Shown here in pieces: positions 1 through 64,000 of a stretch of DNA of 64,000 nucleotides. The notes under the pieces were generated by a model. It saw only the letters and a program-made list of their open reading frames with translations, ran no database searches and was not told the DNA's origin. Location: NCBI GenBank assembly GCA_949295465.1, contig CASFKY010000009.1, forward strand, positions 61,012 through 125,011, in the 5' to 3' direction. How positions within the stretch are numbered: the first letter of the stretch is position 1; each line of letters starts with the position of its first letter. The position numbers were made by a program, and so were the translations under genes. Source of the stretch: an uncultured Oscillospiraceae bacterium. GTDB lineage: Bacteria > Bacillota > Clostridia > Oscillospirales > Ruminococcaceae.

Positions 1-277
1 AGGTGGCCGGCACCTGCTCTTCCTTTAAAATATCCAGGATCTTCTCGGTGGTGGGGCTGGGGCCGTCATCAAAGGTGAGGAAGACCCGCTTTGAAATTTC
101 CGGCTCTCCCTCCACCACCGACTCGGTAAAAAAGCTGTCGTCCGGGATGCAGCGGCTGTCCCAGTCGGCGCCGGTGCTCTGAGTGCCGCCGGTGCCCAGC
201 CACAGCGCCGCCCCAAAGCCCAGGATCAGGCAGCAGCCCAAGCCCACCACTCTTTTGAGATTTTTTCTTGGTTCCAT
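1..277 (-). CDS. Polysaccharide deacetylase (NodB domain), N-terminal part
   Basis: The gene runs off the left edge; only its first 92 codons are present. Residues about 9-30 form a hydrophobic signal or anchor segment, so the enzyme acts outside the membrane. A linker of about 35 residues follows, then the start of a NodB domain with the motif TFDDGPSPTT. Its aspartates are metal and catalytic ligands in this family, which removes acetyl groups from peptidoglycan or other GlcNAc polymers. The start at 275-277 gives a basic MEPRKNLKR N-terminus, as expected before a signal anchor. The remaining motifs, including the HSxxH zinc site, lie outside the window, so activity and substrate cannot be judged. 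Confidence 0.82.
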   Translation of the reverse strand, partial: MEPRKNLKRVVGLGCCLILGFGAALWLGTGGTQSTGADWDSRCIPDDSFFTESVVEGEPEISKRVFLTFDDGPSPTTEKILDILKEEQVPAT

Positions 278-385
278 ACTCCTTCGCCTCCGCTTGATTT
301 TTTCAAACGCCCTCATTATACTGAGGTATTGTATTTTCATTCCTATGTGATCCGGGGCCCAGTTATCCCCCCGACAGGAGGCTTT

Positions 386-1693
386 ATGGAACTTGCCACT
401 CTTCTCTTGGCCCTGCTGGCCTTTTTGTGCAGCCTGGCTTCCCTTCTCCGCCGCCGGGAGGGGCTGACCGGCGAGGATCTGGAGCAGGTGCGCCAGAATC
501 TTCTGGCCGAGATTCGCTCGGCCCGGCAGGAGCTAGCCTCCTCCTTCAGCCAGCAGCTGAGCGCGGCCGGCCAGCAGCAGGCCCTGGCCCAGAAGCAGAC
601 CGGGGAGATGCAGGACCGCCACCTCCAGGAGGCCAGCCAGCAGCTGGGACGGCTGCTGGCCACCCAGCTGAGCCAGATGAACGAACAGCTCCACTCCAGC
701 GCGGTGCAAAGTGAGCAGAAGCTGGAAAACCTGCGCCAGGCCACCGAGCGGCGGCTGAGCGCCCTCCAGCAGGAAAACGACCGCCAGCTCACCGAGATGC
801 GCCGCACCGTGGACGAAACTCTGCAAAAGACGCTGGAGGACAAGCTGAACAACAGTTTCCGCCAGGTGACCGAGCAGCTGGAGAGTGTGTACAAGGGGCT
901 GGGAGAAATGCAGAACCTGGCCGCCGGGGTGGGAGACCTGAAAAAGGTGCTCAGCAATGTGAAGACCCGGGGTATTTTGGGAGAGACCCAGCTGAAGGCC
1001 ATCCTGGAGCAGCTGCTCACCCGGGACCAGTATGCCGAGAACGTAGCCACCCGCCCCCGCAGCACCGAGCGGGTGGAATTTGCCCTGCGGCTGCCCGGCG
1101 ACGGCCAGGCGCCGGTGTGGCTGCCCATTGACGCCAAGTTTCCCTCCGATTCCTATGCGGCCCTCATGGACGCCTGCGACCAGGGAGATCCCGCCGCCGT
1201 GGAGGCCGCCGCCAAGGAGCTGGAACGCCGGGTGCGCAGTTTTGCCAAGGACATTCACGACAAGTACATTGAGCCCCCCTACACCACCGATTTCGGGGTG
1301 ATGTTCCTGCCGGTGGAGGGGTTGTACGCCGAGGTGGTGCGCCGGGGCATCTCAGAAAAGATCCAGCGGGAGTTCCGCATCATCGTGACCGGCCCCACCA
1401 CCATGTCCGCCCTTCTGAACAGCTTGCAGATGGGGTTCCGCACCCTGGCCATCCAGAAGCGGAGCAGCGAGGTGTGGGCGGTGCTGGGCAGCGTGCGCAG
1501 CGAGTTCCAGAACTTCACCGCCGCCCTGGCCCAGACCCAGAGCCGCATCACCCAGGCCGGCGACGAGCTGGAAAAACTGGTGGGGGTGCGCAGCCGGCAG
1601 ATGCAGCGCCGGCTGGACGCCGTGACCCGCCTGGCTCCCCAGAATACGGACAGCCCTGCCCCGCCCTCTCTGGACGAGGGCAAGGCGCCCTGA
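386..1693 (+). CDS. rmuC: RmuC family DNA recombination protein
   Basis: A protein of 435 residues. Residues 2-20 are a membrane-spanning helix, about 30-200 are Gln/Glu/Arg-rich coiled coil, and about 215-400 form the RmuC nuclease-like domain with the family segments WLPIDAKFPSDSY and TDFGVMFLPVEGLYAE. RmuC proteins limit inversions at short inverted repeats and are thought to have an endonuclease fold. The start at 386 is chosen because a full AGGAGG lies at 376-381; an in-frame ATG 19 codons earlier has no ribosome site. The coding end is followed closely by the tRNA-Leu promoter, so the gene is probably transcribed alone. The family call is firm; the exact substrate is not known for any close family member. 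Confidence 0.9.
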   Translation: MELATLLLALLAFLCSLASLLRRREGLTGEDLEQVRQNLLAEIRSARQELASSFSQQLSAAGQQQALAQKQTGEMQDRHLQEASQQLGRLLATQLSQMNEQLHSSAVQSEQKLENLRQATERRLSALQQENDRQLTEMRRTVDETLQKTLEDKLNNSFRQVTEQLESVYKGLGEMQNLAAGVGDLKKVLSNVKTRGILGETQLKAILEQLLTRDQYAENVATRPRSTERVEFALRLPGDGQAPVWLPIDAKFPSDSYAALMDACDQGDPAAVEAAAKELERRVRSFAKDIHDKYIEPPYTTDFGVMFLPVEGLYAEVVRRGISEKIQREFRIIVTGPTTMSALLNSLQMGFRTLAIQKRSSEVWAVLGSVRSEFQNFTAALAQTQSRITQAGDELEKLVGVRSRQMQRRLDAVTRLAPQNTDSPAPPSLDEGKAP

Positions 1694-1723
1694 AAATCCC
1701 CACCCACAAATCCCCAAAACACC

Positions 1724-1753
1724 TTGACTTTTGCCCCGCAGATATGATAGAAT
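1724..1753 (+). promoter_or_regulatory. Sigma-A promoter of tRNA-Leu
   Basis: The -35 TTGACT (1724-1729) and -10 TAGAAT (1748-1753) are 18 bases apart and lie about 40 bases before the tRNA. Confidence 0.6.
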
Positions 1754-1794
1754 ACATTTTGCAGTTTAAATGTATCGTTTGAGCTGTGAAATAT

Positions 1795-1878
1795 GCGGAA
1801 GTGCTGGAATCGGCAGACAGGCACGTTTGAGGTGCGTGTGTCCATGACGTGTGGGTTCAAGTCCCATCTTCCGCACCA
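1795..1878 (+). tRNA. tRNA-Leu (anticodon GAG)
   Basis: Acceptor stem GCGGAAG (1795-1801) pairs with CTTCCGC (1868-1874), followed by A and an encoded CCA (1876-1878). The anticodon stem is 1822-1826 with 1834-1838, and the loop carries GAG at 1829-1831. A long variable arm and the T-loop GGTTCAAGTCC mark it as a class II leucine tRNA. Length is 84 bases. Confidence 0.95.
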
Positions 1879-1882
1879 AGTA

Positions 1883-1920
1883 AAAGAGCGTCAAACCGTT
1901 TGGTTTGGCGCTCTTTTTTT
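1883..1920 (+). terminator. Intrinsic terminator of tRNA-Leu
   Basis: GAGCGTCAAACC (1886-1897) and GGTTTGGCGCTC (1902-1913) form a 12-pair stem with a four-base loop, followed by seven T. Confidence 0.9.
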
Positions 1921-1986
1921 GCAAAGCACACACTGTTTGCCCTGCCGGCAGGCAGCTTGCCCGACACAGACACGGCCTTTTCCCTT

Positions 1987-2742
1987 TCAATACCGGCGGC
2001 CGGTGGGGTCCGCATCCAGACGAACCTCCGAGAGCTGGTTTTTTCGGCAGAGTTCCCGGGTGTCATGGTACACCACCAGGGCGCAGTTCACATAAATGCG
2101 CACCATCTTGCGGATATAGGGGACGGTATAGGAACATTCCAGCACCGCGCATCGGTGGATGCTGTACAGGTAAGCCAGCATCCCCGCCTCGTAGCAGTCC
2201 TCATATTCTGCCTGCCGGGAGCGAAGCTGGAAATGCCGGAACAGAACGGCCCGGATCAGCCGGTCGCCGCACTCCTCAAAGGGATAGGCCCGCAGATAGG
2301 CCTCCACCCTCTCCGGGATCAGGGCCTTGATCCGCTCGATGCTGCGATAGGCATATTCGGTCAGCAGACGGCGGCAGATCTCCAGGCGGTTTTCCATGTA
2401 ATACTGGTGCCGGGCCAGCCGACGGGCCTCCGCCTTCCGGGCCGCCAGGGCGGCAGCCTTGGCCAGGCGACGCTCCTTGTCCCGCTGGTTCAGCTCCCGC
2501 ACATAGTTGGGATTTTCGGCCTTTTTGCGGCGGTAATATTCCCGGGCATAGGCATGCCGTTCCTCCCGGTGCTGCCGATTGTACTCCCGGCTGTAGGCTT
2601 TGCGCTTTTCCTGGTTCCGCTTGTAAAATTCCCGACCGTAGCGGCGGGTCTGTTCCGGGTGAGCGATGGCCCACTGCCGCCTCTGGGCCGCTCTCTTCGC
2701 CTCATAGGCTGCCTGCTCCTGCGGGGTTTTCTCTTTTTTCAT
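1987..2742 (-). CDS. Uncharacterised basic protein with tandem YxREYxR-type repeats
   Basis: I do not recognise this 251-residue protein. Residues about 1-125 are extremely rich in Arg, Lys, Glu, Tyr and Ala. They hold at least four tandem copies of a roughly 15-residue unit (YGREFYKRNQEKRKA, YSREYNRQHREERHA, YAREYYRRKKAENPN, YVRELNQRDKERRLA). The C-terminal half (about 135-251) looks globular with several Cys and Tyr and no membrane segment. Such arrays are usually helical and could bind nucleic acid, but that is inference. The start MKKEKTP at 2742 has AAAGGAAA just upstream; a longer reading frame to 2874 crosses a terminator hairpin and is rejected. It sits between the tRNA-Leu terminator and the LysR terminator, so it is probably its own transcription unit. 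Confidence 0.7.
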   Translation of the reverse strand: MKKEKTPQEQAAYEAKRAAQRRQWAIAHPEQTRRYGREFYKRNQEKRKAYSREYNRQHREERHAYAREYYRRKKAENPNYVRELNQRDKERRLAKAAALAARKAEARRLARHQYYMENRLEICRRLLTEYAYRSIERIKALIPERVEAYLRAYPFEECGDRLIRAVLFRHFQLRSRQAEYEDCYEAGMLAYLYSIHRCAVLECSYTVPYIRKMVRIYVNCALVVYHDTRELCRKNQLSEVRLDADPTGRRY

Positions 2743-2771
2743 GTCATCCGATTTCCTTTCTGTCCTTTTGC

Positions 2772-2820
2772 AAAAAGCGCCTGCCTGTGCAACCGATGTT
2801 TCACAGACAGGCGCTTTGTC
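2772..2820 (-). terminator. Intrinsic terminator after the LysR gene
   Basis: AAAGCGCCTGCCTGTG and CACAGACAGGCGCTTT flank a short loop; read on the minus strand the stem ends in a T run, just past the LysR stop. Confidence 0.8.
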
Positions 2821-2827
2821 CAATCTT

Positions 2828-3730
2828 TCATTGAGGGGCCGGCTCCGGGGCTGCCCGGGCACACAGGCGGACAAACTCCTTCATCTCCTGGGTGATCCAT
2901 TTTTCCTTGTGGGAGAAGATCTGGCCATACATCACCGACCTCAGATCCTCCATCTCCACCACACTCAGCCGCCCCTGGCGCACCCGCTCCTCCACCAAAA
3001 AGCGGGGCAGGTAGGAGAGTCCCTCGGTGGTCTCCAGCACTTGCAGCAAAAAAGAAGCATAGCTGCTCTCCAGCGCCGGGGTCACCGAGCGGCCCCGGGC
3101 GGCCAGACGCCGGTCCAGAAAGCGGCGGTAGTTGGCGTCCCTCTCGGTGAGATAAAAGGGGCAGTCCATCAGCTGCTCCAGGGTGTGCTTGCCCGGCCCC
3201 AATACCCGGCCCAGGGCCGGCGAAGCCACCATCACGATCTCCTCTTTCTCCTCCATCAGCTTGTTCCAGCTGTTGGAATAGAGGGGGTCGTCCAGGATGT
3301 AAATCAGGTCCACTTCGCCCCGGTCCATCTTGCCGATCAGTTCCTCCGGGATGCCCACGGTGATTTGCAGGTTCACCTTGGGATAAAGGGTGCGAAACTG
3401 GCGCACAATACCGGGCAGGCGGGCATAGCACAGGGATTCCAGCGTGCCCACATGGAGCTGGCCGCTCAGTTCCCCCTCCACCGACAGGGACAGGGCCGCG
3501 TGGTTCACCTCCTGGATGATGTTGTAGGCACATTCCAGAAATTTGCGCCCCTGGCCGGTGAGGGATACCCGCTTGTACATCCGATCAAACAGGCGCACGT
3601 TCAACTCTTCCTCCAGAAGGCGGATCTGTACTGTCACCGCCGACTGGGAATACCCCAGACTGGCCGCCGCCTTGGAAAAACTCTCAAACTGGGCCACCCG
3701 GATGAAGGTGCTGATCTGGCGCAGTTCCAT
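2828..3730 (-). CDS. LysR family transcriptional regulator
   Basis: A regulator of 300 residues, the usual length. Residues 1-60 are the winged helix-turn-helix (MELRQISTFIRVAQ, then SKAAASLGYSQSAVTVQI), and about 90-300 form the periplasmic-binding-protein-like effector domain. The start at 3730 has GGGAGGCGAGG upstream; a 21-residue longer frame lacks a ribosome site. It is divergent from the transporter and serine deaminase genes, with 186 bases between the two starts. A perfect inverted repeat lies at 3789-3808 over the transporter -35. By the usual LysR rule it should control that operon, probably in response to serine or a related metabolite. The effector cannot be told from sequence. 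Confidence 0.9.
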   Translation of the reverse strand: MELRQISTFIRVAQFESFSKAAASLGYSQSAVTVQIRLLEEELNVRLFDRMYKRVSLTGQGRKFLECAYNIIQEVNHAALSLSVEGELSGQLHVGTLESLCYARLPGIVRQFRTLYPKVNLQITVGIPEELIGKMDRGEVDLIYILDDPLYSNSWNKLMEEKEEIVMVASPALGRVLGPGKHTLEQLMDCPFYLTERDANYRRFLDRRLAARGRSVTPALESSYASFLLQVLETTEGLSYLPRFLVEERVRQGRLSVVEMEDLRSVMYGQIFSHKEKWITQEMKEFVRLCARAAPEPAPQ

Positions 3731-3788
3731 TTCCTCGCCTCCCTTGCCGACCATCCCCGAACTATTATGAATTTTTTTAATCGAAATC

Positions 3789-3808
3789 ATCAAATTCGTT
3801 CATTTGAT
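3789..3808. promoter_or_regulatory. Probable LysR operator
   Basis: A perfect inverted repeat ATCAAAT-N6-ATTTGAT lies between the divergent genes and overlaps the -35 of the transporter promoter. Dyads in this position are typical LysR-family sites. The link to the neighbouring regulator is inferred from position. Confidence 0.5.
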
Positions 3809-3832
3809 TAAATCTTATGGTCATGATACACT
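3804..3832 (+). promoter_or_regulatory. Sigma-A promoter of the transporter-sdaAB-sdaAA operon
   Basis: TTGATT (3804-3809) and TACACT (3827-3832) are separated by 17 bases and lie about 85 bases before the start codon. Confidence 0.55.
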
Positions 3833-3916
3833 AATGTTATCAGGAAGTCAACAAAGATTTTAAGGAAATCCACGATGTTGATTTCACACAACCTGTCTGC
3901 AATGGGAGGAATAATC

Positions 3917-5140
3917 ATGGCAGAGAAAAAGTTTCGGTTGGGGCTTATCCCAAAGCTCATCATCGCCATTATCGTGGGTATTCTCTTCGGCAGCTTCATG
4001 CCGGAATGGTTTAACCGGGTAGTGGTCACCCTGTCCTCTATCTTCAGCACCTTCCTTTCCTTCATCATCCCTCTGATGATCGTCGCCTATGTGACCATGG
4101 GCATCGCGAACCTGCGCAGCGGAGCAGGCAAGCTGCTGGTGATCACAGTGGCTCTCTCCTACTTCTCCACCCTGGTGGCCGGCTCGGCCTCCTACCTGGT
4201 GTCCTCCAGCCTGTTCCCCTCCTTTATGAGTGAGGGCGCGCTGGACCAGATCGCCGCCACCGCCGACGTCTCGCTGGAAAGCTACTTCTCCCTCTCCATT
4301 CCGCCCCTGCTGGACACTCTCTCCGCCGTGACCCTGGCCTTTGTGCTGGGCCTGTGCCTGTCCACCATGCGGGGCAAGACCATCGGTGACAGCCTGTACC
4401 ACGGTATGGAGGACTTCTCCACCATCATTGACAAGGTGCTGCACACTGTCATCATCCCCCTGCTGCCCCTGTACATCTGCGGCACTTTCACCAACATGAC
4501 CTACTCCGGCAAGACCTTCGCCATCCTGAGCATCCTGTGGAAGGTGTTCCTGGTGGTCATCGCCATGCACCTGATCTACATCGTCATCCAGTTCCTGGTG
4601 GCAGGCGCTGTCTCCGGCAAGAATCCCTTCGTCCTTTTGCGCAACCAGATCCCCGGCTATGCCACCGCCATCGGCACCCAGTCCTCGGCGGCCACCATCC
4701 CCGTCAACCTGGAGTGCGCCCGCAAGGACGGCATCCTGGATGAGATCCGCAACTTCGTGGTTCCCCTGTGCGCCAACATCCACATGGCCGGCTCCATGAT
4801 CACCATCACTGCCTGCGCCACCGCGGTCTGCCTGATGTACCAGCTGCCCATCGGCCTGCACACCGTGGTGCCCTTCATCATGACCCTGGGCATCGCCATG
4901 GTGGCCTCTCCCGGCGCCCCCGGCGGCTCCATCATGACCGCCCTGCCCTTCCTGTACATGGTGTTCGGCGTGGAGGCCGGCGACGTGAACGGCCCCATCT
5001 GCGCCATCATGGTGGCCCTGTACATCACCCAGGATTCCTTCGGCACCGCCTGCAATGTGTCCGGCGACAACGCCATCGGCACCATTGTGGATACCATTTA
5101 CAGAAAGTTTATCAACAAGAAAGCTGTACCTGAGGTATAA
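3917..5140 (+). CDS. Dicarboxylate/amino acid:cation symporter (SstT/GltP-like), probable serine importer
   Basis: A 407-residue membrane protein of the dicarboxylate/amino acid:cation symporter family with many hydrophobic segments. It carries the serine-rich re-entrant loop (ATAIGTQSSAATIP, about residue 265) and a C-terminal region matching the family transport core (SPGAPGGSIMTALP; TQDSFGTACNVSGDN). The start at 3917 follows GGGAGGA with good spacing; a start 14 codons earlier is less likely. Only three bases separate its stop from sdaAB, and sdaAA follows, so the three genes form one operon. Because the enzyme destroys L-serine, serine (possibly threonine) is the likely substrate, with sodium or protons as coupling ion. 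Substrate is inferred from context; the family also includes glutamate and C4-dicarboxylate carriers. Confidence 0.88.
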   Translation: MAEKKFRLGLIPKLIIAIIVGILFGSFMPEWFNRVVVTLSSIFSTFLSFIIPLMIVAYVTMGIANLRSGAGKLLVITVALSYFSTLVAGSASYLVSSSLFPSFMSEGALDQIAATADVSLESYFSLSIPPLLDTLSAVTLAFVLGLCLSTMRGKTIGDSLYHGMEDFSTIIDKVLHTVIIPLLPLYICGTFTNMTYSGKTFAILSILWKVFLVVIAMHLIYIVIQFLVAGAVSGKNPFVLLRNQIPGYATAIGTQSSAATIPVNLECARKDGILDEIRNFVVPLCANIHMAGSMITITACATAVCLMYQLPIGLHTVVPFIMTLGIAMVASPGAPGGSIMTALPFLYMVFGVEAGDVNGPICAIMVALYITQDSFGTACNVSGDNAIGTIVDTIYRKFINKKAVPEV

Positions 5141-5143
5141 AAA

Positions 5144-5812
5144 ATGTCCTTCATCAGCGTGTTTGACGTGCTGGGGCCCAACATGATCGGGCCCTCCAGC
5201 TCCCACACTGCCGGTGCGGCGGTGATTGCCGGGCTGGCACAGAAGATGCTGGCCCCGCCCCTCACCCGGGTAGAGTTCACCCTCTACGGCTCTTTTGCCA
5301 AGACCTACCGGGGCCACGGCACCGACCGGGCCCTGCTGGGCGGCATTCTGGGCTTTGCCACCGATGACCGTCATATCCGGGATTCCTTTGAGATCGCCCG
5401 GCAGCGGGGGCTGGACTTCACCTTCACCCCCAACGAGACCGAGACCGACCTGCATCCCAACACGGTGGATATCCAGATGGAGAACGCTGCCGGCCAGACC
5501 CTGAAGGTTCGGGGTGTCTCTTTGGGCGGCGGCAAGGTGAAGATCGTGGGTATCAACGGGGTGGAGGTGGACTTCACCGGCGAATACTCGGCGGTGATTG
5601 CCGTCCACCAGGACAAGCCCGGCGTGGTGGCCCACATCACCAAGGTGCTCAGCGACCGGGGCGTGAATCTGGCCTTCATGCGGCTGTTCCGGGAGAGCAA
5701 GGGCCACACGGCCTACAGCATCATCGAGTCCGACGGGCGGCTGCCTGAGGGGATCACCGAGGAGTTGAAGACCAACCCCTATATCCACGACGTGATGATC
5801 GTCCAGTCATAA
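5144..5812 (+). CDS. sdaAB: L-serine ammonia-lyase, iron-sulfur-dependent, beta subunit
   Basis: The 222-residue beta subunit of the two-chain serine deaminase that converts L-serine to pyruvate and ammonia in the cytoplasm. Residues about 1-135 are the beta domain, opening with SVFDVLGPNMIGPSSSHTAG, whose SSSHT loop is the family signature. Residues about 145-222 are an ACT domain (AVHQDKPGVVAHITKVL), a small regulatory domain. It lies three bases after the transporter and 12 before the alpha subunit. In a fermentative anaerobe the pathway supplies pyruvate from imported serine. The family assignment is very secure. Confidence 0.95.
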   Translation: MSFISVFDVLGPNMIGPSSSHTAGAAVIAGLAQKMLAPPLTRVEFTLYGSFAKTYRGHGTDRALLGGILGFATDDRHIRDSFEIARQRGLDFTFTPNETETDLHPNTVDIQMENAAGQTLKVRGVSLGGGKVKIVGINGVEVDFTGEYSAVIAVHQDKPGVVAHITKVLSDRGVNLAFMRLFRESKGHTAYSIIESDGRLPEGITEELKTNPYIHDVMIVQS

Positions 5813-5824
5813 GGAGGCGGCAAG

Positions 5825-6694
5825 ATGGAGTTTCGAAACGGAGCAGAGCTGCTGGAGCTGTGTGCCCAGGAGGGCTGCCTCATCTCCCAGGTGATGCGCC
5901 GCCGGGAATGTGAAGAGGGCGAGACGGCTCCCGACCGGGTGGAATCCCGGATGGCCCGCGCCCTGGAGATCATGCGGGAATCCGCCACCCAGCCCCTGAA
6001 AACGCCGGTGCGGTCCATGGGCGGGCTGATCGGCGGAGAGGCCAAGCGGCTGGCCACCCATGCCGCCAAAAAGAAAGCCCTCTGCGGGCCGGTACTTCAG
6101 CGGGCCATCACCTACGCCATGGCCGTACTGGAAGTGAACGCCTCCATGGGCCTGATCGTGGCCGCCCCCACCGCCGGTTCTTCCGGGGTGGTGCCCGGGC
6201 TGCTGCTGGCCTTACAGGAGGAATACCGCATCTCGGACGAGAGGCTGCTGGACGGGCTGTTCAACGCCGGCGCGGTGGGCTACCTGGCCATGCGCAACGC
6301 CACGGTGGCCGGCGCGGTGGGCGGCTGCCAGGCCGAAGTGGGCGTGGCCGCCGCCATGGCGGCCTCGGCCGCGGTGGAACTGATGGGCGGCACGCCTCAG
6401 CAATCCCTGGACGCAGCCTCCACCGTCATGATGAACATGCTGGGCCTGGTGTGCGACCCGGTGGGCGGGCTGGTGGAATACCCCTGCCAGAGCCGGAACG
6501 CCGCCGGGGTGGCCAACGCCCTGGTGGCCGCCGAGATGGCCCTCAGCGGTGTGCCCCAGCTCATCCCCTTTGACGAGATGCTGGCCGCCATGTACAACGT
6601 GGGGCGCCGTCTGCCCGCTGAGCTGCGGGAGACCGCCCTTGGCGGCTGCGCCGTCACCCCCGCTGCCTGCGCCCGCTGCGGCGGATGCGGATAA
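5825..6694 (+). CDS. sdaAA: L-serine ammonia-lyase, iron-sulfur-dependent, alpha subunit
   Basis: The 289-residue catalytic alpha subunit, which holds the oxygen-sensitive [4Fe-4S] cluster that binds serine. Visible family segments include AAPTAGSSGVVPG (about 117-129), the cysteine contexts VCDPVGG and YPCQSRNA, and a final ETALGGCAVTP. An AAGGAGG lies just before the start. The end is unusual: the last 18 residues contain four cysteines (GGC, AAC, ARC, GGC), more than needed for the cluster. The operon ends after this gene at a strong bidirectional terminator. Confidence 0.95.
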   Translation: MEFRNGAELLELCAQEGCLISQVMRRRECEEGETAPDRVESRMARALEIMRESATQPLKTPVRSMGGLIGGEAKRLATHAAKKKALCGPVLQRAITYAMAVLEVNASMGLIVAAPTAGSSGVVPGLLLALQEEYRISDERLLDGLFNAGAVGYLAMRNATVAGAVGGCQAEVGVAAAMAASAAVELMGGTPQQSLDAASTVMMNMLGLVCDPVGGLVEYPCQSRNAAGVANALVAAEMALSGVPQLIPFDEMLAAMYNVGRRLPAELRETALGGCAVTPAACARCGGCG

Positions 6695-6720
6695 ACGCTT
6701 TTGCCATTTCCCCTTACACA

Positions 6721-6766
6721 AAAAGCAGAGAGCCCCGGCACTCAAGGCCGGGGCTCTCTGCTTTTT
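6721..6766. terminator. Bidirectional terminator between sdaAA and the CcdA-thioredoxin gene
   Basis: A stem of about 18 pairs (AAAAGCAGAGAGCCCCGG with CCGGGGCTCTCTGCTTTT) with A and T runs on both sides, serving the two converging genes. Confidence 0.95.
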
Positions 6767-6769
6767 GTC

Positions 6770-8071
6770 TTACTTGCGCTGGCCGGTCATGGTCCGCTGG
6801 ACGATGTCCTCCATGATCTCCAGGTCGATGGCGCCGGCCACATAGCCGAACAGGTTGCCCTCGGCGTCGATCATAAAGGTGGTGGGGAAGGCGCTGATGC
6901 CGTAATCCGCCAGCACCTGGCCGGTCTCATCCATCATCACCGGGAAGGTATAGCCGTTGTCAGAGAGGAAGGCCTCCACCTCTTCCCGGCTCTTGTCGAC
7001 GTTGCCGGGGGCCTCGTCGGTGACGGGGTTTGCCACCCCCAGCACCACCAGGTCCTCCTCATTGAGCCCGTGCTCCTCATACAGCTGCTGGATCTCGGGC
7101 ATCTCGCTCTGGCAGGGGCCGCACCAGGTGGCCCAGAAGTTCAGGAACACCACCTTGCCCTTGTAGTCCGACAGGGTGTGGGTGTTGCCGTACTGGTCGG
7201 TGAGGGTGAAATCCGGCGCAGGATATACCTCCTCCTGCGGGGCCTGGGAAGAAGTGCTCTCCGAATCACTCCCGCCCTGCGCCTGGGAGGACGCCTCAGA
7301 AGAAGGGTCGGCGCTCTGGCTCTGGGAGGGAGTGCTCTCCTGGCCCAGAGAGGCCATCAGGGAGGAAAACCGCCCCATCATGCCTCCCAGGGTCATCAGA
7401 CCCATAAGGATCAGCAGCACACCTCCTGCCTTGACGGTATAGCGCACCACCTGCACATGCTGGCGGAAGAAGTCCAGCACCTGGCCGGTAAAAAGCCCCA
7501 CTGCCAAAAAGGGGATCACAAAGCCCAGGGTGTACACCCCCACCAGCACAAAGCCCGCCCCGCCGGAGGCCGAGGAGGCCATGAGCAGCACACTGCTGAG
7601 GGTGGGCCCCACACAGGGGGTCCAGGCAAAGCTGAAGGTGAAGCCCAGCACCAGGGCCGTGAGGGGATTCATGGCCCACCGATCCAGCCGGAAGGGCAGC
7701 CGGTGCTCCCCGGCCAGGGCCCGGCTCTGGCCGAACACCCCCAGCTGGTACAGGCCGAACAGGATCATGATGAGGCCGGCCGCCCGGGTAAACCAGACCT
7801 TGCCGCCGGTGAAAAAGCGTCCCAGCGCCGTGAAGCCCAGCCCCAGCAGGAAAAAGGCAAAACTGATGCCCACCACAAAAAAGAAGGTGTTGATCAGCAC
7901 TTTTTTGTGGGGATAGCGGCTGACACCGTCCTCCCCTGTTACCCGGGCGCCGCCTGCCAGATAGCTGATGTACAGGGGCACCAGCGGCAGCACGCAGGGG
8001 GAAAAGAAACTGAGCAGCCCCTGAATGAATACGGTGAGAGCCGGTACGCTCGCCTCCACAGAAAATCCCAT
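6770..8071 (-). CDS. CcdA-type transmembrane thiol transporter fused to an extracytoplasmic thioredoxin
   Basis: A 433-residue fusion. Residues about 1-245 are a six-helix CcdA/DsbD-like domain with the two redox cysteines in SPCVLPLVP and WTPCVGP. A low-complexity Ser/Gln linker (about 250-290) leads to a TlpA/ResA-like thioredoxin domain (about 295-433) with active site WCGPC and the cis-proline region FPTTF. The membrane part should carry reducing equivalents from cytoplasmic thioredoxin to the fused outer thioredoxin, which then reduces surface disulfides, apocytochromes or peroxides. No cytochrome c or heme gene is nearby, so the target is open. The ORF ends four bases from the shared terminator and starts 62 bases after the aminotransferase stop, so the two may be co-transcribed. 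Confidence 0.9.
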   Translation of the reverse strand: MGFSVEASVPALTVFIQGLLSFFSPCVLPLVPLYISYLAGGARVTGEDGVSRYPHKKVLINTFFFVVGISFAFFLLGLGFTALGRFFTGGKVWFTRAAGLIMILFGLYQLGVFGQSRALAGEHRLPFRLDRWAMNPLTALVLGFTFSFAWTPCVGPTLSSVLLMASSASGGAGFVLVGVYTLGFVIPFLAVGLFTGQVLDFFRQHVQVVRYTVKAGGVLLILMGLMTLGGMMGRFSSLMASLGQESTPSQSQSADPSSEASSQAQGGSDSESTSSQAPQEEVYPAPDFTLTDQYGNTHTLSDYKGKVVFLNFWATWCGPCQSEMPEIQQLYEEHGLNEEDLVVLGVANPVTDEAPGNVDKSREEVEAFLSDNGYTFPVMMDETGQVLADYGISAFPTTFMIDAEGNLFGYVAGAIDLEIMEDIVQRTMTGQRK

Positions 8072-8133
8072 TCGTCCTCTCCTTTATAATAAAGTAATCA
8101 TTTCGGCCCGCCCCCGGCAGGCCGGATAGCCGC

Positions 8134-9327
8134 TCACTGCTTTTCGGCCCGGATCTTCTCCACAAAGGCCCCCAGCAGCTCCACCGCCCGGCGCAGGTTT
8201 TCCATACTGTTGGCGGCGGAAAGCCGGATATGCCCCTTGCCGTAGATGCCGAAGGCGCTGCCCGCCAGGGCCGCCACGCCTCCCTCATTCAGCAGCCGGT
8301 CCGCAAATTCCTTGTCGTCCACCCCCAGCTTTTCGATGGAGGGGAAGGCGTAGAAGGAACCGCCGGGCATCAGGCACTCCATCCCTTCGATCTGGTTCAG
8401 GGCCCCGGTGAGGTACTCCAGCCGCTCCTGGTAGGCCCGGCGCATCCGCTCCACACTGTCCTGGGGGCCCCGGATGGCCTCAATGGCCGCCACCTGGGTG
8501 AAGTTGGCGGCGCAGGAGTTGGAGTTCACCATCAGAAGGGTCACCTTCTCAGCCATCTCCCGGTTCATGATGCCGTACCCCAGCCGCCAGCCGGTCATGG
8601 CGTAGGTCTTGGAAAAGCCGTTCAGGATAATGGTGCGCTCCTTCATGTCCGGGATGGAGGCGATGCTGAAGGGCTTCTGGCCGGTGAAGATCAGCCGATC
8701 GTAGATCTCGTCGCTCATCACCATGGCGTTGGTGGTGCGCACCACCTGGGCAATGGCCTCCACGTCCTCCCTGTCCAGCACGCCGCCGGTGGGGTTGCCC
8801 GGGCTGTTCAGGATGATCAGCTTGGTCTTTTCGCTCACCTGGGCCTTCATCCGCTCCACATCCACCTTGAAGCCGTTCTCCTGCAAAATGGGCATGGGCA
8901 CCGGGATGCCCCCCGCAAAGCGGATGCAGGACTCATAGATGGGGAATCCGGGGTCCGGGTAGAGCACCTCATCCCCGGGCTCAATGAGGGCCAGCATGGT
9001 GAAGAACATGATGGGCTTGCCCCCGGGCACCACCACCACCTCGTCGGCGCTGGCGGGCACGTTCCGCTCGGCGGCATAATACTCGGCGATGGCCTGGCGG
9101 AGTTCCGGGATGCCCTGGGTGGTGGTGTAGCCGGTGCAGCCGTCCAGCATGGCCTTGTAGGCCGCCTGGATGATGTTGTCCGGGGTGGTGAAGTCGGGCT
9201 GGCCGATCTCCAGATGGACCACCTCTTTCCCGGCGGCTTCCAGTTCATTGGCCTTCTTCAGCACCTCAAAGGCCGACTCGGTGCCCAGGCGGCTCATGCG
9301 CTGGGCAAACATTTCCCGCATTTCCAT
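8134..9327 (-). CDS. Pyridoxal-phosphate aminotransferase, class I/II (aspartate/alanine type)
   Basis: A 397-residue fold-type I aminotransferase. The N-terminal LEIGQPDFTTP, the NSPGNPTGG segment (about 170), the PLP lysine in NGFSKTYAMTGWR (about 232) and the substrate-carboxylate arginine region near HIRLSAA (about 365) are all present. These enzymes move amino groups between amino acids and 2-oxo acids; aspartate, alanine and aromatic forms cannot be separated by eye. The start MEMREMF has AAAGGAGAG upstream with a rather long spacing, and a second ATG two codons in is possible. A promoter with a perfect -10 lies at 9384-9412. Confidence 0.92.
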   Translation of the reverse strand: MEMREMFAQRMSRLGTESAFEVLKKANELEAAGKEVVHLEIGQPDFTTPDNIIQAAYKAMLDGCTGYTTTQGIPELRQAIAEYYAAERNVPASADEVVVVPGGKPIMFFTMLALIEPGDEVLYPDPGFPIYESCIRFAGGIPVPMPILQENGFKVDVERMKAQVSEKTKLIILNSPGNPTGGVLDREDVEAIAQVVRTTNAMVMSDEIYDRLIFTGQKPFSIASIPDMKERTIILNGFSKTYAMTGWRLGYGIMNREMAEKVTLLMVNSNSCAANFTQVAAIEAIRGPQDSVERMRRAYQERLEYLTGALNQIEGMECLMPGGSFYAFPSIEKLGVDDKEFADRLLNEGGVAALAGSAFGIYGKGHIRLSAANSMENLRRAVELLGAFVEKIRAEKQ

Positions 9328-9383
9328 GGCATTTTCTCTCCTTTTCCTTTTCTCCTGCCGGCAAAAGCGCCGGACATATTTTC

Positions 9384-9412
9384 ATTATAGGGGAAGGGGG
9401 AACTCCGCACAA
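9384..9412 (-). promoter_or_regulatory. Sigma-A promoter of the aminotransferase
   Basis: On the minus strand TTGTGC (9407-9412) and a perfect TATAAT (9384-9389) are 17 bases apart, about 57 bases before the start codon. Confidence 0.6.
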
Positions 9413-9578
9413 GATTTTTCTCTCCGAGTGGGGCAAACGCCCGAATAAGTCATACTATTTATTGTGCAACCTGCTGCCCTTTTTCCCCTATATCTTGTGA
9501 AAGGCCACAAAAACCCCCGGGAAAGTTCGCCGCCTCTGTCGCTTTGGCCAAAAATCTTTTGGCGGGCGGGGAATGGTA

Positions 9579-9607
9579 TTGATTTTTACTTTTTTCTGCC
9601 TTACTAT
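9579..9607 (+). promoter_or_regulatory. Sigma-A promoter of the purine operon
   Basis: TTGATT (9579-9584) and TACTAT (9602-9607) are 17 bases apart. Transcription should begin near 9614, leaving a leader of about 260 bases before purE. The bases between 9413 and 9578 show no gene or clear signal. Confidence 0.6.
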
Positions 9608-9696
9608 AGAAGTAACAGCAAGAGCGGCCAGGCCGGGAAGGAGCGGATTTGTCTTGACCAAAGAATCGTATCAAGGTTCTATTTTCCTTCGCGTTC

Positions 9697-9810
9697 ACAA
9701 GCAGGGCACCCGTGTATCTTCCTTTTACAAGGCCGCGCGCTTGTCTTTCTTTTTCGTGCCGGAATCCTTTTAAAGGCCGTGGTGCATCTTTTTTGCCCAC
9801 TGCCTTTTTT
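9697..9810 (+). promoter_or_regulatory. Structured purE leader with possible transcription attenuator
   Basis: The purE leader holds two terminator-like hairpins. One is ACAAG/CTTGT (9727-9744) followed by a T-rich run; the other spans 9775-9804 (seven pairs with one mismatch) and is followed by six T. The 3' arm GCTTGT (9739-9744) could instead pair with ACAAGC at 9697-9702, giving an alternative fold. This layout resembles an attenuator. I see no match to the purine, PRPP or ZTP riboswitch cores, so any ligand is unknown. Confidence 0.35.
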
Positions 9811-9875
9811 GTTTGTCCGGGTCCAAGAGAAGTTCCCCCGCCCCTGCGGAGGATGAAGGAGAAGGAGAGTTATCT

Positions 9876-10376
9876 ATGGAAAACCGCAAGAAGGTCGCCG
9901 TCATCATGGGCAGCGACAGTGACTGGCCGGTGGTGAAGGCCGCCTGCGCCGAACTGAAAAAGTTTGAAATTCCCTGTGAGGCCCACATTCTCAGCGCCCA
10001 CCGCACCCCCGCCCAGGCGGCGGAGTTTGCCCGCAGCGCCCGGGCCAACGGGTTCGGGGCCATCATCTGCGCCGCCGGCATGGCGGCCCACCTGGCCGGC
10101 GCCTTTGCCGCCAACACCACCCTGCCGGTGATCGGCATCCCCATGAAGGGCGGCGCCCTGGACGGGCTGGACGCCCTGCTGGCCACCGTGCAGATGCCCA
10201 GCGGCATTCCCGTGGCCACCGTGGCCCTGAACGGCGCCAAGAATGCGGCGGTGCTGGCCGCTCAGATCCTGGCGGTGAGCGACGAGGAGCTGGCCAAAAA
10301 GCTGGATGAGGCCCGGGTAGAGATGGGCCGTCAGATTGCCCAGAAAGAGGCCGCGCTCCAGGCCGAACTGTCCTGA
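9876..10376 (+). CDS. purE: N5-carboxyaminoimidazole ribonucleotide mutase
   Basis: A class I PurE of 166 residues. It shows the substrate loop GSDSDWPVV (about 12-20), SAHRTP (about 43-48) and the AAHLAGAFAANT region (about 72-83). It moves the carboxyl group of N5-CAIR to give CAIR. The start at 9876 follows AAGGAGAG; a longer frame to 9813 has no ribosome site and no homology-like segment. No purK is visible, so N5-CAIR must come from a gene elsewhere or the enzyme works as an AIR carboxylase. This is the first gene of a co-directional block that continues to purL. Confidence 0.95.
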   Translation: MENRKKVAVIMGSDSDWPVVKAACAELKKFEIPCEAHILSAHRTPAQAAEFARSARANGFGAIICAAGMAAHLAGAFAANTTLPVIGIPMKGGALDGLDALLATVQMPSGIPVATVALNGAKNAAVLAAQILAVSDEELAKKLDEARVEMGRQIAQKEAALQAELS

Positions 10377-10425
10377 ATATCCCTTGTAAGAAGACATAAA
10401 AATCAAAAGGAAAGAGGAAACGATC

Positions 10426-11133
10426 ATGAAAATTCTGGACCAGATGTACGAAGGCAAAGCCAAGCAGGTTTTCGCCACCGAGGACCCCTCCATCGTGATG
10501 GTGCACTACAAGGATGACGCCACCGCCGGCGACGGCGCCAAGAAGGGCACCATCCGGGACAAAGGCATCGTGAACAACAAGCTCAGCAACGCCCTGATGC
10601 AGAAGCTGGAAAAAGAGGGCATCCCCACCCACTATGTGGAGGAGCTGAACGACCGGGACACCCTGGTCAAGAAGGTGCAGATCGTTCCCCTGGAGGTCAT
10701 CATCCGCAACGTGGCCGCCGGCAGCTTCTCCAAGCGGCTGGGCGTGAAGGAGGGCACTCCCCTGAAGGCCCCCACCCTGGAGTTCAGCTACAAGAACGAC
10801 GACCTGCATGACCCCCTCATCAACCACTACCATGCCCTGGCCCTGGGCCTGGCCACCCAGGAGGAGATCGACACCATCTCCGACTACGCCTTCAAGATCA
10901 ACGAGATCCTCAAGAAGATCCTGCTGGAGGCCAACATCCGCCTGATCGACTTCAAGCTGGAGTTTGGCCGCCTGGCCGACGGCACCATCATCCTGGCCGA
11001 CGAGATCAGCCCCGACACCTGCCGTTTCTGGGATGCCACCACCAACGCTCACCTGGACAAGGATCTGTTCCGCCGGGATCTGGGCGGCGAGGCCGACGCT
11101 TACCAGGAGGTCATGAAGCGGCTGCTGGGCTAA
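10426..11133 (+). CDS. purC: SAICAR synthetase
   Basis: A 235-residue enzyme that joins CAIR and aspartate using ATP. The N-terminal YEGKAKQVF loop (about 6-14), the VRN-like segment IIRNVAAGSFSKR (about 91-103) and the ADEISPDTCRFWD motif (about 188-200) match the family closely. An AAAGAGGAAA ribosome site precedes the ATG. It follows purE by 49 bases and precedes purF by 107. Length is normal for the short bacterial form. Confidence 0.96.
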   Translation: MKILDQMYEGKAKQVFATEDPSIVMVHYKDDATAGDGAKKGTIRDKGIVNNKLSNALMQKLEKEGIPTHYVEELNDRDTLVKKVQIVPLEVIIRNVAAGSFSKRLGVKEGTPLKAPTLEFSYKNDDLHDPLINHYHALALGLATQEEIDTISDYAFKINEILKKILLEANIRLIDFKLEFGRLADGTIILADEISPDTCRFWDATTNAHLDKDLFRRDLGGEADAYQEVMKRLLG

Positions 11134-11174
11134 AAAATTTGCAATTTTATCCGACTGAGTCCCGCGCAGCGGGC

Positions 11175-11202
11175 CGCTCCTTCCCCTTTTTGGGGGAGGG
11201 TA
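11175..11202 (+). other. Hairpin between purC and purF
   Basis: CTCCTTCCCC and GGGGGAGGG pair across a short T-rich loop in the 107-base gap before purF. It lacks a following T run, so it is more likely an RNA processing or stability element than a terminator. Confidence 0.35.
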
Positions 11203-11240
11203 CGGCACGCGGCGCTTTGGCCGTTTAAAAGGGAAGTTTT

Positions 11241-12707
11241 ATGTGTGATATGAATGTTTCGGGTCTGCATGAGGAATGCGGCGTTTTCGGTATCTATGAC
11301 AAGACCGGGGCCACCGACATGATCTCGGCCACCTACTCGGCGCTCTACGCGCTGCAGCACCGGGGCCAGGAGAGCTGCGGCATCGCCCTGAATGTGGACG
11401 GCGTCATCTCCGGCCACCGGGACCTGGGGCTGGTGAACGAGGTGTTCACCCCTTCGGTGCTGGCCGGGCTGCCCCAGGGCGCCAAGATGGCCACCGGCCA
11501 TGTGCGCTATGCCACCAGCGGCAGCCGGGTGCGGGCCAACGCCCAGCCCATGGTGGTGCGCCACTGCAAGGGCTCCATGGCCCTGTGCCACAACGGCAAC
11601 CTGGTGAACGCCGCCGTCCTGCGCCATGAACTGGAGATGAACGGCGCCATTTTCCACGGCTCCTCCGACACCGAGGTGATCAGCTATGTGCTTACCAACA
11701 ACCGGCTGAAAGCCCCCAGCATCGAGGCCGCCCTCAGCATGACCATGGATCAGATCAAGGGCGCCTACAGCCTGGTGATCATGAGCCCCACCAAGCTGCT
11801 GGCCGCCCGGGACCCCAACGGGTTCCGGCCCCTGTGCATCGGCGAGCTTCCCGACGGCAGCGGCTGGGCCTTTGCCAGTGAGAGCTGCGCGCTGGACGCG
11901 GTGGGCGCCACCTTTGTGCGGGATGTGAAGCCCGGCGAGATCGTGGTGGCCGACCGCAGCGGCCTGCGCAGCCTGGAGGAGCACTGCGGCACCGCTCCCC
12001 ACACCATCTGTGTCTTTGAGTATGTCTATTTTGCCCGGCCCGACAGCGTGCTGGAGGGCACCTGCGTCCATGAGGCCCGCAAGCAGGCCGGTCGTTTTCT
12101 GGCCCAGGAGCACCCGGTGGAGGCCGATGTGGTCATCGGTGCGCCGGATTCCGGGCTGGACGCGGCCCTGGGCTATGCGGAGGAGAGCGGCATCCCCTAC
12201 GGGGTGGGCTTTATCAAGAACAAGTACATCGGCCGCACCTTCATCCAGGGCAGCCAGAAGCAGCGGGAGAGCAGCGTGCGCCTCAAACTGAACGTGATTG
12301 CCTCCACCGTACGGGGCAAGCGGGTGGTGCTGGTGGACGACAGCGTGGTGCGCGGCACCACCAGTACCCGCACCATCAAGCTGCTGCGGGACGCCGGCGC
12401 CAAGGAGGTCCACTATCGGATCTCGGCGCCCCCCTTCACCCATCCCTGCTATTTCGGCACCGACATTCCCGACCAGAAGCTGCTGATCGCCACCGGGCGC
12501 ACCATCGAGCAGATCAACGAGATCATCGGGGCCGACACCCTGGGCTACCTGAGCGTGGAACATGTGCAGCAGCTGGCCATTCACTCCCACTGCGGGTTCT
12601 GCACCGGCTGCTTCACCGGCAAGTACCCGGTGCCCGCCCCGGAAGAGCCCCTGGAAGACCCCTTCAGTATCCCCCTGAGCCAGACCAACAAGAACAAAAG
12701 CCTGTAA
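11241..12707 (+). CDS. purF: Amidophosphoribosyltransferase
   Basis: The 488-residue first enzyme of purine synthesis, making phosphoribosylamine from PRPP and glutamine. A propeptide of about 12 residues precedes Cys13 in LHEECGVFG. That cysteine should become the N-terminal nucleophile after processing. The glutaminase domain runs to about 240, and the phosphoribosyltransferase domain carries the PRPP motif VVLVDDSVVRGTTS (about 357-370). The C-terminal CGFCTGCFTGKYP supplies cysteines typical of the [4Fe-4S] form found in Bacillus. The ribosome site is a modest GGGAAG. A cluster-bearing PurF fits an anaerobe. Confidence 0.96.
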   Translation: MCDMNVSGLHEECGVFGIYDKTGATDMISATYSALYALQHRGQESCGIALNVDGVISGHRDLGLVNEVFTPSVLAGLPQGAKMATGHVRYATSGSRVRANAQPMVVRHCKGSMALCHNGNLVNAAVLRHELEMNGAIFHGSSDTEVISYVLTNNRLKAPSIEAALSMTMDQIKGAYSLVIMSPTKLLAARDPNGFRPLCIGELPDGSGWAFASESCALDAVGATFVRDVKPGEIVVADRSGLRSLEEHCGTAPHTICVFEYVYFARPDSVLEGTCVHEARKQAGRFLAQEHPVEADVVIGAPDSGLDAALGYAEESGIPYGVGFIKNKYIGRTFIQGSQKQRESSVRLKLNVIASTVRGKRVVLVDDSVVRGTTSTRTIKLLRDAGAKEVHYRISAPPFTHPCYFGTDIPDQKLLIATGRTIEQINEIIGADTLGYLSVEHVQQLAIHSHCGFCTGCFTGKYPVPAPEEPLEDPFSIPLSQTNKNKSL

Positions 12708-12753
12708 CCCCCCGGTCCGTGGCCGGACCCAATCTTGAGAGGAGACAGTAATC

Positions 12754-13794
12754 ATGGAAAAGAGCTATTCTGCCAGCTATGCCGCCGCCGGCGTGGACAT
12801 CACCGCCGGCTATCGCGCTGTGGAACTGATGAAGGGCTATGTGGCCCGCACCACCACCCCCGGCTGTATCGGCGGGCTGGGCGGCTTCGGCGGCCTGTTT
12901 GAACTGGACTGCACCGATATGCCCCACCCGGTGCTCATCAGCGGCACCGACGGGGTGGGCACCAAACTGCGGATTGCCTTTTTGATGGACAAGCACGACA
13001 CCGTGGGCATCGACTGTGTGGCCATGTGCGTCAACGACGTGATCTGCGCCGGCGCCAAGCCCCTGGTCTTTCTGGATTACATCGCCTGCGGCAAAAACGT
13101 GCCTGAGCGGATCGCCGAGCTGGTGAAGGGCGTGGCCGAGGGCTGCGTGCAGGCGGGGGCTGCCCTGGTGGGCGGCGAGACCGCCGAGATGCCCGGCTTC
13201 TACCCGGAGGACGAGTACGACCTGGCCGGCTTTACGGTGGGCGCGGTGGACAAGAGCCGCATCCTCTCCAACGAGGACATGAAGCCCGGGGACGCGATCA
13301 TTGCCCTGCCCTCTTCGGGCGTCCACTCCAACGGCTTCAGCCTGGTGCGCAAGATTTTCGACCTGGAGGCCCACCCCGAAAACGTCAAGGTCTACTATGA
13401 CGAGCTGGGCTGCACCCTGGGCGAGGCCCTGCTGCGGCCCACCTGCATCTACGTCAAGCCGGTTCTGGCCCTGATGGACCAGGTGAAGGTGAAGGGCGTC
13501 AGCCACATCACCGGCGGCGGATTCTATGAGAACATCCCCCGCAGCCTGAAGAAGGGCTGCGCCGCCCGCATCCAAAAGAGCGACGTGCGCACCCCCGCCA
13601 TCTTCGGTCTTTTGCAGAAGACCGGCAACATCCCCGAGCGGGATATGTTCAACACCTTCAACATGGGCGTGGGCATGGTGCTCACCGTGGCCGCCGAGGA
13701 CGCAAACAAGGCCCTGGAAGTGCTGAAGGCCAACGGCCAAGACGCCTACATCCTGGGCGAGATTGTGGAAGGCGAAGGTGTGGAGCTGTGCTGA
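12754..13794 (+). CDS. purM: AIR synthetase (phosphoribosylformylglycinamidine cyclo-ligase)
   Basis: The 346-residue enzyme that closes the imidazole ring of AIR using ATP. The glycine-rich [10 protein letters not shown] segment (about 66-75), [10 protein letters not shown] (about 140-149) and [14 protein letters not shown] (about 250-263) are family signatures. A GAGAGGAG ribosome site precedes the ATG. Its last seven bases overlap purN, indicating translational coupling. Confidence 0.96.
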
Positions 13795-14384
13795 AGATCG
13801 CGGTACTGGTAAGCGGCGGCGGCACCAACCTGCAGGCCTTGCTGGACAGCCAGGCCCGGGGAGAAAACCCCGACGGCCGGATCTGTCTGGTGGTCTCCTC
13901 CAAGCCGGGGGTCTATGCCCTGGAGCGGGCGGCCAAGGCCGGCGTGGAGAGCTGCGTGGTGAACCGCAAGGAATATGCCGACGGGGCCCAGTTTGACGAG
14001 GCCATCCTGGAGGCGCTCCAGAGCCACCAGATCGACCTGGTGGTGCTGGCGGGCTTTCTGTCGGTGCTGGGGCCCCGGATCATCCAGGCCTATCCCCGGC
14101 GGATCCTCAACGTGCACCCGGCCCTCATCCCCAGCTTCTGCGGCCCCGGCATGTACGGGCTGCGGCCCCATCAGGCCGCCCTGGCCCGGGGCTGCAAGGT
14201 CACCGGCGCCACCGTGCATTTTGTGAATGAGGAGTGCGACGGGGGGCCCATCCTGTTGCAGAAGGCGGTGGACATCCTGCCCAACGACACCCCCGAGACT
14301 TTGCAGCGGCGGGTGATGGAGCAGGCCGAGTGGAAGCTGCTGCCCAAGGCGGTGGCCATGGTGTGCAGCGGCGAGATCCGCTGA
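13788..14384 (+). CDS. purN: Phosphoribosylglycinamide formyltransferase
   Basis: The 198-residue folate-dependent GAR transformylase. The N-terminal [15 protein letters not shown], the catalytic [10 protein letters not shown] region (about 105-114) and [15 protein letters not shown] (about 140-154, with the catalytic His and Asp) are clear. The start is GTG at 13788, seven bases inside purM; no other start keeps the N-terminal beta strand. It uses N10-formyl-tetrahydrofolate, so no formate-dependent PurT is needed. Confidence 0.95.
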
Positions 14385-14418
14385 AACAGGATCTTTCGTC
14401 AAAGATGGAGGTATTGCT

Positions 14419-15165
14419 ATGAAAAAGAATCTGTATAAATATCTGGCGGCCAACGAGTACCCCGGCCGGGGCATCTGCATCGGCCTTTCCCCCGACGGCA
14501 AAAAGGCCATGGTGGCCTATTTCATCATGGGCCGCAGCGCCAACAGCCGCAACCGGGTGTTCAGCGTCATTGAGGGCGGCATCCAGACCCTGGCCGCCGA
14601 CCCGGCCAAGATGGAGGACCCCCATCTCATCATCTACAACCCGGTGCTGACCATCGGCGATACCACCATCGTCACCAACGGCGACCAGACCAACACCATC
14701 TACGATTTTCTCAAGGCCGGCTGCTGGCCCGGCTACGACTTCGAGGCCGCCCTGGCCACCCGCACCTTTGAGGACGACGGCCCCAACTGGACCCCCCGCA
14801 TCAGCGGCGTGGTGAGCATGAAAAAGGGCGGCTACAAGCTGAGCATCCTCAAGAGCAACGACGGCAACGGGGAGAGCGTGCTGCGCCAGACCTTCGATTA
14901 TCCCCAGCCGGTGGCCGGGGAGGGGCACTTCCTCAGCACCTACAAGACCAACGGCAATCCCCTGCCCAGCTTTGCGGGGGAGCCCATCCGGGTGCCGGTG
15001 GACGAGTCGGACCCCAACGAGTGGGCCGGCAAGCTGTGGGAAGCCCTGAATGAGGAGAACAAGGTCAGCCTGTTTGTGCGGGCCATTGAGCTGGACAGCG
15101 GTGACTATGAGGATGTGATTCTGAACAAATACACCGCCGTGCCCGGCAAGAAAAAGAAAAAGTGA
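14419..15165 (+). CDS. IMP cyclohydrolase, PurO-type
   Basis: A 248-residue protein of the IMP cyclohydrolase family first defined in archaea (PurO), which closes the last ring to give IMP. Visible features are YPGRGICIGLS near the N-terminus, an NSRNRVF segment (about 42-48), YNPVLTIGDT, and TNGDQTNTIYD. It ends in a run of lysines. It sits between purN and a stand-alone AICAR transformylase, exactly where a fused purH would lie in most bacteria. Context and length support the call. The gap before the next gene is 31 bases. Confidence 0.88.
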   Translation: MKKNLYKYLAANEYPGRGICIGLSPDGKKAMVAYFIMGRSANSRNRVFSVIEGGIQTLAADPAKMEDPHLIIYNPVLTIGDTTIVTNGDQTNTIYDFLKAGCWPGYDFEAALATRTFEDDGPNWTPRISGVVSMKKGGYKLSILKSNDGNGESVLRQTFDYPQPVAGEGHFLSTYKTNGNPLPSFAGEPIRVPVDESDPNEWAGKLWEALNEENKVSLFVRAIELDSGDYEDVILNKYTAVPGKKKKK

Positions 15166-15196
15166 GCACTGTCTCGGAAAGGAACGGAATCGGAAT

Positions 15197-16378
15197 ATGA
15201 ACGAACTGGCATTGAAATATGGCTGCAATCCCAATCAGAAGCCTGCGCGGATCTTTATGGCCGACGGCAGCGACCTGCCCGTGACCGTGCTGAACGGCAA
15301 GCCCGGCTACATCAATTTCCTGGATGCGCTCAACAGCATCCAGCTGGTATGGGAGCTGAAGAAGGCCACCGGCATCTGCGCGGCCGCCTCCTTCAAGCAT
15401 GTCTCCCCCGCCGGCGCCGCCCTGGGCCTGCCCCTGGACGATGTGCTGCGCCAGATGTACCACATTGCCCCGGATATGGAACTGAGCCCCCTGGCCTGCG
15501 CCTACGCCCGGGCCCGGGGCGCCGATCGGATGAGCAGCTTCGGCGACTGGATCGCCCTGTCCGACGTGTGCGACGAGCCCACCGCCCAGATCATCAAGCA
15601 TGAGGTGAGCGACGGCATCATCGCCCCCGGCTACGAGCCCGAAGCCCTGGAGATCCTCAAGACCAAGAAGAAGGGCAACTACAACATCGTGGCCATTGAT
15701 CCGGCCTACCGGCCCGATCCCATCGAGCACAAGCAGGTGTACGGCATCACCTTCGAGCAGGGCCGCAACGAGCTGGAGATCAACGCAGAGACCATGCTCT
15801 CCAACATCGTCACCGAGAACAAGACTCTCACCGAGGCCCAGAAGCGGGACCTGGTGATCAGCCTCATCACCCTGAAATACACCCAGTCCAACAGCGTGTG
15901 CTATGTGCAGGACGGCCAGACCATCGGCGTGGGCGCCGGCCAGCAGAGCCGGATCCACTGCACCCGCCTGGCCGGCAACAAGGCCGACTTCTGGCAGCTG
16001 CGCCATCACCCCAAGGTGCTGGGCCTGCCCTTCCGGGAGGACGTGACCAAGCCCAATATGGACAATGCCATCGACGTGTACCTGGGCGAGACCCCCGAGG
16101 ATGTGATCGGGGACGAGGTGTGGGCCGAGACCTTCACCCGTCAGCCCGAGCCCCTCACCGCCCAGGAAAAGAAGGAATGGCTGGGCAAGGTGAGCGGCGT
16201 GGCCCTGGGCAGCGACGCCTTCTTCCCCTTCGGCGACAACATCCAGCGGGCCCGCCGCAGCGGCGTCACCGCCATCGTGGAGCCCGGCGGCTCCATCCGT
16301 GATCAGAACGTGATCGATACCTGCAACCGCTACGGCATCGTCATGGCCTTCTGCGGGCTGCGTCTGTTCCATCATTGA
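15197..16378 (+). CDS. AICAR formyltransferase, stand-alone (C-terminal PurH domain only)
   Basis: A 393-residue AICAR transformylase that adds the tenth carbon of the purine ring. It carries SFKHVSPAGAA (about 67-77, with the catalytic Lys-His pair), LKYTQSNSVCYVQDGQTIGVGAGQQSR split around residue 230, and the terminal SDAFFPFGDN segment (about 337-346). It lacks the roughly 190-residue methylglyoxal-synthase-like cyclohydrolase domain that precedes this part in ordinary PurH. The missing activity is supplied by the PurO-type gene just upstream. The start at 15197 opens directly with MNELALKYGCNPNQKP, so nothing has been lost by a misplaced start. Confidence 0.92.
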   Translation: MNELALKYGCNPNQKPARIFMADGSDLPVTVLNGKPGYINFLDALNSIQLVWELKKATGICAAASFKHVSPAGAALGLPLDDVLRQMYHIAPDMELSPLACAYARARGADRMSSFGDWIALSDVCDEPTAQIIKHEVSDGIIAPGYEPEALEILKTKKKGNYNIVAIDPAYRPDPIEHKQVYGITFEQGRNELEINAETMLSNIVTENKTLTEAQKRDLVISLITLKYTQSNSVCYVQDGQTIGVGAGQQSRIHCTRLAGNKADFWQLRHHPKVLGLPFREDVTKPNMDNAIDVYLGETPEDVIGDEVWAETFTRQPEPLTAQEKKEWLGKVSGVALGSDAFFPFGDNIQRARRSGVTAIVEPGGSIRDQNVIDTCNRYGIVMAFCGLRLFHH

Positions 16379-16394
16379 GCCGAGGAGAAACAGC

Positions 16395-17681
16395 ATGAAA
16401 ATCTTGGTTGTAGGCGGCGGCGGGCGTGAACACGCCATCATCCGCGCGCTGAAAAAGAGCCCCCTGTGCGGGGAGATCTGGTGCGCCCCCGGCAACGGCG
16501 GCATCAGCTACGACGCCAAATGCAAGCCCATCAAGGCCACCGATGTGGATGCCATGGTGGAGTTTGCCAAGCAGGAAGCCTTCGACTATGTGGTGGTGGC
16601 CCAGGACGATCCCCTGGCCCTGGGCATGGTGGACAAGCTGGCCGCGGTGGGTATCCCCGCCTTCGGCCCCAACGCCGCCGCGGCCCGCATCGAGGCCAGC
16701 AAGGTGTTCAGCAAGGACCTGATGAAGAAATACTGCATCCCCACCGCCGAGTACGAGGTCTTTGACGACCCCGCCCGTGCCATGGAGTACATCCGCGGCC
16801 GGGACAAGTACCCGGTGGTGGTGAAGGCCGATGGGCTGGCCCTGGGCAAGGGCGTGCTCATCTGCCAGAACGAGGCCGAGGCCCGGGATGCCCTGAAAGA
16901 GATCATGGAGGACAAGAAGTTCGGTGCCTCCGGCAACCAGGTGGTGGTGGAGGAATTCCTCACCGGCCCTGAGGTGAGCGTGCTCAGCTTCACCGACGGC
17001 ACCGTCCTCAAGCCCATGGTCTCCAGCATGGACCACAAGCGGGCGCTGGACGGGGACCAGGGCCTGAACACCGGCGGCATGGGCACCGTGGCCCCCAACC
17101 CCTACTACACCCCCGAGATCGCATCCCAGTGCATGGAGACCATCTTCCTGCCCACCATCCGGGCCATGCAGGCCGAGGGCTGCCCCTTCAAGGGCTGCCT
17201 CTACTTCGGCCTGATGCTGACCCCCCAGGGCCCCAAGGTCATTGAGTACAACTGCCGCTTCGGCGACCCGGAGACCCAGGTGGTGCTGCCCCTGTTGGAG
17301 AGCGACCTGCTCCAGATCATGCTGGCCACCACCAAGGGCGGCCTGAAGGACGTGGAGGTGCGCTTCAGCAAGGGCGCGGCGGCCTGCGTGGTGCTGGCCA
17401 GCGGCGGATACCCGGTGGCCTACGAAAAGGGCAAGGAGATCACTGGCCTGGAAAACGGCCAGCTGCCCGACGGCAGCGCGGTGGTCTACCATGCGGGAGA
17501 CGCCTTGCAGGACGGCCGCCTTGTCACCAGCGGCGGCCGGGTACTGGGCGTCACCGCCACAGCCCCCACCCTGCCCCAGGCCCTGAAAAAAGCCTATGCG
17601 GCCTGCGACGAGATCTCTTTTGAAAAAATGCACCGGCGGAGCGACATTGGCGCCCGCGCCCTGGCCGCTCTGGGCCAATAA
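16395..17681 (+). CDS. purD: Phosphoribosylamine-glycine ligase
   Basis: The 428-residue ATP-grasp enzyme that makes GAR from phosphoribosylamine and glycine. The N-terminal VVGGGGREHAI (about 5-15), VVVKADGLALGKGV (about 138-151) and the metal-binding EYNCRFGDPETQ (about 281-292) are present. It begins 16 bases after the AICAR transformylase and ends 14 bases before purL. Length is normal. Confidence 0.96.
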   Translation: MKILVVGGGGREHAIIRALKKSPLCGEIWCAPGNGGISYDAKCKPIKATDVDAMVEFAKQEAFDYVVVAQDDPLALGMVDKLAAVGIPAFGPNAAAARIEASKVFSKDLMKKYCIPTAEYEVFDDPARAMEYIRGRDKYPVVVKADGLALGKGVLICQNEAEARDALKEIMEDKKFGASGNQVVVEEFLTGPEVSVLSFTDGTVLKPMVSSMDHKRALDGDQGLNTGGMGTVAPNPYYTPEIASQCMETIFLPTIRAMQAEGCPFKGCLYFGLMLTPQGPKVIEYNCRFGDPETQVVLPLLESDLLQIMLATTKGGLKDVEVRFSKGAAACVVLASGGYPVAYEKGKEITGLENGQLPDGSAVVYHAGDALQDGRLVTSGGRVLGVTATAPTLPQALKKAYAACDEISFEKMHRRSDIGARALAALGQ

Positions 17682-17695
17682 GGAGGACACCAGTC

Positions 17696-20600
17696 ATGGT
17701 TTATCGCATTTATGTGGAAAAGAAGCCGGGCTTCGACGTGGAAGCCCAGCAGCTGAAAAACGAATTGTGCACCATCCTGGGCATCAAGGGCCTCACCGGC
17801 CTGCGCCTTGTGAACCGCTACGACGTGGAGGGCATCAGCCGGGAGCTGTTTGAGCACTGCGTGCCCACCGTGTTCAGCGAGCCCCAGGTGGACATCGCCA
17901 GCGAAGAGCCCCCCCAGGGCCAGATCCTCTTTGCGGTGGAGTATCTGCCCGGCCAGTTTGACCAGCGGGCCGATTCGGCCAGCGAGTGCATCCAGCTCAT
18001 CAGCCAGGGCGAGCGGCCCGAGGTGCGCAGCGCCAAGGTCTATGTGCTCAGCGGCCAGGTGAGCGAGGAGGAAGTGGCCGAGATCAAGAAATACGTCATC
18101 AACCCGGTGGAGGCCCGGGAGGCCAGCCTGGAACCCAAGACCACCCTGCAGATGACCCATCCCGTGCCCGGCGCCGTGGAGGTGCTGGAAGGCTTCAACC
18201 AACTGGACGAAAAGGGTCTGGCGGACTTTGTGGCCGAAAAAGGCCTGGCCATGGACCTGGCCGACATCCAGTTCTGCCAGGAGTATTTCCGGGGCGAAAA
18301 GCGGGAGCCCACCATCACCGAAATCCGAATGATCGACACCTATTGGAGCGATCACTGCCGCCACACCACCTTCGGCACCATCCTGCAAAACGTGCAGATC
18401 GACGACGAGGTGGTGAAGAAGGCCTTTGAGGAGTATCTGGCCATGCGCCAGGAGCTGGGCCGGGAGAACAAGCCCCTCTGCCTCATGGATATGGCCACCA
18501 TCGGCGCCAAATACCTCAAATCCAAGGGCATCCTGAAAAACCTGGACGAGAGCGAGGAGATCAACGCCTGCACCGTCAAGATCAAGTGCGACGTGAACGG
18601 CAAGGAGGAGGACTGGCTCTTCCTGTTCAAGAACGAGACCCACAACCATCCCACCGAGATCGAGCCCTTCGGCGGCGCGGCCACCTGCATCGGCGGCGCC
18701 ATCCGGGACCCCCTGTCGGGCCGCAGCTATGTGTACCAGGCCATGCGGGTTACCGGCGCGGGCGATCCCCTGGTGCCGGTGAGCCAGACCCTGAAAGGCA
18801 AGCTGCCCCAGCGCAAGCTGGTCACCACCGCCGCCGCCGGCTATTCCAGCTATGGCAACCAGATCGGCCTGGCCACCGGCCAGGTGGATGAGCTCTACCA
18901 CCCCGGCTATGTGGCCAAGCGGATGGAGATCGGCGCTGTGGTGGGCGCCACCCCCGTCAGCCATGTGCGCCGGGAAGAGCCCGCCCCCGGTGATAAGATC
19001 GTATTGCTGGGCGGCCGCACCGGCCGGGACGGCATCGGCGGGGCCACCGGCTCCAGCAAGGCCCACAACCTGGAGAGCCTGGAGACCTGCGGCGCCGAGG
19101 TGCAGAAGGGCAACGCCCCCATCGAGCGCAAATTGCAGCGGCTGTTCCGCCGGGAGGACGCCTGCCGGATGATCAAACGCTGCAACGACTTCGGCGCCGG
19201 CGGCGTGAGCGTGGCCATCGGCGAGCTGGCCGACGGGCTGTACATCGACCTGAACCAGGTGCCCAAGAAGTATGATGGCCTGGACGGCACCGAACTGGCC
19301 ATCAGTGAGAGCCAGGAGCGGATGGCCGTGGCTCTGGCCCCCGAGGATGTGGACAAATTCATTGCCCTGGCCCATGAAGAGAACCTGGAGGCCACCCCCG
19401 TGGCCACCGTCACCCAGGAAAAGCGGCTGAAAATGGTCTGGAACGGGGCCACCATCGTGGACATCAGCCGGGAGTTTCTCTCCTCCAACGGCGCGCCCAA
19501 GCATGTGAGCGTCCGGGTGGAAAAGGGCGGCAGCTACCAGCCCTCCTGGCCCGGCAGTACCCTGAAAGAGAAAATGACCGCCCTGGTGAGCGATCTGAAC
19601 GTCTGCTCCAAGAAGGGGCTGTCCGAGCGGTTTGACTCCACCATCGGGGCCGCCACCGTGCTGATGCCCTTCGGCGGCAAGTATCAGCTCACCCCCAGCA
19701 TGGCCATGGCCGCCAAGCTGCCGGTGGACGGCGAGACCACCACCTGCAGCGGCATGGCCTGGGGCTTCAACCCCTATCTGATGGAAAAGAACCAGTACGA
19801 GGGCGCCTACCTGGCCGTGGTGGAGAGCATCAGCCGGCTGGTGTCGGCGGGCTTCCGTTATGAGGACGCCTACCTCACCTTCCAGGAATATTTTGAGCGG
19901 CTGGGCAACGTGCCCGAGCGGTGGGGCAAGCCGGTGGCGGCCCTGCTGGGCGCCCTGAAAGCCCAGACCGACCTGGGTGTGGGGGCCATCGGCGGCAAGG
20001 ACAGCATGTCCGGCAGCTTTGAGGACCTGGACGTGCCCCCTACCCTGGTGAGCTTTGCCACCGCCATTGGCTCGGTGGACAAGGTACACAGCCCCGAATT
20101 CAAAAAGCCCGGCAGCCAGGTGGTGCTGCTGCGGCCCAACTACCTGGAGGGCAGCCTGATGCCCGAGCCGGACAGTCTGAAGGCGGTCTTCAAGCAGGTG
20201 GAGCGGCTGATCAGCGAGGGCCGGGTTCTGAGCCTGGCCACCCCCGGCTACGGCTGCCTGGCGGAGGCACTCTTCAAGATGTGCCTGGGCAACCGCATCG
20301 GCCTGAGCCTGATCCCCGGGGTGGAGCAGGAACTGTTCCGCCCTGCTTACGGCAGCTTTGTGCTGGAGCTGGGCGACAGCTCCTCGGTGGGCGAACTGCT
20401 GGGTGAGACCATTGTGGACTACACCTTCAAGGCCGGCGGGGAGGATCTCTCCCTGGCCGAATTGCAGGAGGCCTGGGAGTCCAAGCTGGAGCCGGTGATG
20501 CCCTACCGGGCCAAGGGCGAGGCCGTGGAGGCCATCCGCTATACCCAGGGCAAGCGCACCGGCGCCGCCGTGCGGCTGGCCAAGCCCCGGGTCGTGATCC

Positions 20601-21382
20601 CGGTCTTCCCCGGCACCAACTGCGAGTACGACTCGGCCCGGGCCTTTGAGCGGGCCGGCGCCCAGGTGAAGGTGCTGGTCATCAACAACCTGAGCCCTGC
20701 CGCGGTGGCCGAGAGCTGCCAGGCTCTCTGCCAGGAGATCCAGAACAGCCAGATCGTGATGCTGCCCGGCGGCTTCTCCGGCGGCGACGAGCCGGACGGC
20801 AGCGCCAAGTTCATCACTGCCTTCTTCCGGGCCCCCGCTGTCACCGAGGCGGTGCGGGATCTGCTGCAGCACCGGGACGGCCTGATGCTGGGCATCTGCA
20901 ACGGCTTCCAGGCCCTGGTCAAGCTGGGCCTGGTTCCCTACGGGGACATCCGGGACATGGACGAGAGCTGCCCCACCCTCACCTTCAACACCATCGGCCG
21001 CCATCAGAGCAAGCTGGTGCGCACCAAGGTCTGCTCCAACCTGAGCCCCTGGTTCAGCCGCTGCGAGGTGGGCGACGAGTACACCATCGCCATCAGCCAC
21101 GGCGAGGGCCGCTTTGTGGCCTCGCCCCAGCTGCTGGAGGAGCTGAAGGCCAAGGGCCAGATCGCCAGCCAGTATGTGGACCTGACCGGCACCCCCACCA
21201 TGGACCTCTCCTACAACCCCAACGGCAGCGTGCTGGCCATCGAGGCCATCACCAGCCCGGACGGGCGGATCCTGGGCAAGATGGGCCACACCGAGCGCAG
21301 CGGCTACGGCCTGTACAAGAATGTGCCCGGCGACACCTATCAGCCCCTGTTTGAGGGCGGCGTGCGGTACTTTACCCTGTAA
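17696..21382 (+). CDS. purL: Phosphoribosylformylglycinamidine synthase, single-chain large form
   Basis: A 1228-residue enzyme that converts FGAR to FGAM with ATP and glutamine. The first 80 or so residues are a PurS-like domain (VYRIYVEKKPGFDVEAQQLKN), then two PurM-like synthase halves (FLFKNETHNHPTEIEPFGGAAT; GAIGGKDSMSGSFEDLD), then a class I glutaminase domain (about 960-1228). That domain has the nucleophile in LGICNGFQ, and its catalytic His lies near SHGEGRF. Many Firmicutes use three separate chains (PurS, PurQ, PurL); here all are fused, as in some Clostridia. It ends the purine operon and is followed by a strong terminator. Confidence 0.96.
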   Translation: MVYRIYVEKKPGFDVEAQQLKNELCTILGIKGLTGLRLVNRYDVEGISRELFEHCVPTVFSEPQVDIASEEPPQGQILFAVEYLPGQFDQRADSASECIQLISQGERPEVRSAKVYVLSGQVSEEEVAEIKKYVINPVEAREASLEPKTTLQMTHPVPGAVEVLEGFNQLDEKGLADFVAEKGLAMDLADIQFCQEYFRGEKREPTITEIRMIDTYWSDHCRHTTFGTILQNVQIDDEVVKKAFEEYLAMRQELGRENKPLCLMDMATIGAKYLKSKGILKNLDESEEINACTVKIKCDVNGKEEDWLFLFKNETHNHPTEIEPFGGAATCIGGAIRDPLSGRSYVYQAMRVTGAGDPLVPVSQTLKGKLPQRKLVTTAAAGYSSYGNQIGLATGQVDELYHPGYVAKRMEIGAVVGATPVSHVRREEPAPGDKIVLLGGRTGRDGIGGATGSSKAHNLESLETCGAEVQKGNAPIERKLQRLFRREDACRMIKRCNDFGAGGVSVAIGELADGLYIDLNQVPKKYDGLDGTELAISESQERMAVALAPEDVDKFIALAHEENLEATPVATVTQEKRLKMVWNGATIVDISREFLSSNGAPKHVSVRVEKGGSYQPSWPGSTLKEKMTALVSDLNVCSKKGLSERFDSTIGAATVLMPFGGKYQLTPSMAMAAKLPVDGETTTCSGMAWGFNPYLMEKNQYEGAYLAVVESISRLVSAGFRYEDAYLTFQEYFERLGNVPERWGKPVAALLGALKAQTDLGVGAIGGKDSMSGSFEDLDVPPTLVSFATAIGSVDKVHSPEFKKPGSQVVLLRPNYLEGSLMPEPDSLKAVFKQVERLISEGRVLSLATPGYGCLAEALFKMCLGNRIGLSLIPGVEQELFRPAYGSFVLELGDSSSVGELLGETIVDYTFKAGGEDLSLAELQEAWESKLEPVMPYRAKGEAVEAIRYTQGKRTGAAVRLAKPRVVIPVFPGTNCEYDSARAFERAGAQVKVLVINNLSPAAVAESCQALCQEIQNSQIVMLPGGFSGGDEPDGSAKFITAFFRAPAVTEAVRDLLQHRDGLMLGICNGFQALVKLGLVPYGDIRDMDESCPTLTFNTIGRHQSKLVRTKVCSNLSPWFSRCEVGDEYTIAISHGEGRFVASPQLLEELKAKGQIASQYVDLTGTPTMDLSYNPNGSVLAIEAITSPDGRILGKMGHTERSGYGLYKNVPGDTYQPLFEGGVRYFTL

Positions 21383-21412
21383 GCTGTTCCCCCCTTACTT
21401 CTCCTTTGTAAA

Positions 21413-21455
21413 AAAGAGCGCCTTCGGCCAATTTAAGGCCGGAGGCGCTCTTTAT
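21413..21455 (+). terminator. Terminator of the purine operon
   Basis: GAGCGCCTTCGGCC and GGCCGGAGGCGCTC form a 14-pair stem with one G-T pair, followed by TTTATTT, 30 bases after the purL stop. Confidence 0.92.
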
Positions 21456-21480
21456 TTGCGGCACATGGGTATTTCAGAAA

Positions 21481-21515
21481 CAAAAAACAGCCCCCGGCCA
21501 AAAGCCGGGGGCTGC
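21481..21515 (-). terminator. Terminator of guaB
   Basis: CAGCCCCCGGC (21488-21498) pairs with GCCGGGGGCTG; on the minus strand the stem is followed by six T. Confidence 0.92.
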
Positions 21516-21526
21516 GTGTTTTGGAA

Positions 21527-23029
21527 TCAGGTGTTGGGGTTGTTCTTCAGGATCACGTCGTGGCTGCCGCCCTCCACAATGCTGGTGGAGGAAACCACAG
21601 TCAGGCGGGCCTTTTCCTGCAATTCGGGGATGGAGAGAGCTCCGCAGTTGCACATGGTGCTACGCACCTTGTACAGGGTGGTGGTGACGCCGTCGGCCAG
21701 ACTGCCGGCGTAGGGCACATAGCTGTCCACGCCCTCCTCAAAGCTCAGCTTCTCGGCGCCGCCCAGGTCATACCGCTGCCAGTTGCGGGCCCGGTTGGAA
21801 CCTTCGCCCCAGTACTCCTTTACATAGCTGCCGTTGATGCGCAGCTTGTTGGTGGGGCTCTCGTCAAAGCGGGCAAAGTAGCGGCCCAGCATCACAAAGT
21901 CGGCGCCCATGGCCAGGGCCAGGGTGATGTGGTAGTCGTGGACGATGCCGCCGTCGGAGCAGATGGGCACATAGATGCCGGTCTCCTTGTAGTACTCATC
22001 CCGGGCCTTGGCCACCTCGATGACTGCCGTGGCCTGGCCGCGGCCGATGCCCTTGGTCTCCCGGGTGATGCAGATGGAGCCGCCGCCGATGCCCACCTTG
22101 ACAAAGTCGGCCCCGGCCTCAGCCAGGAAACGGAAGCCGTCCCGGTCCACCACGTTGCCGGCGCCCACCTTTACGGTGTCCCCGTACTTCTGGCGGATCC
22201 AGGTGAGGGTGCGCTTCTGCCACTCACTGAATCCCTCGGAGGAGTCGATGCACAGCACGTCCACCCCGGCATCCACCAGAGCAGGCACCCGCTCGGCATA
22301 GTCCCGGGTGTTGATGCCGGCGCCCACCACATAGCTCTTGTTGGCGTCCAGCAACTCGTTCACGTTCTCATGATGGCTGTCGTAGTCCTTGCGGAAGACC
22401 ATGTACATCAGGTTGCCCTCTTCGTCCAACAGGGGCAGAGAGTTGATCTTGTTGTCCCAGATGATGTCGTTGGCCTCTTTGAGGGTGGTGGTGGCAGGGG
22501 CGGTGACCAGCTTTTCCAGCGGGGTCATGAACTCGCTCACCTTCATGTCGGTGCTCATCCGGCTGACCCGGTAGTCCCGGCTGGCCACGATGCCCAGCAG
22601 CCGGCCGTTGGCGGTGCCGTCGTGAGTGATGGCCACGGTGGAGTGGCCGGTCTTGGCCTTGAGGGCCAGCACATCGGCCAGGGTGGCGTCGGGAGAAAGG
22701 TTGGAATCGCTGGTGACAAAGCCCTTTTTATAGCTCTTGACCCGGGCCACCATGGCGGCCTCGTCCTCAATGCTCTGGCTGCCGTAGATGAAGGAGATGC
22801 CGCCCTGCTTGGCCAGGGCAATGGCCAGCTTTTCGCCGCTGACTGCCTGCATGATGGCGCTGGTCATGGGGATGTTCATGGTCAGGGGGCATTCTTCCTG
22901 GCCCTTTCTATATTTCACAAGAGGGGTCTTGAGGCTGACCGCGTCGGGGATGCACTGGGACGAGGAATAGCCCGGAACCAAAAGATATTCGCCAAAGGTG
23001 CGGGAGGGTTCTTCAAAATAGTACGCCAT
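21527..23029 (-). CDS. guaB: IMP dehydrogenase
   Basis: A 500-residue enzyme that oxidises IMP to XMP, the first step toward GMP. Two CBS domains sit at about 95-210 inside the barrel. The catalytic loop reads [12 protein letters not shown] (about 315), with Cys as the nucleophile; the usual following Thr is Ile here. The substrate-phosphate segment and the mobile flap ([14 protein letters not shown]) are present. The start [12 protein letters not shown] at 23029 is chosen over a longer frame that would run through the promoter. The N-terminus belongs to the longer clostridial variant of the family. It faces purL tail to tail, each with its own terminator. Confidence 0.95.
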
Positions 23030-23117
23030 ATCTCTTTTCTCCTGTTCTTCTCGAAATCTCGAGAGCCAAAAAAGTCCTTTTTTCTTACTTGTTCTATGCT
23101 TTCTTTTTATTTTTTCT

Positions 23118-23146
23118 ATAGTACCATATTTTCGGGGGGAATACAA
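23118..23146 (-). promoter_or_regulatory. Sigma-A promoter of guaB
   Basis: On the minus strand TTGTAT (23141-23146) and TACTAT (23118-23123) are 17 bases apart, giving a leader of about 80 bases. Confidence 0.65.
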
Positions 23147-23403
23147 AATGCGCCCCCCACAAACTTTTGCCGCAAGAAGCCGGAAAAAGGATGCAAACTG
23201 ACAAAGCAGGCCCGGATAAGTATGACTTTGCCGGCATATTCCTTTATTTATCGCCTTTTTTGCTCTGATTCTTCCTGCTGGCCGGGGGTGTGCCTGCCCC
23301 GGACGCCGGCCCTGGAAAGGATAGGCTGCCCCGGAAAAGAGATACCCCCGGAAAGGAAAGGCCTGCCGCTGCCGAGAATCCCCTATTTCTGTGCCCGGCG
23401 CAA

Positions 23404-23553
23404 AACAAAAAGCCCTGCCGGAGGGACGGCAGGACTTTTTGTTTGAAGGGAAATTTGCATCTTGCCCGGGGTAAACCCGCGCGGGAAAACGCGGTAAGGA
23501 GGAAAAGCCCGGGTTTTGAGAAACACATGAAAAAGAGTCTGTAACTTTCTTGC
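23404..23553 (-). ncRNA. Candidate small regulatory RNA with internal anti-Shine-Dalgarno tract
   Basis: No protein gene lies between 23147 and 23702. On the minus strand a near-consensus promoter (23560-23588) should start an RNA near 23553. It would end after about 150 bases at a strong hairpin (CCTGCCG with CGGCAGG, 23414-23433) followed by a T run. No reading frame with a ribosome site lies in it. Its middle can fold into an AAACCCG/CGGGTTT stem enclosing a CGCG hairpin, leaving an unpaired tract with CCTCCTTACC, complementary to ribosome binding sites. Firmicute small RNAs often use such C-rich tracts. No known family is recognised. Confidence 0.5.
23407..23437. terminator. Bidirectional terminator of the candidate small RNA
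   Basis: AAAAAGC-CCTGCCG and CGGCAGG-ACTTTTT flank a six-base loop, with T runs in both directions. No protein gene ends here. Confidence 0.85.
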
Positions 23554-23559
23554 AATTAA

Positions 23560-23588
23560 ATTGTAACCAAATTGAAATTAGTTGTCAA
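23560..23588 (-). promoter_or_regulatory. Near-consensus sigma-A promoter of the candidate small RNA
   Basis: On the minus strand a perfect TTGACA (23583-23588), a 17-base spacer and TACAAT (23560-23565). It is among the best promoters in the window, and no gene follows it before the terminator at 23407-23437. Confidence 0.75.
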
Positions 23589-23640
23589 TACCTTTTTTCT
23601 CTTTTCGCAAATTTTTCTTATTTGGAAACCCAGACACCAA

Positions 23641-23669
23641 AAGGGCCGCCCGGGTTTCCGGGCGGCCCG
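23641..23669 (-). terminator. Terminator of the pot-thioesterase operon
   Basis: GGGCCGCCCGG and CCGGGCGGCCC form an 11-pair stem about 35 bases past the thioesterase stop; the minus-strand T run is short. Confidence 0.8.
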
Positions 23670-23702
23670 CTTTCTTTTTGAGTGCTGTTTTCCCGGGGCA
23701 GC

Positions 23703-24440
23703 TCAGGGGTTGAGCCAGACGGTGCCCTCCACGCAGCACAGACCGTCCCGCTCGCCGCACAGATACCACACCCCCGGCCCTGCCTGGCCCCGGCGCAAAG
23801 AAAAACTCTGGCCCAGAGGGGTCTCCCGGTGGTAGTAGAGGGTGATCTGCCGCACCCCCGAGGGCTTGATCGCCCCGGCGGGCAGCGCGTCCAGAAACAG
23901 GTCCGCATAGCGGGTGTTGTTCAGATGTCCGTTCTCGTCGCAGAGGGTGTAACCGGCGGTGCGCTGGCCGCAGTCCTCCATCTGCTCCGCCCGGCAGAGC
24001 TTCAGGTCCAGCTCCGGGTATTCCACCCGCTCGGGCCACTGCACCGCCCGAAACTCCTCCGGCTCCCGCCGCAGGATCCGCTTGGTCTCGGTATCCACCA
24101 GCATCCAGACGCTGTCCAAACAGGCTACCTGCTCCCCTTTTTCGTTGAGCACCCGGGTATAGCGGCGATAAGAGGCCCGCTTCATCCCGCTGGGATGGGT
24201 GGAGAGGGTGTATTCCCCCGCCGCCGGCACCGGCGCCTGGAACACCAGGGTCTGCCTTGCCATCAAAAAGGCGGTGTGAGTTCTCTGATAAAAGGCGGTG
24301 TCCAGCCCAAAACGGGTGCACTGGTCGATGGCCACCTGCTGGGCAAAGCGGAGGATCGCGCCGGGCTGCAAGTTGTAAAAAGCGTCCCCGTCGTAGCTGT
24401 ATGCCCGGAATTTTTCACTGTATTGCGCTGTACTTTCCAC
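23703..24440 (-). CDS. Acyl-ACP thioesterase
   Basis: A 245-residue double hot-dog thioesterase that releases free fatty acids from acyl carrier protein. The first hot-dog domain begins YSEKFRAYSYDGD. The second begins near residue 155 and contains DENGHLNNTRYADL, whose Asn and His belong to the family active-site region. I place the start at GTG 24438-24440, which has AGAGGA six bases upstream; a TTG at 24455 overlaps the potD stop and is less likely. It lies 11 bases after potD and appears co-transcribed with the polyamine operon. The functional link is not obvious. Confidence 0.88.
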   Translation of the reverse strand: MESTAQYSEKFRAYSYDGDAFYNLQPGAILRFAQQVAIDQCTRFGLDTAFYQRTHTAFLMARQTLVFQAPVPAAGEYTLSTHPSGMKRASYRRYTRVLNEKGEQVACLDSVWMLVDTETKRILRREPEEFRAVQWPERVEYPELDLKLCRAEQMEDCGQRTAGYTLCDENGHLNNTRYADLFLDALPAGAIKPSGVRQITLYYHRETPLGQSFSLRRGQAGPGVWYLCGERDGLCCVEGTVWLNP

Positions 24441-24451
24441 TGTTTTTCCTC

Positions 24452-25696
24452 TCAATACTCATTTCTCAGTTTCCGCCGCACCCGGCGCCAGATGTTGAAG
24501 ACCGAGATGGCCAGGGCCAGAATCAAAAACACCAGCACCATCCAGCCGCTGCCGCCCTCGTCATAGCTCTTCATATCGCTCCAGGCGGTGTCCAGGGCGC
24601 TGTTCACCTCGGCGCTGAGGGTGGTGAAAGCCTCGGCCTTGTCCAGCACCTCGTCGCTGGGGTAGGCGATCTCGCTGTATTTCAGGTCGTCGTCCAGCCG
24701 TTCCCACACCTCCTGAATGGGGGTGGAGTAGCCGATGAACTCACAGTTGGCAAACCCCACGTCCGGCTCGCACATGTAGTTCAGGAACATCTCAGCGGCT
24801 TCCTTGTTTTTGCAATTGGCGGGGATGCACAGGCTGTCCACAAAGAAGTTGACCCCCTCTTTGGGGAAAACAAAGGCCAGGTCCGGGTTATCCTGGATCA
24901 TGGTGATGGCATCCCCCGCGTAGTAGGGGGCCAGCGCGGCCTCGCCGCCCTCCATCTTGTCAAAGATCTCGTCCATCACATAGGCCTGCACCACGCTTTT
25001 CTGGGCTTTCAGCTCCTCGATCACCCGGTCCACCTCCTCTACCGAGGAGGGGTTCAGGCTCATGCCCAGCTTTTTGGCGGCCACCGCATAGGCGTCCCGG
25101 CTGTTGTTGAACATCAGCACATTGCCGGTGTACTGCACATCCCACATGTCCGCCCAGGAGTCGGGGGCCTCCTGCACCATGGTGGTGTTGTAGATGAGGC
25201 CGGTGGTGCCCCACATGTAGGGCACACTGTAGGTATTGTCCGCGTCAAAGGGCCAGCCCAGATATTCCTGACCGATGCCCGAAACGTTGGGAATGTTGGC
25301 GTAGTCCAGAGGAGCCAGCATCCCCTCTTCGATCATCCGGCCGATCATGTAGTCGGAGGGGATGATCACGTCATAGCTCACCCCGCCGGACTTGATCTTG
25401 GCGTACAGGCTCTCGTTGGAGTCGAAGGTGGTGTAATTCACCTTGATGCCGGTGAGGTCCTCAAAGGCGCTGATCACATCCACGCTGTCCTCCGAGCCGT
25501 CGGAGATGTAGAGGCCCCAGTTGTATACATTCAGGGTGATGCCCTGGCCCTCAAAACGCTTCCAGTCGTAATCGCCGCTCACCGAGATATCCTCGTTCAC
25601 CTGGATCTTGTCCGCGGCCTGGGCCCCGGGCGCTGCCGTCAGGCCCAAAGCCAACACCGCGGCGGCGCAGGCCCACGGGCGAAGTGTTCTCCTCAT
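24452..25696 (-). CDS. potD: Spermidine/putrescine-binding protein, C-terminally membrane-anchored
   Basis: A 414-residue extracellular binding protein of the PotD/PotF family. Residues 1-27 are a signal peptide with a likely cut after AQA. The mature part shows NVYNWGLYISDG (about 56-67), IIPSDYMIGRM and a VPYMWGTTGLIYN segment. Most Gram-positive PotD proteins are lipoproteins; this one has no lipobox cysteine at the cleavage site. Instead it ends in a hydrophobic helix (about 385-405) followed by a basic tail (RRVRRKLRNEY), so it is probably tethered by its C-terminus. It overlaps potC by four bases. Polyamine specificity is inferred from family and operon. Confidence 0.92.
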   Translation of the reverse strand: MRRTLRPWACAAAVLALGLTAAPGAQAADKIQVNEDISVSGDYDWKRFEGQGITLNVYNWGLYISDGSEDSVDVISAFEDLTGIKVNYTTFDSNESLYAKIKSGGVSYDVIIPSDYMIGRMIEEGMLAPLDYANIPNVSGIGQEYLGWPFDADNTYSVPYMWGTTGLIYNTTMVQEAPDSWADMWDVQYTGNVLMFNNSRDAYAVAAKKLGMSLNPSSVEEVDRVIEELKAQKSVVQAYVMDEIFDKMEGGEAALAPYYAGDAITMIQDNPDLAFVFPKEGVNFFVDSLCIPANCKNKEAAEMFLNYMCEPDVGFANCEFIGYSTPIQEVWERLDDDLKYSEIAYPSDEVLDKAEAFTTLSAEVNSALDTAWSDMKSYDEGGSGWMVLVFLILALAISVFNIWRRVRRKLRNEY

Positions 25697-26544
25697 CTGC
25701 GCTCACCTGCCTTTCCCAGGCTCTGTTCCCGCTTGTAGCGGCGGCTGTCCAGCGCGTTGGAGATGAGAATGATGGCCAGGATCACCAGGAAGATGATGGT
25801 GGACAGCGCATTGATCTCGGGGCTGACCTTTTTGCGGGTCATGCTGTAGATGGCGATGGGCAGAGTTTGCAGGGTGCCGCAGTTGAAGTAGGAGATGATA
25901 AAGTCATCGATGGAATAGGTCAGGCAGATGAGGAAGGCTGACAGGATGGCGGGGGTCAGCTCCGGCAATACCACCTTGAAAAAGGCCTGCCGGGGAGTGC
26001 AGCCCAGATCCAGCGCCGCCTCATAGATCCGGCTGTCCATCTGGCGCAGCTTGGGGCTCACGTTGAAGATCACATAGGGCAGATTGAAGGTGATGTGGGC
26101 GATGAGCAGGGTGGGCAGCCCGAAGAAGGCGTCCGGCAGCGCCTCAAAGCGGGAGGCACAGTTCTGCAAAAACACAAACAGCAGCATCAGGCTGACGCCG
26201 GTGATGATCTCCGGGTTGACCACCGGCATATAGCTGATGTTGTTGATGAGCAGCTGGCTTTTGCGGCCCATGGCGCTGATGCCCACCGTGGCCATGGTGC
26301 CCACCACGGTGGCCACCACCGCCGAGACCAAGGCCACCACCAGGCTGAGGGCCAGGGCCGACAGGATCATCCGATTGGTGAAGAGGCTGCGGTACCAGTC
26401 CAGCGTAAAGCCGGTGAAGACGGTGCGGCTCTTGCTCTCGTTGAAGCTGAACACCGCCAGCACCAGGATGGGCAGATACATGACACAGAAGATCAGCACC
26501 ACATAGGTGCGCTGCAACAGGCGAAGATGACGGCTTTTCATCAC
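25693..26544 (-). CDS. potC: Polyamine ABC transporter permease
   Basis: A 283-residue inner-membrane permease with six predicted helices and the EAA loop YEAALDLGCTPRQAFFKVVLPELTP split around residue 185, which docks to the ATPase. It overlaps potB by four bases at the start and potD by four at the stop, so the set is translationally coupled. With PotB it forms the channel of a spermidine/putrescine importer. Confidence 0.94.
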   Translation of the reverse strand: MMKSRHLRLLQRTYVVLIFCVMYLPILVLAVFSFNESKSRTVFTGFTLDWYRSLFTNRMILSALALSLVVALVSAVVATVVGTMATVGISAMGRKSQLLINNISYMPVVNPEIITGVSLMLLFVFLQNCASRFEALPDAFFGLPTLLIAHITFNLPYVIFNVSPKLRQMDSRIYEAALDLGCTPRQAFFKVVLPELTPAILSAFLICLTYSIDDFIISYFNCGTLQTLPIAIYSMTRKKVSPEINALSTIIFLVILAIILISNALDSRRYKREQSLGKAGERR

Positions 26545-27353
26545 ATCACCCCTTCCATTTCCTGCTCGTCAAAGCTGGAGGTGAAGCTCATGCAGAGCAG
26601 CACGATCACCATCAGCACCAGGCTCATGGCGCTGCCCATGTTGAAGTTGTAGCTGTTGCCCAAAAATTGCAGCTCGATCAGGTCGCCGATGAGCAGGTTG
26701 GCTCCGCCGCCCAGCATCCGGCTGATGATGAAGGTGGAGACGCTGGGCACAAAGACCATGGTGATGCCGGTGGCAATGCCCGGGCCGGAGAGGGGCAGCA
26801 GCACCCGGGTGAAGGTGCCCAGGGTGGAGGCCCCCAAATCCTGGGCGGCCTCGATGATGCTGTCGTCAATCTTGGTCATGGCGGTGTACAGAGGCAGGAT
26901 CATGTAGGGCAGGTAGTTGTACACCATGCCCAGCACCACCGCCCCGGCGGTGTTGATCATACGGAAGGGTCCCAGACCGAAAAAGCCCAGCACCGTGTTG
27001 ATGATGCCGTTGTTTTCCAACAGGCTCATCCAGGCGTAGGTGCGCAGCAGAAAGTTCATCCACATGGGCAGCATCACCAGCATCAGCATGATGTGCTGCT
27101 TGGAGGCCCGCAGCCGGGAGAGGAAATACCCCACCGGGAAGGCCAGCACCAGGCAGATGGCCGTGGCCTCGGCGGCCAGCAGCAGGCTGCGGGCAAACAC
27201 GCTGGAATACCGGCCGATGGCCATGATGTTGGCCAGGGTGAAGCTGCCCGAAGCGTCGGTAAAGGCGTAGTAGGCCACGATGAGCAGCGGGGCCACAATG
27301 AAGATGACCATCCACACCAGATAGGGCGAGGCGGCCGCCTTGCTTTTGATCAT
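26541..27353 (-). CDS. potB: Polyamine ABC transporter permease
   Basis: A 270-residue permease with six predicted helices and the EAA-type loop IEAAQDLGASTLGTFTRVLL (about 165-185). It follows potA after three bases and overlaps potC by four. It pairs with PotC as the heterodimeric membrane part of the importer. Confidence 0.94.
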   Translation of the reverse strand: MIKSKAAASPYLVWMVIFIVAPLLIVAYYAFTDASGSFTLANIMAIGRYSSVFARSLLLAAEATAICLVLAFPVGYFLSRLRASKQHIMLMLVMLPMWMNFLLRTYAWMSLLENNGIINTVLGFFGLGPFRMINTAGAVVLGMVYNYLPYMILPLYTAMTKIDDSIIEAAQDLGASTLGTFTRVLLPLSGPGIATGITMVFVPSVSTFIISRMLGGGANLLIGDLIELQFLGNSYNFNMGSAMSLVLMVIVLLCMSFTSSFDEQEMEGVM

Positions 27354-27356
27354 TCC

Positions 27357-28403
27357 TCACTCCTCCATTCTGGCCATGATGTGGATCTCGTCCGGGCCGA
27401 TGTTCATGCCGATGGCCTCCCCCTGGCGGCAGGCCTGGGTGGAGTGGATGAGCCACTCCTTGCCGTCGCAGTCCACATGCATCTCAAAGTGGACCCCCTT
27501 GAAGATCACGTCCTCCACCACGCCGGTGAGCATCCCCTGCCCCGCCGGCACCACCTTGATGTCCTCGGGGCGGATGACCACCTGCACCGGCTGATTGCGG
27601 GCAAAGCCTTTGTCTACACAGGCGAACTCCCGGCCGGAGAACTCGGCCCGGTAATCGGCCAGCATCACCCCGTCCAGGATGTTGGAGGCCCCGATAAAAT
27701 CGGCCACAAAGGCGTTCTGGGGCTCGTTGTAGATATCCTCGGGGCTGCCGATCTGCTGGATGCGGCCCTGATTCATGACCACCACCGTGTCGGACATGGT
27801 GAGGGCCTCCTCCTGGTCGTGGGTCACATAGATAAAGGTGATGTCCATCTCCCGCTGAAGCCGTTTGAGCTCCAGCTGCATCTCCTTGCGCAGTTTCAGG
27901 TCCAAAGCGCCCAGGGGCTCGTCCAGCAAGAGCACCCGGGGCTGGTTCACCAGCCCCCGGGCAATGGCCACCCGCTGCTGCTGGCCGCCGGACATCTGGG
28001 TCACGGCCCGGCGCTCAAAGCCCTTGAGGCCCACCACCTCCAGCATCTCCAGCACCCGGCGGCGGATCTCCTTTTCGTCCAGCTTTTTCAGCCGCAGCCC
28101 GAAGGCCACGTTTTCAAACACGTTCAGATGGGGGAACAGGGCGTATTTCTGGAACACCGTGTTCACCTGACGGCGATAGGGAGGAAGATCGGTGATGTCC
28201 TTGCCGTCGAACAGCACTACCCCGCTCTTGGGCTCCACAAAGCCGCCCACCACCCGCAGCGTGGTGGTTTTGCCGCAGCCGGAAGGGCCCAGAAAGGTCA
28301 CAAAGCCCTTGTCCGGGATGTCCAGCGAGAGCTTGTCCAGCACCTTTTCCCCGTCGTACTCCACCACAATGTCTTTCAGGGAGACGATCACGTTCTGCTC
28401 CAT
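27357..28403 (-). CDS. potA: Polyamine ABC transporter ATP-binding protein
   Basis: A 348-residue ATPase that drives the PotBC channel. Walker A is GPSGCGKT (about 37-44), the signature MSGGQQQR (about 137-144), Walker B VLLLDEP (about 157-163), and the H-loop THD. The C-terminal part (about 240-348) is a TOBE-type regulatory domain. The start at 28403 follows a perfect AGGAGG; a start nine codons earlier is inside the ribosome site region. It is the first gene of potABCD-thioesterase. The leader contains a strong hairpin directly after the promoter. Confidence 0.95.
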
Positions 28404-28423
28404 CTCGTTCCTCCTCTTTTTGG

Positions 28424-28478
28424 CTCTCAAAAGGCCGTTTGCCCGCCCCGCCCGGCGTCAAACGGCCTTTTTTGAGAG
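28424..28478 (-). terminator. Long hairpin in the potA leader (terminator or attenuator)
   Basis: CTCTCAAAAGGCCGTTTG and CAAACGGCCTTTT(TT)GAGAG form a stem of about 18 pairs. It lies 72 bases past the VWA-protein stop and could end that operon. It also lies immediately downstream of the potA promoter, so new pot transcripts would begin with it. Only four T follow the GC part of the stem on the minus strand. Confidence 0.7.
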
Positions 28479-28489
28479 ATTTCGATACC

Positions 28490-28518
28490 ACTATATAGCC
28501 CCCCGGCCCCCTTGTCAA
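28490..28518 (-). promoter_or_regulatory. Sigma-A promoter of the pot operon
   Basis: On the minus strand a perfect TTGACA (28513-28518) and TATAGT (28490-28495) are 17 bases apart. Transcription should start near 28483, at the foot of the leader hairpin. Confidence 0.75.
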
Positions 28519-28550
28519 CCATCTTTTTCCCCTGCCCGGGGAGAGGGGGC

Positions 28551-29729
28551 TCAGCGGGAGGCCACCAGTTTTTTCAGAGCCTTTTCCAGATTTTTCACCG
28601 TGAGGGTGTACATGTCAAACTCGTGGCGGATGGCGTCATAGGTCTGGCTGATGCCCCAATAGGAATCCCCGGTGCCCGGGTTGAGCCAGACCACATGGGA
28701 GAAATGCTCCCGGATGGTGAGCAGCCAGTCCATGCCGCTCTTGCGCTTTGCGTACTGGCCGCCCCACAGCTCATAGGGGGCCATCTCCGCGTCTCCCACA
28801 AAGATCACCTTGTAATCCCGGCCCAGTGTGTTCAGCACGCTCTCGGTGGTGACCCACTTGGTGGGGTTGCAGGTGGGCTCGGTGTACAGGTGGCTGTAGA
28901 CGCAGTTGTGGAAATAGTAGATCTTCAGGTCCTTGAAATGGTTGGATTTGCGCACTGCCTGAAACAGCGCCGTGCACAGCCCGGAATAATAGTCCATGCT
29001 GCCGCCCGAATCCATCAGCATCAGCACCTTGACGGTGTTGACGCGGGGCCGCTCATACACCAGGGTGAGAGTGCCGCCGTTGTCACAGGTGGCATCCACC
29101 GTGGCGTCCGGGTTCAGCTCGGTTTTGGGGGCGTCGGTCTTGGCGGAATACTGGCGCAGCCGCCGCAGCGCCACCTGGAACTGGCGGGTGTCCAGCACCG
29201 TGTCCCCGGTGAAATCCCGGAACCGGCGCTCTCCCGCCACCCGGAACGCCCGGTGGTGGATGCTCTGGCCCCCCACCCGGATGCCGGTGGGGCTGTTGCC
29301 CGCATTGCCGAAGGTGGACATGCCCCCGGTGCCCACCCAGTAGCTGCCCCCGTTGTGCTGCTCGTGCTGCTCTTTGAGCCGCTGGGCCAGCATCTCCTCG
29401 ATCTGCTCAGGGGTGAGCAGGCTGTTGAGCTGGGCGATCTCCTCGTCGTAGTTGCCGGGGGTGGAGGCGGGCTTGTTGAGCCATTCCATCAGCTGAGGCG
29501 GGATCTCCTCTGAGGCCTCGGCGATGGTGCGGAAATACCGCACAAAGGCCGAGTCAAACTTGTCGTAATCGGCCTCGCTCTTGATGAGCACCGCCCGGCA
29601 CAGCTCATAAAAGCGAGTGAAGCTGGCCCCCGCCAGCCCCTTGTCCAGCGCCTCACAGAGGGTGAGCCACTCCTGCAGGGACACCGCCAGCCCCTGGCTG
29701 CGCAAATAGTAAAAGAACTCTGTAAACAT
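28551..29729 (-). CDS. VWA domain-containing protein (CoxE-like)
   Basis: A 392-residue cytoplasmic protein. The N-terminal half (about 1-200) is helical, and the C-terminal part is a von Willebrand A domain with the metal-site motif LMDSGGSM (about 232-239). It lies 32 bases after a MoxR ATPase gene, the standard pairing for MoxR-VWA chaperone systems that insert metals or remodel protein complexes. In CO dehydrogenase clusters the homologous CoxD-CoxE pair matures the molybdenum site. A molybdenum hydroxylase operon lies just upstream here, so a similar role is possible but unproven. Confidence 0.85.
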   Translation of the reverse strand: MFTEFFYYLRSQGLAVSLQEWLTLCEALDKGLAGASFTRFYELCRAVLIKSEADYDKFDSAFVRYFRTIAEASEEIPPQLMEWLNKPASTPGNYDEEIAQLNSLLTPEQIEEMLAQRLKEQHEQHNGGSYWVGTGGMSTFGNAGNSPTGIRVGGQSIHHRAFRVAGERRFRDFTGDTVLDTRQFQVALRRLRQYSAKTDAPKTELNPDATVDATCDNGGTLTLVYERPRVNTVKVLMLMDSGGSMDYYSGLCTALFQAVRKSNHFKDLKIYYFHNCVYSHLYTEPTCNPTKWVTTESVLNTLGRDYKVIFVGDAEMAPYELWGGQYAKRKSGMDWLLTIREHFSHVVWLNPGTGDSYWGISQTYDAIRHEFDMYTLTVKNLEKALKKLVASR

Positions 29730-29761
29730 CGGCTTTTTCCTTTATCTTCTGCCCGGTCCCC

Positions 29762-30589
29762 TCAGAACCGGCGCCGCGCCTTGGCCTTTTCCAGGTTTTC
29801 CAGGTCCTCATTCTTTTTCAGCAGCACGCCCGCAAAGGGAATGTCCCGCTGGATCTTTTCCATAGGGATGCCGCTGAAGGTGAGGGCCCGGATCCAGTCG
29901 ATGAGCTCGCTGGTGCTGGGCTTTTTTTGCAGGCTGGGCAGGCTGCGCACCCAGTAAAAAGCCGCGATGGCCTGGTCCAGCAGGTGCTGCTCCAGGTTGG
30001 GGTAGTGCACCCCGATGATCTTCCGCATGAGGGGTTCATCCGGGAAAGAAATGTAGTGGAAGATGCACCGGCGCAGGAAAGCGTCCGGCAATTCTTTTTC
30101 CGCATTGGAAGTGATGAGGATCACCGGCCGGTGCTTGGCCTTGACGGTGCGGCCGGTCTGGGGGATGGTGAACTCCATCTGGTCCAGCTCCCACAGCAGG
30201 TCGTTGGGGAACTCCAGATCGGCCTTGTCGATCTCGTCGATGAGCAGCACCGCCCGCTCCTCACTCTCGAAGGCCTCGCCCACCTGGCCCAGGTGGACAT
30301 ACTTTTCGATGTCGTCCACCCCTTCGCCGCCGAACTGGCTGTCGTACAGCCGCTGCACCACATCGTACACATACAGCCCGTCCTGGGCCTTGGTGGTGGA
30401 TTTGATGTTCCAGATATACAGGGGCGCGTTCAGGGACGAGGCAATGGACCGGGCCAGCATGGTCTTGCCGGTGCCGGGCTCGCCCTTGAGCAGCAGGGGC
30501 TTTTGCAGGGTCATTGCGATGTTCACGGCGCTGAGCAGTTCCTCCGAGGCCACATAGTCCTGGCTGCCAGCAAAGGTTTTTGCTTCCAT
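29762..30589 (-). CDS. MoxR family AAA+ ATPase (CoxD-like)
   Basis: A 275-residue AAA+ ATPase. Walker A is GEPGTGKT (about 36-43), Walker B VLLIDEIDKAD (about 113-123), and sensor 1 lies in ITSNAEKELP (about 154-163), followed by the arginine-finger region DAFLRRC. MoxR ATPases act with VWA partners as chaperones for cofactor insertion. An AGAGAGGAAAG ribosome site precedes the ATG. A perfect -10 lies at 30621-30626, and a terminator separates it from crcB. The two genes therefore appear to be their own unit. Confidence 0.9.
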   Translation of the reverse strand: MEAKTFAGSQDYVASEELLSAVNIAMTLQKPLLLKGEPGTGKTMLARSIASSLNAPLYIWNIKSTTKAQDGLYVYDVVQRLYDSQFGGEGVDDIEKYVHLGQVGEAFESEERAVLLIDEIDKADLEFPNDLLWELDQMEFTIPQTGRTVKAKHRPVILITSNAEKELPDAFLRRCIFHYISFPDEPLMRKIIGVHYPNLEQHLLDQAIAAFYWVRSLPSLQKKPSTSELIDWIRALTFSGIPMEKIQRDIPFAGVLLKKNEDLENLEKAKARRRF

Positions 30590-30620
30590 AATTCTTTCCT
30601 CTCTGTATTATTTATGTCTT

Positions 30621-30626
30621 ATTATA
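30621..30626 (-). promoter_or_regulatory. Likely -10 element for the MoxR-VWA unit
   Basis: A perfect TATAAT on the minus strand about 32 bases before the MoxR start. No convincing -35 is seen 16-18 bases upstream. Confidence 0.35.
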
Positions 30627-30659
30627 CTTTTTGTGCCTGGAATTTTGGCTTTTGAGACG

Positions 30660-30690
30660 CAAAAAGGCTGTGCCGAATACCGGCACAGCC
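30660..30690 (-). terminator. Terminator after crcB
   Basis: GGCTGTGCCG and CGGCACAGCC form a ten-pair stem with a five-base loop; five T follow on the minus strand. Confidence 0.85.
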
Positions 30691-30829
30691 CCACAAAATC
30701 TTCTGCGGTTTTCGCCAGATCTCTCTCTGTCCCCCGCTTTTCCGGTGGGGCTTCGCCGCCTTTGGCGCCCTACAGAATCTATTATAAAAGGTCCGGCATC
30801 GGATGGCAACCACTTCTGCGCCAGGGCAC

Positions 30830-31207
30830 TCAGGCGCTGCCCATCCTGCGGGCCAATGCCTGGCCCAGGGCCACTCCCGCCAGGCACCCCGCCACGCTGA
30901 GCAGGATGTACAGCCCTGCCGGGCCGGGCTTGCCCTTTTGCAGCAGGGTCAGGCTCTCCAGCGAAAAGGTGGAAAAGGTGGTGAAGCCGCCGCAGACGCC
31001 GGTCTTCCAGAAAAGCAGCCTTCCCTGGCTCCAGCCCGCCTGACCGGCCAGGCCCACCACCAGCCCGATGAGCAGCGCCCCCAGCAGGTTGGTAAAAAGG
31101 GTCAGCACCGGGAAATTCCCCTTGGCGGGCAGCAGGCTCAGCCCGTAGCGGGCCGAAGCCCCGAGGGCTCCCCCCAGGGCCACAAAGATCAGATTTTCGG
31201 CTCTCAT
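30830..31207 (-). CDS. crcB: Fluoride channel CrcB/Fluc
   Basis: A 125-residue membrane protein with four predicted helices. The family motifs GGALGASARYGLS (about 9-21), TLFTNLLGALLIG (about 33-45) and GGFTTFSTFSLE (about 70-81) are present. CrcB exports fluoride as a dual-topology dimer. A single gene, as here, fits a homodimer. The start at 31207 overlaps the mocA stop by four bases, so it is translationally coupled to the molybdenum-hydroxylase operon; a longer frame to 31291 is only antisense coding noise. No fluoride riboswitch is visible. The 139 bases to the terminator hold nothing recognised. Confidence 0.9.
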   Translation of the reverse strand: MRAENLIFVALGGALGASARYGLSLLPAKGNFPVLTLFTNLLGALLIGLVVGLAGQAGWSQGRLLFWKTGVCGGFTTFSTFSLESLTLLQKGKPGPAGLYILLSVAGCLAGVALGQALARRMGSA

Positions 31208-31794
31208 CGGTTTTGTTCCTCCGTGTTCAGATCTTCTGGCCGGTCCACGTCCCAGAGTTCCCCTGCGCTCTCGGCAGGGATGCGCAGACACCGGCCCCCG
31301 CAGCCCTCCAGCACCTTCCGGCCGCCCTCATCGCCCTCCAGTTCCATCAGCTGCCCCCGCAGAGAGGCCGAAAAGAGGGTGGGGCTGCCGGGGTGGTCCC
31401 CCAGCCAGAGGGTGGCGGCCAGGGCGCCCCGGTCCGCGGCCTCCAGCAGCCGGGCCACCGTCCGCCCCGAGAGGCCGGGCTGGTCCGCCACCGCAAAGAG
31501 GTAATAATCTTCTTCCCGGGCGGGCAGGCTCTCCAGCGCCGCCCGGATGGTGAAGGAAAGGCCTTCCCCGCTGCGGGGGCTCTCCACCGCAAGGCAGCCC
31601 CTGGCCCGGGCCTCAGCCAGAATTTCGGGCCAGCGGGAGACCACCACCGCCCGGCAGTCCTCGCGGCCGACCGTGGCCTCCTCCAGGGCTGAGAGCCCCC
31701 AGACAAAGAGGGGCCGCCCCTGCCAGAGGGCCAGCAGCTTGTTGGAACCAAAGCGGCGGGCAGAGCCCGCCGCCAGATAGATCAGGTAATTCAT
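31204..31794 (-). CDS. mocA: Molybdenum cofactor cytidylyltransferase, MocA family
   Basis: A 196-residue nucleotidyltransferase with the N-terminal signature LAAGSARRFGSNKLL (about 7-21). It also carries a central AVADQPGL, where Asp binds metal, and a terminal DVDRPEDL. MocA links CTP to molybdopterin to give the cytosine dinucleotide form used by xanthine-dehydrogenase-type enzymes. It overlaps the end of xdhA by four bases, which supports the assignment over related MobA or glycan enzymes. Its stop overlaps the crcB start. Confidence 0.86.
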   Translation of the reverse strand: MNYLIYLAAGSARRFGSNKLLALWQGRPLFVWGLSALEEATVGREDCRAVVVSRWPEILAEARARGCLAVESPRSGEGLSFTIRAALESLPAREEDYYLFAVADQPGLSGRTVARLLEAADRGALAATLWLGDHPGSPTLFSASLRGQLMELEGDEGGRKVLEGCGGRCLRIPAESAGELWDVDRPEDLNTEEQNR

Positions 31795-34085
31795 TTTTCT
31801 TCCATGCCCATCAGGATCTTCTCCGGGGTGATGGGCAGCCGCCGGTGCCACACGCCGGTGGCCCGGTAGATGGCGTGGGCCAGGGCCGGGGCCGGGGTGT
31901 TGATGACGATCTCCCCGATGGATTTGGCCCCAAAGGGGCCGGTCTTTTCATAGCTGGACTCAAACTCAACCCGCAGCCTGCCCATATCCAGCCGGGTGGG
32001 GATCTTGTACTGCATGAAGGAGTCCTCCAGGATTTTCCCCTGGGGGGTATAGGTTACGCCCTCATAGAGGGCCATGCCGATGCCCTGCACCAGGCCGCCC
32101 TCGGTCTGCACCCGGGCCAGGTTGGGATTGATGGGGGTGCCGCAGTCCACCACGGCCACATAGTTCAGCGGGCGCACCGAGCCGGTCTCCCTGTCCAGCT
32201 CAATCTCCACCATACCCACCATGAAGGGGGGCGGCGAAATGGGCGAGGAGTGGGAGCAGGTGGCCTGCAAGGCCAGCCCGTTGCCGCACATGGACCGATC
32301 GGCGATCTGGGCCAGGCTCACCTCGCCCTTGCCGTCCAGCCGGCGCACGGCCCGGCCGGCGAACTCCACTTGCTCAGGCTGGCAGCCCAGCATCCCGGCG
32401 GCCAGGGCACAGATCTTTTCTTTCAGCTCCAGGCAGGCCTTTTCCACCGCCTTGCCGGTGACATAGGTGGTGGAGGAGGCGTAGGAGCCGGAATCATAGG
32501 GGGAGGCGTCGGTGTCCGCGCCGAACACCGCCACATCTTCCAAACGGCAGTCCATGCACTCGGCCACCATCTGGGCCAGGATGGTATCACAGCCGGTACC
32601 CATGTCGGCGGCGCCGATGGTCAGGTTGTAGAAGCCGTCGTCGCTGAGCTTGACGGTGGCAGAACCCACGTCCACCCCGGAAATGCCGGAGCCCTGCATG
32701 GCCATGGCCACGCCGGCCGCCCGCACCTTGCCGTCGCCCATCTCCCGCACCGGGAATTTTTTCTCCCAGTCAAACAACTGGGCGCACCGATCCATACACC
32801 GGTCCAGAGCGCAGGCCCCGGCCACCTCATTGTAATAGGCGGGCATGGTCTGGCCCTCCCGCACCATATTTTTTTTGCGCAGTTCCACCGGGTCCATCTC
32901 CAGCCGGGCCGCCAGCTCGTTCACCGCCGACTCCACCGCAAAGATGCCCTGGGTGGCCCCGTAGCCCCGGTATGCGCCGGCGGCCTGCACGTTGGTGTAC
33001 ACCACGTCATAACTGAATCGATAAGCCTCGAGCCCGCCGGTGTACAGGGGAATGGACTTGTGGCCGGAGAGCCCCACCGTGGTGGGCCCATGCTCCCCGT
33101 AGGCGCCGGTGTTGGAGAGGGTGTACACATCCAGCGCCCGGATGGAGCCGTCCCGCATGGCGCCCAGCCGCACCCGCACCTCCATCTCATGGCGGGGGGA
33201 GCCGGCAGTCTGGCACTCCTGCCGGGTATAGATCATCTTGGCGGGGCGGCCGGTCTTCCAGGTGACCAAGGCCGGGTACACCTCGGCCACCACCGTCTGC
33301 TTGGCCCCGAAGCCGCCGCCGATGCGGGGCTTTTCCACATGGATGCGGGAGCGGGGGATGTCCAGGGCGTTGGCCAGGATCCGCCGCAGATGAAAAACGA
33401 TCTGGGTGGAGCTGACCACATGGAGCCGCCCGTAGGGGTCCATCTCGGTATAGGTGCGGAAGGTCTCCATCATGGCCTGCTGGCAGGCCTGGGTGCGGTA
33501 GGTGTGTTCCACCACCTCGTCGCAGCCGGCCAGCACCGCCTCCACATCCCCGTCGCCGCTGGTCTCACTGGCACAGAGATTGCGCTTGTTGTCGGACCCC
33601 ACCGGGCAGAGGCTGCGCCAGTTCTCCTCCGGGTGGACCAGGATGGGGTTGTCCTTGGCGGTGTGCATGTCCAACACCGGCTCCAGCACCTGATAGCGCA
33701 CCTTCACCAGCTTGATGGCCTTGTTCACCGCCGCCTCGCTCTCTCCTGCCAGGATGGCCACCGCGTCCCCCACAAAGCGCACCCGCTTGTCCAGGATGAG
33801 ACGGTCATAGGGGGAGGGCTCGGGCGCGGTCTGCCCCGCCATGGTAAACCGCTTCTGGGGCACATCCCGGTAGGTGTACACCGCCACCATTCCCGGCACC
33901 TTCAGGGCCACCGAGGCGTCGATCTCCTCAATGAGGGCGTGGGCGTAGGGGCTGCGCAGCACCTTCACCACCAGACAGTCCCGGGGGGTCACGTCGTCCA
34001 GATAGGCGGGCTTGCCCAGCAACAGGGCCATGGCGTCCTTTTTGCGCAGAGGCTGGCCCACGGTCTTGAAATTCTTATTCTCCAC
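31791..34085 (-). CDS. xdhA: Xanthine-dehydrogenase family, molybdenum-binding subunit
   Basis: A 764-residue catalytic subunit of a molybdenum hydroxylase. The two aldehyde oxidase/xanthine dehydrogenase domains are clear: the small domain to about 130, then the large cofactor domain with RIGGGFGAKQ (about 240-249), GAYRGYGATQGIFA (about 342-355) and the terminal GAKSIGEIV (about 710), whose Glu is the catalytic base. The GTG start at 34085 lies 11 bases inside xdhC and follows GGGAGGGG; no in-frame TGA suggests selenocysteine. Substrates may be xanthine, hypoxanthine or another N-heterocycle; the nearby NCS2 permease favours a purine. It works with the FAD and 2Fe-2S subunits encoded upstream. 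Confidence 0.93.
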   Translation of the reverse strand: MENKNFKTVGQPLRKKDAMALLLGKPAYLDDVTPRDCLVVKVLRSPYAHALIEEIDASVALKVPGMVAVYTYRDVPQKRFTMAGQTAPEPSPYDRLILDKRVRFVGDAVAILAGESEAAVNKAIKLVKVRYQVLEPVLDMHTAKDNPILVHPEENWRSLCPVGSDNKRNLCASETSGDGDVEAVLAGCDEVVEHTYRTQACQQAMMETFRTYTEMDPYGRLHVVSSTQIVFHLRRILANALDIPRSRIHVEKPRIGGGFGAKQTVVAEVYPALVTWKTGRPAKMIYTRQECQTAGSPRHEMEVRVRLGAMRDGSIRALDVYTLSNTGAYGEHGPTTVGLSGHKSIPLYTGGLEAYRFSYDVVYTNVQAAGAYRGYGATQGIFAVESAVNELAARLEMDPVELRKKNMVREGQTMPAYYNEVAGACALDRCMDRCAQLFDWEKKFPVREMGDGKVRAAGVAMAMQGSGISGVDVGSATVKLSDDGFYNLTIGAADMGTGCDTILAQMVAECMDCRLEDVAVFGADTDASPYDSGSYASSTTYVTGKAVEKACLELKEKICALAAGMLGCQPEQVEFAGRAVRRLDGKGEVSLAQIADRSMCGNGLALQATCSHSSPISPPPFMVGMVEIELDRETGSVRPLNYVAVVDCGTPINPNLARVQTEGGLVQGIGMALYEGVTYTPQGKILEDSFMQYKIPTRLDMGRLRVEFESSYEKTGPFGAKSIGEIVINTPAPALAHAIYRATGVWHRRLPITPEKILMGMEEK

Positions 34086-34551
34086 AGTCGGCCCCTCCCC
34101 TCTTTTTCCAGTCCAGATAGGCCCGGATGCCCCGCAGCTGCCCCTCGTAGCCGGAGCAGCGGCAGAGATTGCCTGCCAGGAAGGCCCGGATCTCATCGTC
34201 GGTGGGGTCCGGGTTTTGGCGCAGAAGGGCGATGGTGTTCATCACAAAGCCCGGGTTGCAAAAACCGCACTGCTCAGCCCCCTGGTCGGCGATGAAGCCC
34301 ACAAACTCCTCCGCCTCGCTCTGCAGCCCCTCCAAGGTTTGCACCTGGTGGCCCGCCGCCCGGGCCGCCAGCACCCCGCAGGAGAGCACCGGCTTTTCGT
34401 CCAGAAAAACCGTGCACAGCCCGCAGTTGGAGGTCTCACAGCCCCGCTTGACACTGAGGCAGCCCTGCTGGCGCAAAAAGTCCAGCAGCAGGGTGTCGGG
34501 GGCGATCTGCGCCCGGATGTTTTTTCCGTTCAATGTGAGGGTGATCTCCAT
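34075..34551 (-). CDS. xdhC: Xanthine-dehydrogenase family, 2Fe-2S subunit
   Basis: A 158-residue electron-transfer subunit with two [2Fe-2S] clusters. The N-terminal ferredoxin-like domain has C-x4-C-x2-C in GCETSNCGLC (about 38-47) with a further Cys at about 59. The C-terminal four-helix domain has CGFC (about 96-99) and CRC (about 131-133). It passes electrons from the molybdenum centre to the FAD subunit. It lies two bases after xdhB and overlaps xdhA. Confidence 0.95.
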   Translation of the reverse strand: MEITLTLNGKNIRAQIAPDTLLLDFLRQQGCLSVKRGCETSNCGLCTVFLDEKPVLSCGVLAARAAGHQVQTLEGLQSEAEEFVGFIADQGAEQCGFCNPGFVMNTIALLRQNPDPTDDEIRAFLAGNLCRCSGYEGQLRGIRAYLDWKKRGGADCGE

Positions 34552-34553
34552 CC

Positions 34554-35345
34554 TTACACCTCCTTGGCCAGTTCCAGCAGAGCCCGCCGGGCCAATACTT
34601 CACAGATTTTGCGGCGATATTCCGCCCCGGCCCGCAGGTCGCTGCCGAAGGGAACCTGCCCCGCCAGCCACTGCCCGAAACGCCGGGCGCTGTCCGGGTT
34701 GATGCCGCCGGCGAGAATTTTCTCTTCGTCCCAAAAGAGTTTTGCCTTCCCCGGGCGGGCCCCCACGGCGCAGGCCAGCCCCCCAGGCCGGCACACCGCG
34801 GCAAAGGTGAGCACCGGGAAATCGGTGGCGGTGTTGCGCTGGGAGAGGTACACGGCCCCCTGCGCCTCCTTGGGCAGGATCACCCGCACCAGGATGTCCC
34901 GCTCATAGGGCAGAGCCGCGAACTCTTCCAGGCTCACTACGCCCCGGTGGTACAGCTCCACTCGGGCCCCCAGGGCCAGCAGCAGGGTGAGCGGGTCGGA
35001 AAAGCCGAACCGCCCGTACAAACTGCCCCCGATGGTGGCCAGATTGCGGAACTGTACCCCCACGATGGAGCCCAGGCACCGGGCCATGGCTCCCCGAGTG
35101 TAAGCGGCCAGGCCCGGGTGGGTCTCCAGCGCCCGCAGGCTGGTCATGGCGCCGATGCGGAATTCTTCCTCGGTCTCCTCAATGCCCTCCAGCCCCAGCT
35201 CGCACAGGTCGATGGCCGTGCCCACGGTGCGGTCCTGCATTTTCAGCCAGAGCATGCCCCCCAGCACCACGCTGCTCTTTTTCTGGCAGAGGGTGTAGGC
35301 TTCCTCCAGGCTCTGGGCCCTGACATATTGTCCGATGCTCAGCAC
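34554..35345 (-). CDS. xdhB: Xanthine-dehydrogenase family, FAD-binding subunit
   Basis: A 263-residue FAD subunit of the CO-dehydrogenase/xanthine-dehydrogenase class. The segments VVLGGMLWLK (about 26-35) and FRNLATIGGSLYGRFGFSDP (about 99-118) form the flavin sites, and the last 100 residues are the CODH FAD-C domain. The GTG start at 35345 follows GGGAGGA with normal spacing; the longer frame is not supported. It is the first gene of xdhB-xdhC-xdhA-mocA-crcB. The usual first glycine-rich loop (typically GGTDL) is altered to GGMLWL, so flavin binding may be modified. Confidence 0.88.
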   Translation of the reverse strand: MLSIGQYVRAQSLEEAYTLCQKKSSVVLGGMLWLKMQDRTVGTAIDLCELGLEGIEETEEEFRIGAMTSLRALETHPGLAAYTRGAMARCLGSIVGVQFRNLATIGGSLYGRFGFSDPLTLLLALGARVELYHRGVVSLEEFAALPYERDILVRVILPKEAQGAVYLSQRNTATDFPVLTFAAVCRPGGLACAVGARPGKAKLFWDEEKILAGGINPDSARRFGQWLAGQVPFGSDLRAGAEYRRKICEVLARRALLELAKEV

Positions 35346-35442
35346 GTTGGTTCCTCCCTTTCCCCGGACTTCCCGGCGGTGGTATGGCTTGCTTTGCCGC
35401 CCGGCCGAGGCCGCCGGCAAAAGAACGACTATTTCTATCTGT

Positions 35443-35470
35443 AGTATATCATGTTCCCTACGGAAAACAA
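35443..35470 (-). promoter_or_regulatory. Probable promoter of the xdh operon
   Basis: On the minus strand TATACT (35443-35448) with a weak TTGTTT 16 bases upstream (35465-35470), about 100 bases before the GTG start. Confidence 0.45.
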
Positions 35471-35497
35471 AGTTCTTTCAATACATACAGTAAATAG

Positions 35498-35533
35498 GCG
35501 GCAGAATTTTCCATTTTGGAAATTTCTGCCGCC
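35498..35533. terminator. Hairpin between the NCS2 permease and the xdh operon
   Basis: GGCGGCAGAATTTTCC and GGAAATTTCTGCCGCC form a 16-base stem with one mismatch and a four-base loop, 15 bases past the permease stop. The T run is poor, so termination may be partial. Confidence 0.6.
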
Positions 35534-35547
35534 CGGAATTTTTTCGA

Positions 35548-36948
35548 TTATTCGGCTTTTTTCTCTTTGGGCAGCAGCAGGTTCAGCAGGATGGCCACAA
35601 AGGCAGCGGGCACGATGCCGGAGCCGCCGAAGATGAGCTGCACCGCCTGGGGCAGGCCGGAGAGCACCGCGCTGTTGGCGCCCAGGCCATAGCCCAGGCC
35701 CAGAGCCACCGACACGATGGTCATGCTGCGGGTGTTCAGGGGCTCGCTGGTGATGAGCTGGATGCCGCTCATCACAATGGAGGAGAACATGATGACCGCC
35801 GCGCCTCCCAGCACGCTCTGGGGCATGATGGAGATGAGGGCCGCCAGCTTGGGGAAGAGCCCGCACAGCACCAGGAACACCGCACCGCAGGCCAGGGCAA
35901 AGCGGTTGACGATCTTGGTCATGGTCACCAGGCCCACATTCTGGCTGAAAGAAGTGTTGGGCAGCACCCCAAAGAGGGCGGCGAAGCTGGAGCCCAGCCC
36001 GTCGCACATGATGCCGCCGGACAGCTCGGTATCGGTTGCCTCCCGGCCCATGCCGCCCTCGGTGACGCCGGAGATGTCGCCCACCGTCTCCACGGCGGTG
36101 ACGATGAACATGATGCCCACCGGCAGGATAGCCCGCAGATCAAACACCGGCTTGACCGGCATCAGCTGCGGGATGGAAAACCAGGACGCCTGGGCCACTT
36201 TGTCCCAGTTGAGCACCCAGGCCTTGGTGTACTCCACCCCGTCGGCGGTGACGCCGGTGGTGGACCAGACAAAGGGCAGCACCATGCACAGGATATACCC
36301 GAACAGGATGCCGAACAGGATGCAGGAGGAACTGGCCAGCCCCTTGGCCCCGTGCTTGAGGGCCAGGATCACCACCATCACCAGCAAGCCGATGAGGAGG
36401 TTTTCGGCCGAGCCGTAGTCGGCCGCGCCGCTACCGCCCCCAAAGGAGGCCACGCCCACGCTGATGAGGGAGAGGCCGATGGACATGACCACCGTGCCGG
36501 TGACCACCGCCGGGAAAAACCGGCGCAGAGGTTTGAGGAAGACCCCCAGCACCGTCTCGAACAGGCCGCCCACGATGGAAGCCCCCATCATGGCGCCGTA
36601 AGCCAGGATGCCGCCGCCCATGCTCTGGGCCACGCCCTGGAACACCCCGATAAAGCCGGAGCTGGTGCCCATAATGATGGGCACCTGGCCGCCCACCGGC
36701 CCGATGGCAAAGAGCTGCACCAGGGTGACCAGCCCCGCCACCAGCATGGCGTTCTGCAAAAGGGCCACCTGCACCGCCGCCAGCTCCTCAGCGCCGCTGC
36801 CCACCGAGCAGGCCCCGGTGATGATGAGGATAGGGGTGAGATTGCCCACAAACATGGCCAGCACATGCTGGAGCCCCAGGGGGATGGCCTGCTTTAAGGG
36901 CAGCCGGCCCTTGAAATCATAGGGTGTCACAACGCGTTTTTCTTCCAT
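35548..36948 (-). CDS. NCS2 family nucleobase permease (xanthine/uracil type)
   Basis: A 466-residue permease with about 14 hydrophobic segments. The NCS2 features LGLQHVLAMFVGNLTP (about 23-38), VETVGDISGVTEG (about 290-302) and the motif NTSFSQNVGLV (about 340-350) fit the xanthine/uric-acid branch (QNxG). It imports purine bases with protons or sodium. The start at 36948 has GGAAGAGAAG upstream; the ORF extension is unsupported. It lies directly upstream of the xdh operon on the same strand, so a purine substrate for the hydroxylase is plausible. The exact base cannot be read from sequence. Confidence 0.92.
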   Translation of the reverse strand: MEEKRVVTPYDFKGRLPLKQAIPLGLQHVLAMFVGNLTPILIITGACSVGSGAEELAAVQVALLQNAMLVAGLVTLVQLFAIGPVGGQVPIIMGTSSGFIGVFQGVAQSMGGGILAYGAMMGASIVGGLFETVLGVFLKPLRRFFPAVVTGTVVMSIGLSLISVGVASFGGGSGAADYGSAENLLIGLLVMVVILALKHGAKGLASSSCILFGILFGYILCMVLPFVWSTTGVTADGVEYTKAWVLNWDKVAQASWFSIPQLMPVKPVFDLRAILPVGIMFIVTAVETVGDISGVTEGGMGREATDTELSGGIMCDGLGSSFAALFGVLPNTSFSQNVGLVTMTKIVNRFALACGAVFLVLCGLFPKLAALISIMPQSVLGGAAVIMFSSIVMSGIQLITSEPLNTRSMTIVSVALGLGYGLGANSAVLSGLPQAVQLIFGGSGIVPAAFVAILLNLLLPKEKKAE

Positions 36949-37014
36949 ACTTCTCTTCCGTCCTTGCCTTGGTTTTGACTGTATTCTCACGAATTTCTCG
37001 AATTGCCGCCCCTT

Positions 37015-37020
37015 ATTATA
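37015..37020 (-). promoter_or_regulatory. Likely -10 of the NCS2 permease promoter
   Basis: A perfect TATAAT on the minus strand, six bases after the T run of the preceding terminator. No good -35 is seen because that position is inside the hairpin. Confidence 0.35.
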
Positions 37021-37023
37021 GCA

Positions 37024-37062
37024 AAAACCCCCGGCCGGTTCGACAAAAAACCGGCCGGGGGC
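37024..37062 (-). terminator. Terminator of the FecBCD-type ABC operon
   Basis: CCCCCGGCCGGTT and AACCGGCCGGGGG form a 13-pair stem; on the minus strand five T follow. Confidence 0.9.
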
Positions 37063-37077
37063 CTGTATTTCTCTTTT

Positions 37078-37848
37078 TTAGGCAAGAAGCGAGTAAAACA
37101 ACCCGGTTTCTTTGTCCTTTTTTACCAAGATTTGCGGCCAGATCCCGCCCAAAAAGTCCTGCAATTGTTGAGGGGTGGCCTCGGCCGGGCAGATGCCCCC
37201 GCTGAGGATGCCTTTCTCCATACAAAAAAGCCGGTCGCCCCAGCGCAGGGCCAGGGCCGGGTCGTGTACCACGGCCAGGGCTGCCTTGTTCCGGCTTTGG
37301 GTGAGAAGGCGCAGATGGCGAAACAAAAGGTGGGCGTTTTCCGGGTCCAGGGCGCTGCTGGGCTCATCCAGCAAGAGCAGGGGCGCATCCTGGGCCAGGG
37401 CCCGGGCAAGCTGCACCAGCTGGCGCTGCCCCTCGCTGAGAAGGGCGCAGTCCCGCCCCCACAGCTCCTCGATGCCCAGGCTCCGGGCCGCCTGACGGGC
37501 CAGCTCTTCCTGCCGGGGGTCGTCAGAGCAAAAGGGGCTGCCGTGAACATACCGCCCCATTTGGATCACTTCTCCCGCCCGCAGTCCCCGGGGCAGCGGG
37601 CTGCGCTGGGGCAGCAGAGCCAGATGCCGGGCCAGGCGCCGGGCGGGCAGGCCCAGACACTCCTGGCCGTTCACCTGCACGCTGCCCCCGTACACCCGGG
37701 CCGAACCGCAGATGCCCCGCAAGAGAGTGGTCTTGCCGCTGCCGTTCCTCCCCAGGATCACCCCGATCTGGCCCGCCGCCAGGGAGAGGCTGGCCCCGCG
37801 CACCACCGGGGAGGCATAGCCCACGGTGAGGTTCTGCACTCTAAGCAT
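37078..37848 (-). CDS. ABC transporter ATP-binding protein, FecE/MolC class
   Basis: A 256-residue ATPase of the iron-siderophore/B12/molybdate class. Walker A is GRNGSGKT (about 33-40), the signature LSEGQRQ (about 138-144), Walker B LLLLDEP (about 157-163), and the H-loop VHD. It overlaps the permease stop by eight bases. It is the last gene of a binding protein-permease-ATPase operon. Regulation and context (ModE-like fusion upstream, xdh downstream) point to molybdate or tungstate; sequence alone would equally allow siderophore or cobalamin uptake. Confidence 0.9.
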   Translation of the reverse strand: MLRVQNLTVGYASPVVRGASLSLAAGQIGVILGRNGSGKTTLLRGICGSARVYGGSVQVNGQECLGLPARRLARHLALLPQRSPLPRGLRAGEVIQMGRYVHGSPFCSDDPRQEELARQAARSLGIEELWGRDCALLSEGQRQLVQLARALAQDAPLLLLDEPSSALDPENAHLLFRHLRLLTQSRNKAALAVVHDPALALRWGDRLFCMEKGILSGGICPAEATPQQLQDFLGGIWPQILVKKDKETGLFYSLLA

Positions 37849-38851
37849 CCCCGTCCCCTCCTTCCCGCCTGCCGCAGAGCAGGGCGATGAGCACCGGCAC
37901 CGCAAACAGCACCGTGAAGATGCTCAGGGGCAGCTCCGCCCCCGGCGAGAGGCTGCGGGCCAGCAGATCGGCCGCCAGCAGCAGGTCCGCCCCGGTGAGG
38001 GCCGACAGGATCAGGTAGGGCCCGGCCCGCCGCCCCAACAGCCGGAAGGCAATGTGGGGGGCGATGAGCCCCACAAAGGCGATGACCCCAGTGACCGACA
38101 CCAGCGCCGACACCATCAGGGTGGTGAGCCCCAGCAGCACCGCCCGCCAGCGGCGGGGCTCCAGCCCCAGGCTGCGGGCGGTCTCATCCCCCAAAAACAG
38201 GATGGCCGCCTGCCGCCGGAACAGAAGCAAAAGCGACAGGGGCAGGACCACCACCGGGGCCAGCATCCCCAGCTTGGCGGCGGTCACCGTCGCCAGGCTG
38301 CCCATGGTCCAGAACTCGATGGCGGCCAGTTCCCGCTCCGGGTCGGCCAGCACCTTCAGGGCCATAAGGGCCGCGTCTGCCGCCGAGGAGACGATCACCC
38401 CCGCCAGCACATAGGTGACGGTGTACTCCATGCGGGCAGCCTTCACCAGGGCCAGCACCAGCACCAGGCTGGCCAGCCCCGCCCCAAAAGCCCCCGCCAT
38501 GAGGGCCAGGGTACTGCCGGAGCCCAGCACAATGGCGCAGGCTGCCCCCAGCGAGGCCCCGCTGGCCACGCCGGTGAGGTCGGGAGAGGCCAGCGGATTG
38601 CGGAAAACCGTCTGGTACACGCCCCCGGCCAGCCCCAGCCCCAGCCCTGCCAGCAGCCCCACCGCAGTGCGGGGCACCCGCAGGGTCCAGAACACCCGGG
38701 CGGGCAGTTGGCCTGCCAGCTGCCCCTGCAGGATCCGGCCGATCTGGTCAAGAGAAAGAGGGAAGCTGCCCACGCAGAGAGACACCGCGCACAGAACCAG
38801 CAGCAGCCCGCAGGCCGCCCCCGTCATCCACGCGCTCCTCTCCCGTTTCAT
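37841..38851 (-). CDS. ABC transporter permease, FecCD/MolB class
   Basis: A 336-residue permease with about ten helices. Typical FecCD segments are RVPRTAVGLLAGLGLGLAGG (about 59-78), QTVFRNPLASPDLTGVASGA (about 80-99) and VGLIAPHIAFRLLGRRAGP near residue 265. A single permease gene implies a homodimeric channel, as in BtuC, FhuB halves and the molybdate/tungstate importer MolB of Haemophilus. It starts 34 bases after the binding-protein stop. Confidence 0.92.
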   Translation of the reverse strand: MKRERSAWMTGAACGLLLVLCAVSLCVGSFPLSLDQIGRILQGQLAGQLPARVFWTLRVPRTAVGLLAGLGLGLAGGVYQTVFRNPLASPDLTGVASGASLGAACAIVLGSGSTLALMAGAFGAGLASLVLVLALVKAARMEYTVTYVLAGVIVSSAADAALMALKVLADPERELAAIEFWTMGSLATVTAAKLGMLAPVVVLPLSLLLLFRRQAAILFLGDETARSLGLEPRRWRAVLLGLTTLMVSALVSVTGVIAFVGLIAPHIAFRLLGRRAGPYLILSALTGADLLLAADLLARSLSPGAELPLSIFTVLFAVPVLIALLCGRREGGDGDA

Positions 38852-38885
38852 GGGCCTCTCCCCTCTTGATGGGTCTTGTTTTTGC

Positions 38886-39974
38886 TCAGGCGGTCAGCAG
38901 CTGGGCGTCCAGCTCAAAACCGTAGAACTCCCGGTAAAAGTCCTGGGCATCCGCCACAAATTCCTCCTGGCTGTAGCTGTCGGGGTGCAGGACGCTGGTG
39001 AGCCAGAGCGCCCCCAGAATGCCGGAGGGCACCGGGGAATCCCATTCCTCCACCTGGCCGGGCATCTGATACACCCGGCCCTCTTCCACCGCGGGCACCC
39101 CCGCCAGCTGGGCGTCGTTCAATACATCCTCCACTGTGTAGGAGGCGGCGGAGGGCAGGATGATCACCTCCGGGGCCATGGCCAGCAGGGACTCATAGGA
39201 CACCTCGGTCCAGTAATCCCCCTCCAGGTCGGCAGCCGCGTTCCGGCCGCCGGCCAGAGCGATCAGGCTGCCCTGGTACATGGCGTCGGTGGCCGTCTCC
39301 AGGTAGGAGGAGTTGCCGCCCATGTACACCAGGGGGCTTTCCTGCCCTTCGGTGAGCTGGGCCATCCGATCCTCCTGCTCATGGTAGTAGTCGATCAGGC
39401 TCTGGGCCCGGTCCTCCACACCGCAGGCCTGGCCGATGAGGGTGAGCATCTCCTCCAGACGGTCCTGGTCCTCCGGGTCCACCACCAATACCGGGATGCC
39501 CAGCTGGGTAAGGGCGTCCACATAGTCCATCAGCTTGACGGGCATCAGCACCAGGTCCGGCTCCAGGGCCGCGGCAGCCTCCACGTCAAACTCCTTCAGG
39601 GTGCCCAGCTGGGGCTTTTCCAGCAGGGAGGGGTCGGCCATCTGGTAGACAGGCCGGGTCTCGGCCTTCTTTTCCAGCCCCACCACCCGGTCGGACACGC
39701 CCAGAGCCAGGGTGGCATAGGTGGTGATGTAATAGCAGCTCACCAGGCTTTGGGCAGGTGCCTCCAGCTCTACATCCCGGCCCGCCTGATCGGTGAGCCG
39801 GATGGGCCCCTGGGCCTCGCTGGAAGCCGCGCTGGAAACCGCCGCGCTGGAGGCAGGCTGGCTGGTCGCCTGGGACGAGCTGGCCGCAGACTGGCCGCAG
39901 CCCGCCAGGGACACCGCCATGCTCAGGGCCAGCACCAGGGCCCCGGCCCGCTGCAAAAACCTGGTGTTTTTCAT
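38886..39974 (-). CDS. ABC transporter substrate-binding lipoprotein, PF01497-like; possible molybdate/tungstate receptor
   Basis: A 362-residue lipoprotein: signal peptide with lipobox LAGC (Cys26), a Ser/Ala-rich linker to about residue 55, then a two-lobed periplasmic-binding domain beginning IRLTDQAGRDVELEAPAQ. This fold serves siderophores, cobalamin, heme and, in the MolA group, molybdate/tungstate. The promoter 80-110 bases upstream carries a ModE-like inverted repeat. The three genes form one operon. Substrate assignment to molybdate or tungstate is inference from this repeat and the neighbours. Confidence 0.88.
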   Translation of the reverse strand: MKNTRFLQRAGALVLALSMAVSLAGCGQSAASSSQATSQPASSAAVSSAASSEAQGPIRLTDQAGRDVELEAPAQSLVSCYYITTYATLALGVSDRVVGLEKKAETRPVYQMADPSLLEKPQLGTLKEFDVEAAAALEPDLVLMPVKLMDYVDALTQLGIPVLVVDPEDQDRLEEMLTLIGQACGVEDRAQSLIDYYHEQEDRMAQLTEGQESPLVYMGGNSSYLETATDAMYQGSLIALAGGRNAAADLEGDYWTEVSYESLLAMAPEVIILPSAASYTVEDVLNDAQLAGVPAVEEGRVYQMPGQVEEWDSPVPSGILGALWLTSVLHPDSYSQEEFVADAQDFYREFYGFELDAQLLTA

Positions 39975-40050
39975 GATATGTTCTCCTGCTTTCTTTAAAA
40001 GGTATTCTCGTTACAGGGCCGGGCAAAAGCTTTTTTCGCTTGCCGGCCCG

Positions 40051-40074
40051 CGTTATTCTAACATGAGAATATCG
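40051..40074. promoter_or_regulatory. ModE-like operator overlapping the importer promoter
   Basis: CGTTATTCT-N6-AGAATATCG is an inverted repeat with one mismatch. It covers the -10 and part of the spacer of the importer promoter. Half-sites opening CGNTAT separated by six bases resemble the layout of ModE operators (CGnTATAT-type). Binding would block polymerase. The match is by eye, and the last half-site bases differ from the enteric consensus. Confidence 0.45.
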
Positions 40075-40083
40075 CTTTGTAAA
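40055..40083 (-). promoter_or_regulatory. Sigma-A promoter of the FecBCD-type importer
   Basis: On the minus strand TTTACA (40078-40083) and TAGAAT (40055-40060) are exactly 17 bases apart, about 80 bases before the lipoprotein start. Confidence 0.7.
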
Positions 40084-40107
40084 GCAGTTTCGCTTCTTTG
40101 GGCCATT

Positions 40108-40959
40108 TTAGGGGGTGCGGGGCCCGAAATCCCCGAAATTCTCCTCAAAGGCCTGCCGGGCCGCCTGCTCCACCGCCTCCAGCATCCGCCGGTATCGCCC
40201 GGCCAGCTCCCGCCCCTCCGGGGTTAGGGCCGAGCCGCCGCCCCCTGCCCCGCCGGGGCGGCTTTCCAGCACCGCGAAGCCCCACTGGGCCTCCACACGC
40301 TGCAGCAGTTTCCATGCCTTGGAATAGGCCATCCCCATCTCGGCGGCGGCCCGGTGGAGCGAGCCGGTGCGCTCCACCCCTTCCAGCAGCCCCAGCGGGC
40401 CGGGGCCAAAGCTCTTGTCCGCCCCCTGGTACAGCCGCAGCGCCAGCCCCCAGTGGAGGGACGGCAGTTCCGGCTCCAGGGCCTCGCGGGCCTCTTGGGG
40501 GCTGATCTGGTCCAGGTCCAGCAAAAGGGCTCCCTCCAGCCTTTGCCATTCTTCCAGGTAAGGCAGCGGCTCTTTTTTGAGCACGGCCACCACGATCTTT
40601 TCGCTGTGGAGCACCCGGTCGATCTCCCTTAAAAAGGCAGGGCAACCCTGCTCAAACCGGCCGATCTCGTCCAGCAGCACCAGAGGCTCCGGCCCTTCCA
40701 GGGCTCTTTTGAGGCAGGCGACACCCAGCCCCTCAAAGCCGTCGGGGGCGGGGCGGATGGCCCCCTCCTCCCAGCGGGAGATGGGGGCGGCCTGGCCGCC
40801 GGGGCAGGCGTGCAGGGCAAAGAGCGGACCCGCCGGGCACCGCCCGGCCAAAAGGGTGCGGTAACCGGCCCAGGGCCGGCCCAGCCGCCCCAGTACCCAG
40901 CGGGCCAGGGTGGATTTGCCGGCTCCCGGCCGGCCTGTGATGAGGATCTTGGTGTGCAT
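40108..40959 (-). CDS. THEP1-type NTPase fused to a ModE-like winged-helix domain
   Basis: A 283-residue fusion. Residues about 1-165 match nucleoside-triphosphatases of the THEP1 family: P-loop TGRPGAGKST (about 8-17), a Walker B region LLDEIGRFEQGCPAF (about 94-108) and the SEKIVVAVLKKE strand. Residues about 180-265 match the LysR-like DNA-binding domain of ModE: GVERTGSLHRAAAEMGMAYS, then KAWKLLQRVEAQWGFAVLE and a GGAGGGGSALTPEG wing. No molybdate-binding MOP/TOBE domain follows, so the NTPase may act as the sensor. It lies directly upstream of the importer operon, whose promoter has a ModE-like dyad. Roles are inferred from domains and position. Confidence 0.82.
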   Translation of the reverse strand: MHTKILITGRPGAGKSTLARWVLGRLGRPWAGYRTLLAGRCPAGPLFALHACPGGQAAPISRWEEGAIRPAPDGFEGLGVACLKRALEGPEPLVLLDEIGRFEQGCPAFLREIDRVLHSEKIVVAVLKKEPLPYLEEWQRLEGALLLDLDQISPQEAREALEPELPSLHWGLALRLYQGADKSFGPGPLGLLEGVERTGSLHRAAAEMGMAYSKAWKLLQRVEAQWGFAVLESRPGGAGGGGSALTPEGRELAGRYRRMLEAVEQAARQAFEENFGDFGPRTP

Positions 40960-40991
40960 CTTCCGCTCTCCCCTCCCGATTTTATAGTTTT

Positions 40992-40997
40992 ATTATA
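40992..40997 (-). promoter_or_regulatory. Likely -10 for the THEP1-ModE fusion gene
   Basis: A perfect TATAAT on the minus strand about 33 bases before the start; the -35 is weak. Confidence 0.35.
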
Positions 40998-41076
40998 GCA
41001 TCAGGGTCATCGCCGGGCCAGACCCGCAAAATGCCCCGCCCTTTGGGGCTACTTAGAGGAAAGCAATTTTTTCAAA

Positions 41077-41463
41077 ATGGCACCTGCAACGGTAGAATTG
41101 TTTCCAAACTTTTGGTATGATCCAGGTATGGAGCAAACCATAAACTGGATTTTGGCAGGGAGGATGGGCATTGTGATGAAATGGCTAAGCATCTTTGCAG
41201 CAATCGCAGTTCTTATGGTTCTTAAAAAATTTTTTCCACAGACACTGAGGCGTTTGCAGCTGCCAATGAATATTGTTGTCAGCGTCCTGAGCCTATTTCT
41301 GGTCGTATGTACTGTTATCGGCTCCTGTCAGGTTGTGAACAGTGATATGGACATAACAGGTAAATTGTTGTTTGTGCTGTTTGCAATCGCCTATGTTTCT
41401 GTCTTTGTGTGGTCGAATTATCGTTTTTGGAAGGAATGGTTCAGAAAAGACAAATCTGATTAA
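41077..41463 (+). CDS. Uncharacterised small membrane protein, AT-rich
   Basis: I do not recognise this protein of up to 128 residues. It has three hydrophobic segments (about 31-50, 62-82 and 94-114) and a basic C-terminal tail, so it is probably an integral membrane protein. Base use is visibly richer in A and T than in every neighbour, with many A/T third positions, which suggests recent acquisition. The start is uncertain: the ATG at 41077 has AGAGGA too far upstream (16 bases); ATGs at 41128 and 41176 are alternatives. It points away from the ModE-fusion gene and is alone. No terminator is evident. Confidence 0.6.
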   Translation: MAPATVELFPNFWYDPGMEQTINWILAGRMGIVMKWLSIFAAIAVLMVLKKFFPQTLRRLQLPMNIVVSVLSLFLVVCTVIGSCQVVNSDMDITGKLLFVLFAIAYVSVFVWSNYRFWKEWFRKDKSD

Positions 41464-41508
41464 TAAATCCCCATTCTGGTGGGCGGAACAAAATGGGTGG
41501 GACACCAT

Positions 41509-42732
41509 TCAGTTGAAGCTGCCGTCCCAGGTGGGCAGTTCGGTGAGATATTCCTCCGACACAGCGGGCACATAGTAGGCGCCGTAGGTGTTGAGGCCGT
41601 CCTCCCGCTTTTCCTGGGGCAGCTGGGCATAAAAGCGGTAATAGGGCATAAAGACTTCTTCCCGGGTGCCGGTGCGGTAGATCAGCTCCACCCTGCGGAT
41701 ATACTCCTCGCCGGGCATCTCATAGGGCACACTGGTGAGGTAATGCCCCTCCGCCAGCAGCTCCCGGGCCTCCCCGGCGGTGATAACGGGATAGTCCCCC
41801 ATTTTCCGGGAGAGGTCCGGCTGCCAGCTCCGTATCAGGCATAGTCCCCCCTTCTCGTCGCAGTAGAAGGCGGTGGGGGCAAAGTTGTAGTGGAGGATCT
41901 GTTCCACCTCACTGCCGGCCCCCTCAAAGAATTCCAGGCGGTACAGCTGCCGTCCGTAAATATCGTAATCGCCTCCATACAGGTTGAGCCGGGGCTCCTC
42001 CATCCCCAGCAGCTCCCCATACTGGATTTTGAGATATTCTGCCGCATTCTCCAGCTCCTTATAGGCGCTGTAGTGGGTGAAGGTGTATTCGCTTGGCAGG
42101 GAGAGGGCGGGCTCAAAGGAGATCTCGGCGGTGAGGTGGATGTCCACCTGAATCTCGGTGTCCCCCGACCGGGCCATCAGCCGGGTGGGACGGAAATACC
42201 CCTCGGGCACCGGGACCCCCGCCCCCTCCATCTTGCTCTCGATCTGGGCCCGGGTCTCCTCGTCCGGGCTGTCGTCGGTGAGGATGAGCGAATCCCCGTC
42301 CAGCCCCAGCCGGTCGGCAGTCTGCCGCAAAAGCGCCTCCATCCTCTCAAAATCGGTGCCGGAAGGCAGATGGTAAGGCTCTTCATAGGTGACCGGGTTG
42401 CGGTAGACCGGCAGGCTGGTAAGATTCATCTCCTCCCGCCAGGGGTTGGCGCTCACCAGTTCCGAAATGTCATAGGCCATATACCCCTCAAAGCCCATTC
42501 CGCCGCCAAAATCCTCCGCCACCGAGAGCAGGGGCAGGGCCGGCTGGCCCTCAGGGGACGCGCTTTTTGGGAAAAGGACCCGCAGCCCCGCATACCCCAG
42601 CAGCGCCAGGCAGGCAGCCGCCGCCCCCAGGGCCAGCCAGCGGGGCAATCTGGAAGTGCGGGCATTCTCCGCTGCCTCCAGGTAGACCGGGTCGATTCCT
42701 TCCAGTTTGTCGAGCAATTCTTCTCCTCTCAC
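41509..42732 (-). CDS. Single-pass membrane protein, probable anti-sigma partner of the ECF factor
   Basis: A 407-residue protein I cannot place in a named family. Residues 1-28 are cytoplasmic and acidic/helical (EELLDKLEGIDPVYLEAA). One membrane helix follows (about 33-52), and then a large extracellular domain rich in Tyr, Glu and Leu. This topology and its position, with a GTG start overlapping the sigma-factor stop by four bases (42729-42732), are typical of an anti-sigma factor or signal receptor. No zinc-binding anti-sigma motif is seen at the N-terminus. The longer frame to 43233 only shadows the sigma gene. The ligand is unknown. Confidence 0.75.
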   Translation of the reverse strand: MRGEELLDKLEGIDPVYLEAAENARTSRLPRWLALGAAAACLALLGYAGLRVLFPKSASPEGQPALPLLSVAEDFGGGMGFEGYMAYDISELVSANPWREEMNLTSLPVYRNPVTYEEPYHLPSGTDFERMEALLRQTADRLGLDGDSLILTDDSPDEETRAQIESKMEGAGVPVPEGYFRPTRLMARSGDTEIQVDIHLTAEISFEPALSLPSEYTFTHYSAYKELENAAEYLKIQYGELLGMEEPRLNLYGGDYDIYGRQLYRLEFFEGAGSEVEQILHYNFAPTAFYCDEKGGLCLIRSWQPDLSRKMGDYPVITAGEARELLAEGHYLTSVPYEMPGEEYIRRVELIYRTGTREEVFMPYYRFYAQLPQEKREDGLNTYGAYYVPAVSEEYLTELPTWDGSFN

Positions 42733-43289
42733 AGCTCGATCCCCTCCCTTTCCAGATATTCCCGCAAACTCTGCCTGCATCGGAACAGGGTGGTGCGCAC
42801 ATTGTTTTCTGACATACCGAACCGCCGGGAAAGCGCCCGCACCGAATCCAGATACCAATACCGGCGGATGAAGAGGTTCCGCTTTTTCTCCCCCAGAGTG
42901 GCCAGAAAGCCGTTCAGAGCCTCGGCCAGGGCCAGGGCATCCAGCCGGCAGGCCGTGTCGTCCGGGGCGGGGATGCACTGCTCCAGTTCGGCGCTGAGCT
43001 GGCACAAAAATGCCTCCCGCTTGAGCCGGCTGCGCCGCCGGCAGCAATCCAGGGAGAGGTGGCGGGTGATGCGGGCCAAAAAGGCATAGAGGTATTCCCG
43101 GGGCTCGTGGGGCGGGATGGAGTTCCAAGCTTTCAGATATGTATCGTTTTCGCACTCCTCGGCGGTCTGCCAGTCCTCGGTGATACCCCAGGCCAGGGCC
43201 CGCAGCCGCCCGCCGAACTTCTCGCAGGTACACTGAATCGCGGCCTCGTCCCGGCCAAGATACAGCTCCACGATCTTGTGGTCCTCCAA
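42729..43289 (-). CDS. ECF-type RNA polymerase sigma factor
   Basis: A 186-residue sigma-70 family factor lacking region 1. Region 2 covers about 15-85 (AEECENDTYLKAWNSIP; FLARITRHLSLDCCRR), and region 4 covers about 120-180 with the helix-turn-helix VRALSRRFGMSENNVRTTLFRCRQSL split near 150-175. It is coupled to the membrane protein downstream by a four-base overlap. An extended -10 (TGATATAGT, 43393-43401 on the minus strand) lies 104 bases upstream. Nearer the gene is an ECF-like TGTAAC (43363-43368). The target genes are not identifiable here. Confidence 0.92.
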   Translation of the reverse strand: MEDHKIVELYLGRDEAAIQCTCEKFGGRLRALAWGITEDWQTAEECENDTYLKAWNSIPPHEPREYLYAFLARITRHLSLDCCRRRSRLKREAFLCQLSAELEQCIPAPDDTACRLDALALAEALNGFLATLGEKKRNLFIRRYWYLDSVRALSRRFGMSENNVRTTLFRCRQSLREYLEREGIEL

Positions 43290-43392
43290 AAATCTCCTCC
43301 TCCTTTCTTTGGATGCGGAAACCGCTTCTTCTGCCCCTGTAAGCGATTTTTGGCCCCGGAATGTTACAGGTTTTTATAAAAATCTTTTCTTT

Positions 43393-43401
43393 ACTATATC
43401 A
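43393..43401 (-). promoter_or_regulatory. Extended -10 promoter upstream of the ECF sigma gene
   Basis: TG-A-TATAGT on the minus strand; a -35 is not evident, as is usual for extended -10 promoters. Confidence 0.35.
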
Positions 43402-43423
43402 TATTTCGGGGCCCTGCCCACAG

Positions 43424-43467
43424 CAAAAGGGAGAGGCACGGCTTTGCGGCCGTGCCTCCCCCTTTTG
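43424..43467. terminator. Bidirectional hairpin between the small acidic gene and the ECF gene
   Basis: AAAAGGGAGAGGCACGGC and GCCGTGCCTCCCCCTTTT pair almost fully, with T runs on both strands. It terminates the small minus-strand gene. Confidence 0.9.
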
Positions 43468-43487
43468 TTCCGGCGGCCGGGGAAGAG

Positions 43488-43769
43488 TCACTCCCCCTCG
43501 TCCTCGTCGTAGTCATCCTCCTCAAACTCATCCCCGGACATATTTTTGTTGTCCGGGCGATACAGGTTGGGGAAATAGGCAGACTCGTCCAGCGCGTCCA
43601 GAGGGTTGGGGCTGGAGCGGTGCCAGCCCGCCTGGAAAATCCCGGTTCCGTCCTTGTGGAAACTGCCGGCGGAGTTCTGGCTCTCACCCTTGCCGCCGTT
43701 GTACTTTTTGGGGTGGTGCAGCGGCTCAATGCCGGTGCCGTATTCAAAATCGTTCTGCATACCGTTCAT
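43488..43769 (-). CDS. Small acidic hypothetical protein
   Basis: A 93-residue protein of unknown family. It has a Gly/His/Lys/Asn-rich N-terminal half and a strongly acidic tail (EFEEDDYDEDEGE), with no membrane segment, signal or cysteine. A good ribosome site (AAGGAGGGAAG) precedes the ATG and a terminator follows, so it is a real single-gene unit. Low sequence complexity suggests a disordered protein. No function can be proposed. Confidence 0.72.
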   Translation of the reverse strand: MNGMQNDFEYGTGIEPLHHPKKYNGGKGESQNSAGSFHKDGTGIFQAGWHRSSPNPLDALDESAYFPNLYRPDNKNMSGDEFEEDDYDEDEGE

Positions 43770-43874
43770 GATCTTCCCTCCTTGTGGGGTGTGTGGCGGC
43801 CGGCAGGCTGACCTGCCGGCCCTTGCAAGGCATAGTGTTGCCCCGGCCCGGCCCTTTCATGCGCCGGCGGAACA

Positions 43875-43883
43875 TGGTATAAT
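43875..43883 (+). promoter_or_regulatory. Extended -10 promoter of the RraA-family gene
   Basis: TG-G-TATAAT with a perfect -10 (43878-43883), about 56 bases before the start codon. Confidence 0.55.
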
Positions 43884-43939
43884 GAGACAAAAGCGGCGGG
43901 CGTTGGCCCCCGCAGAAAAAAGACGAAGGGAAGAACGGT

Positions 43940-44659
43940 ATGGACGCAGAAAAAGCGCGGGAGCTGCTGGAAGCTCTCAAACAGTACGACACCCCCAGTG
44001 TCACCAACGTGGTGGCCACCTATCCCCAGGACAAGGAGCTCTGCCTGGGGCTGTATCACCCCTGGGAGGGCAAGTGGTACACCGATGACACCCTGAAGTG
44101 CATGTACCCGGAGCTGGGGCGCACGGTGGGCTATGCGGTCACCGTCACCTACGGCATGCCCGACCCGGCCTTTGACCGGCTGAGCCTGCTGGACGTGTAC
44201 AAGGCCATCCAGGCCTCCCCCAAGCCGGTGGTGGTCTGCCTCAAACAGAATCTGCCCGAGCCCTACAAGAGCAAGAACGGGCTGTGCGGCGGCAACATGA
44301 TGACAGCCTTCAAGTCCCTGGGCTGTGTGGCGGTGATCTCGGACGGCCCCAGCCGGGACCTGGACGAGGTGCGCCCCATGGGGATGCAGTACATGCTGCC
44401 CGGGGTATGTGCCGGCCATGGGCCCTTCTCCATCCAGGCGGTGAACGAGCCGGTGGAGATCTGCGGCATGGAGGTGTGCGCCGGCGACATCATCCACATG
44501 GATGAGAACGGGGCCGTGAAGTTCCCCGCCCGGTATCTGGAGCAGGTGAACCAGCTGTGCCAGAAGCTCAGCGCCTATGAGGAGCGGAAGATGAAGATGC
44601 TGGCCTCCACCAGTGACCCGGAAGAGCTGGCCAAAATCATCTCGGACGTATACAAGTAA
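43940..44659 (+). CDS. RraA-like family protein (probable aldolase/oxaloacetate decarboxylase)
   Basis: A 239-residue protein of the RraA/HMG aldolase family. The family core GGNMMTAFKSLGCVAVISDG (about 114-133) is followed by PSRDLDEV, where Arg-Asp binds substrate and metal, and a GAGDIIHMDENGAVKFP-like segment (CAGDIIHMDENGAV, about 179-192). Characterised members cleave 4-hydroxy-4-methyl-2-oxoglutarate or decarboxylate oxaloacetate; others are RNase E inhibitors, unlikely in a Clostridium. It is monocistronic, with its own promoter and a strong terminator. The true substrate is open. Confidence 0.87.
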   Translation: MDAEKARELLEALKQYDTPSVTNVVATYPQDKELCLGLYHPWEGKWYTDDTLKCMYPELGRTVGYAVTVTYGMPDPAFDRLSLLDVYKAIQASPKPVVVCLKQNLPEPYKSKNGLCGGNMMTAFKSLGCVAVISDGPSRDLDEVRPMGMQYMLPGVCAGHGPFSIQAVNEPVEICGMEVCAGDIIHMDENGAVKFPARYLEQVNQLCQKLSAYEERKMKMLASTSDPEELAKIISDVYK

Positions 44660-44677
44660 AAGGATGCCGCAACCGCA

Positions 44678-44725
44678 GGCCAGGAGGCCGCCCCGCACAG
44701 GCCGGGGCAGCTTCCTGGCCTTTTT
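44678..44725 (+). terminator. Terminator of the RraA-family gene
   Basis: GGCCAGGAGGCCGCCCCG and CGGGGCAGCTTCCTGGCC form a long stem with small mismatches, followed by five T. Confidence 0.88.
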
Positions 44726-44745
44726 GGGCGGCGAGGGCGGCGCAT

Positions 44746-44774
44746 TTGTCAAACCCCTGCCGCTGTGGTAAAAT
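44746..44774 (+). promoter_or_regulatory. Sigma-A promoter of the CitA-like kinase operon
   Basis: TTGTCA (44746-44751) and TAAAAT (44769-44774) are 17 bases apart, about 32 bases before the start codon. Confidence 0.65.
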
Positions 44775-44805
44775 GTCGGCAAAATCAGCGGGAGGTGCGC
44801 ATCGG

Positions 44806-46407
44806 ATGCTGAAGCGGTTCAAAGGTCTGCCCCTGGAAAAGCAGCTGTTTTTCAGTTTTGTGGGGGTTTGCTCCATTGTGCTGGTCCTGACGCTGGGCAT
44901 CATGCTGTATGTGGACATCTCCCGGCAGCTGAGCCAGATCGATCGGACCATCCGCAACAGCGCGGCCTACATCGCCCAGCTGGACACGGTGGAGGAAATG
45001 CTGGAGCAGGGATACCCGGACCCCCAGGTATCCCAGCAGCTGGACAGCCTGAGCGAAAACATGGAAGACCTGGATGTGATCGGCATCTACAACACCGGCG
45101 GGCTGCGCTTTTATTACACCGACCGCAAGCAAAGCGGAGAGACCTTTGTGGCCGGAGAGGAGGAGCCCATCCTGGCGGGCAGCGAGCCCTATATCACCAC
45201 CGGCTACGGCACCCACGGCACCCAGCGGCGGGCCTTCCACGCGGTACGGGATCAGCAGGGGGTCATCATCGGCTTTGTGACCACCGCCATCTTTTCCTCG
45301 GACATCTGGGCCCAGAGCCGCCGGATCCTGGGCTACGGCCTGGTGGTACTGGGCGTGGTGCTCTTGCTGGGGGTGGGGCTTTCCCGGGGGATCGTCTCCC
45401 TTCTGCGGGGATCGTTGAAGGGGCACCACCCGATGGAACTGCTGCACCTGTATTTGCAGCAGGGAGATGTGCTGAACGCCATTGAGGACGGGCTGGTGGC
45501 CACCGACCTGGAGGGCAGGGTGCTGTTTTCCAACCAGGCGGCCAACCGGCTGCTGGGGGTATCGGGCCCTGCGCTGCAAGGTCGGTGCCTGCAACAGGTT
45601 TTCCCCCAAAGCGCCTGTTTGCAGGTGGCCCGCACCGGGCAGCCCAACCACAACCGGTCCTGCGTGATGGGGCAGGGCCAGGTGCTGGCCAGCGAGGTGC
45701 CCATCCGGGGCGAAACCGGGCTGGACGGGGTGCTGAACATCTTCCACGACAAGACCGAGATGATGAAGCTCTCCGATCAGCTCTCGGGGGCGCGGAACAT
45801 GCTGGACACCCTGCGCTTTTTCAACCACGAATTCATGAACCGGCTCCATGTGATCCTGGGATACCTGCAAACCGGCGATATTGAAAAGGCCACCGCCCTC
45901 ATCGTCAACAGCGGGCTGGTGTCCAGCCAGGCCATCCGGGAGACCGCCGACTGCATCCGGGCATCCCAGCTCTGCGCGCTGGTCATCGGCAAGATGATGC
46001 ACGCCGCCGAGCAGGGCATCCGCCTCACCGTCACGCCGGACAGCTGCTGCCGGCCCGAAGACCTTTTGCTGAGCGAACAGGAATACACCACCATCGTGGG
46101 CAATCTTTTGGAAAACGCGGTGGAAGAGCTCTCCCGCGCCGAGGGAGAAGTGCGGGAGATCCAGCTGGGGCTTTACTGCCGCGCGGACTGCAACATCATC
46201 GTCTGCGAGGACACCGGGCGTGGGATAGACCCGGCGGTGCGGGACCACATTTTTGAAAAGGGAGTTTCCACCAAAGGGGAGGGCCGCGGCCTGGGGCTGG
46301 TTCTGGTCCACCAGATTGTACAAAAATACGGCGGAAATATCGACATTGTGACCGAGGCCGGGGCCGGGACCTGCTTTACCCTGACCTTTACCAGACAGGA
46401 GGAATGA
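44806..46407 (+). CDS. CitA/DcuS-type sensor histidine kinase
   Basis: A 533-residue kinase: membrane helix (about 13-37), extracellular PAS-like sensor (about 38-175), second helix (about 186-210), cytoplasmic PAS (about 225-330), then a short phosphoacceptor domain with His in FFNHEFMNRLHVILGYL (about 350). The ATPase domain follows, with NLLENAVEEL, EDTGRGID and KGEGRGLGLVLV. This layout is typical of citrate, C4-dicarboxylate or malate sensors. The start at 44806 has GGGAGG upstream. The response regulator follows after three bases. The GltS and TAXI genes downstream suggest that the ligand is glutamate or a dicarboxylate. Confidence 0.9.
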   Translation: MLKRFKGLPLEKQLFFSFVGVCSIVLVLTLGIMLYVDISRQLSQIDRTIRNSAAYIAQLDTVEEMLEQGYPDPQVSQQLDSLSENMEDLDVIGIYNTGGLRFYYTDRKQSGETFVAGEEEPILAGSEPYITTGYGTHGTQRRAFHAVRDQQGVIIGFVTTAIFSSDIWAQSRRILGYGLVVLGVVLLLGVGLSRGIVSLLRGSLKGHHPMELLHLYLQQGDVLNAIEDGLVATDLEGRVLFSNQAANRLLGVSGPALQGRCLQQVFPQSACLQVARTGQPNHNRSCVMGQGQVLASEVPIRGETGLDGVLNIFHDKTEMMKLSDQLSGARNMLDTLRFFNHEFMNRLHVILGYLQTGDIEKATALIVNSGLVSSQAIRETADCIRASQLCALVIGKMMHAAEQGIRLTVTPDSCCRPEDLLLSEQEYTTIVGNLLENAVEELSRAEGEVREIQLGLYCRADCNIIVCEDTGRGIDPAVRDHIFEKGVSTKGEGRGLGLVLVHQIVQKYGGNIDIVTEAGAGTCFTLTFTRQEE

Positions 46408-46410
46408 GCT

Positions 46411-47127
46411 GTGCCCTATCAGGTTTTGATTCTGGAGGACGACCCCATGGTGGCCGCCATCGATCGGCAGTATGTGGAGAGCGGCCCGCAGTTTCAGGTG
46501 GTGCAGACCTGCAAGGGCGGCGCCCAGGCGCTGGAATATCTGCGGGACCACCCGGTGGATCTGATCGTGCTGGACTACTACACCCCTGGCATGAACGGGC
46601 AGCAGTTTCTGGACCGGCTGCACGCCGCGGGCAGCGCCCCCTCGGTCATCATGGTCACCTCGGCCAGCGATACGGACATTGTCCGCTCTCTGCTGAGCCG
46701 CGGTGTGCTGGACTATCTGGTAAAGCCCTTTACCTTTCCCCGGTTCCGCCAGGCGCTGGACAAATTCCTGCAGCGCCAGACGCTGCTCTCCAACGGCGAG
46801 GGGATGAGCCAGCAGGACATCGACCGGCTGCTCCAAAGCCAGGAGGCCGAGCGTCCTTCTTCCCACCTGAGCAAAGGACTGAACGAGACCACCCTGCGCA
46901 CCATCCGGGATTTTATGGCCCACAGCCGGGATCAGGCCCTGACCAGCGAAAAGATTGCCGAACAGGTGCACCTCTCCCGCATCACCATCCGCCGCTATGT
47001 GAACTTCATGGTGGAGAGCGGCGAACTGGCCAGCTCCATCGATTATCACACCGGCGGTCGGCCCTCCATCCGCTATCGGTATACCGGCAAGTTCCCCGAC
47101 CCAAAGGACGAGGGGCCCGGCCAGTGA
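46411..47127 (+). CDS. CitB/DcuR-type response regulator
   Basis: A 238-residue regulator. The receiver domain (about 1-120) has acidic residues in LEDD, the phospho-Asp in IVLDYYTPG (about 53) and Lys in YLVKPF (about 106). The C-terminal domain (about 165-225) holds an HTH (TSEKIAEQVHLSRITIRRYV) of the CitB family. The start is GTG at 46411 after AGGAGG inside the kinase end. The likely target is the gltS promoter, where a TTTAGT/ACTAAA dyad flanks the region just upstream of the -35. Confidence 0.92.
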   Translation: MPYQVLILEDDPMVAAIDRQYVESGPQFQVVQTCKGGAQALEYLRDHPVDLIVLDYYTPGMNGQQFLDRLHAAGSAPSVIMVTSASDTDIVRSLLSRGVLDYLVKPFTFPRFRQALDKFLQRQTLLSNGEGMSQQDIDRLLQSQEAERPSSHLSKGLNETTLRTIRDFMAHSRDQALTSEKIAEQVHLSRITIRRYVNFMVESGELASSIDYHTGGRPSIRYRYTGKFPDPKDEGPGQ

Positions 47128-47156
47128 TCAGCACACCTTTCTTTTTGCCCCGCCTC

Positions 47157-47203
47157 CAGGAGACAGTGGCCCGATGAACCGGGCTTCTGTCTCCTGTTTT
47201 TTC
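47157..47203 (+). terminator. Terminator of the two-component operon
   Basis: AGGAGACAG...CCCG and CGGG...CTGTCTCCT form a stem with a small bulge, followed by six T. Confidence 0.88.
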
Positions 47204-47207
47204 TTAC

Positions 47208-47271
47208 TTTAGTTACAAAATGTGTTCTATAAATACTAAAATTGACACGTTTACCAAAAGTTTTTTAAAAT
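47208..47271 (+). promoter_or_regulatory. gltS promoter with upstream dyad
   Basis: TTGACA (47242-47247) and TAAAAT (47266-47271) are 18 bases apart. Directly upstream, TTTAGT (47208-47213) and ACTAAA (47235-47240) form an inverted repeat in AT-rich DNA. This is a reasonable site for the CitB-like regulator encoded next door. Confidence 0.5.
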
Positions 47272-47322
47272 TTATTTGCAATCTAGAAACCAGTTTATGG
47301 TGAGGAAAGAGGAGATCTACTT

Positions 47323-48588
47323 ATGCCCACGCTACAGGAAATCATAGCGTATTTTGGAACTTTCACCCCCGGTGCGGACGGGGCGGTCAGTACCTTCCAG
47401 TTTGAATATCTGACCAGCCTCGGCTTTGCGGCCCTTGTGATCTTTGCGGGTCACGCCATCGTGAGCCACTCGGCTCTGCTGAAGAAATTCGCCATCCCTG
47501 CCCCGGTGGTGTCCGGCCTGCTGTTCTCGATTCTGGTGGCTCTTTTGAAAGCCGGCGGCATCATTGGATTTTCTTTCAATGTGACCACCATTCAGGACCT
47601 TTGCCAGAACGTCTTCTTCATGTGCGTGGGCTTCGGCTTCAGCTGGAAGCTGCTCCGCAAGGCCGGCGGCAAGCTGTGCCTCTTCATTGCCGTGGCGGCC
47701 TGCCTGCTCATCACCCTGCAGGACGTGATCGGCGTGGCTGTGGGCCATCTCATCGGCCTCAACCCCTTCCTGGCGCTGCAGTGCTCCTCCGCCTCCATGT
47801 CCGGCGGCGTGGGTACCGCTTCCGCCTTCGGCGCCATCTTCATTGAGGATATGGGTGCCCCCGCCTCTGCCACCACGGTGGGCGTCACCGCCGGCACCCT
47901 GGGCAACATCATGGGCTCTCTGATCGGCGGCCCTGTGGCTGCTTTTCTGATCAGCCGGCATCACCTGAAGTCTGACCCCAACGACAAGCCCGAATCCCTG
48001 GCCAACGGCACCGTCAACGAGCTGAACGTCAGCCACATGGTCTCCATGTTCGCCATGGTGCTTCTGCTGTGCGCCCTGGGCATGCCCATCTACTGCATCC
48101 TGGACAACATTCCCAAGATCGAAATGCCCAAGTTCATCGGCTGCCTGTTTGCCGGTGCCATCGCCCGGAACGTGATGGAAGGGCTGCACATCAAGTTCTA
48201 TGTGCCGGAAGTGGATGCCATTGAGCACATGTTCCTGGAGCTGTACCTGGCCCTGGTGCTGATGACCATCGACATCACCGCCCTGGCAGACGTGGCCGGC
48301 CAGATGGGCATCATCCTGCTGGTGCAGGCTGTGCTGATGGTTCTGTTCGCCATCTTCATCTCCTTCAACATGTTCGGCCGGGATTACGGCGCGGCCGTTA
48401 TGGCTGCCGGCAACTGCGGCTGGGGCTGCGGTTCCGGGCCCAACGCGGTGGCCAACGAAAAGGCGGTTATGGATCAGTACGGCTGGCACAACATCGCCTG
48501 GGTGCTGTATCCCTCCTTCGCCGTGATCATCGACGATATCTACAACCCCGTTTTCCTTTCCCTGTTTGGCAGTTTCCTTGCATCTTGA
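47323..48588 (+). CDS. gltS: Sodium/glutamate symporter
   Basis: A 421-residue ESS-family symporter with about ten to twelve helices. Both inverted-repeat motifs are visible: the MSGGVGTASAFGAIF region (about 163-177), similar to GGxGT in GltS, and GNCGWGCGSGPNAVANE (about 363-379). It takes up glutamate with sodium. An AGAGGAG ribosome site precedes the ATG. It has its own promoter and terminator and follows the two-component genes, which probably regulate it. Some family members carry other acids, so glutamate is likely but not certain. Confidence 0.88.
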   Translation: MPTLQEIIAYFGTFTPGADGAVSTFQFEYLTSLGFAALVIFAGHAIVSHSALLKKFAIPAPVVSGLLFSILVALLKAGGIIGFSFNVTTIQDLCQNVFFMCVGFGFSWKLLRKAGGKLCLFIAVAACLLITLQDVIGVAVGHLIGLNPFLALQCSSASMSGGVGTASAFGAIFIEDMGAPASATTVGVTAGTLGNIMGSLIGGPVAAFLISRHHLKSDPNDKPESLANGTVNELNVSHMVSMFAMVLLLCALGMPIYCILDNIPKIEMPKFIGCLFAGAIARNVMEGLHIKFYVPEVDAIEHMFLELYLALVLMTIDITALADVAGQMGIILLVQAVLMVLFAIFISFNMFGRDYGAAVMAAGNCGWGCGSGPNAVANEKAVMDQYGWHNIAWVLYPSFAVIIDDIYNPVFLSLFGSFLAS

Positions 48589-48604
48589 ATAGATTACTCT
48601 CCTG

Positions 48605-48653
48605 AAAAAGCACCCCGCGGCGCCGCAAATGCAGCGCCGCAGGGTGCTTTTTA
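48605..48653 (+). terminator. Terminator of gltS
   Basis: AAAAAGCACCC-CGCGGCGC and GCGCCGCA-GGGTGCTTTTT form a long stem ending in five T. Confidence 0.9.
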
Positions 48654-48664
48654 GGCCCTTTGGA

Positions 48665-48694
48665 TTGTAAAAAAGTATTCGCTTATGCTATAGT
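48665..48694 (+). promoter_or_regulatory. Promoter of the TAXI receptor gene
   Basis: TTGTAA (48665-48670) and TATAGT (48689-48694) are 18 bases apart, with an extended TG two bases before the -10. Confidence 0.6.
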
Positions 48695-48736
48695 GATACA
48701 ATATAGAGGGTTTTGTATCTAAAAGGGGGTAAAGGT

Positions 48737-49720
48737 ATGACAGGAAGATGGAAGGGGCCTCTTCTGCTGGTCATGGCGGCGCTGGTCCTCACCGCGGGCT
48801 GTGCAGAAAGCGGCAGCCCCGGGGCCGGCGGGGAGGAGCTGACCGTGCTGACCATCGGCACCGCCGACAGCGGCGGCACCATGTACAAGATCGGAGATTG
48901 CATTGCCCAGGCCATCACCAACACCGACAGCTCCATCAAGGTGAACCTGGGCGCCTCCACCGGCTCCACCATGAATGTGCAGGAACTGGACAAGGGCGAA
49001 ATTGACCTGGGACTGGTGTCGGGAGATATCGCCTATGCGGCCTATCACGGGCAGGAGCGGTTTGAGGAGCCCATGGAGGATCTGCGGGCGGTGGCGGCGG
49101 TTTTTCTCAGCACCTCCAACTGGATGGCGCCCGCCTCCTCCGGGCTGGAATATGTGCATGACCTGATCGGCCTGCGCATCGGGACAGGCCCCCAGGCCTC
49201 CACCTCCGAGCTCTCCGCCCAGACGGTGGTGGCCACCCTGAACCTGGACCAGGGCGGCACCAGCCTTGTGAACTGCGGCCTGGGAGACGGGGCCGAGATG
49301 GTGGCCCGGGGCGAGCTGGATGCCATCCACGGTTTTTCCGGCGCGCCGGTGGGAGGCCTGATGGAACTGGCCCGGCAGCAGCCCTGCACCCTTTTGAAAT
49401 ACACTCCCCAGGAGCTGGAAGACATTGTGGCTCAGGATCCGCTGTATCATCCGGCGGTGATCCCCGCCGGCGCCTACGAGGGCCAGACCGAGGACGTGGA
49501 CACCTTTGGGGTGAAATGCCTTTTGTGCGTGGATGCCTCCATGCCCCAGGAGCTGGCCTATCGGCTTACCCGGGAGATCTGGCAGTCAGCCGGGGAGCTC
49601 TCCCAAGAACATCCCGCCATGGAGCCGATGACCCGGGCAGAATTCATCTGTCAGGACCTGCCCATCCCGCTGCACCCCGGCGCACGGCAGTTTTACGAAG
49701 AACAGAATATGCTGGGATGA
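48737..49720 (+). CDS. TAXI family (TRAP-type) solute-binding lipoprotein, orphan
   Basis: A 327-residue lipoprotein with lipobox TAGC (Cys22). The mature part begins LTVLTIGTADSGGTMYKIGD, the TAXI-family phosphate/substrate loop, followed by ASTGSTMNVQELDKGEIDLGLV. TAXI receptors normally feed a fused TRAP membrane protein and often bind glutamate or dicarboxylates. No TRAP permease gene is near. It lies beside gltS and a CitA-like kinase, so it could be a receptor that presents ligand to the kinase or works with a distant permease. It has its own promoter and a bidirectional terminator. Confidence 0.88.
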   Translation: MTGRWKGPLLLVMAALVLTAGCAESGSPGAGGEELTVLTIGTADSGGTMYKIGDCIAQAITNTDSSIKVNLGASTGSTMNVQELDKGEIDLGLVSGDIAYAAYHGQERFEEPMEDLRAVAAVFLSTSNWMAPASSGLEYVHDLIGLRIGTGPQASTSELSAQTVVATLNLDQGGTSLVNCGLGDGAEMVARGELDAIHGFSGAPVGGLMELARQQPCTLLKYTPQELEDIVAQDPLYHPAVIPAGAYEGQTEDVDTFGVKCLLCVDASMPQELAYRLTREIWQSAGELSQEHPAMEPMTRAEFICQDLPIPLHPGARQFYEEQNMLG

Positions 49721-49765
49721 TACCAAAAGAGCACCGCCCCCGGGGGCGGTGCTCTTTTGGTGTAT
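49721..49765. terminator. Bidirectional terminator between the TAXI gene and the DUF4340 gene
   Basis: ACCAAAAGAGCACCGCCCC and GGGGCGGTGCTCTTTTGGT pair perfectly around a very small loop. Confidence 0.93.
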
Positions 49766-49779
49766 ATCTGCCGGCGCTT

Positions 49780-51210
49780 TCAGTTCAGCACAATGGCGTT
49801 GACAGCCTCCACCAGGTCCATCACGCTGCTGCGTTTTACCAGACAGAGGGGCTCGCCGTCCACCACGGCCAGGCAGTCGCTGCCGCCGCATCGGTACAGG
49901 TTCACCTGGATGCGGGTGTCCTCCTCCCCTTCCAGGTAGAGGGTGAGGCCGATCTCCAGTTTTTCGCCCGGCTCCTCATCGGTGAAGGTGTCGGCGCTGA
50001 GGGCCTCCAGTGCGTCCGGGAAGTCCTCGCTTTTCAGCTCCTCTTCTCCATACTGATAGGTGCGGTCCTCCCCTTCTCCCTGGGCGGTGATGGTGTAGCT
50101 CTCGTCCTCCAGCTGGATGTCTACCTGGCGGATCTGGTCCAGATCGGCGGGGAGCATCTGGGAGTGGCGCAGATCGTCAAAAGAGGATTCCATCAGAGCC
50201 TGGTAGCTGTCGGAATCCAGATGATAGAGGATCTGGGAATCCCCCACCCGGGCGTAGGCGGTGATCTCCTCCTCTTCTTCCTCATCCTGCGAGCTGCTCT
50301 CTGCCTCCTCTTCGCTTTCCGCCCGGGCCTTTTCCTCCGGGTCCCGGCTGATGTGCAGCACAAAGGTATCCTCGAAGCTCTCACCCTCCTCGTCCTGCCC
50401 GGTGTAGGCCACCTGGACGGTCAGGTCCGGGTCATCCAGGCCGCAGTCCGCAATCTCCTCCTCGGTGGCGTTGTAGCTCAGGTAGTCGGTAAGGCCCAGG
50501 GCGCTGAGGGTATCCAGGTAATCCTCCACCTTGTCGGTGTCCAGAGGCTGGTTCTGCCCGTCCTGCTGGGTGAAGTAGATGTCCTCCTCCCGGTAGGTGT
50601 CGGCGGTGTTGTCCTCCTGCTTCTGGATCTGGTAATTCTCCTCTTCCGAGCCGGAGAAATCGATCTGGGACACCTCCTCAAACTGGGGCACCTCGTCGTT
50701 GAGGATCACATCCTTCAGCTCGGCGTCAAAGGTGTCCAGAGGGTCCTGGGTGACCAGGTAGACGTTGCCGTCCCCGATGGACACATACCGCTGGGAGTCC
50801 ATGGTGCTGTAATCCCCCAGCAGGATCTCCGTGGTGCCCTCCTCCGTCTCGATCTGGATGGTGCACACCGGGTCATCCAGGCCGTACTGGCCCAGATCCT
50901 CCGGCGATTCGATGATGAAGGCCGCCCCGAACTGGCTGAACAGGTCCAGCATTTCCTCCAGTTTTTCCCCGTCCACCGGGAAGGCCTCGTCCTCATCATA
51001 AACCCAGCTCTCATCCTTGTGGAAGGCCAGGGACTGGGTCTCGTTCTCCCAGGATACCGCCTGCACCGAGTCCACCGGGATTTCCAGGACGGTTTCGCCG
51101 CTGGTCTGGATGTCTTCCTGCCGCTGCTGGTAGCGGCTGAGGACGAAGATCAGCAGGCAGACTGCCGCCAGCACCCCCAGCAGAACCCCAAGCCGTTTAG
51201 ACCGATTCAT
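49780..51210 (-). CDS. DUF4340 domain-containing protein of a Gld-type ABC system
   Basis: A 476-residue membrane-anchored protein: one helix (about 8-25) and a large acidic extracellular part with two DUF4340 blocks (YGLDDPVCTIQIE, about 107; CGLDDPDLTVQVAY, about 257). Around residues 290-315 is a Glu/Ser-rich low-complexity insert (for example SSSQDEEEEEEI). The start lies 14 bases inside gldG. The family regularly sits at the end of gldA-gldF-gldG operons and has no proven biochemical role. It probably forms part of the extracellular portion of that complex. Confidence 0.88.
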   Translation of the reverse strand: MNRSKRLGVLLGVLAAVCLLIFVLSRYQQRQEDIQTSGETVLEIPVDSVQAVSWENETQSLAFHKDESWVYDEDEAFPVDGEKLEEMLDLFSQFGAAFIIESPEDLGQYGLDDPVCTIQIETEEGTTEILLGDYSTMDSQRYVSIGDGNVYLVTQDPLDTFDAELKDVILNDEVPQFEEVSQIDFSGSEEENYQIQKQEDNTADTYREEDIYFTQQDGQNQPLDTDKVEDYLDTLSALGLTDYLSYNATEEEIADCGLDDPDLTVQVAYTGQDEEGESFEDTFVLHISRDPEEKARAESEEEAESSSQDEEEEEEITAYARVGDSQILYHLDSDSYQALMESSFDDLRHSQMLPADLDQIRQVDIQLEDESYTITAQGEGEDRTYQYGEEELKSEDFPDALEALSADTFTDEEPGEKLEIGLTLYLEGEEDTRIQVNLYRCGGSDCLAVVDGEPLCLVKRSSVMDLVEAVNAIVLN

Positions 51211-52666
51211 TTTGCAACCTCCTTCTGCGCAGGACCACCCCGATGCCGATGCCCAGATACAGCAGGGGGAATACCCCGATCATGACCACTTTCAGCAGCG
51301 AGGAAGTGGACGAACTGATGGTGAGATAGTTGTAATTCAGGGACTTGCTGCGGATGGCGATGGCCTCGCTCTCCCCGATCAATTCCGAGAGGGCGTTCAT
51401 GCCCAGATTCACGTTGGCCCCCGAGGAATAGGCGTTGTACATGTCGTCCAGGAAGCTGGAAGAGGAGAACCAGAGGATCTGGCCCGAGTTGCCGCAGTCG
51501 ATGGACACCCCCAGCGCAAAAGGCCCGTCGATGTCTCCCTCCTCCTTCTCGTAGGTCTCCAGGTCATAGCCGGACAGCTTGCTGTAGGCGGCGTCCGAGG
51601 TGGTGAGCAGCTGGTTCACCTCGGTGCGGGATTCGTCCACCGTGAGCCCCGAGGCGATGGGCAGGATGGGATAGTAGTGCTCCTCCATCAGCGAGTCGGT
51701 GACGCCGTTGCTGTTCATGTCCGGCATGAGGGCAAAGGGAGACTGGAAGGCGTAGTGGTCCCGGTCGCCCTCGATCACGATCCCCTCGTTCACCGTCACC
51801 CCGTAGTCGGCCAGCAGGCTGTTGAGATTCTCCAGCTCGGCGCCCTCCACCGGGCCCGCCATCACCAGCAGCTTGCCGCCGGCCTGGGTGTACTGGGCCA
51901 GCATCTCCTTTTCCTCGGCGGAAATATCGCTGGAGGGCGCATGGATCAGCACACAGGCCGCGTCCTCGGGCACCTCATCCACGTTCAGCAGCGAGAGGCT
52001 CTGCACCTCCATGTTGTCCTTCTCGATCTGGTCGCTGAAGGTGGAGGGCAGCTCCGCCTCTCCGTGGCCCTCCAGGGTGTAGATCTGGGGCTGCTCCTCA
52101 CTGACCACATAGTCGATGGCCGAGGTGATGGCGCCCTCCCCATCAAAGGAGGTGTTGTAGGTGTATGAGTACATGTCCGCCTCGCTCACATAGATGTCGT
52201 CATAGCCGATAAAGCGGCTCTTGTCCCCGCACTCCACCACCAGGCTGTTGTTCTGCACCGTCTCGTCGGTGTACTGCTCGGCAAAGGTGGGGTAGACATC
52301 CGGGTTTTTCTTCACCACCGTGATGTGGTCCGACAGACTGTCGTACTTGTCCAGCAGGTTTTCGATCACATCGTCCTCCTCGCCGGCCTGGACGATCCAG
52401 TAGATGGTCACATCCTGCTGCAGGGCGTTCACCACCACCTTGGTGTTGCTGGTGATGGAGTAGAGCTTGGTGGCGCTGATGTCAAACCGGGTCCAGCCGG
52501 CAGGCAGCAGGCCGGCCAGCACGTTCACCGCGATCACCAGCGCCAGCACCACCGCCGTCAGGGCCAGGGAATAAGAGCCCCCTTGAAAGGCGATGCGGCT
52601 GCCGGCAGCCGGGGCGGGCCGGGAGCTCTTTTGAGCCAGCCGGGAAAAGGGATTTTGTTTTTTCAT
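51197..52666 (-). CDS. GldG-like ABC auxiliary protein
   Basis: A 489-residue protein with an N-terminal helix (about 32-54), an extracellular GldG/IFT52-like domain (about 60-430) and a C-terminal helix (about 460-480) followed by RRRR. Visible family segments are RFDISATKLYSIT (about 60-72), IYTLEGHGE (about 195-203) and the LVMAGPVEG strand. It overlaps the permease stop by one base (TGATG) and the DUF4340 gene by 14. In Bacteroidetes the homologues support gliding and type IX secretion; in Firmicutes the substrate is unknown. Confidence 0.87.
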   Translation of the reverse strand: MKKQNPFSRLAQKSSRPAPAAGSRIAFQGGSYSLALTAVVLALVIAVNVLAGLLPAGWTRFDISATKLYSITSNTKVVVNALQQDVTIYWIVQAGEEDDVIENLLDKYDSLSDHITVVKKNPDVYPTFAEQYTDETVQNNSLVVECGDKSRFIGYDDIYVSEADMYSYTYNTSFDGEGAITSAIDYVVSEEQPQIYTLEGHGEAELPSTFSDQIEKDNMEVQSLSLLNVDEVPEDAACVLIHAPSSDISAEEKEMLAQYTQAGGKLLVMAGPVEGAELENLNSLLADYGVTVNEGIVIEGDRDHYAFQSPFALMPDMNSNGVTDSLMEEHYYPILPIASGLTVDESRTEVNQLLTTSDAAYSKLSGYDLETYEKEEGDIDGPFALGVSIDCGNSGQILWFSSSSFLDDMYNAYSSGANVNLGMNALSELIGESEAIAIRSKSLNYNYLTISSSTSSLLKVVMIGVFPLLYLGIGIGVVLRRRRLQNESV

Positions 52667-53529
52667 CAGTTGTACCTCCTCTTTTCCAGGGACTGGACCG
52701 ACAAAAACAGGAACAGCACAATGAGGCTGAAATAGTAGACGAGGGCCGTGAGGTCGAACATCCCGTTCACGAAAGTGTTGAACCGCTCGAAGAGGGAGAG
52801 GGTCTTCATCACCTGGGGCAGGAGCCCCTCAAAAGCGGTTCCGTCCAAAAAATAGAGCAGCATCATCCCGGCAATGAGGGCCAGGCAGACCCCGAAGGCC
52901 AGGTTCTCGTTGCGGGTCAGGTGGCGGATCACCACTCCCAGCACCAGCACCAGTACCAGCAGCACCGCCACCGACCCCAGCGCCGTGGAGGACACATACT
53001 CCGACAGGCTGACGCTGTAGTAGTTGAGCAGGATCACCGCAATGCCCACCCCGGCGGCCAGGCCCTGGTTTTCGGTGAGGGAGGAGATGAACACCCCCAC
53101 CGCGATGAGGGCGGCCCCCAGCACAAAGAAGGCCAGGATGGAGCCGTAGGAGGTGGGCAGGTACACATCCCCGAACTGGGAAAACGGCAGCGGATACACC
53201 GAGATGACGGCCAGCGGGATGAGATAGAGGATCAGCAGAGCCAGATATTTGCCCAGGATCACCTGAAAAGTGGTGATGGGCAGGGAGTAAAGCAGCTGGT
53301 CGGTCTTCTGCTTTTTCTCCTCGGCGATGACCCGCATGGTGAGGATGGGCACGATCACCACAAAGATCAGGCTGCCGAAGCTGAGCACATACTCAAAGTT
53401 GCTCACCGCCGCCTGGATGTTGTACAGCACCGCGCCGATGCCCACAAAGGCCAGCAGAAAGGCCCCGAACACATAGGCGGTGAGGGAATGGAAATAGTTT
53501 CGCAGCTCGTGTTTCAGCACAGCGGTCAT
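52666..53529 (-). CDS. ABC-2 type permease, GldF-like
   Basis: A 287-residue permease with six or seven hydrophobic helices, opening KHELRNYFHSLTAYVFGAFLL, typical of ABC-2/NosY/GldF permeases. A short loop VIAEEKKQKTDQLLYSLPIT (about 68-87) probably contacts the ATPase. It overlaps the ATPase by four bases and GldG by one. It forms the membrane channel of an exporter-like complex. Confidence 0.9.
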   Translation of the reverse strand: MTAVLKHELRNYFHSLTAYVFGAFLLAFVGIGAVLYNIQAAVSNFEYVLSFGSLIFVVIVPILTMRVIAEEKKQKTDQLLYSLPITTFQVILGKYLALLILYLIPLAVISVYPLPFSQFGDVYLPTSYGSILAFFVLGAALIAVGVFISSLTENQGLAAGVGIAVILLNYYSVSLSEYVSSTALGSVAVLLVLVLVLGVVIRHLTRNENLAFGVCLALIAGMMLLYFLDGTAFEGLLPQVMKTLSLFERFNTFVNGMFDLTALVYYFSLIVLFLFLSVQSLEKRRYN

Positions 53530-54500
53530 GGGCGCTTCGCCTCTCTTTCTTGGGTTTTGTCCGGGGCCTGCTCGGTCAGCTCCAGGAAGATCTCTTCCAG
53601 GTTGGCCTTTTTCAGGGACATCTCCAGCAGGGGCCGGTTGTGGGAGGCAAAGGCAAAAAAGAGAGCCCGGGAGAGGCCGTAAATGTCCTCCTGCCGGGTG
53701 CGCAGCAGCGCGCTCACCCGGCCCTGACCCTCCCGCTTCAGGCTGAGGGAGGCGATGCCCGGCACCTTTGCCAGAATCTGCCGCACCTGGTCCTCCTCCC
53801 CTTCGGCCAGCAGGGTGATCTCGCCGGGGGCCAGCAGACGCTTTTCCAGATTTTCCGGCTCGTCAAAGGCGATGAGCCGGCCCTTGGAGATGATGAGGAT
53901 CTTTTCGCAGATGGTCTGCACCTCCGAGAGGATGTGGGAGCTGAAGATCACCGTGTGGTCCTTGCCCAGCTCCCGGATCAGGTCCCGGATCTCGATGATC
54001 TGGATGGGATCCAGCCCTACGGTGGGCTCATCCAGGATGATGACTTTCGGGTTGCCCAGCAGGGCCTGGGCGATGCCCACCCGCTGCTTGTAGCCCTTGG
54101 ATAGGGCCGAGATGCACCGATTGCGCACCCCCTCGATGCGGGTCTGGGCCACCACCCGGCGAATCTGTTCCTCCAGCCGGGCCCCCCGCAGCCCCTTGGC
54201 CTCGCCCACAAAGCGGAGATATTCCAGAGGGGTCTCGTTCATATACAGGGGCGGCTGCTCGGGCAGATAGCCGATCATCCTCTTGGCCTTTTCCGGCTGC
54301 TGGAAAATGTCGTACCCCTCAATTTTTACCTGGCCCTTGGTGGCCGAAAGACACCCGGTCATGATGTTCATGGTGGTGGATTTGCCGGCCCCGTTGGGGC
54401 CCAGAAAGCCGTATACATGGCCTCCCTCGATGGTGAAGGAGAGATCATCCACCGCCATAAAATCGCCGTAGCACTTTGTCAGGTGTTCCACTGTGATCAT
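53526..54500 (-). CDS. ABC transporter ATP-binding protein, GldA-like
   Basis: A 324-residue ATPase of the ABC-2 group. Walker A is GPNGAGKS (about 35-42), the signature LSKGYKQR (about 133-140), Walker B VIILDEP (about 153-159), and the switch His lies in FSSHIL. The C-terminal 90 residues are the extra domain found in GldA/CcmA-like ATPases. The start at 54500 follows AAGGAGG; an N-terminal extension of 35 residues is not supported. It is the first gene of the four-gene operon gldA-gldF-gldG-DUF4340. Confidence 0.92.
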   Translation of the reverse strand: MITVEHLTKCYGDFMAVDDLSFTIEGGHVYGFLGPNGAGKSTTMNIMTGCLSATKGQVKIEGYDIFQQPEKAKRMIGYLPEQPPLYMNETPLEYLRFVGEAKGLRGARLEEQIRRVVAQTRIEGVRNRCISALSKGYKQRVGIAQALLGNPKVIILDEPTVGLDPIQIIEIRDLIRELGKDHTVIFSSHILSEVQTICEKILIISKGRLIAFDEPENLEKRLLAPGEITLLAEGEEDQVRQILAKVPGIASLSLKREGQGRVSALLRTRQEDIYGLSRALFFAFASHNRPLLEMSLKKANLEEIFLELTEQAPDKTQEREAKRP

Positions 54501-54603
54501 CAGGCGACCTCCTTGTTGTTTTGGGCTTCTCGTTTTGCCCTGGCGTTCGGTGCCATTATAGAGGCCAAACCTGAAATCCCCCTGAAAAAACCGCTTCAAG
54601 GAC

Positions 54604-54638
54604 AAAAAAAGAGCGGCCTGCCATCCGACAGACCGCTT
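54604..54638 (-). terminator. Terminator of the OmpR-type two-component operon
   Basis: AGCGGTCTGTC and GGCAGGCCGCT pair with two G-T pairs; seven T follow on the minus strand. Confidence 0.88.
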
Positions 54639-54680
54639 GGAGCCGCCTCCTTGTCAGGCCGGCATCCGAGGAAAAAATTT

Positions 54681-55892
54681 TTAGCTGGTGCAGGGCAGTT
54701 CCACCAAGAAGCGATTGAATCCATCCTCACTCCGGGCCCAGATCCTGCCCTTGTGGCGGGCCAGGATGCTGCGGGCGATGGAGAGTCCCAGCCCGAAGCT
54801 GCCGCTGCGGCTGCGGGCCGGGTCGGCCCGATAGAACCGCTGGAACAGGCGGGGCAGGTCCTCGGGGGAGATGGGCGGGCCCTGGTTTGCCACCGTGAGC
54901 AGGCAGCGCCCCCGGCCCTGACGGCACAGTTCCACCCGGACCTGCCCGCCCGGGCTGGCATATTTTTGGGCGTTGTCCAAAAGGATCTCCACCACCTGGC
55001 CCAGCTGGGCCGCTTCGCCCCAAAGGCAAATTCCCTCCTCCACCTCCACCTGCAAATTCAGCCCCTTCTCAAAAAACACCGACTCAAAGGGCAGCGCCGT
55101 CCGGCTCACCAGGCTGCTCCAGTCCACCGGGGCAAAGGCCAGCCCCGGCTCGGCGCTGTCCGCCCGGGCCAGCTCCAGCATCTGCTCGATGAGCTTTTTC
55201 ATCTGGGCGGACATCACCAGGATGCCGTCCAGGAATTCGGCCTGCTTGTGCCCGTCACAGCCCGGCCCGGCCATCAGCTGGGCGCTGGTCATAATGACGG
55301 TGAGGGGGGTTTTCAGCTCGTGGGAGGCCGCCGCCACAAACTGGCGCTGCTCTTTCCAGGCCTGTTCCACCGGCCGCACCGCCCACTTGGAGAGCAGGAT
55401 GCTGGCCCACAAAAAGCCCAAAAAACTCACCCCGCCCAGCACAAGGCTGGTTTTGAAGAGACCGTCCAGCGTGGCCCGTTCGCTGGAAATATCCGCAAAG
55501 ACCACCGAGCGGACCTGGGGAGTGTCAAACCGATAATACCGCAGGTCGTACTCCTTCAGCACTCCCAATTTCTGGGGGGAAGCCAGGGCCGCCCGGGCCA
55601 GCCCGCCCAGAAATTCCCGGTCGGACAGATCGTAATATCCCCCGCCTGTGTCCAGCAGATCCCCCGCCGGGTCCATTTGCAGGGTGAAAAAGGGCAGCCG
55701 CACGCTGTCGTCCGCCACCCCCGGCGCCTCCAGGCGGAAGGGCTGGGCGGCAATATCCTGCATCATGTGGATGCTCTCCCGCTCCAGGTTGGCGCTGGTA
55801 AAGTAGAAGATCAGCCCGAACACCGCCCCCAGCAGAATGGTGACCACGCTCATGTTGATGAGCACGAATTTCAGTCTGAGTTTTCGGATCAT
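54681..55892 (-). CDS. Sensor histidine kinase (HisKA type)
   Basis: A 403-residue kinase with two membrane helices (about 10-32 and 147-167) enclosing an extracellular domain of about 115 residues. The phosphoacceptor is in AAASHELKTPLTVI (about 190), with N box ILLDNAQKYA (about 308) and G box GSFGLGLSIARS (about 366-377). It overlaps its response regulator by four bases. The ligand is unknown. Because the Gld operon lies directly downstream on the same strand, the pair could regulate it, though a terminator separates them. Confidence 0.93.
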   Translation of the reverse strand: MIRKLRLKFVLINMSVVTILLGAVFGLIFYFTSANLERESIHMMQDIAAQPFRLEAPGVADDSVRLPFFTLQMDPAGDLLDTGGGYYDLSDREFLGGLARAALASPQKLGVLKEYDLRYYRFDTPQVRSVVFADISSERATLDGLFKTSLVLGGVSFLGFLWASILLSKWAVRPVEQAWKEQRQFVAAASHELKTPLTVIMTSAQLMAGPGCDGHKQAEFLDGILVMSAQMKKLIEQMLELARADSAEPGLAFAPVDWSSLVSRTALPFESVFFEKGLNLQVEVEEGICLWGEAAQLGQVVEILLDNAQKYASPGGQVRVELCRQGRGRCLLTVANQGPPISPEDLPRLFQRFYRADPARSRSGSFGLGLSIARSILARHKGRIWARSEDGFNRFLVELPCTS

Positions 55893-56563
55893 TCCGCACC
55901 CGCCTCCAGATGATAGCCCAGCCGGCGGATCGCCTCGATGCGCACATCAGAGCCGATGCTGGCCAGTTTTTTGCGCAGAAAGCCGATGTACACCTCCACA
56001 TGGTTTTCCACTGCGTTGGAATCGTACCCCCACACCCGGGCCAGCAGGGTCTCTTTGGAGACGTTCTTTTCCCCTGCGCCAAAGAGATACCGCAGGATGT
56101 CGAATTCCCGGGCGGAGAGCCGCACGCTCTTCTCCCCGCACACCAGAGTGGCGCTGGCCAAATCCAGGATGGTGTTGCCGAAGCGCATCTCCTCCACCTG
56201 TCCCCCCTGCCGGCGCAGCAGCGCGTTTACGCAGGCCAGCAGCTCCCGCACATCAAAGGGCTTGGTCAGATAATAGTCGGCCCCCGCGTTCAGCCCGGTG
56301 ATCCGATCTTCCAGGCCGGATTTGGCCGTCAGCATCAAGATTGGGGTGTTCAGGTGCTGCCCCCGCACCCGCCGGGCCAGCTGGTAGCCGTCCATCCCCG
56401 GCATCATCACATCCAGGATCAGCAGGTCATACACCCCCAGCCGGGCGTATTCCAGGCCGGTTTCTCCCTCATAGGCCACGTCGGTCTCAAACCCTTTTTC
56501 CCGCAGCAGCTCTGCGATGGAATCGGTCAGCAGCCTCTCGTCCTCCACAATCAGGACCCTCAC
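55889..56563 (-). CDS. OmpR/PhoB-family response regulator
   Basis: A 224-residue regulator: receiver domain (about 1-118) with phospho-Asp in LLILDVMMPGMDG (about 51) and Lys in YLTKPF, then a winged helix (about 128-220; LSAREFDILRYLF, VEVYIGFLRKKL). The GTG start follows AGAGGAGGG. Two direct repeats of TTTCAGC with an 11-base period sit over the -35 of its own promoter, the usual arrangement for this family, so the operon is probably self-activated. Confidence 0.94.
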   Translation of the reverse strand: MRVLIVEDERLLTDSIAELLREKGFETDVAYEGETGLEYARLGVYDLLILDVMMPGMDGYQLARRVRGQHLNTPILMLTAKSGLEDRITGLNAGADYYLTKPFDVRELLACVNALLRRQGGQVEEMRFGNTILDLASATLVCGEKSVRLSAREFDILRYLFGAGEKNVSKETLLARVWGYDSNAVENHVEVYIGFLRKKLASIGSDVRIEAIRRLGYHLEAGAE

Positions 56564-56583
56564 GGCAATCCCTCCTCTTTTTC

Positions 56584-56621
56584 ATTATATCGTACCGTTT
56601 TTTGCTGAAAGGAAGCTGAAA
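56584..56621 (-). promoter_or_regulatory. Autoregulated promoter with OmpR-type direct repeats
   Basis: On the minus strand, TTTCAGC-N4-TTTCAGC (56604-56621) overlaps the -35 position, and a perfect TATAAT follows (56584-56589). The -35 itself is poor, which fits activation by a bound regulator. Confidence 0.6.
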
Positions 56622-56665
56622 GGATTTTTCGCTCTTTTTTCACCTTTGGGCCCCCGAAAACCGCA

Positions 56666-56707
56666 AAACGCGCGGGAGAGTGCCCCGAGGGGGGAACTTC
56701 CCGCGCG
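56666..56707 (-). terminator. Terminator-like hairpin between the RR promoter and the diguanylate cyclase gene
   Basis: CGCGCGGGA...GTGCCCC and GGGG...AACTTCCCGCGCG form a long stem with four T after it on the minus strand, 17 bases past the cyclase stop. Confidence 0.75.
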
Positions 56708-56723
56708 ATGGATGGAAAATGTA

Positions 56724-58085
56724 TTAGAGGAAGCGGATCTGACAGCGGCCCTTGCTGGTGTTTTTTACCTCATAGAGCACCTGGTCCGCCAGGCGGTACA
56801 GCTCCGAAAAGGTACAGGGCCGGCCGCTGCACACCCCGCCCGCCGACAGGGCCGCGTGGGCCGCCGGCCAGCGGGCCTGCATCAGCGCCTCACAGTCCGC
56901 GATGAGCTTGCCGCACTTTTTTTCCAGGGCCGGCAGGTCGCAGGCGTCCGCCACGAACACGGCGAACTCATCGCCTCCCAGCCGGCCGAGAATGTCGGTG
57001 CGGCGGAAAGCCGCCCGCAGCTGGCCGGCAAATTCCCGCAGGGCCTGATCTCCCTGCTGGTGGCCGTAATTGTCGTTGATCTGTTTGAAGTTGTCCAGAT
57101 CGATCATGATGAACAGGTAGTGGGGACACTCTTTCAGGGCCTGCTCGATCCGCTCGGTGCCGGCCTTGCGGTTGTAGATGCCGGTGAGGGGGTCCAGCTC
57201 GGCCTCCTGCTTGAGGTATTTGCGGATGTTTACCTGCTCGGAGATGTCGATGAGCACACTGATGATCACGTTCCGCCCGCTGGCCGAGACCGCCTTGCGG
57301 CCGATGTCGTGGACCCAGAAATAGCTGCCGTCCCGCCGGAGCATCCGATACTCGATCTCATACTGATCCCCTTTGCTCAGAGCCTGGGCCACCGTCTCCT
57401 CCACATAGGCCCGGTCCTTGGGGTGGATGCTGTTGATCACCAGCCCCCCGATGTGCTCTTCCAGCTGCTGATAGCTGTCATAGCCGGCCATCCGCAGCAG
57501 CCGGTTGTTGGCCACATAGAGGGGGTAATCCTTCTCTGCATATCCGCCGATCACGCCTCCGGGCATGATCTGCTCCACGATCTCCAGCAGTTCCCGCTGT
57601 ACCTTCCCGTTGATATCCTCCTCCCCTTCCGAGAGCAGCCGCAGCGGAAAGTAATTGCCGCTGTGGTCCGGCTCGGACACATGCAGCGTCTGGATAAGCC
57701 AGACCCCCTCCTCCCGCTTGAGCTCCGCGGTCAGCCAGATCCTGCATTTCCTGTCCGGCTTTGGGGAGCGGCGCATGGGCAGCCACAGCTCGCAAAAGAA
57801 CCCGCACCCCTCCCCGTGGACCGGCTGCTGGATGCAGCGCACCATCTCATAGGGGATGGGGTCCGGCACAAGGCGCATCTGCCGGCCCATCATGGCGCGC
57901 ATTTCCACCTTGCCCAGAGCCAGTTCCCGGGAGGTGATCCCCACACCGTGGACATGCTCGGACATCAGAGCCACTGTGCCTTCCAGGTCCCGCTGCAAAA
58001 AATACCGGCGCAGGTATTCTTCCAGAATCGCCCTGGCCTCATCCAGAGGACGGGCCTGTTCTTCTTTTTTTTCAGGAGCAGTCAT
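56724..58085 (-). CDS. Diguanylate cyclase with SnoaL/NTF2-like and PAS domains
   Basis: A 453-residue cytoplasmic protein. Residues about 12-130 look like a SnoaL/NTF2-type fold, about 160-285 a PAS domain (YRMLRRDGSYFWVHDIGRK), and about 290-453 a GGDEF domain. The active motif GGDEF is intact (about 374-378), and an inhibitory RRTD site lies just before it, so it should make cyclic di-GMP under product control. It lies 14 bases after the EAL-protein stop and is probably co-transcribed with it. The N-terminal fold assignment is tentative. Confidence 0.9.
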   Translation of the reverse strand: MTAPEKKEEQARPLDEARAILEEYLRRYFLQRDLEGTVALMSEHVHGVGITSRELALGKVEMRAMMGRQMRLVPDPIPYEMVRCIQQPVHGEGCGFFCELWLPMRRSPKPDRKCRIWLTAELKREEGVWLIQTLHVSEPDHSGNYFPLRLLSEGEEDINGKVQRELLEIVEQIMPGGVIGGYAEKDYPLYVANNRLLRMAGYDSYQQLEEHIGGLVINSIHPKDRAYVEETVAQALSKGDQYEIEYRMLRRDGSYFWVHDIGRKAVSASGRNVIISVLIDISEQVNIRKYLKQEAELDPLTGIYNRKAGTERIEQALKECPHYLFIMIDLDNFKQINDNYGHQQGDQALREFAGQLRAAFRRTDILGRLGGDEFAVFVADACDLPALEKKCGKLIADCEALMQARWPAAHAALSAGGVCSGRPCTFSELYRLADQVLYEVKNTSKGRCQIRFL

Positions 58086-58099
58086 AAGATCCCCCCTTG

Positions 58100-61000
58100 T
58101 TATGAAAGATCCACCGTGGAGATCAGCCGGTACATGTCTTCCACCTTCATGGGCCGGTAATAGTAGTATCCCTGGATCATATCGCAGCCGCAGCCCTTGA
58201 TGAGCGCATCCTGCTTTTGGGTCTCCACTCCTTCCATGCAGACCTTCTTGCCAAACTGGTGGCAGGCATAGACAATGCTGGAGATGAAGCTGCGCTTGTC
58301 CGGGGAATCCGCCATCTCTTCCAGCAAGGACCGATCCAGTTTGATGATGTTGGAGGGGTATTGCAGCAGCATGCGCATGGAGGAATATCCGCTGCCGAAA
58401 TCATCCAGCGCAATCTGGATCCCGTTCTGTTTGCAGGCTTCCACAAAGCGGAGCAGGTGCTCCGGCTGCTTGTCCATGCAGCTCTCGGTCATCTCTGCAA
58501 TCAGATGGCGCCCGTCCAGCCGGTATTTTTTCAGGATGTCTCCCATAAAGCCGGCGAGGGTTTCATCCCCCAGCTGATACAGGCTCACATTGAAGGTCAG
58601 GTAAAAATCCGGCACGCAGGCCACCATCCGCATACAGCTGCACACCGCCTGTTCAAAGACCCATCTCCCCGCCGGCTGGATCAGATTGTCCCGCTCCAGG
58701 ATGGGGATGAACACATCCGGGGGGACGGGTTTTCCCTCAAAATTCCACCGCAGCAGCACCTCGCCGCCCACCATTCGGCCGGTATCCGCCGACACCACCG
58801 GCTGAATCTCGAGGTGAAAATTCTCCATGTCCTGCATCACGTCCCGGCTCAGGGCCAGGGCCAGATTGGACATCTGCCGGATCTTGGCGATGTTGGAGGC
58901 CGAGTCATCCAGATAGGGCTGTCCGGCCTCCTGTTTGGCGGCCTTGAGCAGGGAGATCATGTCCTCCAGATAGTCCGAGACAGACAGGTCCTGTCGGGGA
59001 TACCGCATCACCGCAAAAGAGCAGGGGCTGGGCACCGACAGCCCCAGCGCCCGATAGCCGCCCTCGATCACCTGGCGGATCTGATCCACCAGGCTGGCGG
59101 GCTCTTCCCGGCAGTCGGCCTCCACCGCGGCCACACAGCGCACACCCTCCAGCCGATAAAAGGACATCTTGCCCGACAGCCTGCGCATCAGCTCATCGGC
59201 GATGCCCCGCATCAGATGATCGCTGTAAGCCCGCCCCCGGGTGTTGTTCAACTCGGAGATGTGGTTCAGGCTGAAGCCGATGGTCAGGCACTGCCGGCCA
59301 TCCTGCCGCTGCTGGGCCATATGGTGGAACATGGCCTGCCACCGGGGGAAATTGGTGACCGGGTCCACCACGAACGCATCATCCTGATGGGTCACCCGCC
59401 CGCTGAAAAACAGGGGCTTTTGGCCGTCCTCGCTCCATTTTATCAGGCTGTAACAGCGCACCCAGATGCTTTTGCCTGCCGCGTTGCGCACCTGGCAGCG
59501 CAGATCGTACACCGATTGCTTGCTTCGCAGCACATCCTGCAATTCCTGCCAGAACAGACGCCGATACCGGGGGGTGGCGATCCGCCTCATCCACTCCCGC
59601 AGCAGCCCCGGCACCACATTGCTGTCAAAGCCGAACTCCTGACGCATGTTGTCCGAGATGTAAAACAGGTCTTTCTGCACATCCCCGAAATAAAAATATC
59701 CCACTGTGTTTTCCTGGGCAATGGAGCGGAACAAAAACTCCATATCGTGGTAGGTGGTGGCCAGGAAATGATAAAACAGGCTCTCGGCCCGCTCCGATGC
59801 CTCTAGCGTGCGCTCGGTGCGCCGCCGGTCGATGCCAAGCCGCCGGCTGGCCTCATAGTAATCCCGCTTGTCCTGGTACATCACCTTGTCTGCCTGAGCG
59901 ATCAGGGTCTCCAGGCTGAACGGCCCCTGATCCGACCAGGCATGGCCCACCGCCATGTGGAACTTTTCCTGCCGGATGCGGCCGTGCAGCGCCCGCACAT
60001 TGGCCAAAAGGGTTTCCCGGGTGCAGTTGCGGAAGATGGCCACAAACTCGTCGCCGCCCGAGCGATAGATCCAGGGGGTTTCCAGGGCCTCCCGCAGCAG
60101 CTCGCAGCACCGTTGGATCAGCTGATCCCCTGCACTGTGGCCCCGGGAGTCGTTGGTCCACTTGAGACTGGTCACATCACAGTACACCACCCCCACGCTG
60201 GCCAGGTCCCGGCACAGGGCGCTGTGCTCAAACATGGCGTTGCGGTTGAATACCCCGGTGAGAGGATCGTGAAAGCTCAAAATATTCAGCCGGTGCAGCA
60301 GGTCCCGCTGGCGCAGCCGGGCCGCCACCGAGCAGCCGATCACATTGAGGATGTATTCCAGCAGGGCGATGGTCTCGGGCGCAGGGTTATCCGCCCCCAG
60401 AAAACCCACCACCTGCCCGTCGGACAGGATGGGCCCCGCCGCCAGGGACGAGACGCTCTGGGGTTTGAGGATGGCATATGCCACCGGATACCGGGTGCGG
60501 ATCTCCTCCACATCCCGGATCACCACCACCTTGTTTTTCCCAAAAAGATCCATCCACCAATCGATGCTGGACAGGGGCACCTTCTGAAGGATCTCCCTCT
60601 GGGGAGTCACTCCCTCGCGGCACCACTCATAGGTATTGTCGGTGCTGTCGTCGGCGCTTGTCTCAAAGATATACACCCGATCGCAGGAAAAAGTATTGCC
60701 CAGATATTCCAGCACCAGGTCCAGCCCTTCTTCCGGGTTGGCCGCGGTGAAGATTTTTTGCAGGCATTCGTTGAGCAGCGCCTCGCTGCGGGTGTAATAG
60801 CAGGGCGCCACATCCGCCGCGCCGTCTATATCGATGGCCATCTCCATGCGGCAGAGCCGCCCTCCCACGGAAAGGGCAGTGTCCTTGATGAGGTATCGCT
60901 TGCCCAGCACCGGGTTTTTGTGCATCCAGGAGAGGAACTTCCCCTCCTCCAATGCGCTGTTGTTGCAGAACGGGCAGGGCGCGGCAGCCCCCTGCAGCAC

Positions 61001-61153
61001 CTCATAGCATTTTTTGCCGGCATAGGCCGAGTGGCCCGCAAATCCCAGCGACTGGCGCAGCTGCCGGTTCATATACATCAATTCGTGGGTTTTTGTGTCG
61101 GACACATACACCAGCTCATCCAGCTCTTCAAAAAAATCCAGCAAGGCGCTCAT
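58100..61153 (-). CDS. Multidomain cyclic-di-GMP protein: PAS, GAF, GGDEF, PAS, degenerate GGDEF, EAL
   Basis: A 1017-residue protein. In order: a PAS domain with a cysteine cluster (KCYEVL, then PCPFC, about 47-67), a GAF domain (about 130-285), a canonical GGDEF (about 300-450, RSGGDEF), a second PAS (about 475-600), a degenerate GGDEF lacking the motif (about 605-755) and an EAL domain (about 770-1010). The EAL residues look intact: EVLLRW, FNVS, EMTES, LDDFGSGYS, IKLD, EGVET and QGYYYYRP. It can probably both make and break cyclic di-GMP, with breakdown likely dominant. The start at 61153 is preceded by AAAGGAGAG and a promoter at 61176-61204. Confidence 0.9.
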   Translation of the reverse strand: MSALLDFFEELDELVYVSDTKTHELMYMNRQLRQSLGFAGHSAYAGKKCYEVLQGAAAPCPFCNNSALEEGKFLSWMHKNPVLGKRYLIKDTALSVGGRLCRMEMAIDIDGAADVAPCYYTRSEALLNECLQKIFTAANPEEGLDLVLEYLGNTFSCDRVYIFETSADDSTDNTYEWCREGVTPQREILQKVPLSSIDWWMDLFGKNKVVVIRDVEEIRTRYPVAYAILKPQSVSSLAAGPILSDGQVVGFLGADNPAPETIALLEYILNVIGCSVAARLRQRDLLHRLNILSFHDPLTGVFNRNAMFEHSALCRDLASVGVVYCDVTSLKWTNDSRGHSAGDQLIQRCCELLREALETPWIYRSGGDEFVAIFRNCTRETLLANVRALHGRIRQEKFHMAVGHAWSDQGPFSLETLIAQADKVMYQDKRDYYEASRRLGIDRRRTERTLEASERAESLFYHFLATTYHDMEFLFRSIAQENTVGYFYFGDVQKDLFYISDNMRQEFGFDSNVVPGLLREWMRRIATPRYRRLFWQELQDVLRSKQSVYDLRCQVRNAAGKSIWVRCYSLIKWSEDGQKPLFFSGRVTHQDDAFVVDPVTNFPRWQAMFHHMAQQRQDGRQCLTIGFSLNHISELNNTRGRAYSDHLMRGIADELMRRLSGKMSFYRLEGVRCVAAVEADCREEPASLVDQIRQVIEGGYRALGLSVPSPCSFAVMRYPRQDLSVSDYLEDMISLLKAAKQEAGQPYLDDSASNIAKIRQMSNLALALSRDVMQDMENFHLEIQPVVSADTGRMVGGEVLLRWNFEGKPVPPDVFIPILERDNLIQPAGRWVFEQAVCSCMRMVACVPDFYLTFNVSLYQLGDETLAGFMGDILKKYRLDGRHLIAEMTESCMDKQPEHLLRFVEACKQNGIQIALDDFGSGYSSMRMLLQYPSNIIKLDRSLLEEMADSPDKRSFISSIVYACHQFGKKVCMEGVETQKQDALIKGCGCDMIQGYYYYRPMKVEDMYRLISTVDLS

Positions 61154-61175
61154 GTGGTTCTCTCCTTTGTCCTTT

Positions 61176-61204
61176 ATTGTATCAAAGTTTCGGGCACCTG
61201 TCAG
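61176..61204 (-). promoter_or_regulatory. Sigma-A promoter of the cyclic-di-GMP operon
   Basis: On the minus strand CTGACA (61199-61204) and TACAAT (61176-61181) are 17 bases apart. Confidence 0.65.
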
Positions 61205-61261
61205 CAATAAATAGGAAAAACTATTATCATTTTTGTTTTTTTGACGATATATATAGTAGCG

Positions 61262-61291
61262 GGGTCTGTCCGCAAAGGCGGCCACAGACCC
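61262..61291 (+). other. Leader hairpin before the flgK remnant
   Basis: GGGTCTGT and ACAGACCC enclose CCGC/GCGG; it lies just before a good ribosome site (AAGGAGAG) and an ATG at 61311. Confidence 0.45.
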
Positions 61292-61310
61292 GGGAAGGAG
61301 AGACAAGGAT

Positions 61311-62129
61311 ATGAAATTTCAATTACAGCCTCTCGGTGGGGCCTCTCACCAACGAGCGGGGAGAAAAGCTTTCCCAGAGCGATTTTGGCCGGGATCTGGG
61401 AGATACCGATCTCTATGGCTCCATCCAGTCCCTGCGGGAGCTGCTCACCGAGGAGGGTTCCTTTGCCTCCTCCGCGGATGTGGCCCTCGACCCGGACGCC
61501 GCCGTCAAGCGCGGCATCCCCTACTATCAGAAGGCGCTGGATTCGCTGGCCTATGAGTTTGCCACGGCCATGAACGCCCTGAACAATACCGGCTCCGCCT
61601 GGCCGGCACCGGCAACCTCTTCAGCATCAGCAGCAACACCAACGACGCCCAGACGGTGGACCCGGTCACCGGCCAGGTGACCGAGCGGATCACGGCCTCC
61701 AACATCTCCATTTCCAAGGGCTGGGCCGACGGCAGTGTTTCTATCCAGGCCCGTGAGGACGCCAATTCCGCCAGCGGCGACACCACCAATCTGGCCAAGT
61801 TCCTGGCTCTGTTCGACCAGAAGCTGGATTTTGACCCCACTCACCTGGATCCCAACGCGGTGGGGGCCAGCTATCACGGCTCCTTTGAGGATATGCTGCT
61901 GAAGATCCAGTCCACGCTGGCGGAGGACCAAACCAGCACCGACGCGGTGCTCAACAACCACCTGATCACTGCCGATGACATCTACGTCAGCCGGGAGGGG
62001 GTCTCCGGCGTGGACCTGAACGACGAGGCCAGCAATCTGATGGTCTACCAGAAAGCCTACACCGCCGCTTGCCGTCTGATGACGGTGCCGGAAGAGGCGC
62101 TGGACTCTCTGATCAACGGAACTGTATAA
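61311..62129 (+). pseudogene. flgK: flgK (hook-associated protein 1), truncated and frameshifted remnant
   Basis: Two reading frames together encode the last third of FlgK. The first (from about 61336) reads GSIQSLRELLTEEGS, then RGIPYYQKALDSLAYEFA, like the FlgK region before the C-terminal helix. After about 61600 the sense continues one frame over (GTGNLFSIS..., then SGVDLNDEASNLMVYQKAY and LMTVPEEALDSLING), the classic FlgK C-terminus. The first 300 or so residues, including the conserved N-terminal helix, are absent. A good ribosome site and ATG at 61311 open yet another frame that meets a stop at about 61556. As written it cannot make FlgK. Deletion, decay or an assembly error are all possible. 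Confidence 0.8.
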
Positions 62130-62159
62130 AGCACATCTCCTGCTCGAGGTGAAGAAATT

Positions 62160-63269
62160 ATGATGCGCGTTACCACCAATACCACTTTGTATACATACCA
62201 GAAAAATCTTCTGAAATCTTCCAATCAGCTCTATTCCGCCATGAATTCCCTGATGACCGGCCGGAATTTCGATTCCTATGCCGCCGATCCGGCCGCCGCC
62301 ACCCGGGCTTTCAAGATCCACAGCTCTCTCAACGCCACCAACGCCCAGTACTCCAACAATACCACGGTGCTGAACAAGATTTCCACCGCCTGGGACGTGG
62401 CCGACGATATGCTGAACAAGCTGGTGAGCGATCTGGGCGAGGCGCCCCTGCTCAGCGCCATCAGTGGCCAGAATCTGAGCACCGCCAACACCCAGGGCTC
62501 GGTGATCTACTCCGGCGCCGAGGCCCTCATCCAGAGCCTGAACAGCAAGTATGACGACAGCTTTCTGTTCAACGGGGCAGACACCGAGAATCCCCCCTTT
62601 GCTCTGGAGAAGGAAAACGGCAAGAGCTATGTGACCTACAGGGGTGTGCGGATCGATGATCCGGCCAGCCTGGACCAGGCTTACGCCGACGAAAACGGTG
62701 ATCCTGTCCTGAAAGCGGACGGCACCGCCATGACCAACCGGGAAATGCTGGAACAGTGGTCCCAGGAACACCAGTATGTGGACATCGGTATCGGATTTTC
62801 GGTGGACCAGAACGGGAAAGTGATTGACTCCACCGCTTTTGACGCATCCATTTCCGGCACCGATTTCATCGGCGGTTTTGGGGTGGATCAGGACGGCGAC
62901 CCCACCAACATTGTCTCCATCATGGTGCGCCTCTCGGAGATTTTCCAGGACTACAACGAGGACACCCGGACCTGGGGCGCCGCCGGCAATGAAGAGGACG
63001 CCAAGCGGCTGCTGGATAAATTCTCCGCCGCCCAGAAAGAACTGAGCGCCCAGCATGTAAATCTGGAAACCAAGGCCGAATACCTGGATACCAACAAATC
63101 CCAGCTGGAGAGCACCTTCAGCTCCCTGAACGAAGAGCTGATGTCGGTGGAGAAGGTGGATGAGGTGGATGCCATCCTCACCCTCTCCTCCGCCCGGACC
63201 AGCTACAATGCGGCTCTTCAGGCAGGTGCCCATGTGATCCCCCAGTCCCTGATGGACTATCTGGATTGA
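62160..63269 (+). CDS. flgL: Flagellar hook-associated protein 3
   Basis: A 369-residue flagellin-like protein of the hook-filament junction. The N-terminal helix MRVTTNTTLYTYQKNLLKS and the C-terminal helix (about 330-369, TLSSARTSYNAALQAG) are the paired D0 helices of the family. The central part (about 140-270) is the variable domain, with YDDSFLFNGADTENPPF typical of FlgL. It follows the flgK remnant by 30 bases and precedes yviE. A GAGGTGAAG ribosome site precedes ATGATG; either Met may start. Confidence 0.92.
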   Translation: MMRVTTNTTLYTYQKNLLKSSNQLYSAMNSLMTGRNFDSYAADPAAATRAFKIHSSLNATNAQYSNNTTVLNKISTAWDVADDMLNKLVSDLGEAPLLSAISGQNLSTANTQGSVIYSGAEALIQSLNSKYDDSFLFNGADTENPPFALEKENGKSYVTYRGVRIDDPASLDQAYADENGDPVLKADGTAMTNREMLEQWSQEHQYVDIGIGFSVDQNGKVIDSTAFDASISGTDFIGGFGVDQDGDPTNIVSIMVRLSEIFQDYNEDTRTWGAAGNEEDAKRLLDKFSAAQKELSAQHVNLETKAEYLDTNKSQLESTFSSLNEELMSVEKVDEVDAILTLSSARTSYNAALQAGAHVIPQSLMDYLD

Positions 63270-63327
63270 TTGCCGCAAAAGGATATAGGAACAAGCCAAT
63301 TGCGCTCGAAAGGAGTCTTGCAGCGCC

Positions 63328-63933
63328 ATGTATCCTTTGATTGAAATTCAAACCATTCCCATTGAAATCGAGATGAAAATCACCCCGGCCCGGCTGGAGT
63401 ATGCCCGGGGCACCGCCCAACTGGAAATCTCCCGGGACAAGGGCGGCCTGAGCATCCACAGCCAGCCTATTCAGGTGAACATCGACACCTTTGAATGCCG
63501 CAATTCCGTCATGCCCACCACCGCCTCTCTCATCCGCCAGCAGGCTCAGGCAGGCACTCAAGCGGCCTATCAGGCCACTGCGGTTCTGGCCCGGGAGGGA
63601 CGGATGATGATGGAAGCCCGCATCGACGAGGACGTGATCCCTGAGCTTGCCCGCCAAAAGACCATGGGCCAGCCGGTCAATCTGAACATCGATTTCATCC
63701 CCAAGGCCGGCCCTGATATCAGCTGGGACGGCGGTGAGATGAGCATCCGCTACGAGATGGACAAACTGAACTTTGACTGGCGGATGGAGCAGATGCACTT
63801 CACCTTTGTGCCCGGCGACATCGAATTTACCATGACGCAGCGGCCGGATGTGGTCATCAAATATGTGGGCGGCCCCTTGTATGTGCCGCCCTCCTCTGAC
63901 CCGGATTACGAGCCGGTGGACGAAGAAGTCTGA
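63328..63933 (+). CDS. DUF6470/YviE family flagellar-locus protein
   Basis: A 201-residue cytoplasmic protein matching YviE of Bacillus by its opening IEIQTIPIEIEMKITPARLEY and its position between flgL and fliW. It has a helical middle (RQQAQAGTQAAYQATAVL) and a beta-rich C-terminal half ending in an acidic tail. The role is unknown; constant linkage to flgL and fliW suggests filament assembly or its control. The ATG at 63328 follows AAAGGAG at a long distance; a TTG at 63318 is an alternative. Confidence 0.85.
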   Translation: MYPLIEIQTIPIEIEMKITPARLEYARGTAQLEISRDKGGLSIHSQPIQVNIDTFECRNSVMPTTASLIRQQAQAGTQAAYQATAVLAREGRMMMEARIDEDVIPELARQKTMGQPVNLNIDFIPKAGPDISWDGGEMSIRYEMDKLNFDWRMEQMHFTFVPGDIEFTMTQRPDVVIKYVGGPLYVPPSSDPDYEPVDEEV

Positions 63934-63946
63934 CAGGAGGTATTTT

Positions 63947-64000
63947 TTGCAGCTGGATACCAAATATTTTGGTCGGATCGAATATGATCCGGGGGACGTA
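63947..64000 (+). CDS. fliW: Flagellar assembly factor FliW, N-terminal fragment
   Basis: Only 18 codons are inside the window. The start is TTG at 63947, six bases after a perfect AGGAGG (63935-63940). The translated start QLDTKYFGRIEYDPGDV matches the N-terminus of FliW, which binds flagellin and antagonises CsrA. Position after the yviE homologue agrees with the B. subtilis order, where csrA and the flagellin gene come next. Confidence 0.82.
   Translation, partial: MQLDTKYFGRIEYDPGDV

Follow-up and report, generated by a model that had tools for sequence, protein, structure and literature searches.

A THEP1-class NTPase joined to a ModE-type DNA-binding domain and the predicted control of a FecBCD-class importer in Fournierella

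Can a ModE-type protein that has no molybdate-binding part of its own take its signal from an NTPase in the same polypeptide? The question is raised by a gene in the window (the whole stretch of DNA that was analysed, 64,000 nucleotides from an uncultured Oscillospiraceae bacterium), which lies beside importer genes and genes for a xanthine-dehydrogenase-type (XDH) enzyme (Table 1). The reading that we favour, at a probability of roughly 0.55, is that its product is a ModE-type repressor with a THEP1-class NTPase in the place of the MOP domains, and that this NTPase gives the input. The support for this reading, all at the level of sequence, comes from the domains, an intact P-loop, the gene order, and an operator that sits at the importer promoter, is conserved and covaries with the recognition helix. 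Most likely the ModE domain would repress the importer operon from the dyad; that the NTPase would feed in a nucleotide- or cofactor-dependent signal is also judged most likely, in this case from domain logic.

Table 1. Predicted features of the fusion locus, in window coordinates
Feature	Position	Strand	Basis and remarks
NTPase_1-ModE_N fusion (P0001)	40108..40959	minus	283 aa; AlphaFold2 mean pLDDT 92.3, pTM 0.74
THEP1-type P-loop NTPase domain	40510..40950	minus	residues 4-150; Walker A GRPGAGKS, Walker B VLLDEIG
ModE DNA-binding domain	40141..40401	minus	residues 187-273; helix AYSKAW, GGxGGGG wing
24-nt ModE-type operator (predicted)	40051..40074	none	CGTTATTCTAACATGAGAATATCG; conservation, helix covariation
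Importer operon promoter (predicted)	40055..40083	minus	TTTACA-17-TAGAAT, TG ahead of -10; conserved in F. massiliensis
SBP, Peripla_BP_2 (MolA/FecB class)	38886..39974	minus	Pfam; lipoprotein signal by eye
FecCD-family permease	37841..38851	minus	Pfam 2.3e-77
ABC ATPase	37078..37905	minus	Pfam 3.1e-27
Xanthine permease (NCS2)	35548..36990	minus	TIGR03173 6.9e-106 (below cut-off); TIGR00801 over cut-off
Xanthine-dehydrogenase-type FAD subunit	34554..35420	minus	FAD_binding_5 2.7e-23
Xanthine-dehydrogenase-type 2Fe-2S subunit	34075..34551	minus	Fer2_2 7.6e-24
Molybdopterin-binding subunit	31791..34196	minus	homology from about residue 45; ORF start probably upstream of true start
MocA-like nucleotidyltransferase	31204..31851	minus	NTP_transf_3 2.8e-30; TIGR03310 8.5e-24, below cut-off
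CoxD/MoxR-like AAA ATPase	29762..30589	minus	profile match; name by analogy
CoxE-like VWA protein	28551..29729	minus	PF05762 8e-6, 25.9 bits, just under cut-off 26.4

Domains of the fusion protein and the order of its neighbours

The first-pass annotation had described one gene that joins a THEP1-type P-loop NTPase to a ModE-like winged helix and lacks the molybdate-binding MOP/TOBE part of classical ModE, and the profile searches that it proposed for the two halves bear this description out. Pfam NTPase_1 (PF03266) matches residues 4-150 with an E-value of 2.9e-16 and 60.2 bits, above its cut-off of 23.9. The C-terminal region, whose failure to match ModE profiles had been named as a ground for dropping the idea, matches NCBIfam ModE_repress (TIGR00637) over residues 187-273 with an E-value of 2.9e-17 at 62.5 bits, which is under the curated cut-off of 98.5, and Pfam HTH_1 over residues 192-250 (4.6e-8); with PRK13695, a narrower NCBIfam NTPase equivalog, the protein stays under the curated cut-off. 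Both shortfalls count against our main explanation. By sequence the closest solved structure is Aquifex THEP1 (1ye8, 9.5e-9) for the N-terminal half, and the short ModE 2ijl (9e-12) and E. coli ModE 1b9m (6e-7) for the C-terminal half. A Foldseek search with the AlphaFold2 model, which was built from a 28-row alignment, returned 1ye8 (1.3e-8), 1b9m (2.8e-6) and the human cancer-related NTPase 2i3b (6.3e-5), as well as 2ijl with a target TM of 0.82-0.86. Both Walker A and the DEIG-type Walker B are intact on inspection of the motifs. The Pfam scan gave zero TOBE or MOP matches in the fusion protein, and PF03459 had no match in either Fournierella genome (the source genome is 84% complete) in a search that was positive in 12 of 14 control genomes. 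TOBE_2 (PF08402) is present in a separate ABC ATPase at 27357-28430 of the window. The ORF starts used here were called by script as the first possible start.

The fusion and its locus share with ModE (E. coli 1B9M and 1O7L, single-domain 2IJL) the winged-helix domain, a 24-nt dyad with CGnTAT ends and its position at an importer promoter. Unlike E. coli ModE, the fusion has no MOP/TOBE part and carries a THEP1-type NTPase at its N terminus, and the importer beside it is of the FecBCD class whereas the E. coli target is ModABC. With the THEP1/NTPase_1 proteins of Aquifex (1YE8) and human (2I3B) it shares the P-loop fold, Walker A and a DEIG Walker B; it differs from them in that its NTPase is joined to a DNA-binding domain and encoded in a molybdenum-hydroxylase locus. 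We know of no role assigned to bacterial members of the THEP1 family, and in 2009 the human member was described as having no known function in vivo (PMC2700126, excerpt).

As the first-pass annotation stated, a FecBCD-class importer lies directly downstream, in the order fusion, SBP, FecCD permease, ABC ATPase, all on the minus strand, and the gene order from the fusion to CoxD is identical in Fournierella massiliensis An912 (L054). In alignment with 4-hydroxybenzoyl-CoA reductase (1rm6) the Mo subunit keeps GGGFGA and GAKSIGE, which we take to be cofactor-site motifs. A CrcB-family ORF (PF02537) lies between mocA and coxD at 30830-31291 (minus strand). Elsewhere in the window, 44746-48588 (plus strand) holds a sensor kinase (SPOB_a/HATPase), an unmatched 257-aa ORF and a sodium/glutamate symporter, and an RraA-like protein at 43940-44659 adjoins this group.

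The source genome encodes a second NTPase-ModE fusion, on contig C33 (L003, 2456-3334, plus strand), which is 48% identical to the window copy. Its Walker B region is altered to VDEALPP, and a search for a ModE box at its locus found none. This paralog stands between an AGCS-like symporter (assigned by eye) and a second xanthine permease, the permease coming after it.

A predicted operator and its match to the recognition helix

The inverted repeat that the first-pass annotation had placed over the -10 of the importer promoter was recovered mechanically, as the dyad GCGTTATTCT-N6-AGAATATCGC at 40050-40075 with 90% complementarity; in the importer sense the 24-nt operator reads CGATATTCTCATGTTAGAATAACG. 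The promoter in Table 1 is the only one of sigma-70 type found in 39950-41080, a region in which 50 shuffles gave a mean of 0.1, and its -10 lies inside the dyad, the right arm holding five of the six bases, which is the arrangement expected for repression. The geometry of the dyad is that of the E. coli ModE consensus operator, ATCGNTATATA-N6-TATATANCGAT (PMC545781, excerpt); the same excerpt has another motif predicted for the single-domain ModEs of Desulfovibrio, a point against our main explanation. We scored boxes by their CGnTAT ends and their complementarity, a score that on the E. coli mod locus yields a single box of at least 9.5, situated 20 bases before modA. None of 100 shuffles of the region (by a simple segment swap) reached the score of the window box. 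The perfect pattern CGNTATTCT-N6-AGAATANCG occurs once in the source genome (84% complete), with three more places at two to three mismatches, and its backward-read control pattern occurs at two places.

Conservation points the same way. In the two Fournierella species both arms of the dyad are identical, two of the six spacer bases differ, and no other change is seen between the -35 and a point a few bases beyond the dyad; the remaining intergenic region has drifted. More broadly, a box of at least 9.75 precedes 13 of 18 SBP starts (the window and L054 included) as compared to 9 of the 117 remaining annotated gene starts of the same loci. Six of these nine are divergent XDH FAD starts, so that in 6 of the 18 loci the box region is common to the SBP gene and the FAD gene; two more are the FecCD and ATPase genes of L091, and the last is the ModE gene of L048. 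The worry raised in the first-pass annotation that the dyad might not be conserved upstream of orthologous importers is thus not borne out. When the 17 SBP upstream regions other than that of L054 were scored, 12 had a box unmatched by any of 100 shuffles, L047 had only a degenerate box (by eye; its best score was equalled in 19 of 100 shuffles), and in L038, L044, L075 and L091 no box was found in the SBP upstream region. The box of L091, from Sphaerochaeta, lies 12 nt before FecCD instead. These four boxless SBP genes among 18, the degenerate L047, and the C33 paralog with its changed Walker B and no box all count against our main explanation. A chance dyad was discarded in view of the shuffles together with the conservation across Fournierella species and SBP genes, and autoregulation through the same box was rejected, since no second box of at least 10.5 occurs in the window (the runner-up scores 10.0 at 2124). 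ModE-type control of the SBP-FecCD-ATPase importer, although predicted, is well supported by sequence.

We then compared box type with recognition helix in 43 loci with both a ModE domain and a box of at least 10.5 within 6 kb and outside annotated genes, taking the best box per locus; counts were made after ModE domains at least 95% identical had been dropped, and L118, a repeat of L085, was counted once. Half-sites of the CGnTATTC/CGnTATCC type are found in 14 of 17 loci whose helix reads AYSKAW and in 3 of 25 others (Fisher 1.1e-5, a value that ignores the tree), and they occupy both arms in 9 of 17 as compared to none of 25 (5.5e-5). The contrast persists at an 80% identity cut (12 of 15 versus 3 of 24) and when only boxes of at least 11 are used (10 of 10 versus 2 of 21). 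Part of the boxes in this comparison are likely to be chance occurrences: a scan of 1.27 Mb gave 46 of at least 10.5, and 0.27 Mb of sequence shuffled with its single-base composition kept gave 4. It is the AYSKAW group, and not tryptophan by itself, that tracks the TATTC box type; W versus L in the recognition helix was rejected as the sole determinant, in that the boxes of the four loci with SYSQAW are TATAC or TATAT in spite of the W (by eye). The ModE domain of the fusion and its dyad, judged by helix and half-sites, are of the same type, which agrees with the prediction of ModE control.

The NTPase as signal input or as maturation factor

In the mechanism that we favour, the winged helices would pair as a dimer on the 24-nt operator, which lies across the -10 and the spacer of the importer promoter, and the bound repressor would keep the SBP-FecCD-ATPase operon from being transcribed; the genes that follow it, for the xanthine permease and the xanthine dehydrogenase, might be repressed as well, should they be co-transcribed. 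The THEP1-class P-loop NTPase, which would stand where classical ModE has its molybdate-sensing MOP domains, could provide the input through its own nucleotide-bound state or through the state of a Moco intermediate that it handles together with MocA, and this state would decide if the repressor stays on its DNA. Such behavior would follow the trigger-enzyme logic of BirA and NadR, in which a DNA-binding domain is joined to a nucleotide-using enzyme of the regulated pathway; the fusion differs from both in its pathway and in its HTH family, and its catalysis is putative. The MocA-ModE and ModE-MocA fusions of relatives likewise join ModE_N to a nucleotide-handling Moco domain, which is a nucleotidyltransferase where the window fusion has a P-loop NTPase. 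Fusions of ModE_N with MocA, found in either order in 11 of 79 annotated sources, lend support to this mechanism, as do the 9 of 197 family genomes in which ModE and NTPase matches are unfused neighbours about 25 bp apart or less.

The fusion itself is narrowly distributed. It is present in both Fournierella genomes, and outside this genus none was found among 197 genomes of the family (37 with any match) or 391 of the class (38 with any match; the set overlaps that of the family). Three of the 79 annotated sources have it, namely the window, its paralog and F. massiliensis, and F. massiliensis is the only case among the 58 loci of the named collection. The first-pass annotation had proposed a survey of how often the fusion neighbours FecBCD importers and molybdenum enzymes, and in the genomes searched the order of importer and XDH genes beside the fusion is kept in F. 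massiliensis; the C33 copy lies by a xanthine permease. Among the open-licence PMC matches listed, we found no paper on such an NTPase-ModE fusion or such an importer.

How far does the NTPase replace a sensor, as the first-pass annotation supposed? The supposition is only partly supported. That an NTPase is present and MOP absent holds good. However, in 56 of the 79 sources ModE_N stands alone in an ORF of at most 160 aa, which is too short for MOP, and in relatives the NTPase is separate, or fused to MocA (8 of 79). Lack of a sensor is thus a trait that other ModEs have in common with the fusion, and a short ModE may work without input from an NTPase. This weakens the argument from need, in which ModE requires a sensor and the NTPase takes its place. 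Longer ModE_N ORFs with an unmatched remainder occur in 10 of the 79 sources; L059, L060, L061, L140, L141 and L143 have ModE_N inside ORFs of 360-458 aa (with predicted starts) whose remainder is unmatched. The ModE_N-MocA fusions, in both orders, come from Bacillota and Actinomycetota (L038, L040-L044, L070, L073, L089, L098 and L104), and no TOBE match was found in the three of this type that were scanned (L038, L040 and L042).

A possible but less probable account is that the NTPase is a Moco-maturation factor, a MobB-like partner of MocA, which merely shares a polypeptide with ModE_N; the fusion would then have no signalling role, and regulation would run through ModE_N plus another or a separate sensor. 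This would fit the eight sources in which the NTPase is fused to MocA and ModE_N stands separately beside it, the existence of an NCBIfam model for a MobA-MobB fusion (PRK14489, matched weakly by the MocA half of L049), and the description of DNA-binding-domain-only ModEs in Desulfovibrio whose sensing is called unclear (PMC545781, excerpt). However, the NTPase-ModE order is not a simple read-through of the gene order ModE followed by NTPase-MocA. Moreover, in a tree of 74 ModE domains, which has few columns and leaves 19 of its 71 inner branches open, the three fusions group together (100/99) and fall outside the clade (97/85) of the ModEs from importer clusters of the family. The ModE part of the fusion is thus not an orthologue of the neighbouring cluster ModE, and simple read-through from the cluster ModE gene is disfavoured. 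The fusion is, in addition, kept in both Fournierella species compared, which hints at selection for the linkage.

Beyond the fusion, 11 of the 30 best-scoring NTPase_1 loci of the phylum have ModE, FecCD plus SBP, XDH or MocA genes, and none of 10 control windows of 14 kb, placed at a distance of 30 kb, has such genes, the loci themselves being 3.7-14.5 kb long. This links a branch of the NTPase_1 family to molybdenum loci. Lone ABC ATPases, which were not counted, are present in 2 of the 10 controls and in 4 of the other 19 NTPase_1 loci. In L179 and L182 a 396-aa ORF with NTPase_1 and an otherwise unmatched remainder lies between ModE_N and an XdhFeS-XdhMo ORF.

Importer substrate and the supply of cofactor

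The solved structures closest to the SBP are 4hn9, which is annotated as an iron-complex protein, and 4ovk; both are ahead of the molybdate binder MolA (3psa), which comes third in the profile ranking and fourth in the fold ranking (the fold comparison used a model with a pLDDT of 85.4). Among structures of known ligand MolA is the closest, ahead of BtuF and the heme binders. MolBC-A of Haemophilus influenzae, an importer of the same FecCD class, takes up molybdate with low affinity, works alongside ModBC-A in the same cell, and has a regulation that is called poorly understood (PMC4031551, excerpt). The Fournierella genomes, by contrast, have no modA over the cut-off (sub-threshold matches of 26.2 and 25.5 bits versus 62.5), and the substrate here is predicted from SBP similarity only. 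Of the view that this is a molybdate importer, the FecBCD class is supported, MolA is the closest among structures of known ligand only, and the substrate is less sure, given that the genus gave no match to MoaC or MoeA.

Unexpectedly, neither MoaC (PF01967) nor MoeA (PF03453) had a match in the two Fournierella genomes (84% and 99% complete), each search being positive in 11 of 14 controls, and the sole MoCF_biosynth match in these genomes is CinA; they nevertheless retain XDH, MocA, CoxD, CoxE and the importer. Plain molybdate import alone would thus not supply the cofactor of the XDH-type enzyme, and a reading in which cofactor is salvaged may be considered. In that reading, which we think rather unlikely, the protein would be a trigger enzyme of Moco salvage: the FecBCD-class importer would take up a molybdopterin-type precursor, the P-loop domain would act on it like a kinase, MocA would add the nucleotide and ModE would report sufficiency. 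The parallel is NadR of NAD salvage, in which a P-loop kinase and a nucleotidyltransferase are combined with an HTH. The chief support for salvage is the missing MoaC and MoeA (two genes, in the genus Fournierella only), and its chief weakness is the kinship of the SBP to MolA, a molybdate binder and no cofactor binder; we also know of no bacterial Moco importer. The Mo subunit motifs kept in the window and the NTPase-MocA and ModE_N-MocA fusions would suit it as well. Among ModE loci of at least 7 kb, Moa, Moe or ModAB matches of at least 50 bits are nearby in none of 16 with FecCD plus SBP and in 15 of 51 without (p = 0.014), a contrast that is weak when split (Moa or Moe alone 0 versus 11, p = 0.054; ModAB alone 0 versus 12, p = 0.056). 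Absence nearby is, moreover, not absence in the genome: genome G114 carries a moa-mod locus (L039) in addition to its FecCD-ModE locus (L038).

Several hundred organisms have been reported with a partial molybdenum trait, especially with orphan molybdoproteins, most of which belong to the families of DMSO reductase and xanthine oxidase; left there without an explanation, these are suggested to reflect unrecognised synthesis components or Mo-independent forms, with pseudogenes and incomplete genomes also allowed for (PMC6147048, excerpt). That bacteria which keep XDH without Moco synthesis import a molybdopterin-type precursor through this FecBCD-class system, that the NTPase and MocA rebuild the cofactor from it, and that the fusion senses this state and represses the importer, is a conjecture that we hold to be somewhat more doubtful still. 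If salvage were true, it would provide a function for a branch of the THEP1 family and an explanation of some orphan molybdoproteins. Through a natural NTPase-ModE fusion the locus ties these two subjects to the sensing by short ModEs, and the fusion and the XDH locus may help the cell to obtain molybdenum cofactor by an unrecognised route.

It is very improbable that the importer simply takes up iron siderophores, heme or B12 and is linked to ModE by accident, for although the FecCD and Peripla_BP_2 families mostly serve such uptake and 4hn9 bears its iron-complex annotation, a plain iron or B12 importer is disfavoured by the conserved ModE-type operator at orthologous importers, by the box region held in common with the divergent XDH FAD gene, and by the rank of MolA above BtuF and the heme binders in both sequence profile and fold.
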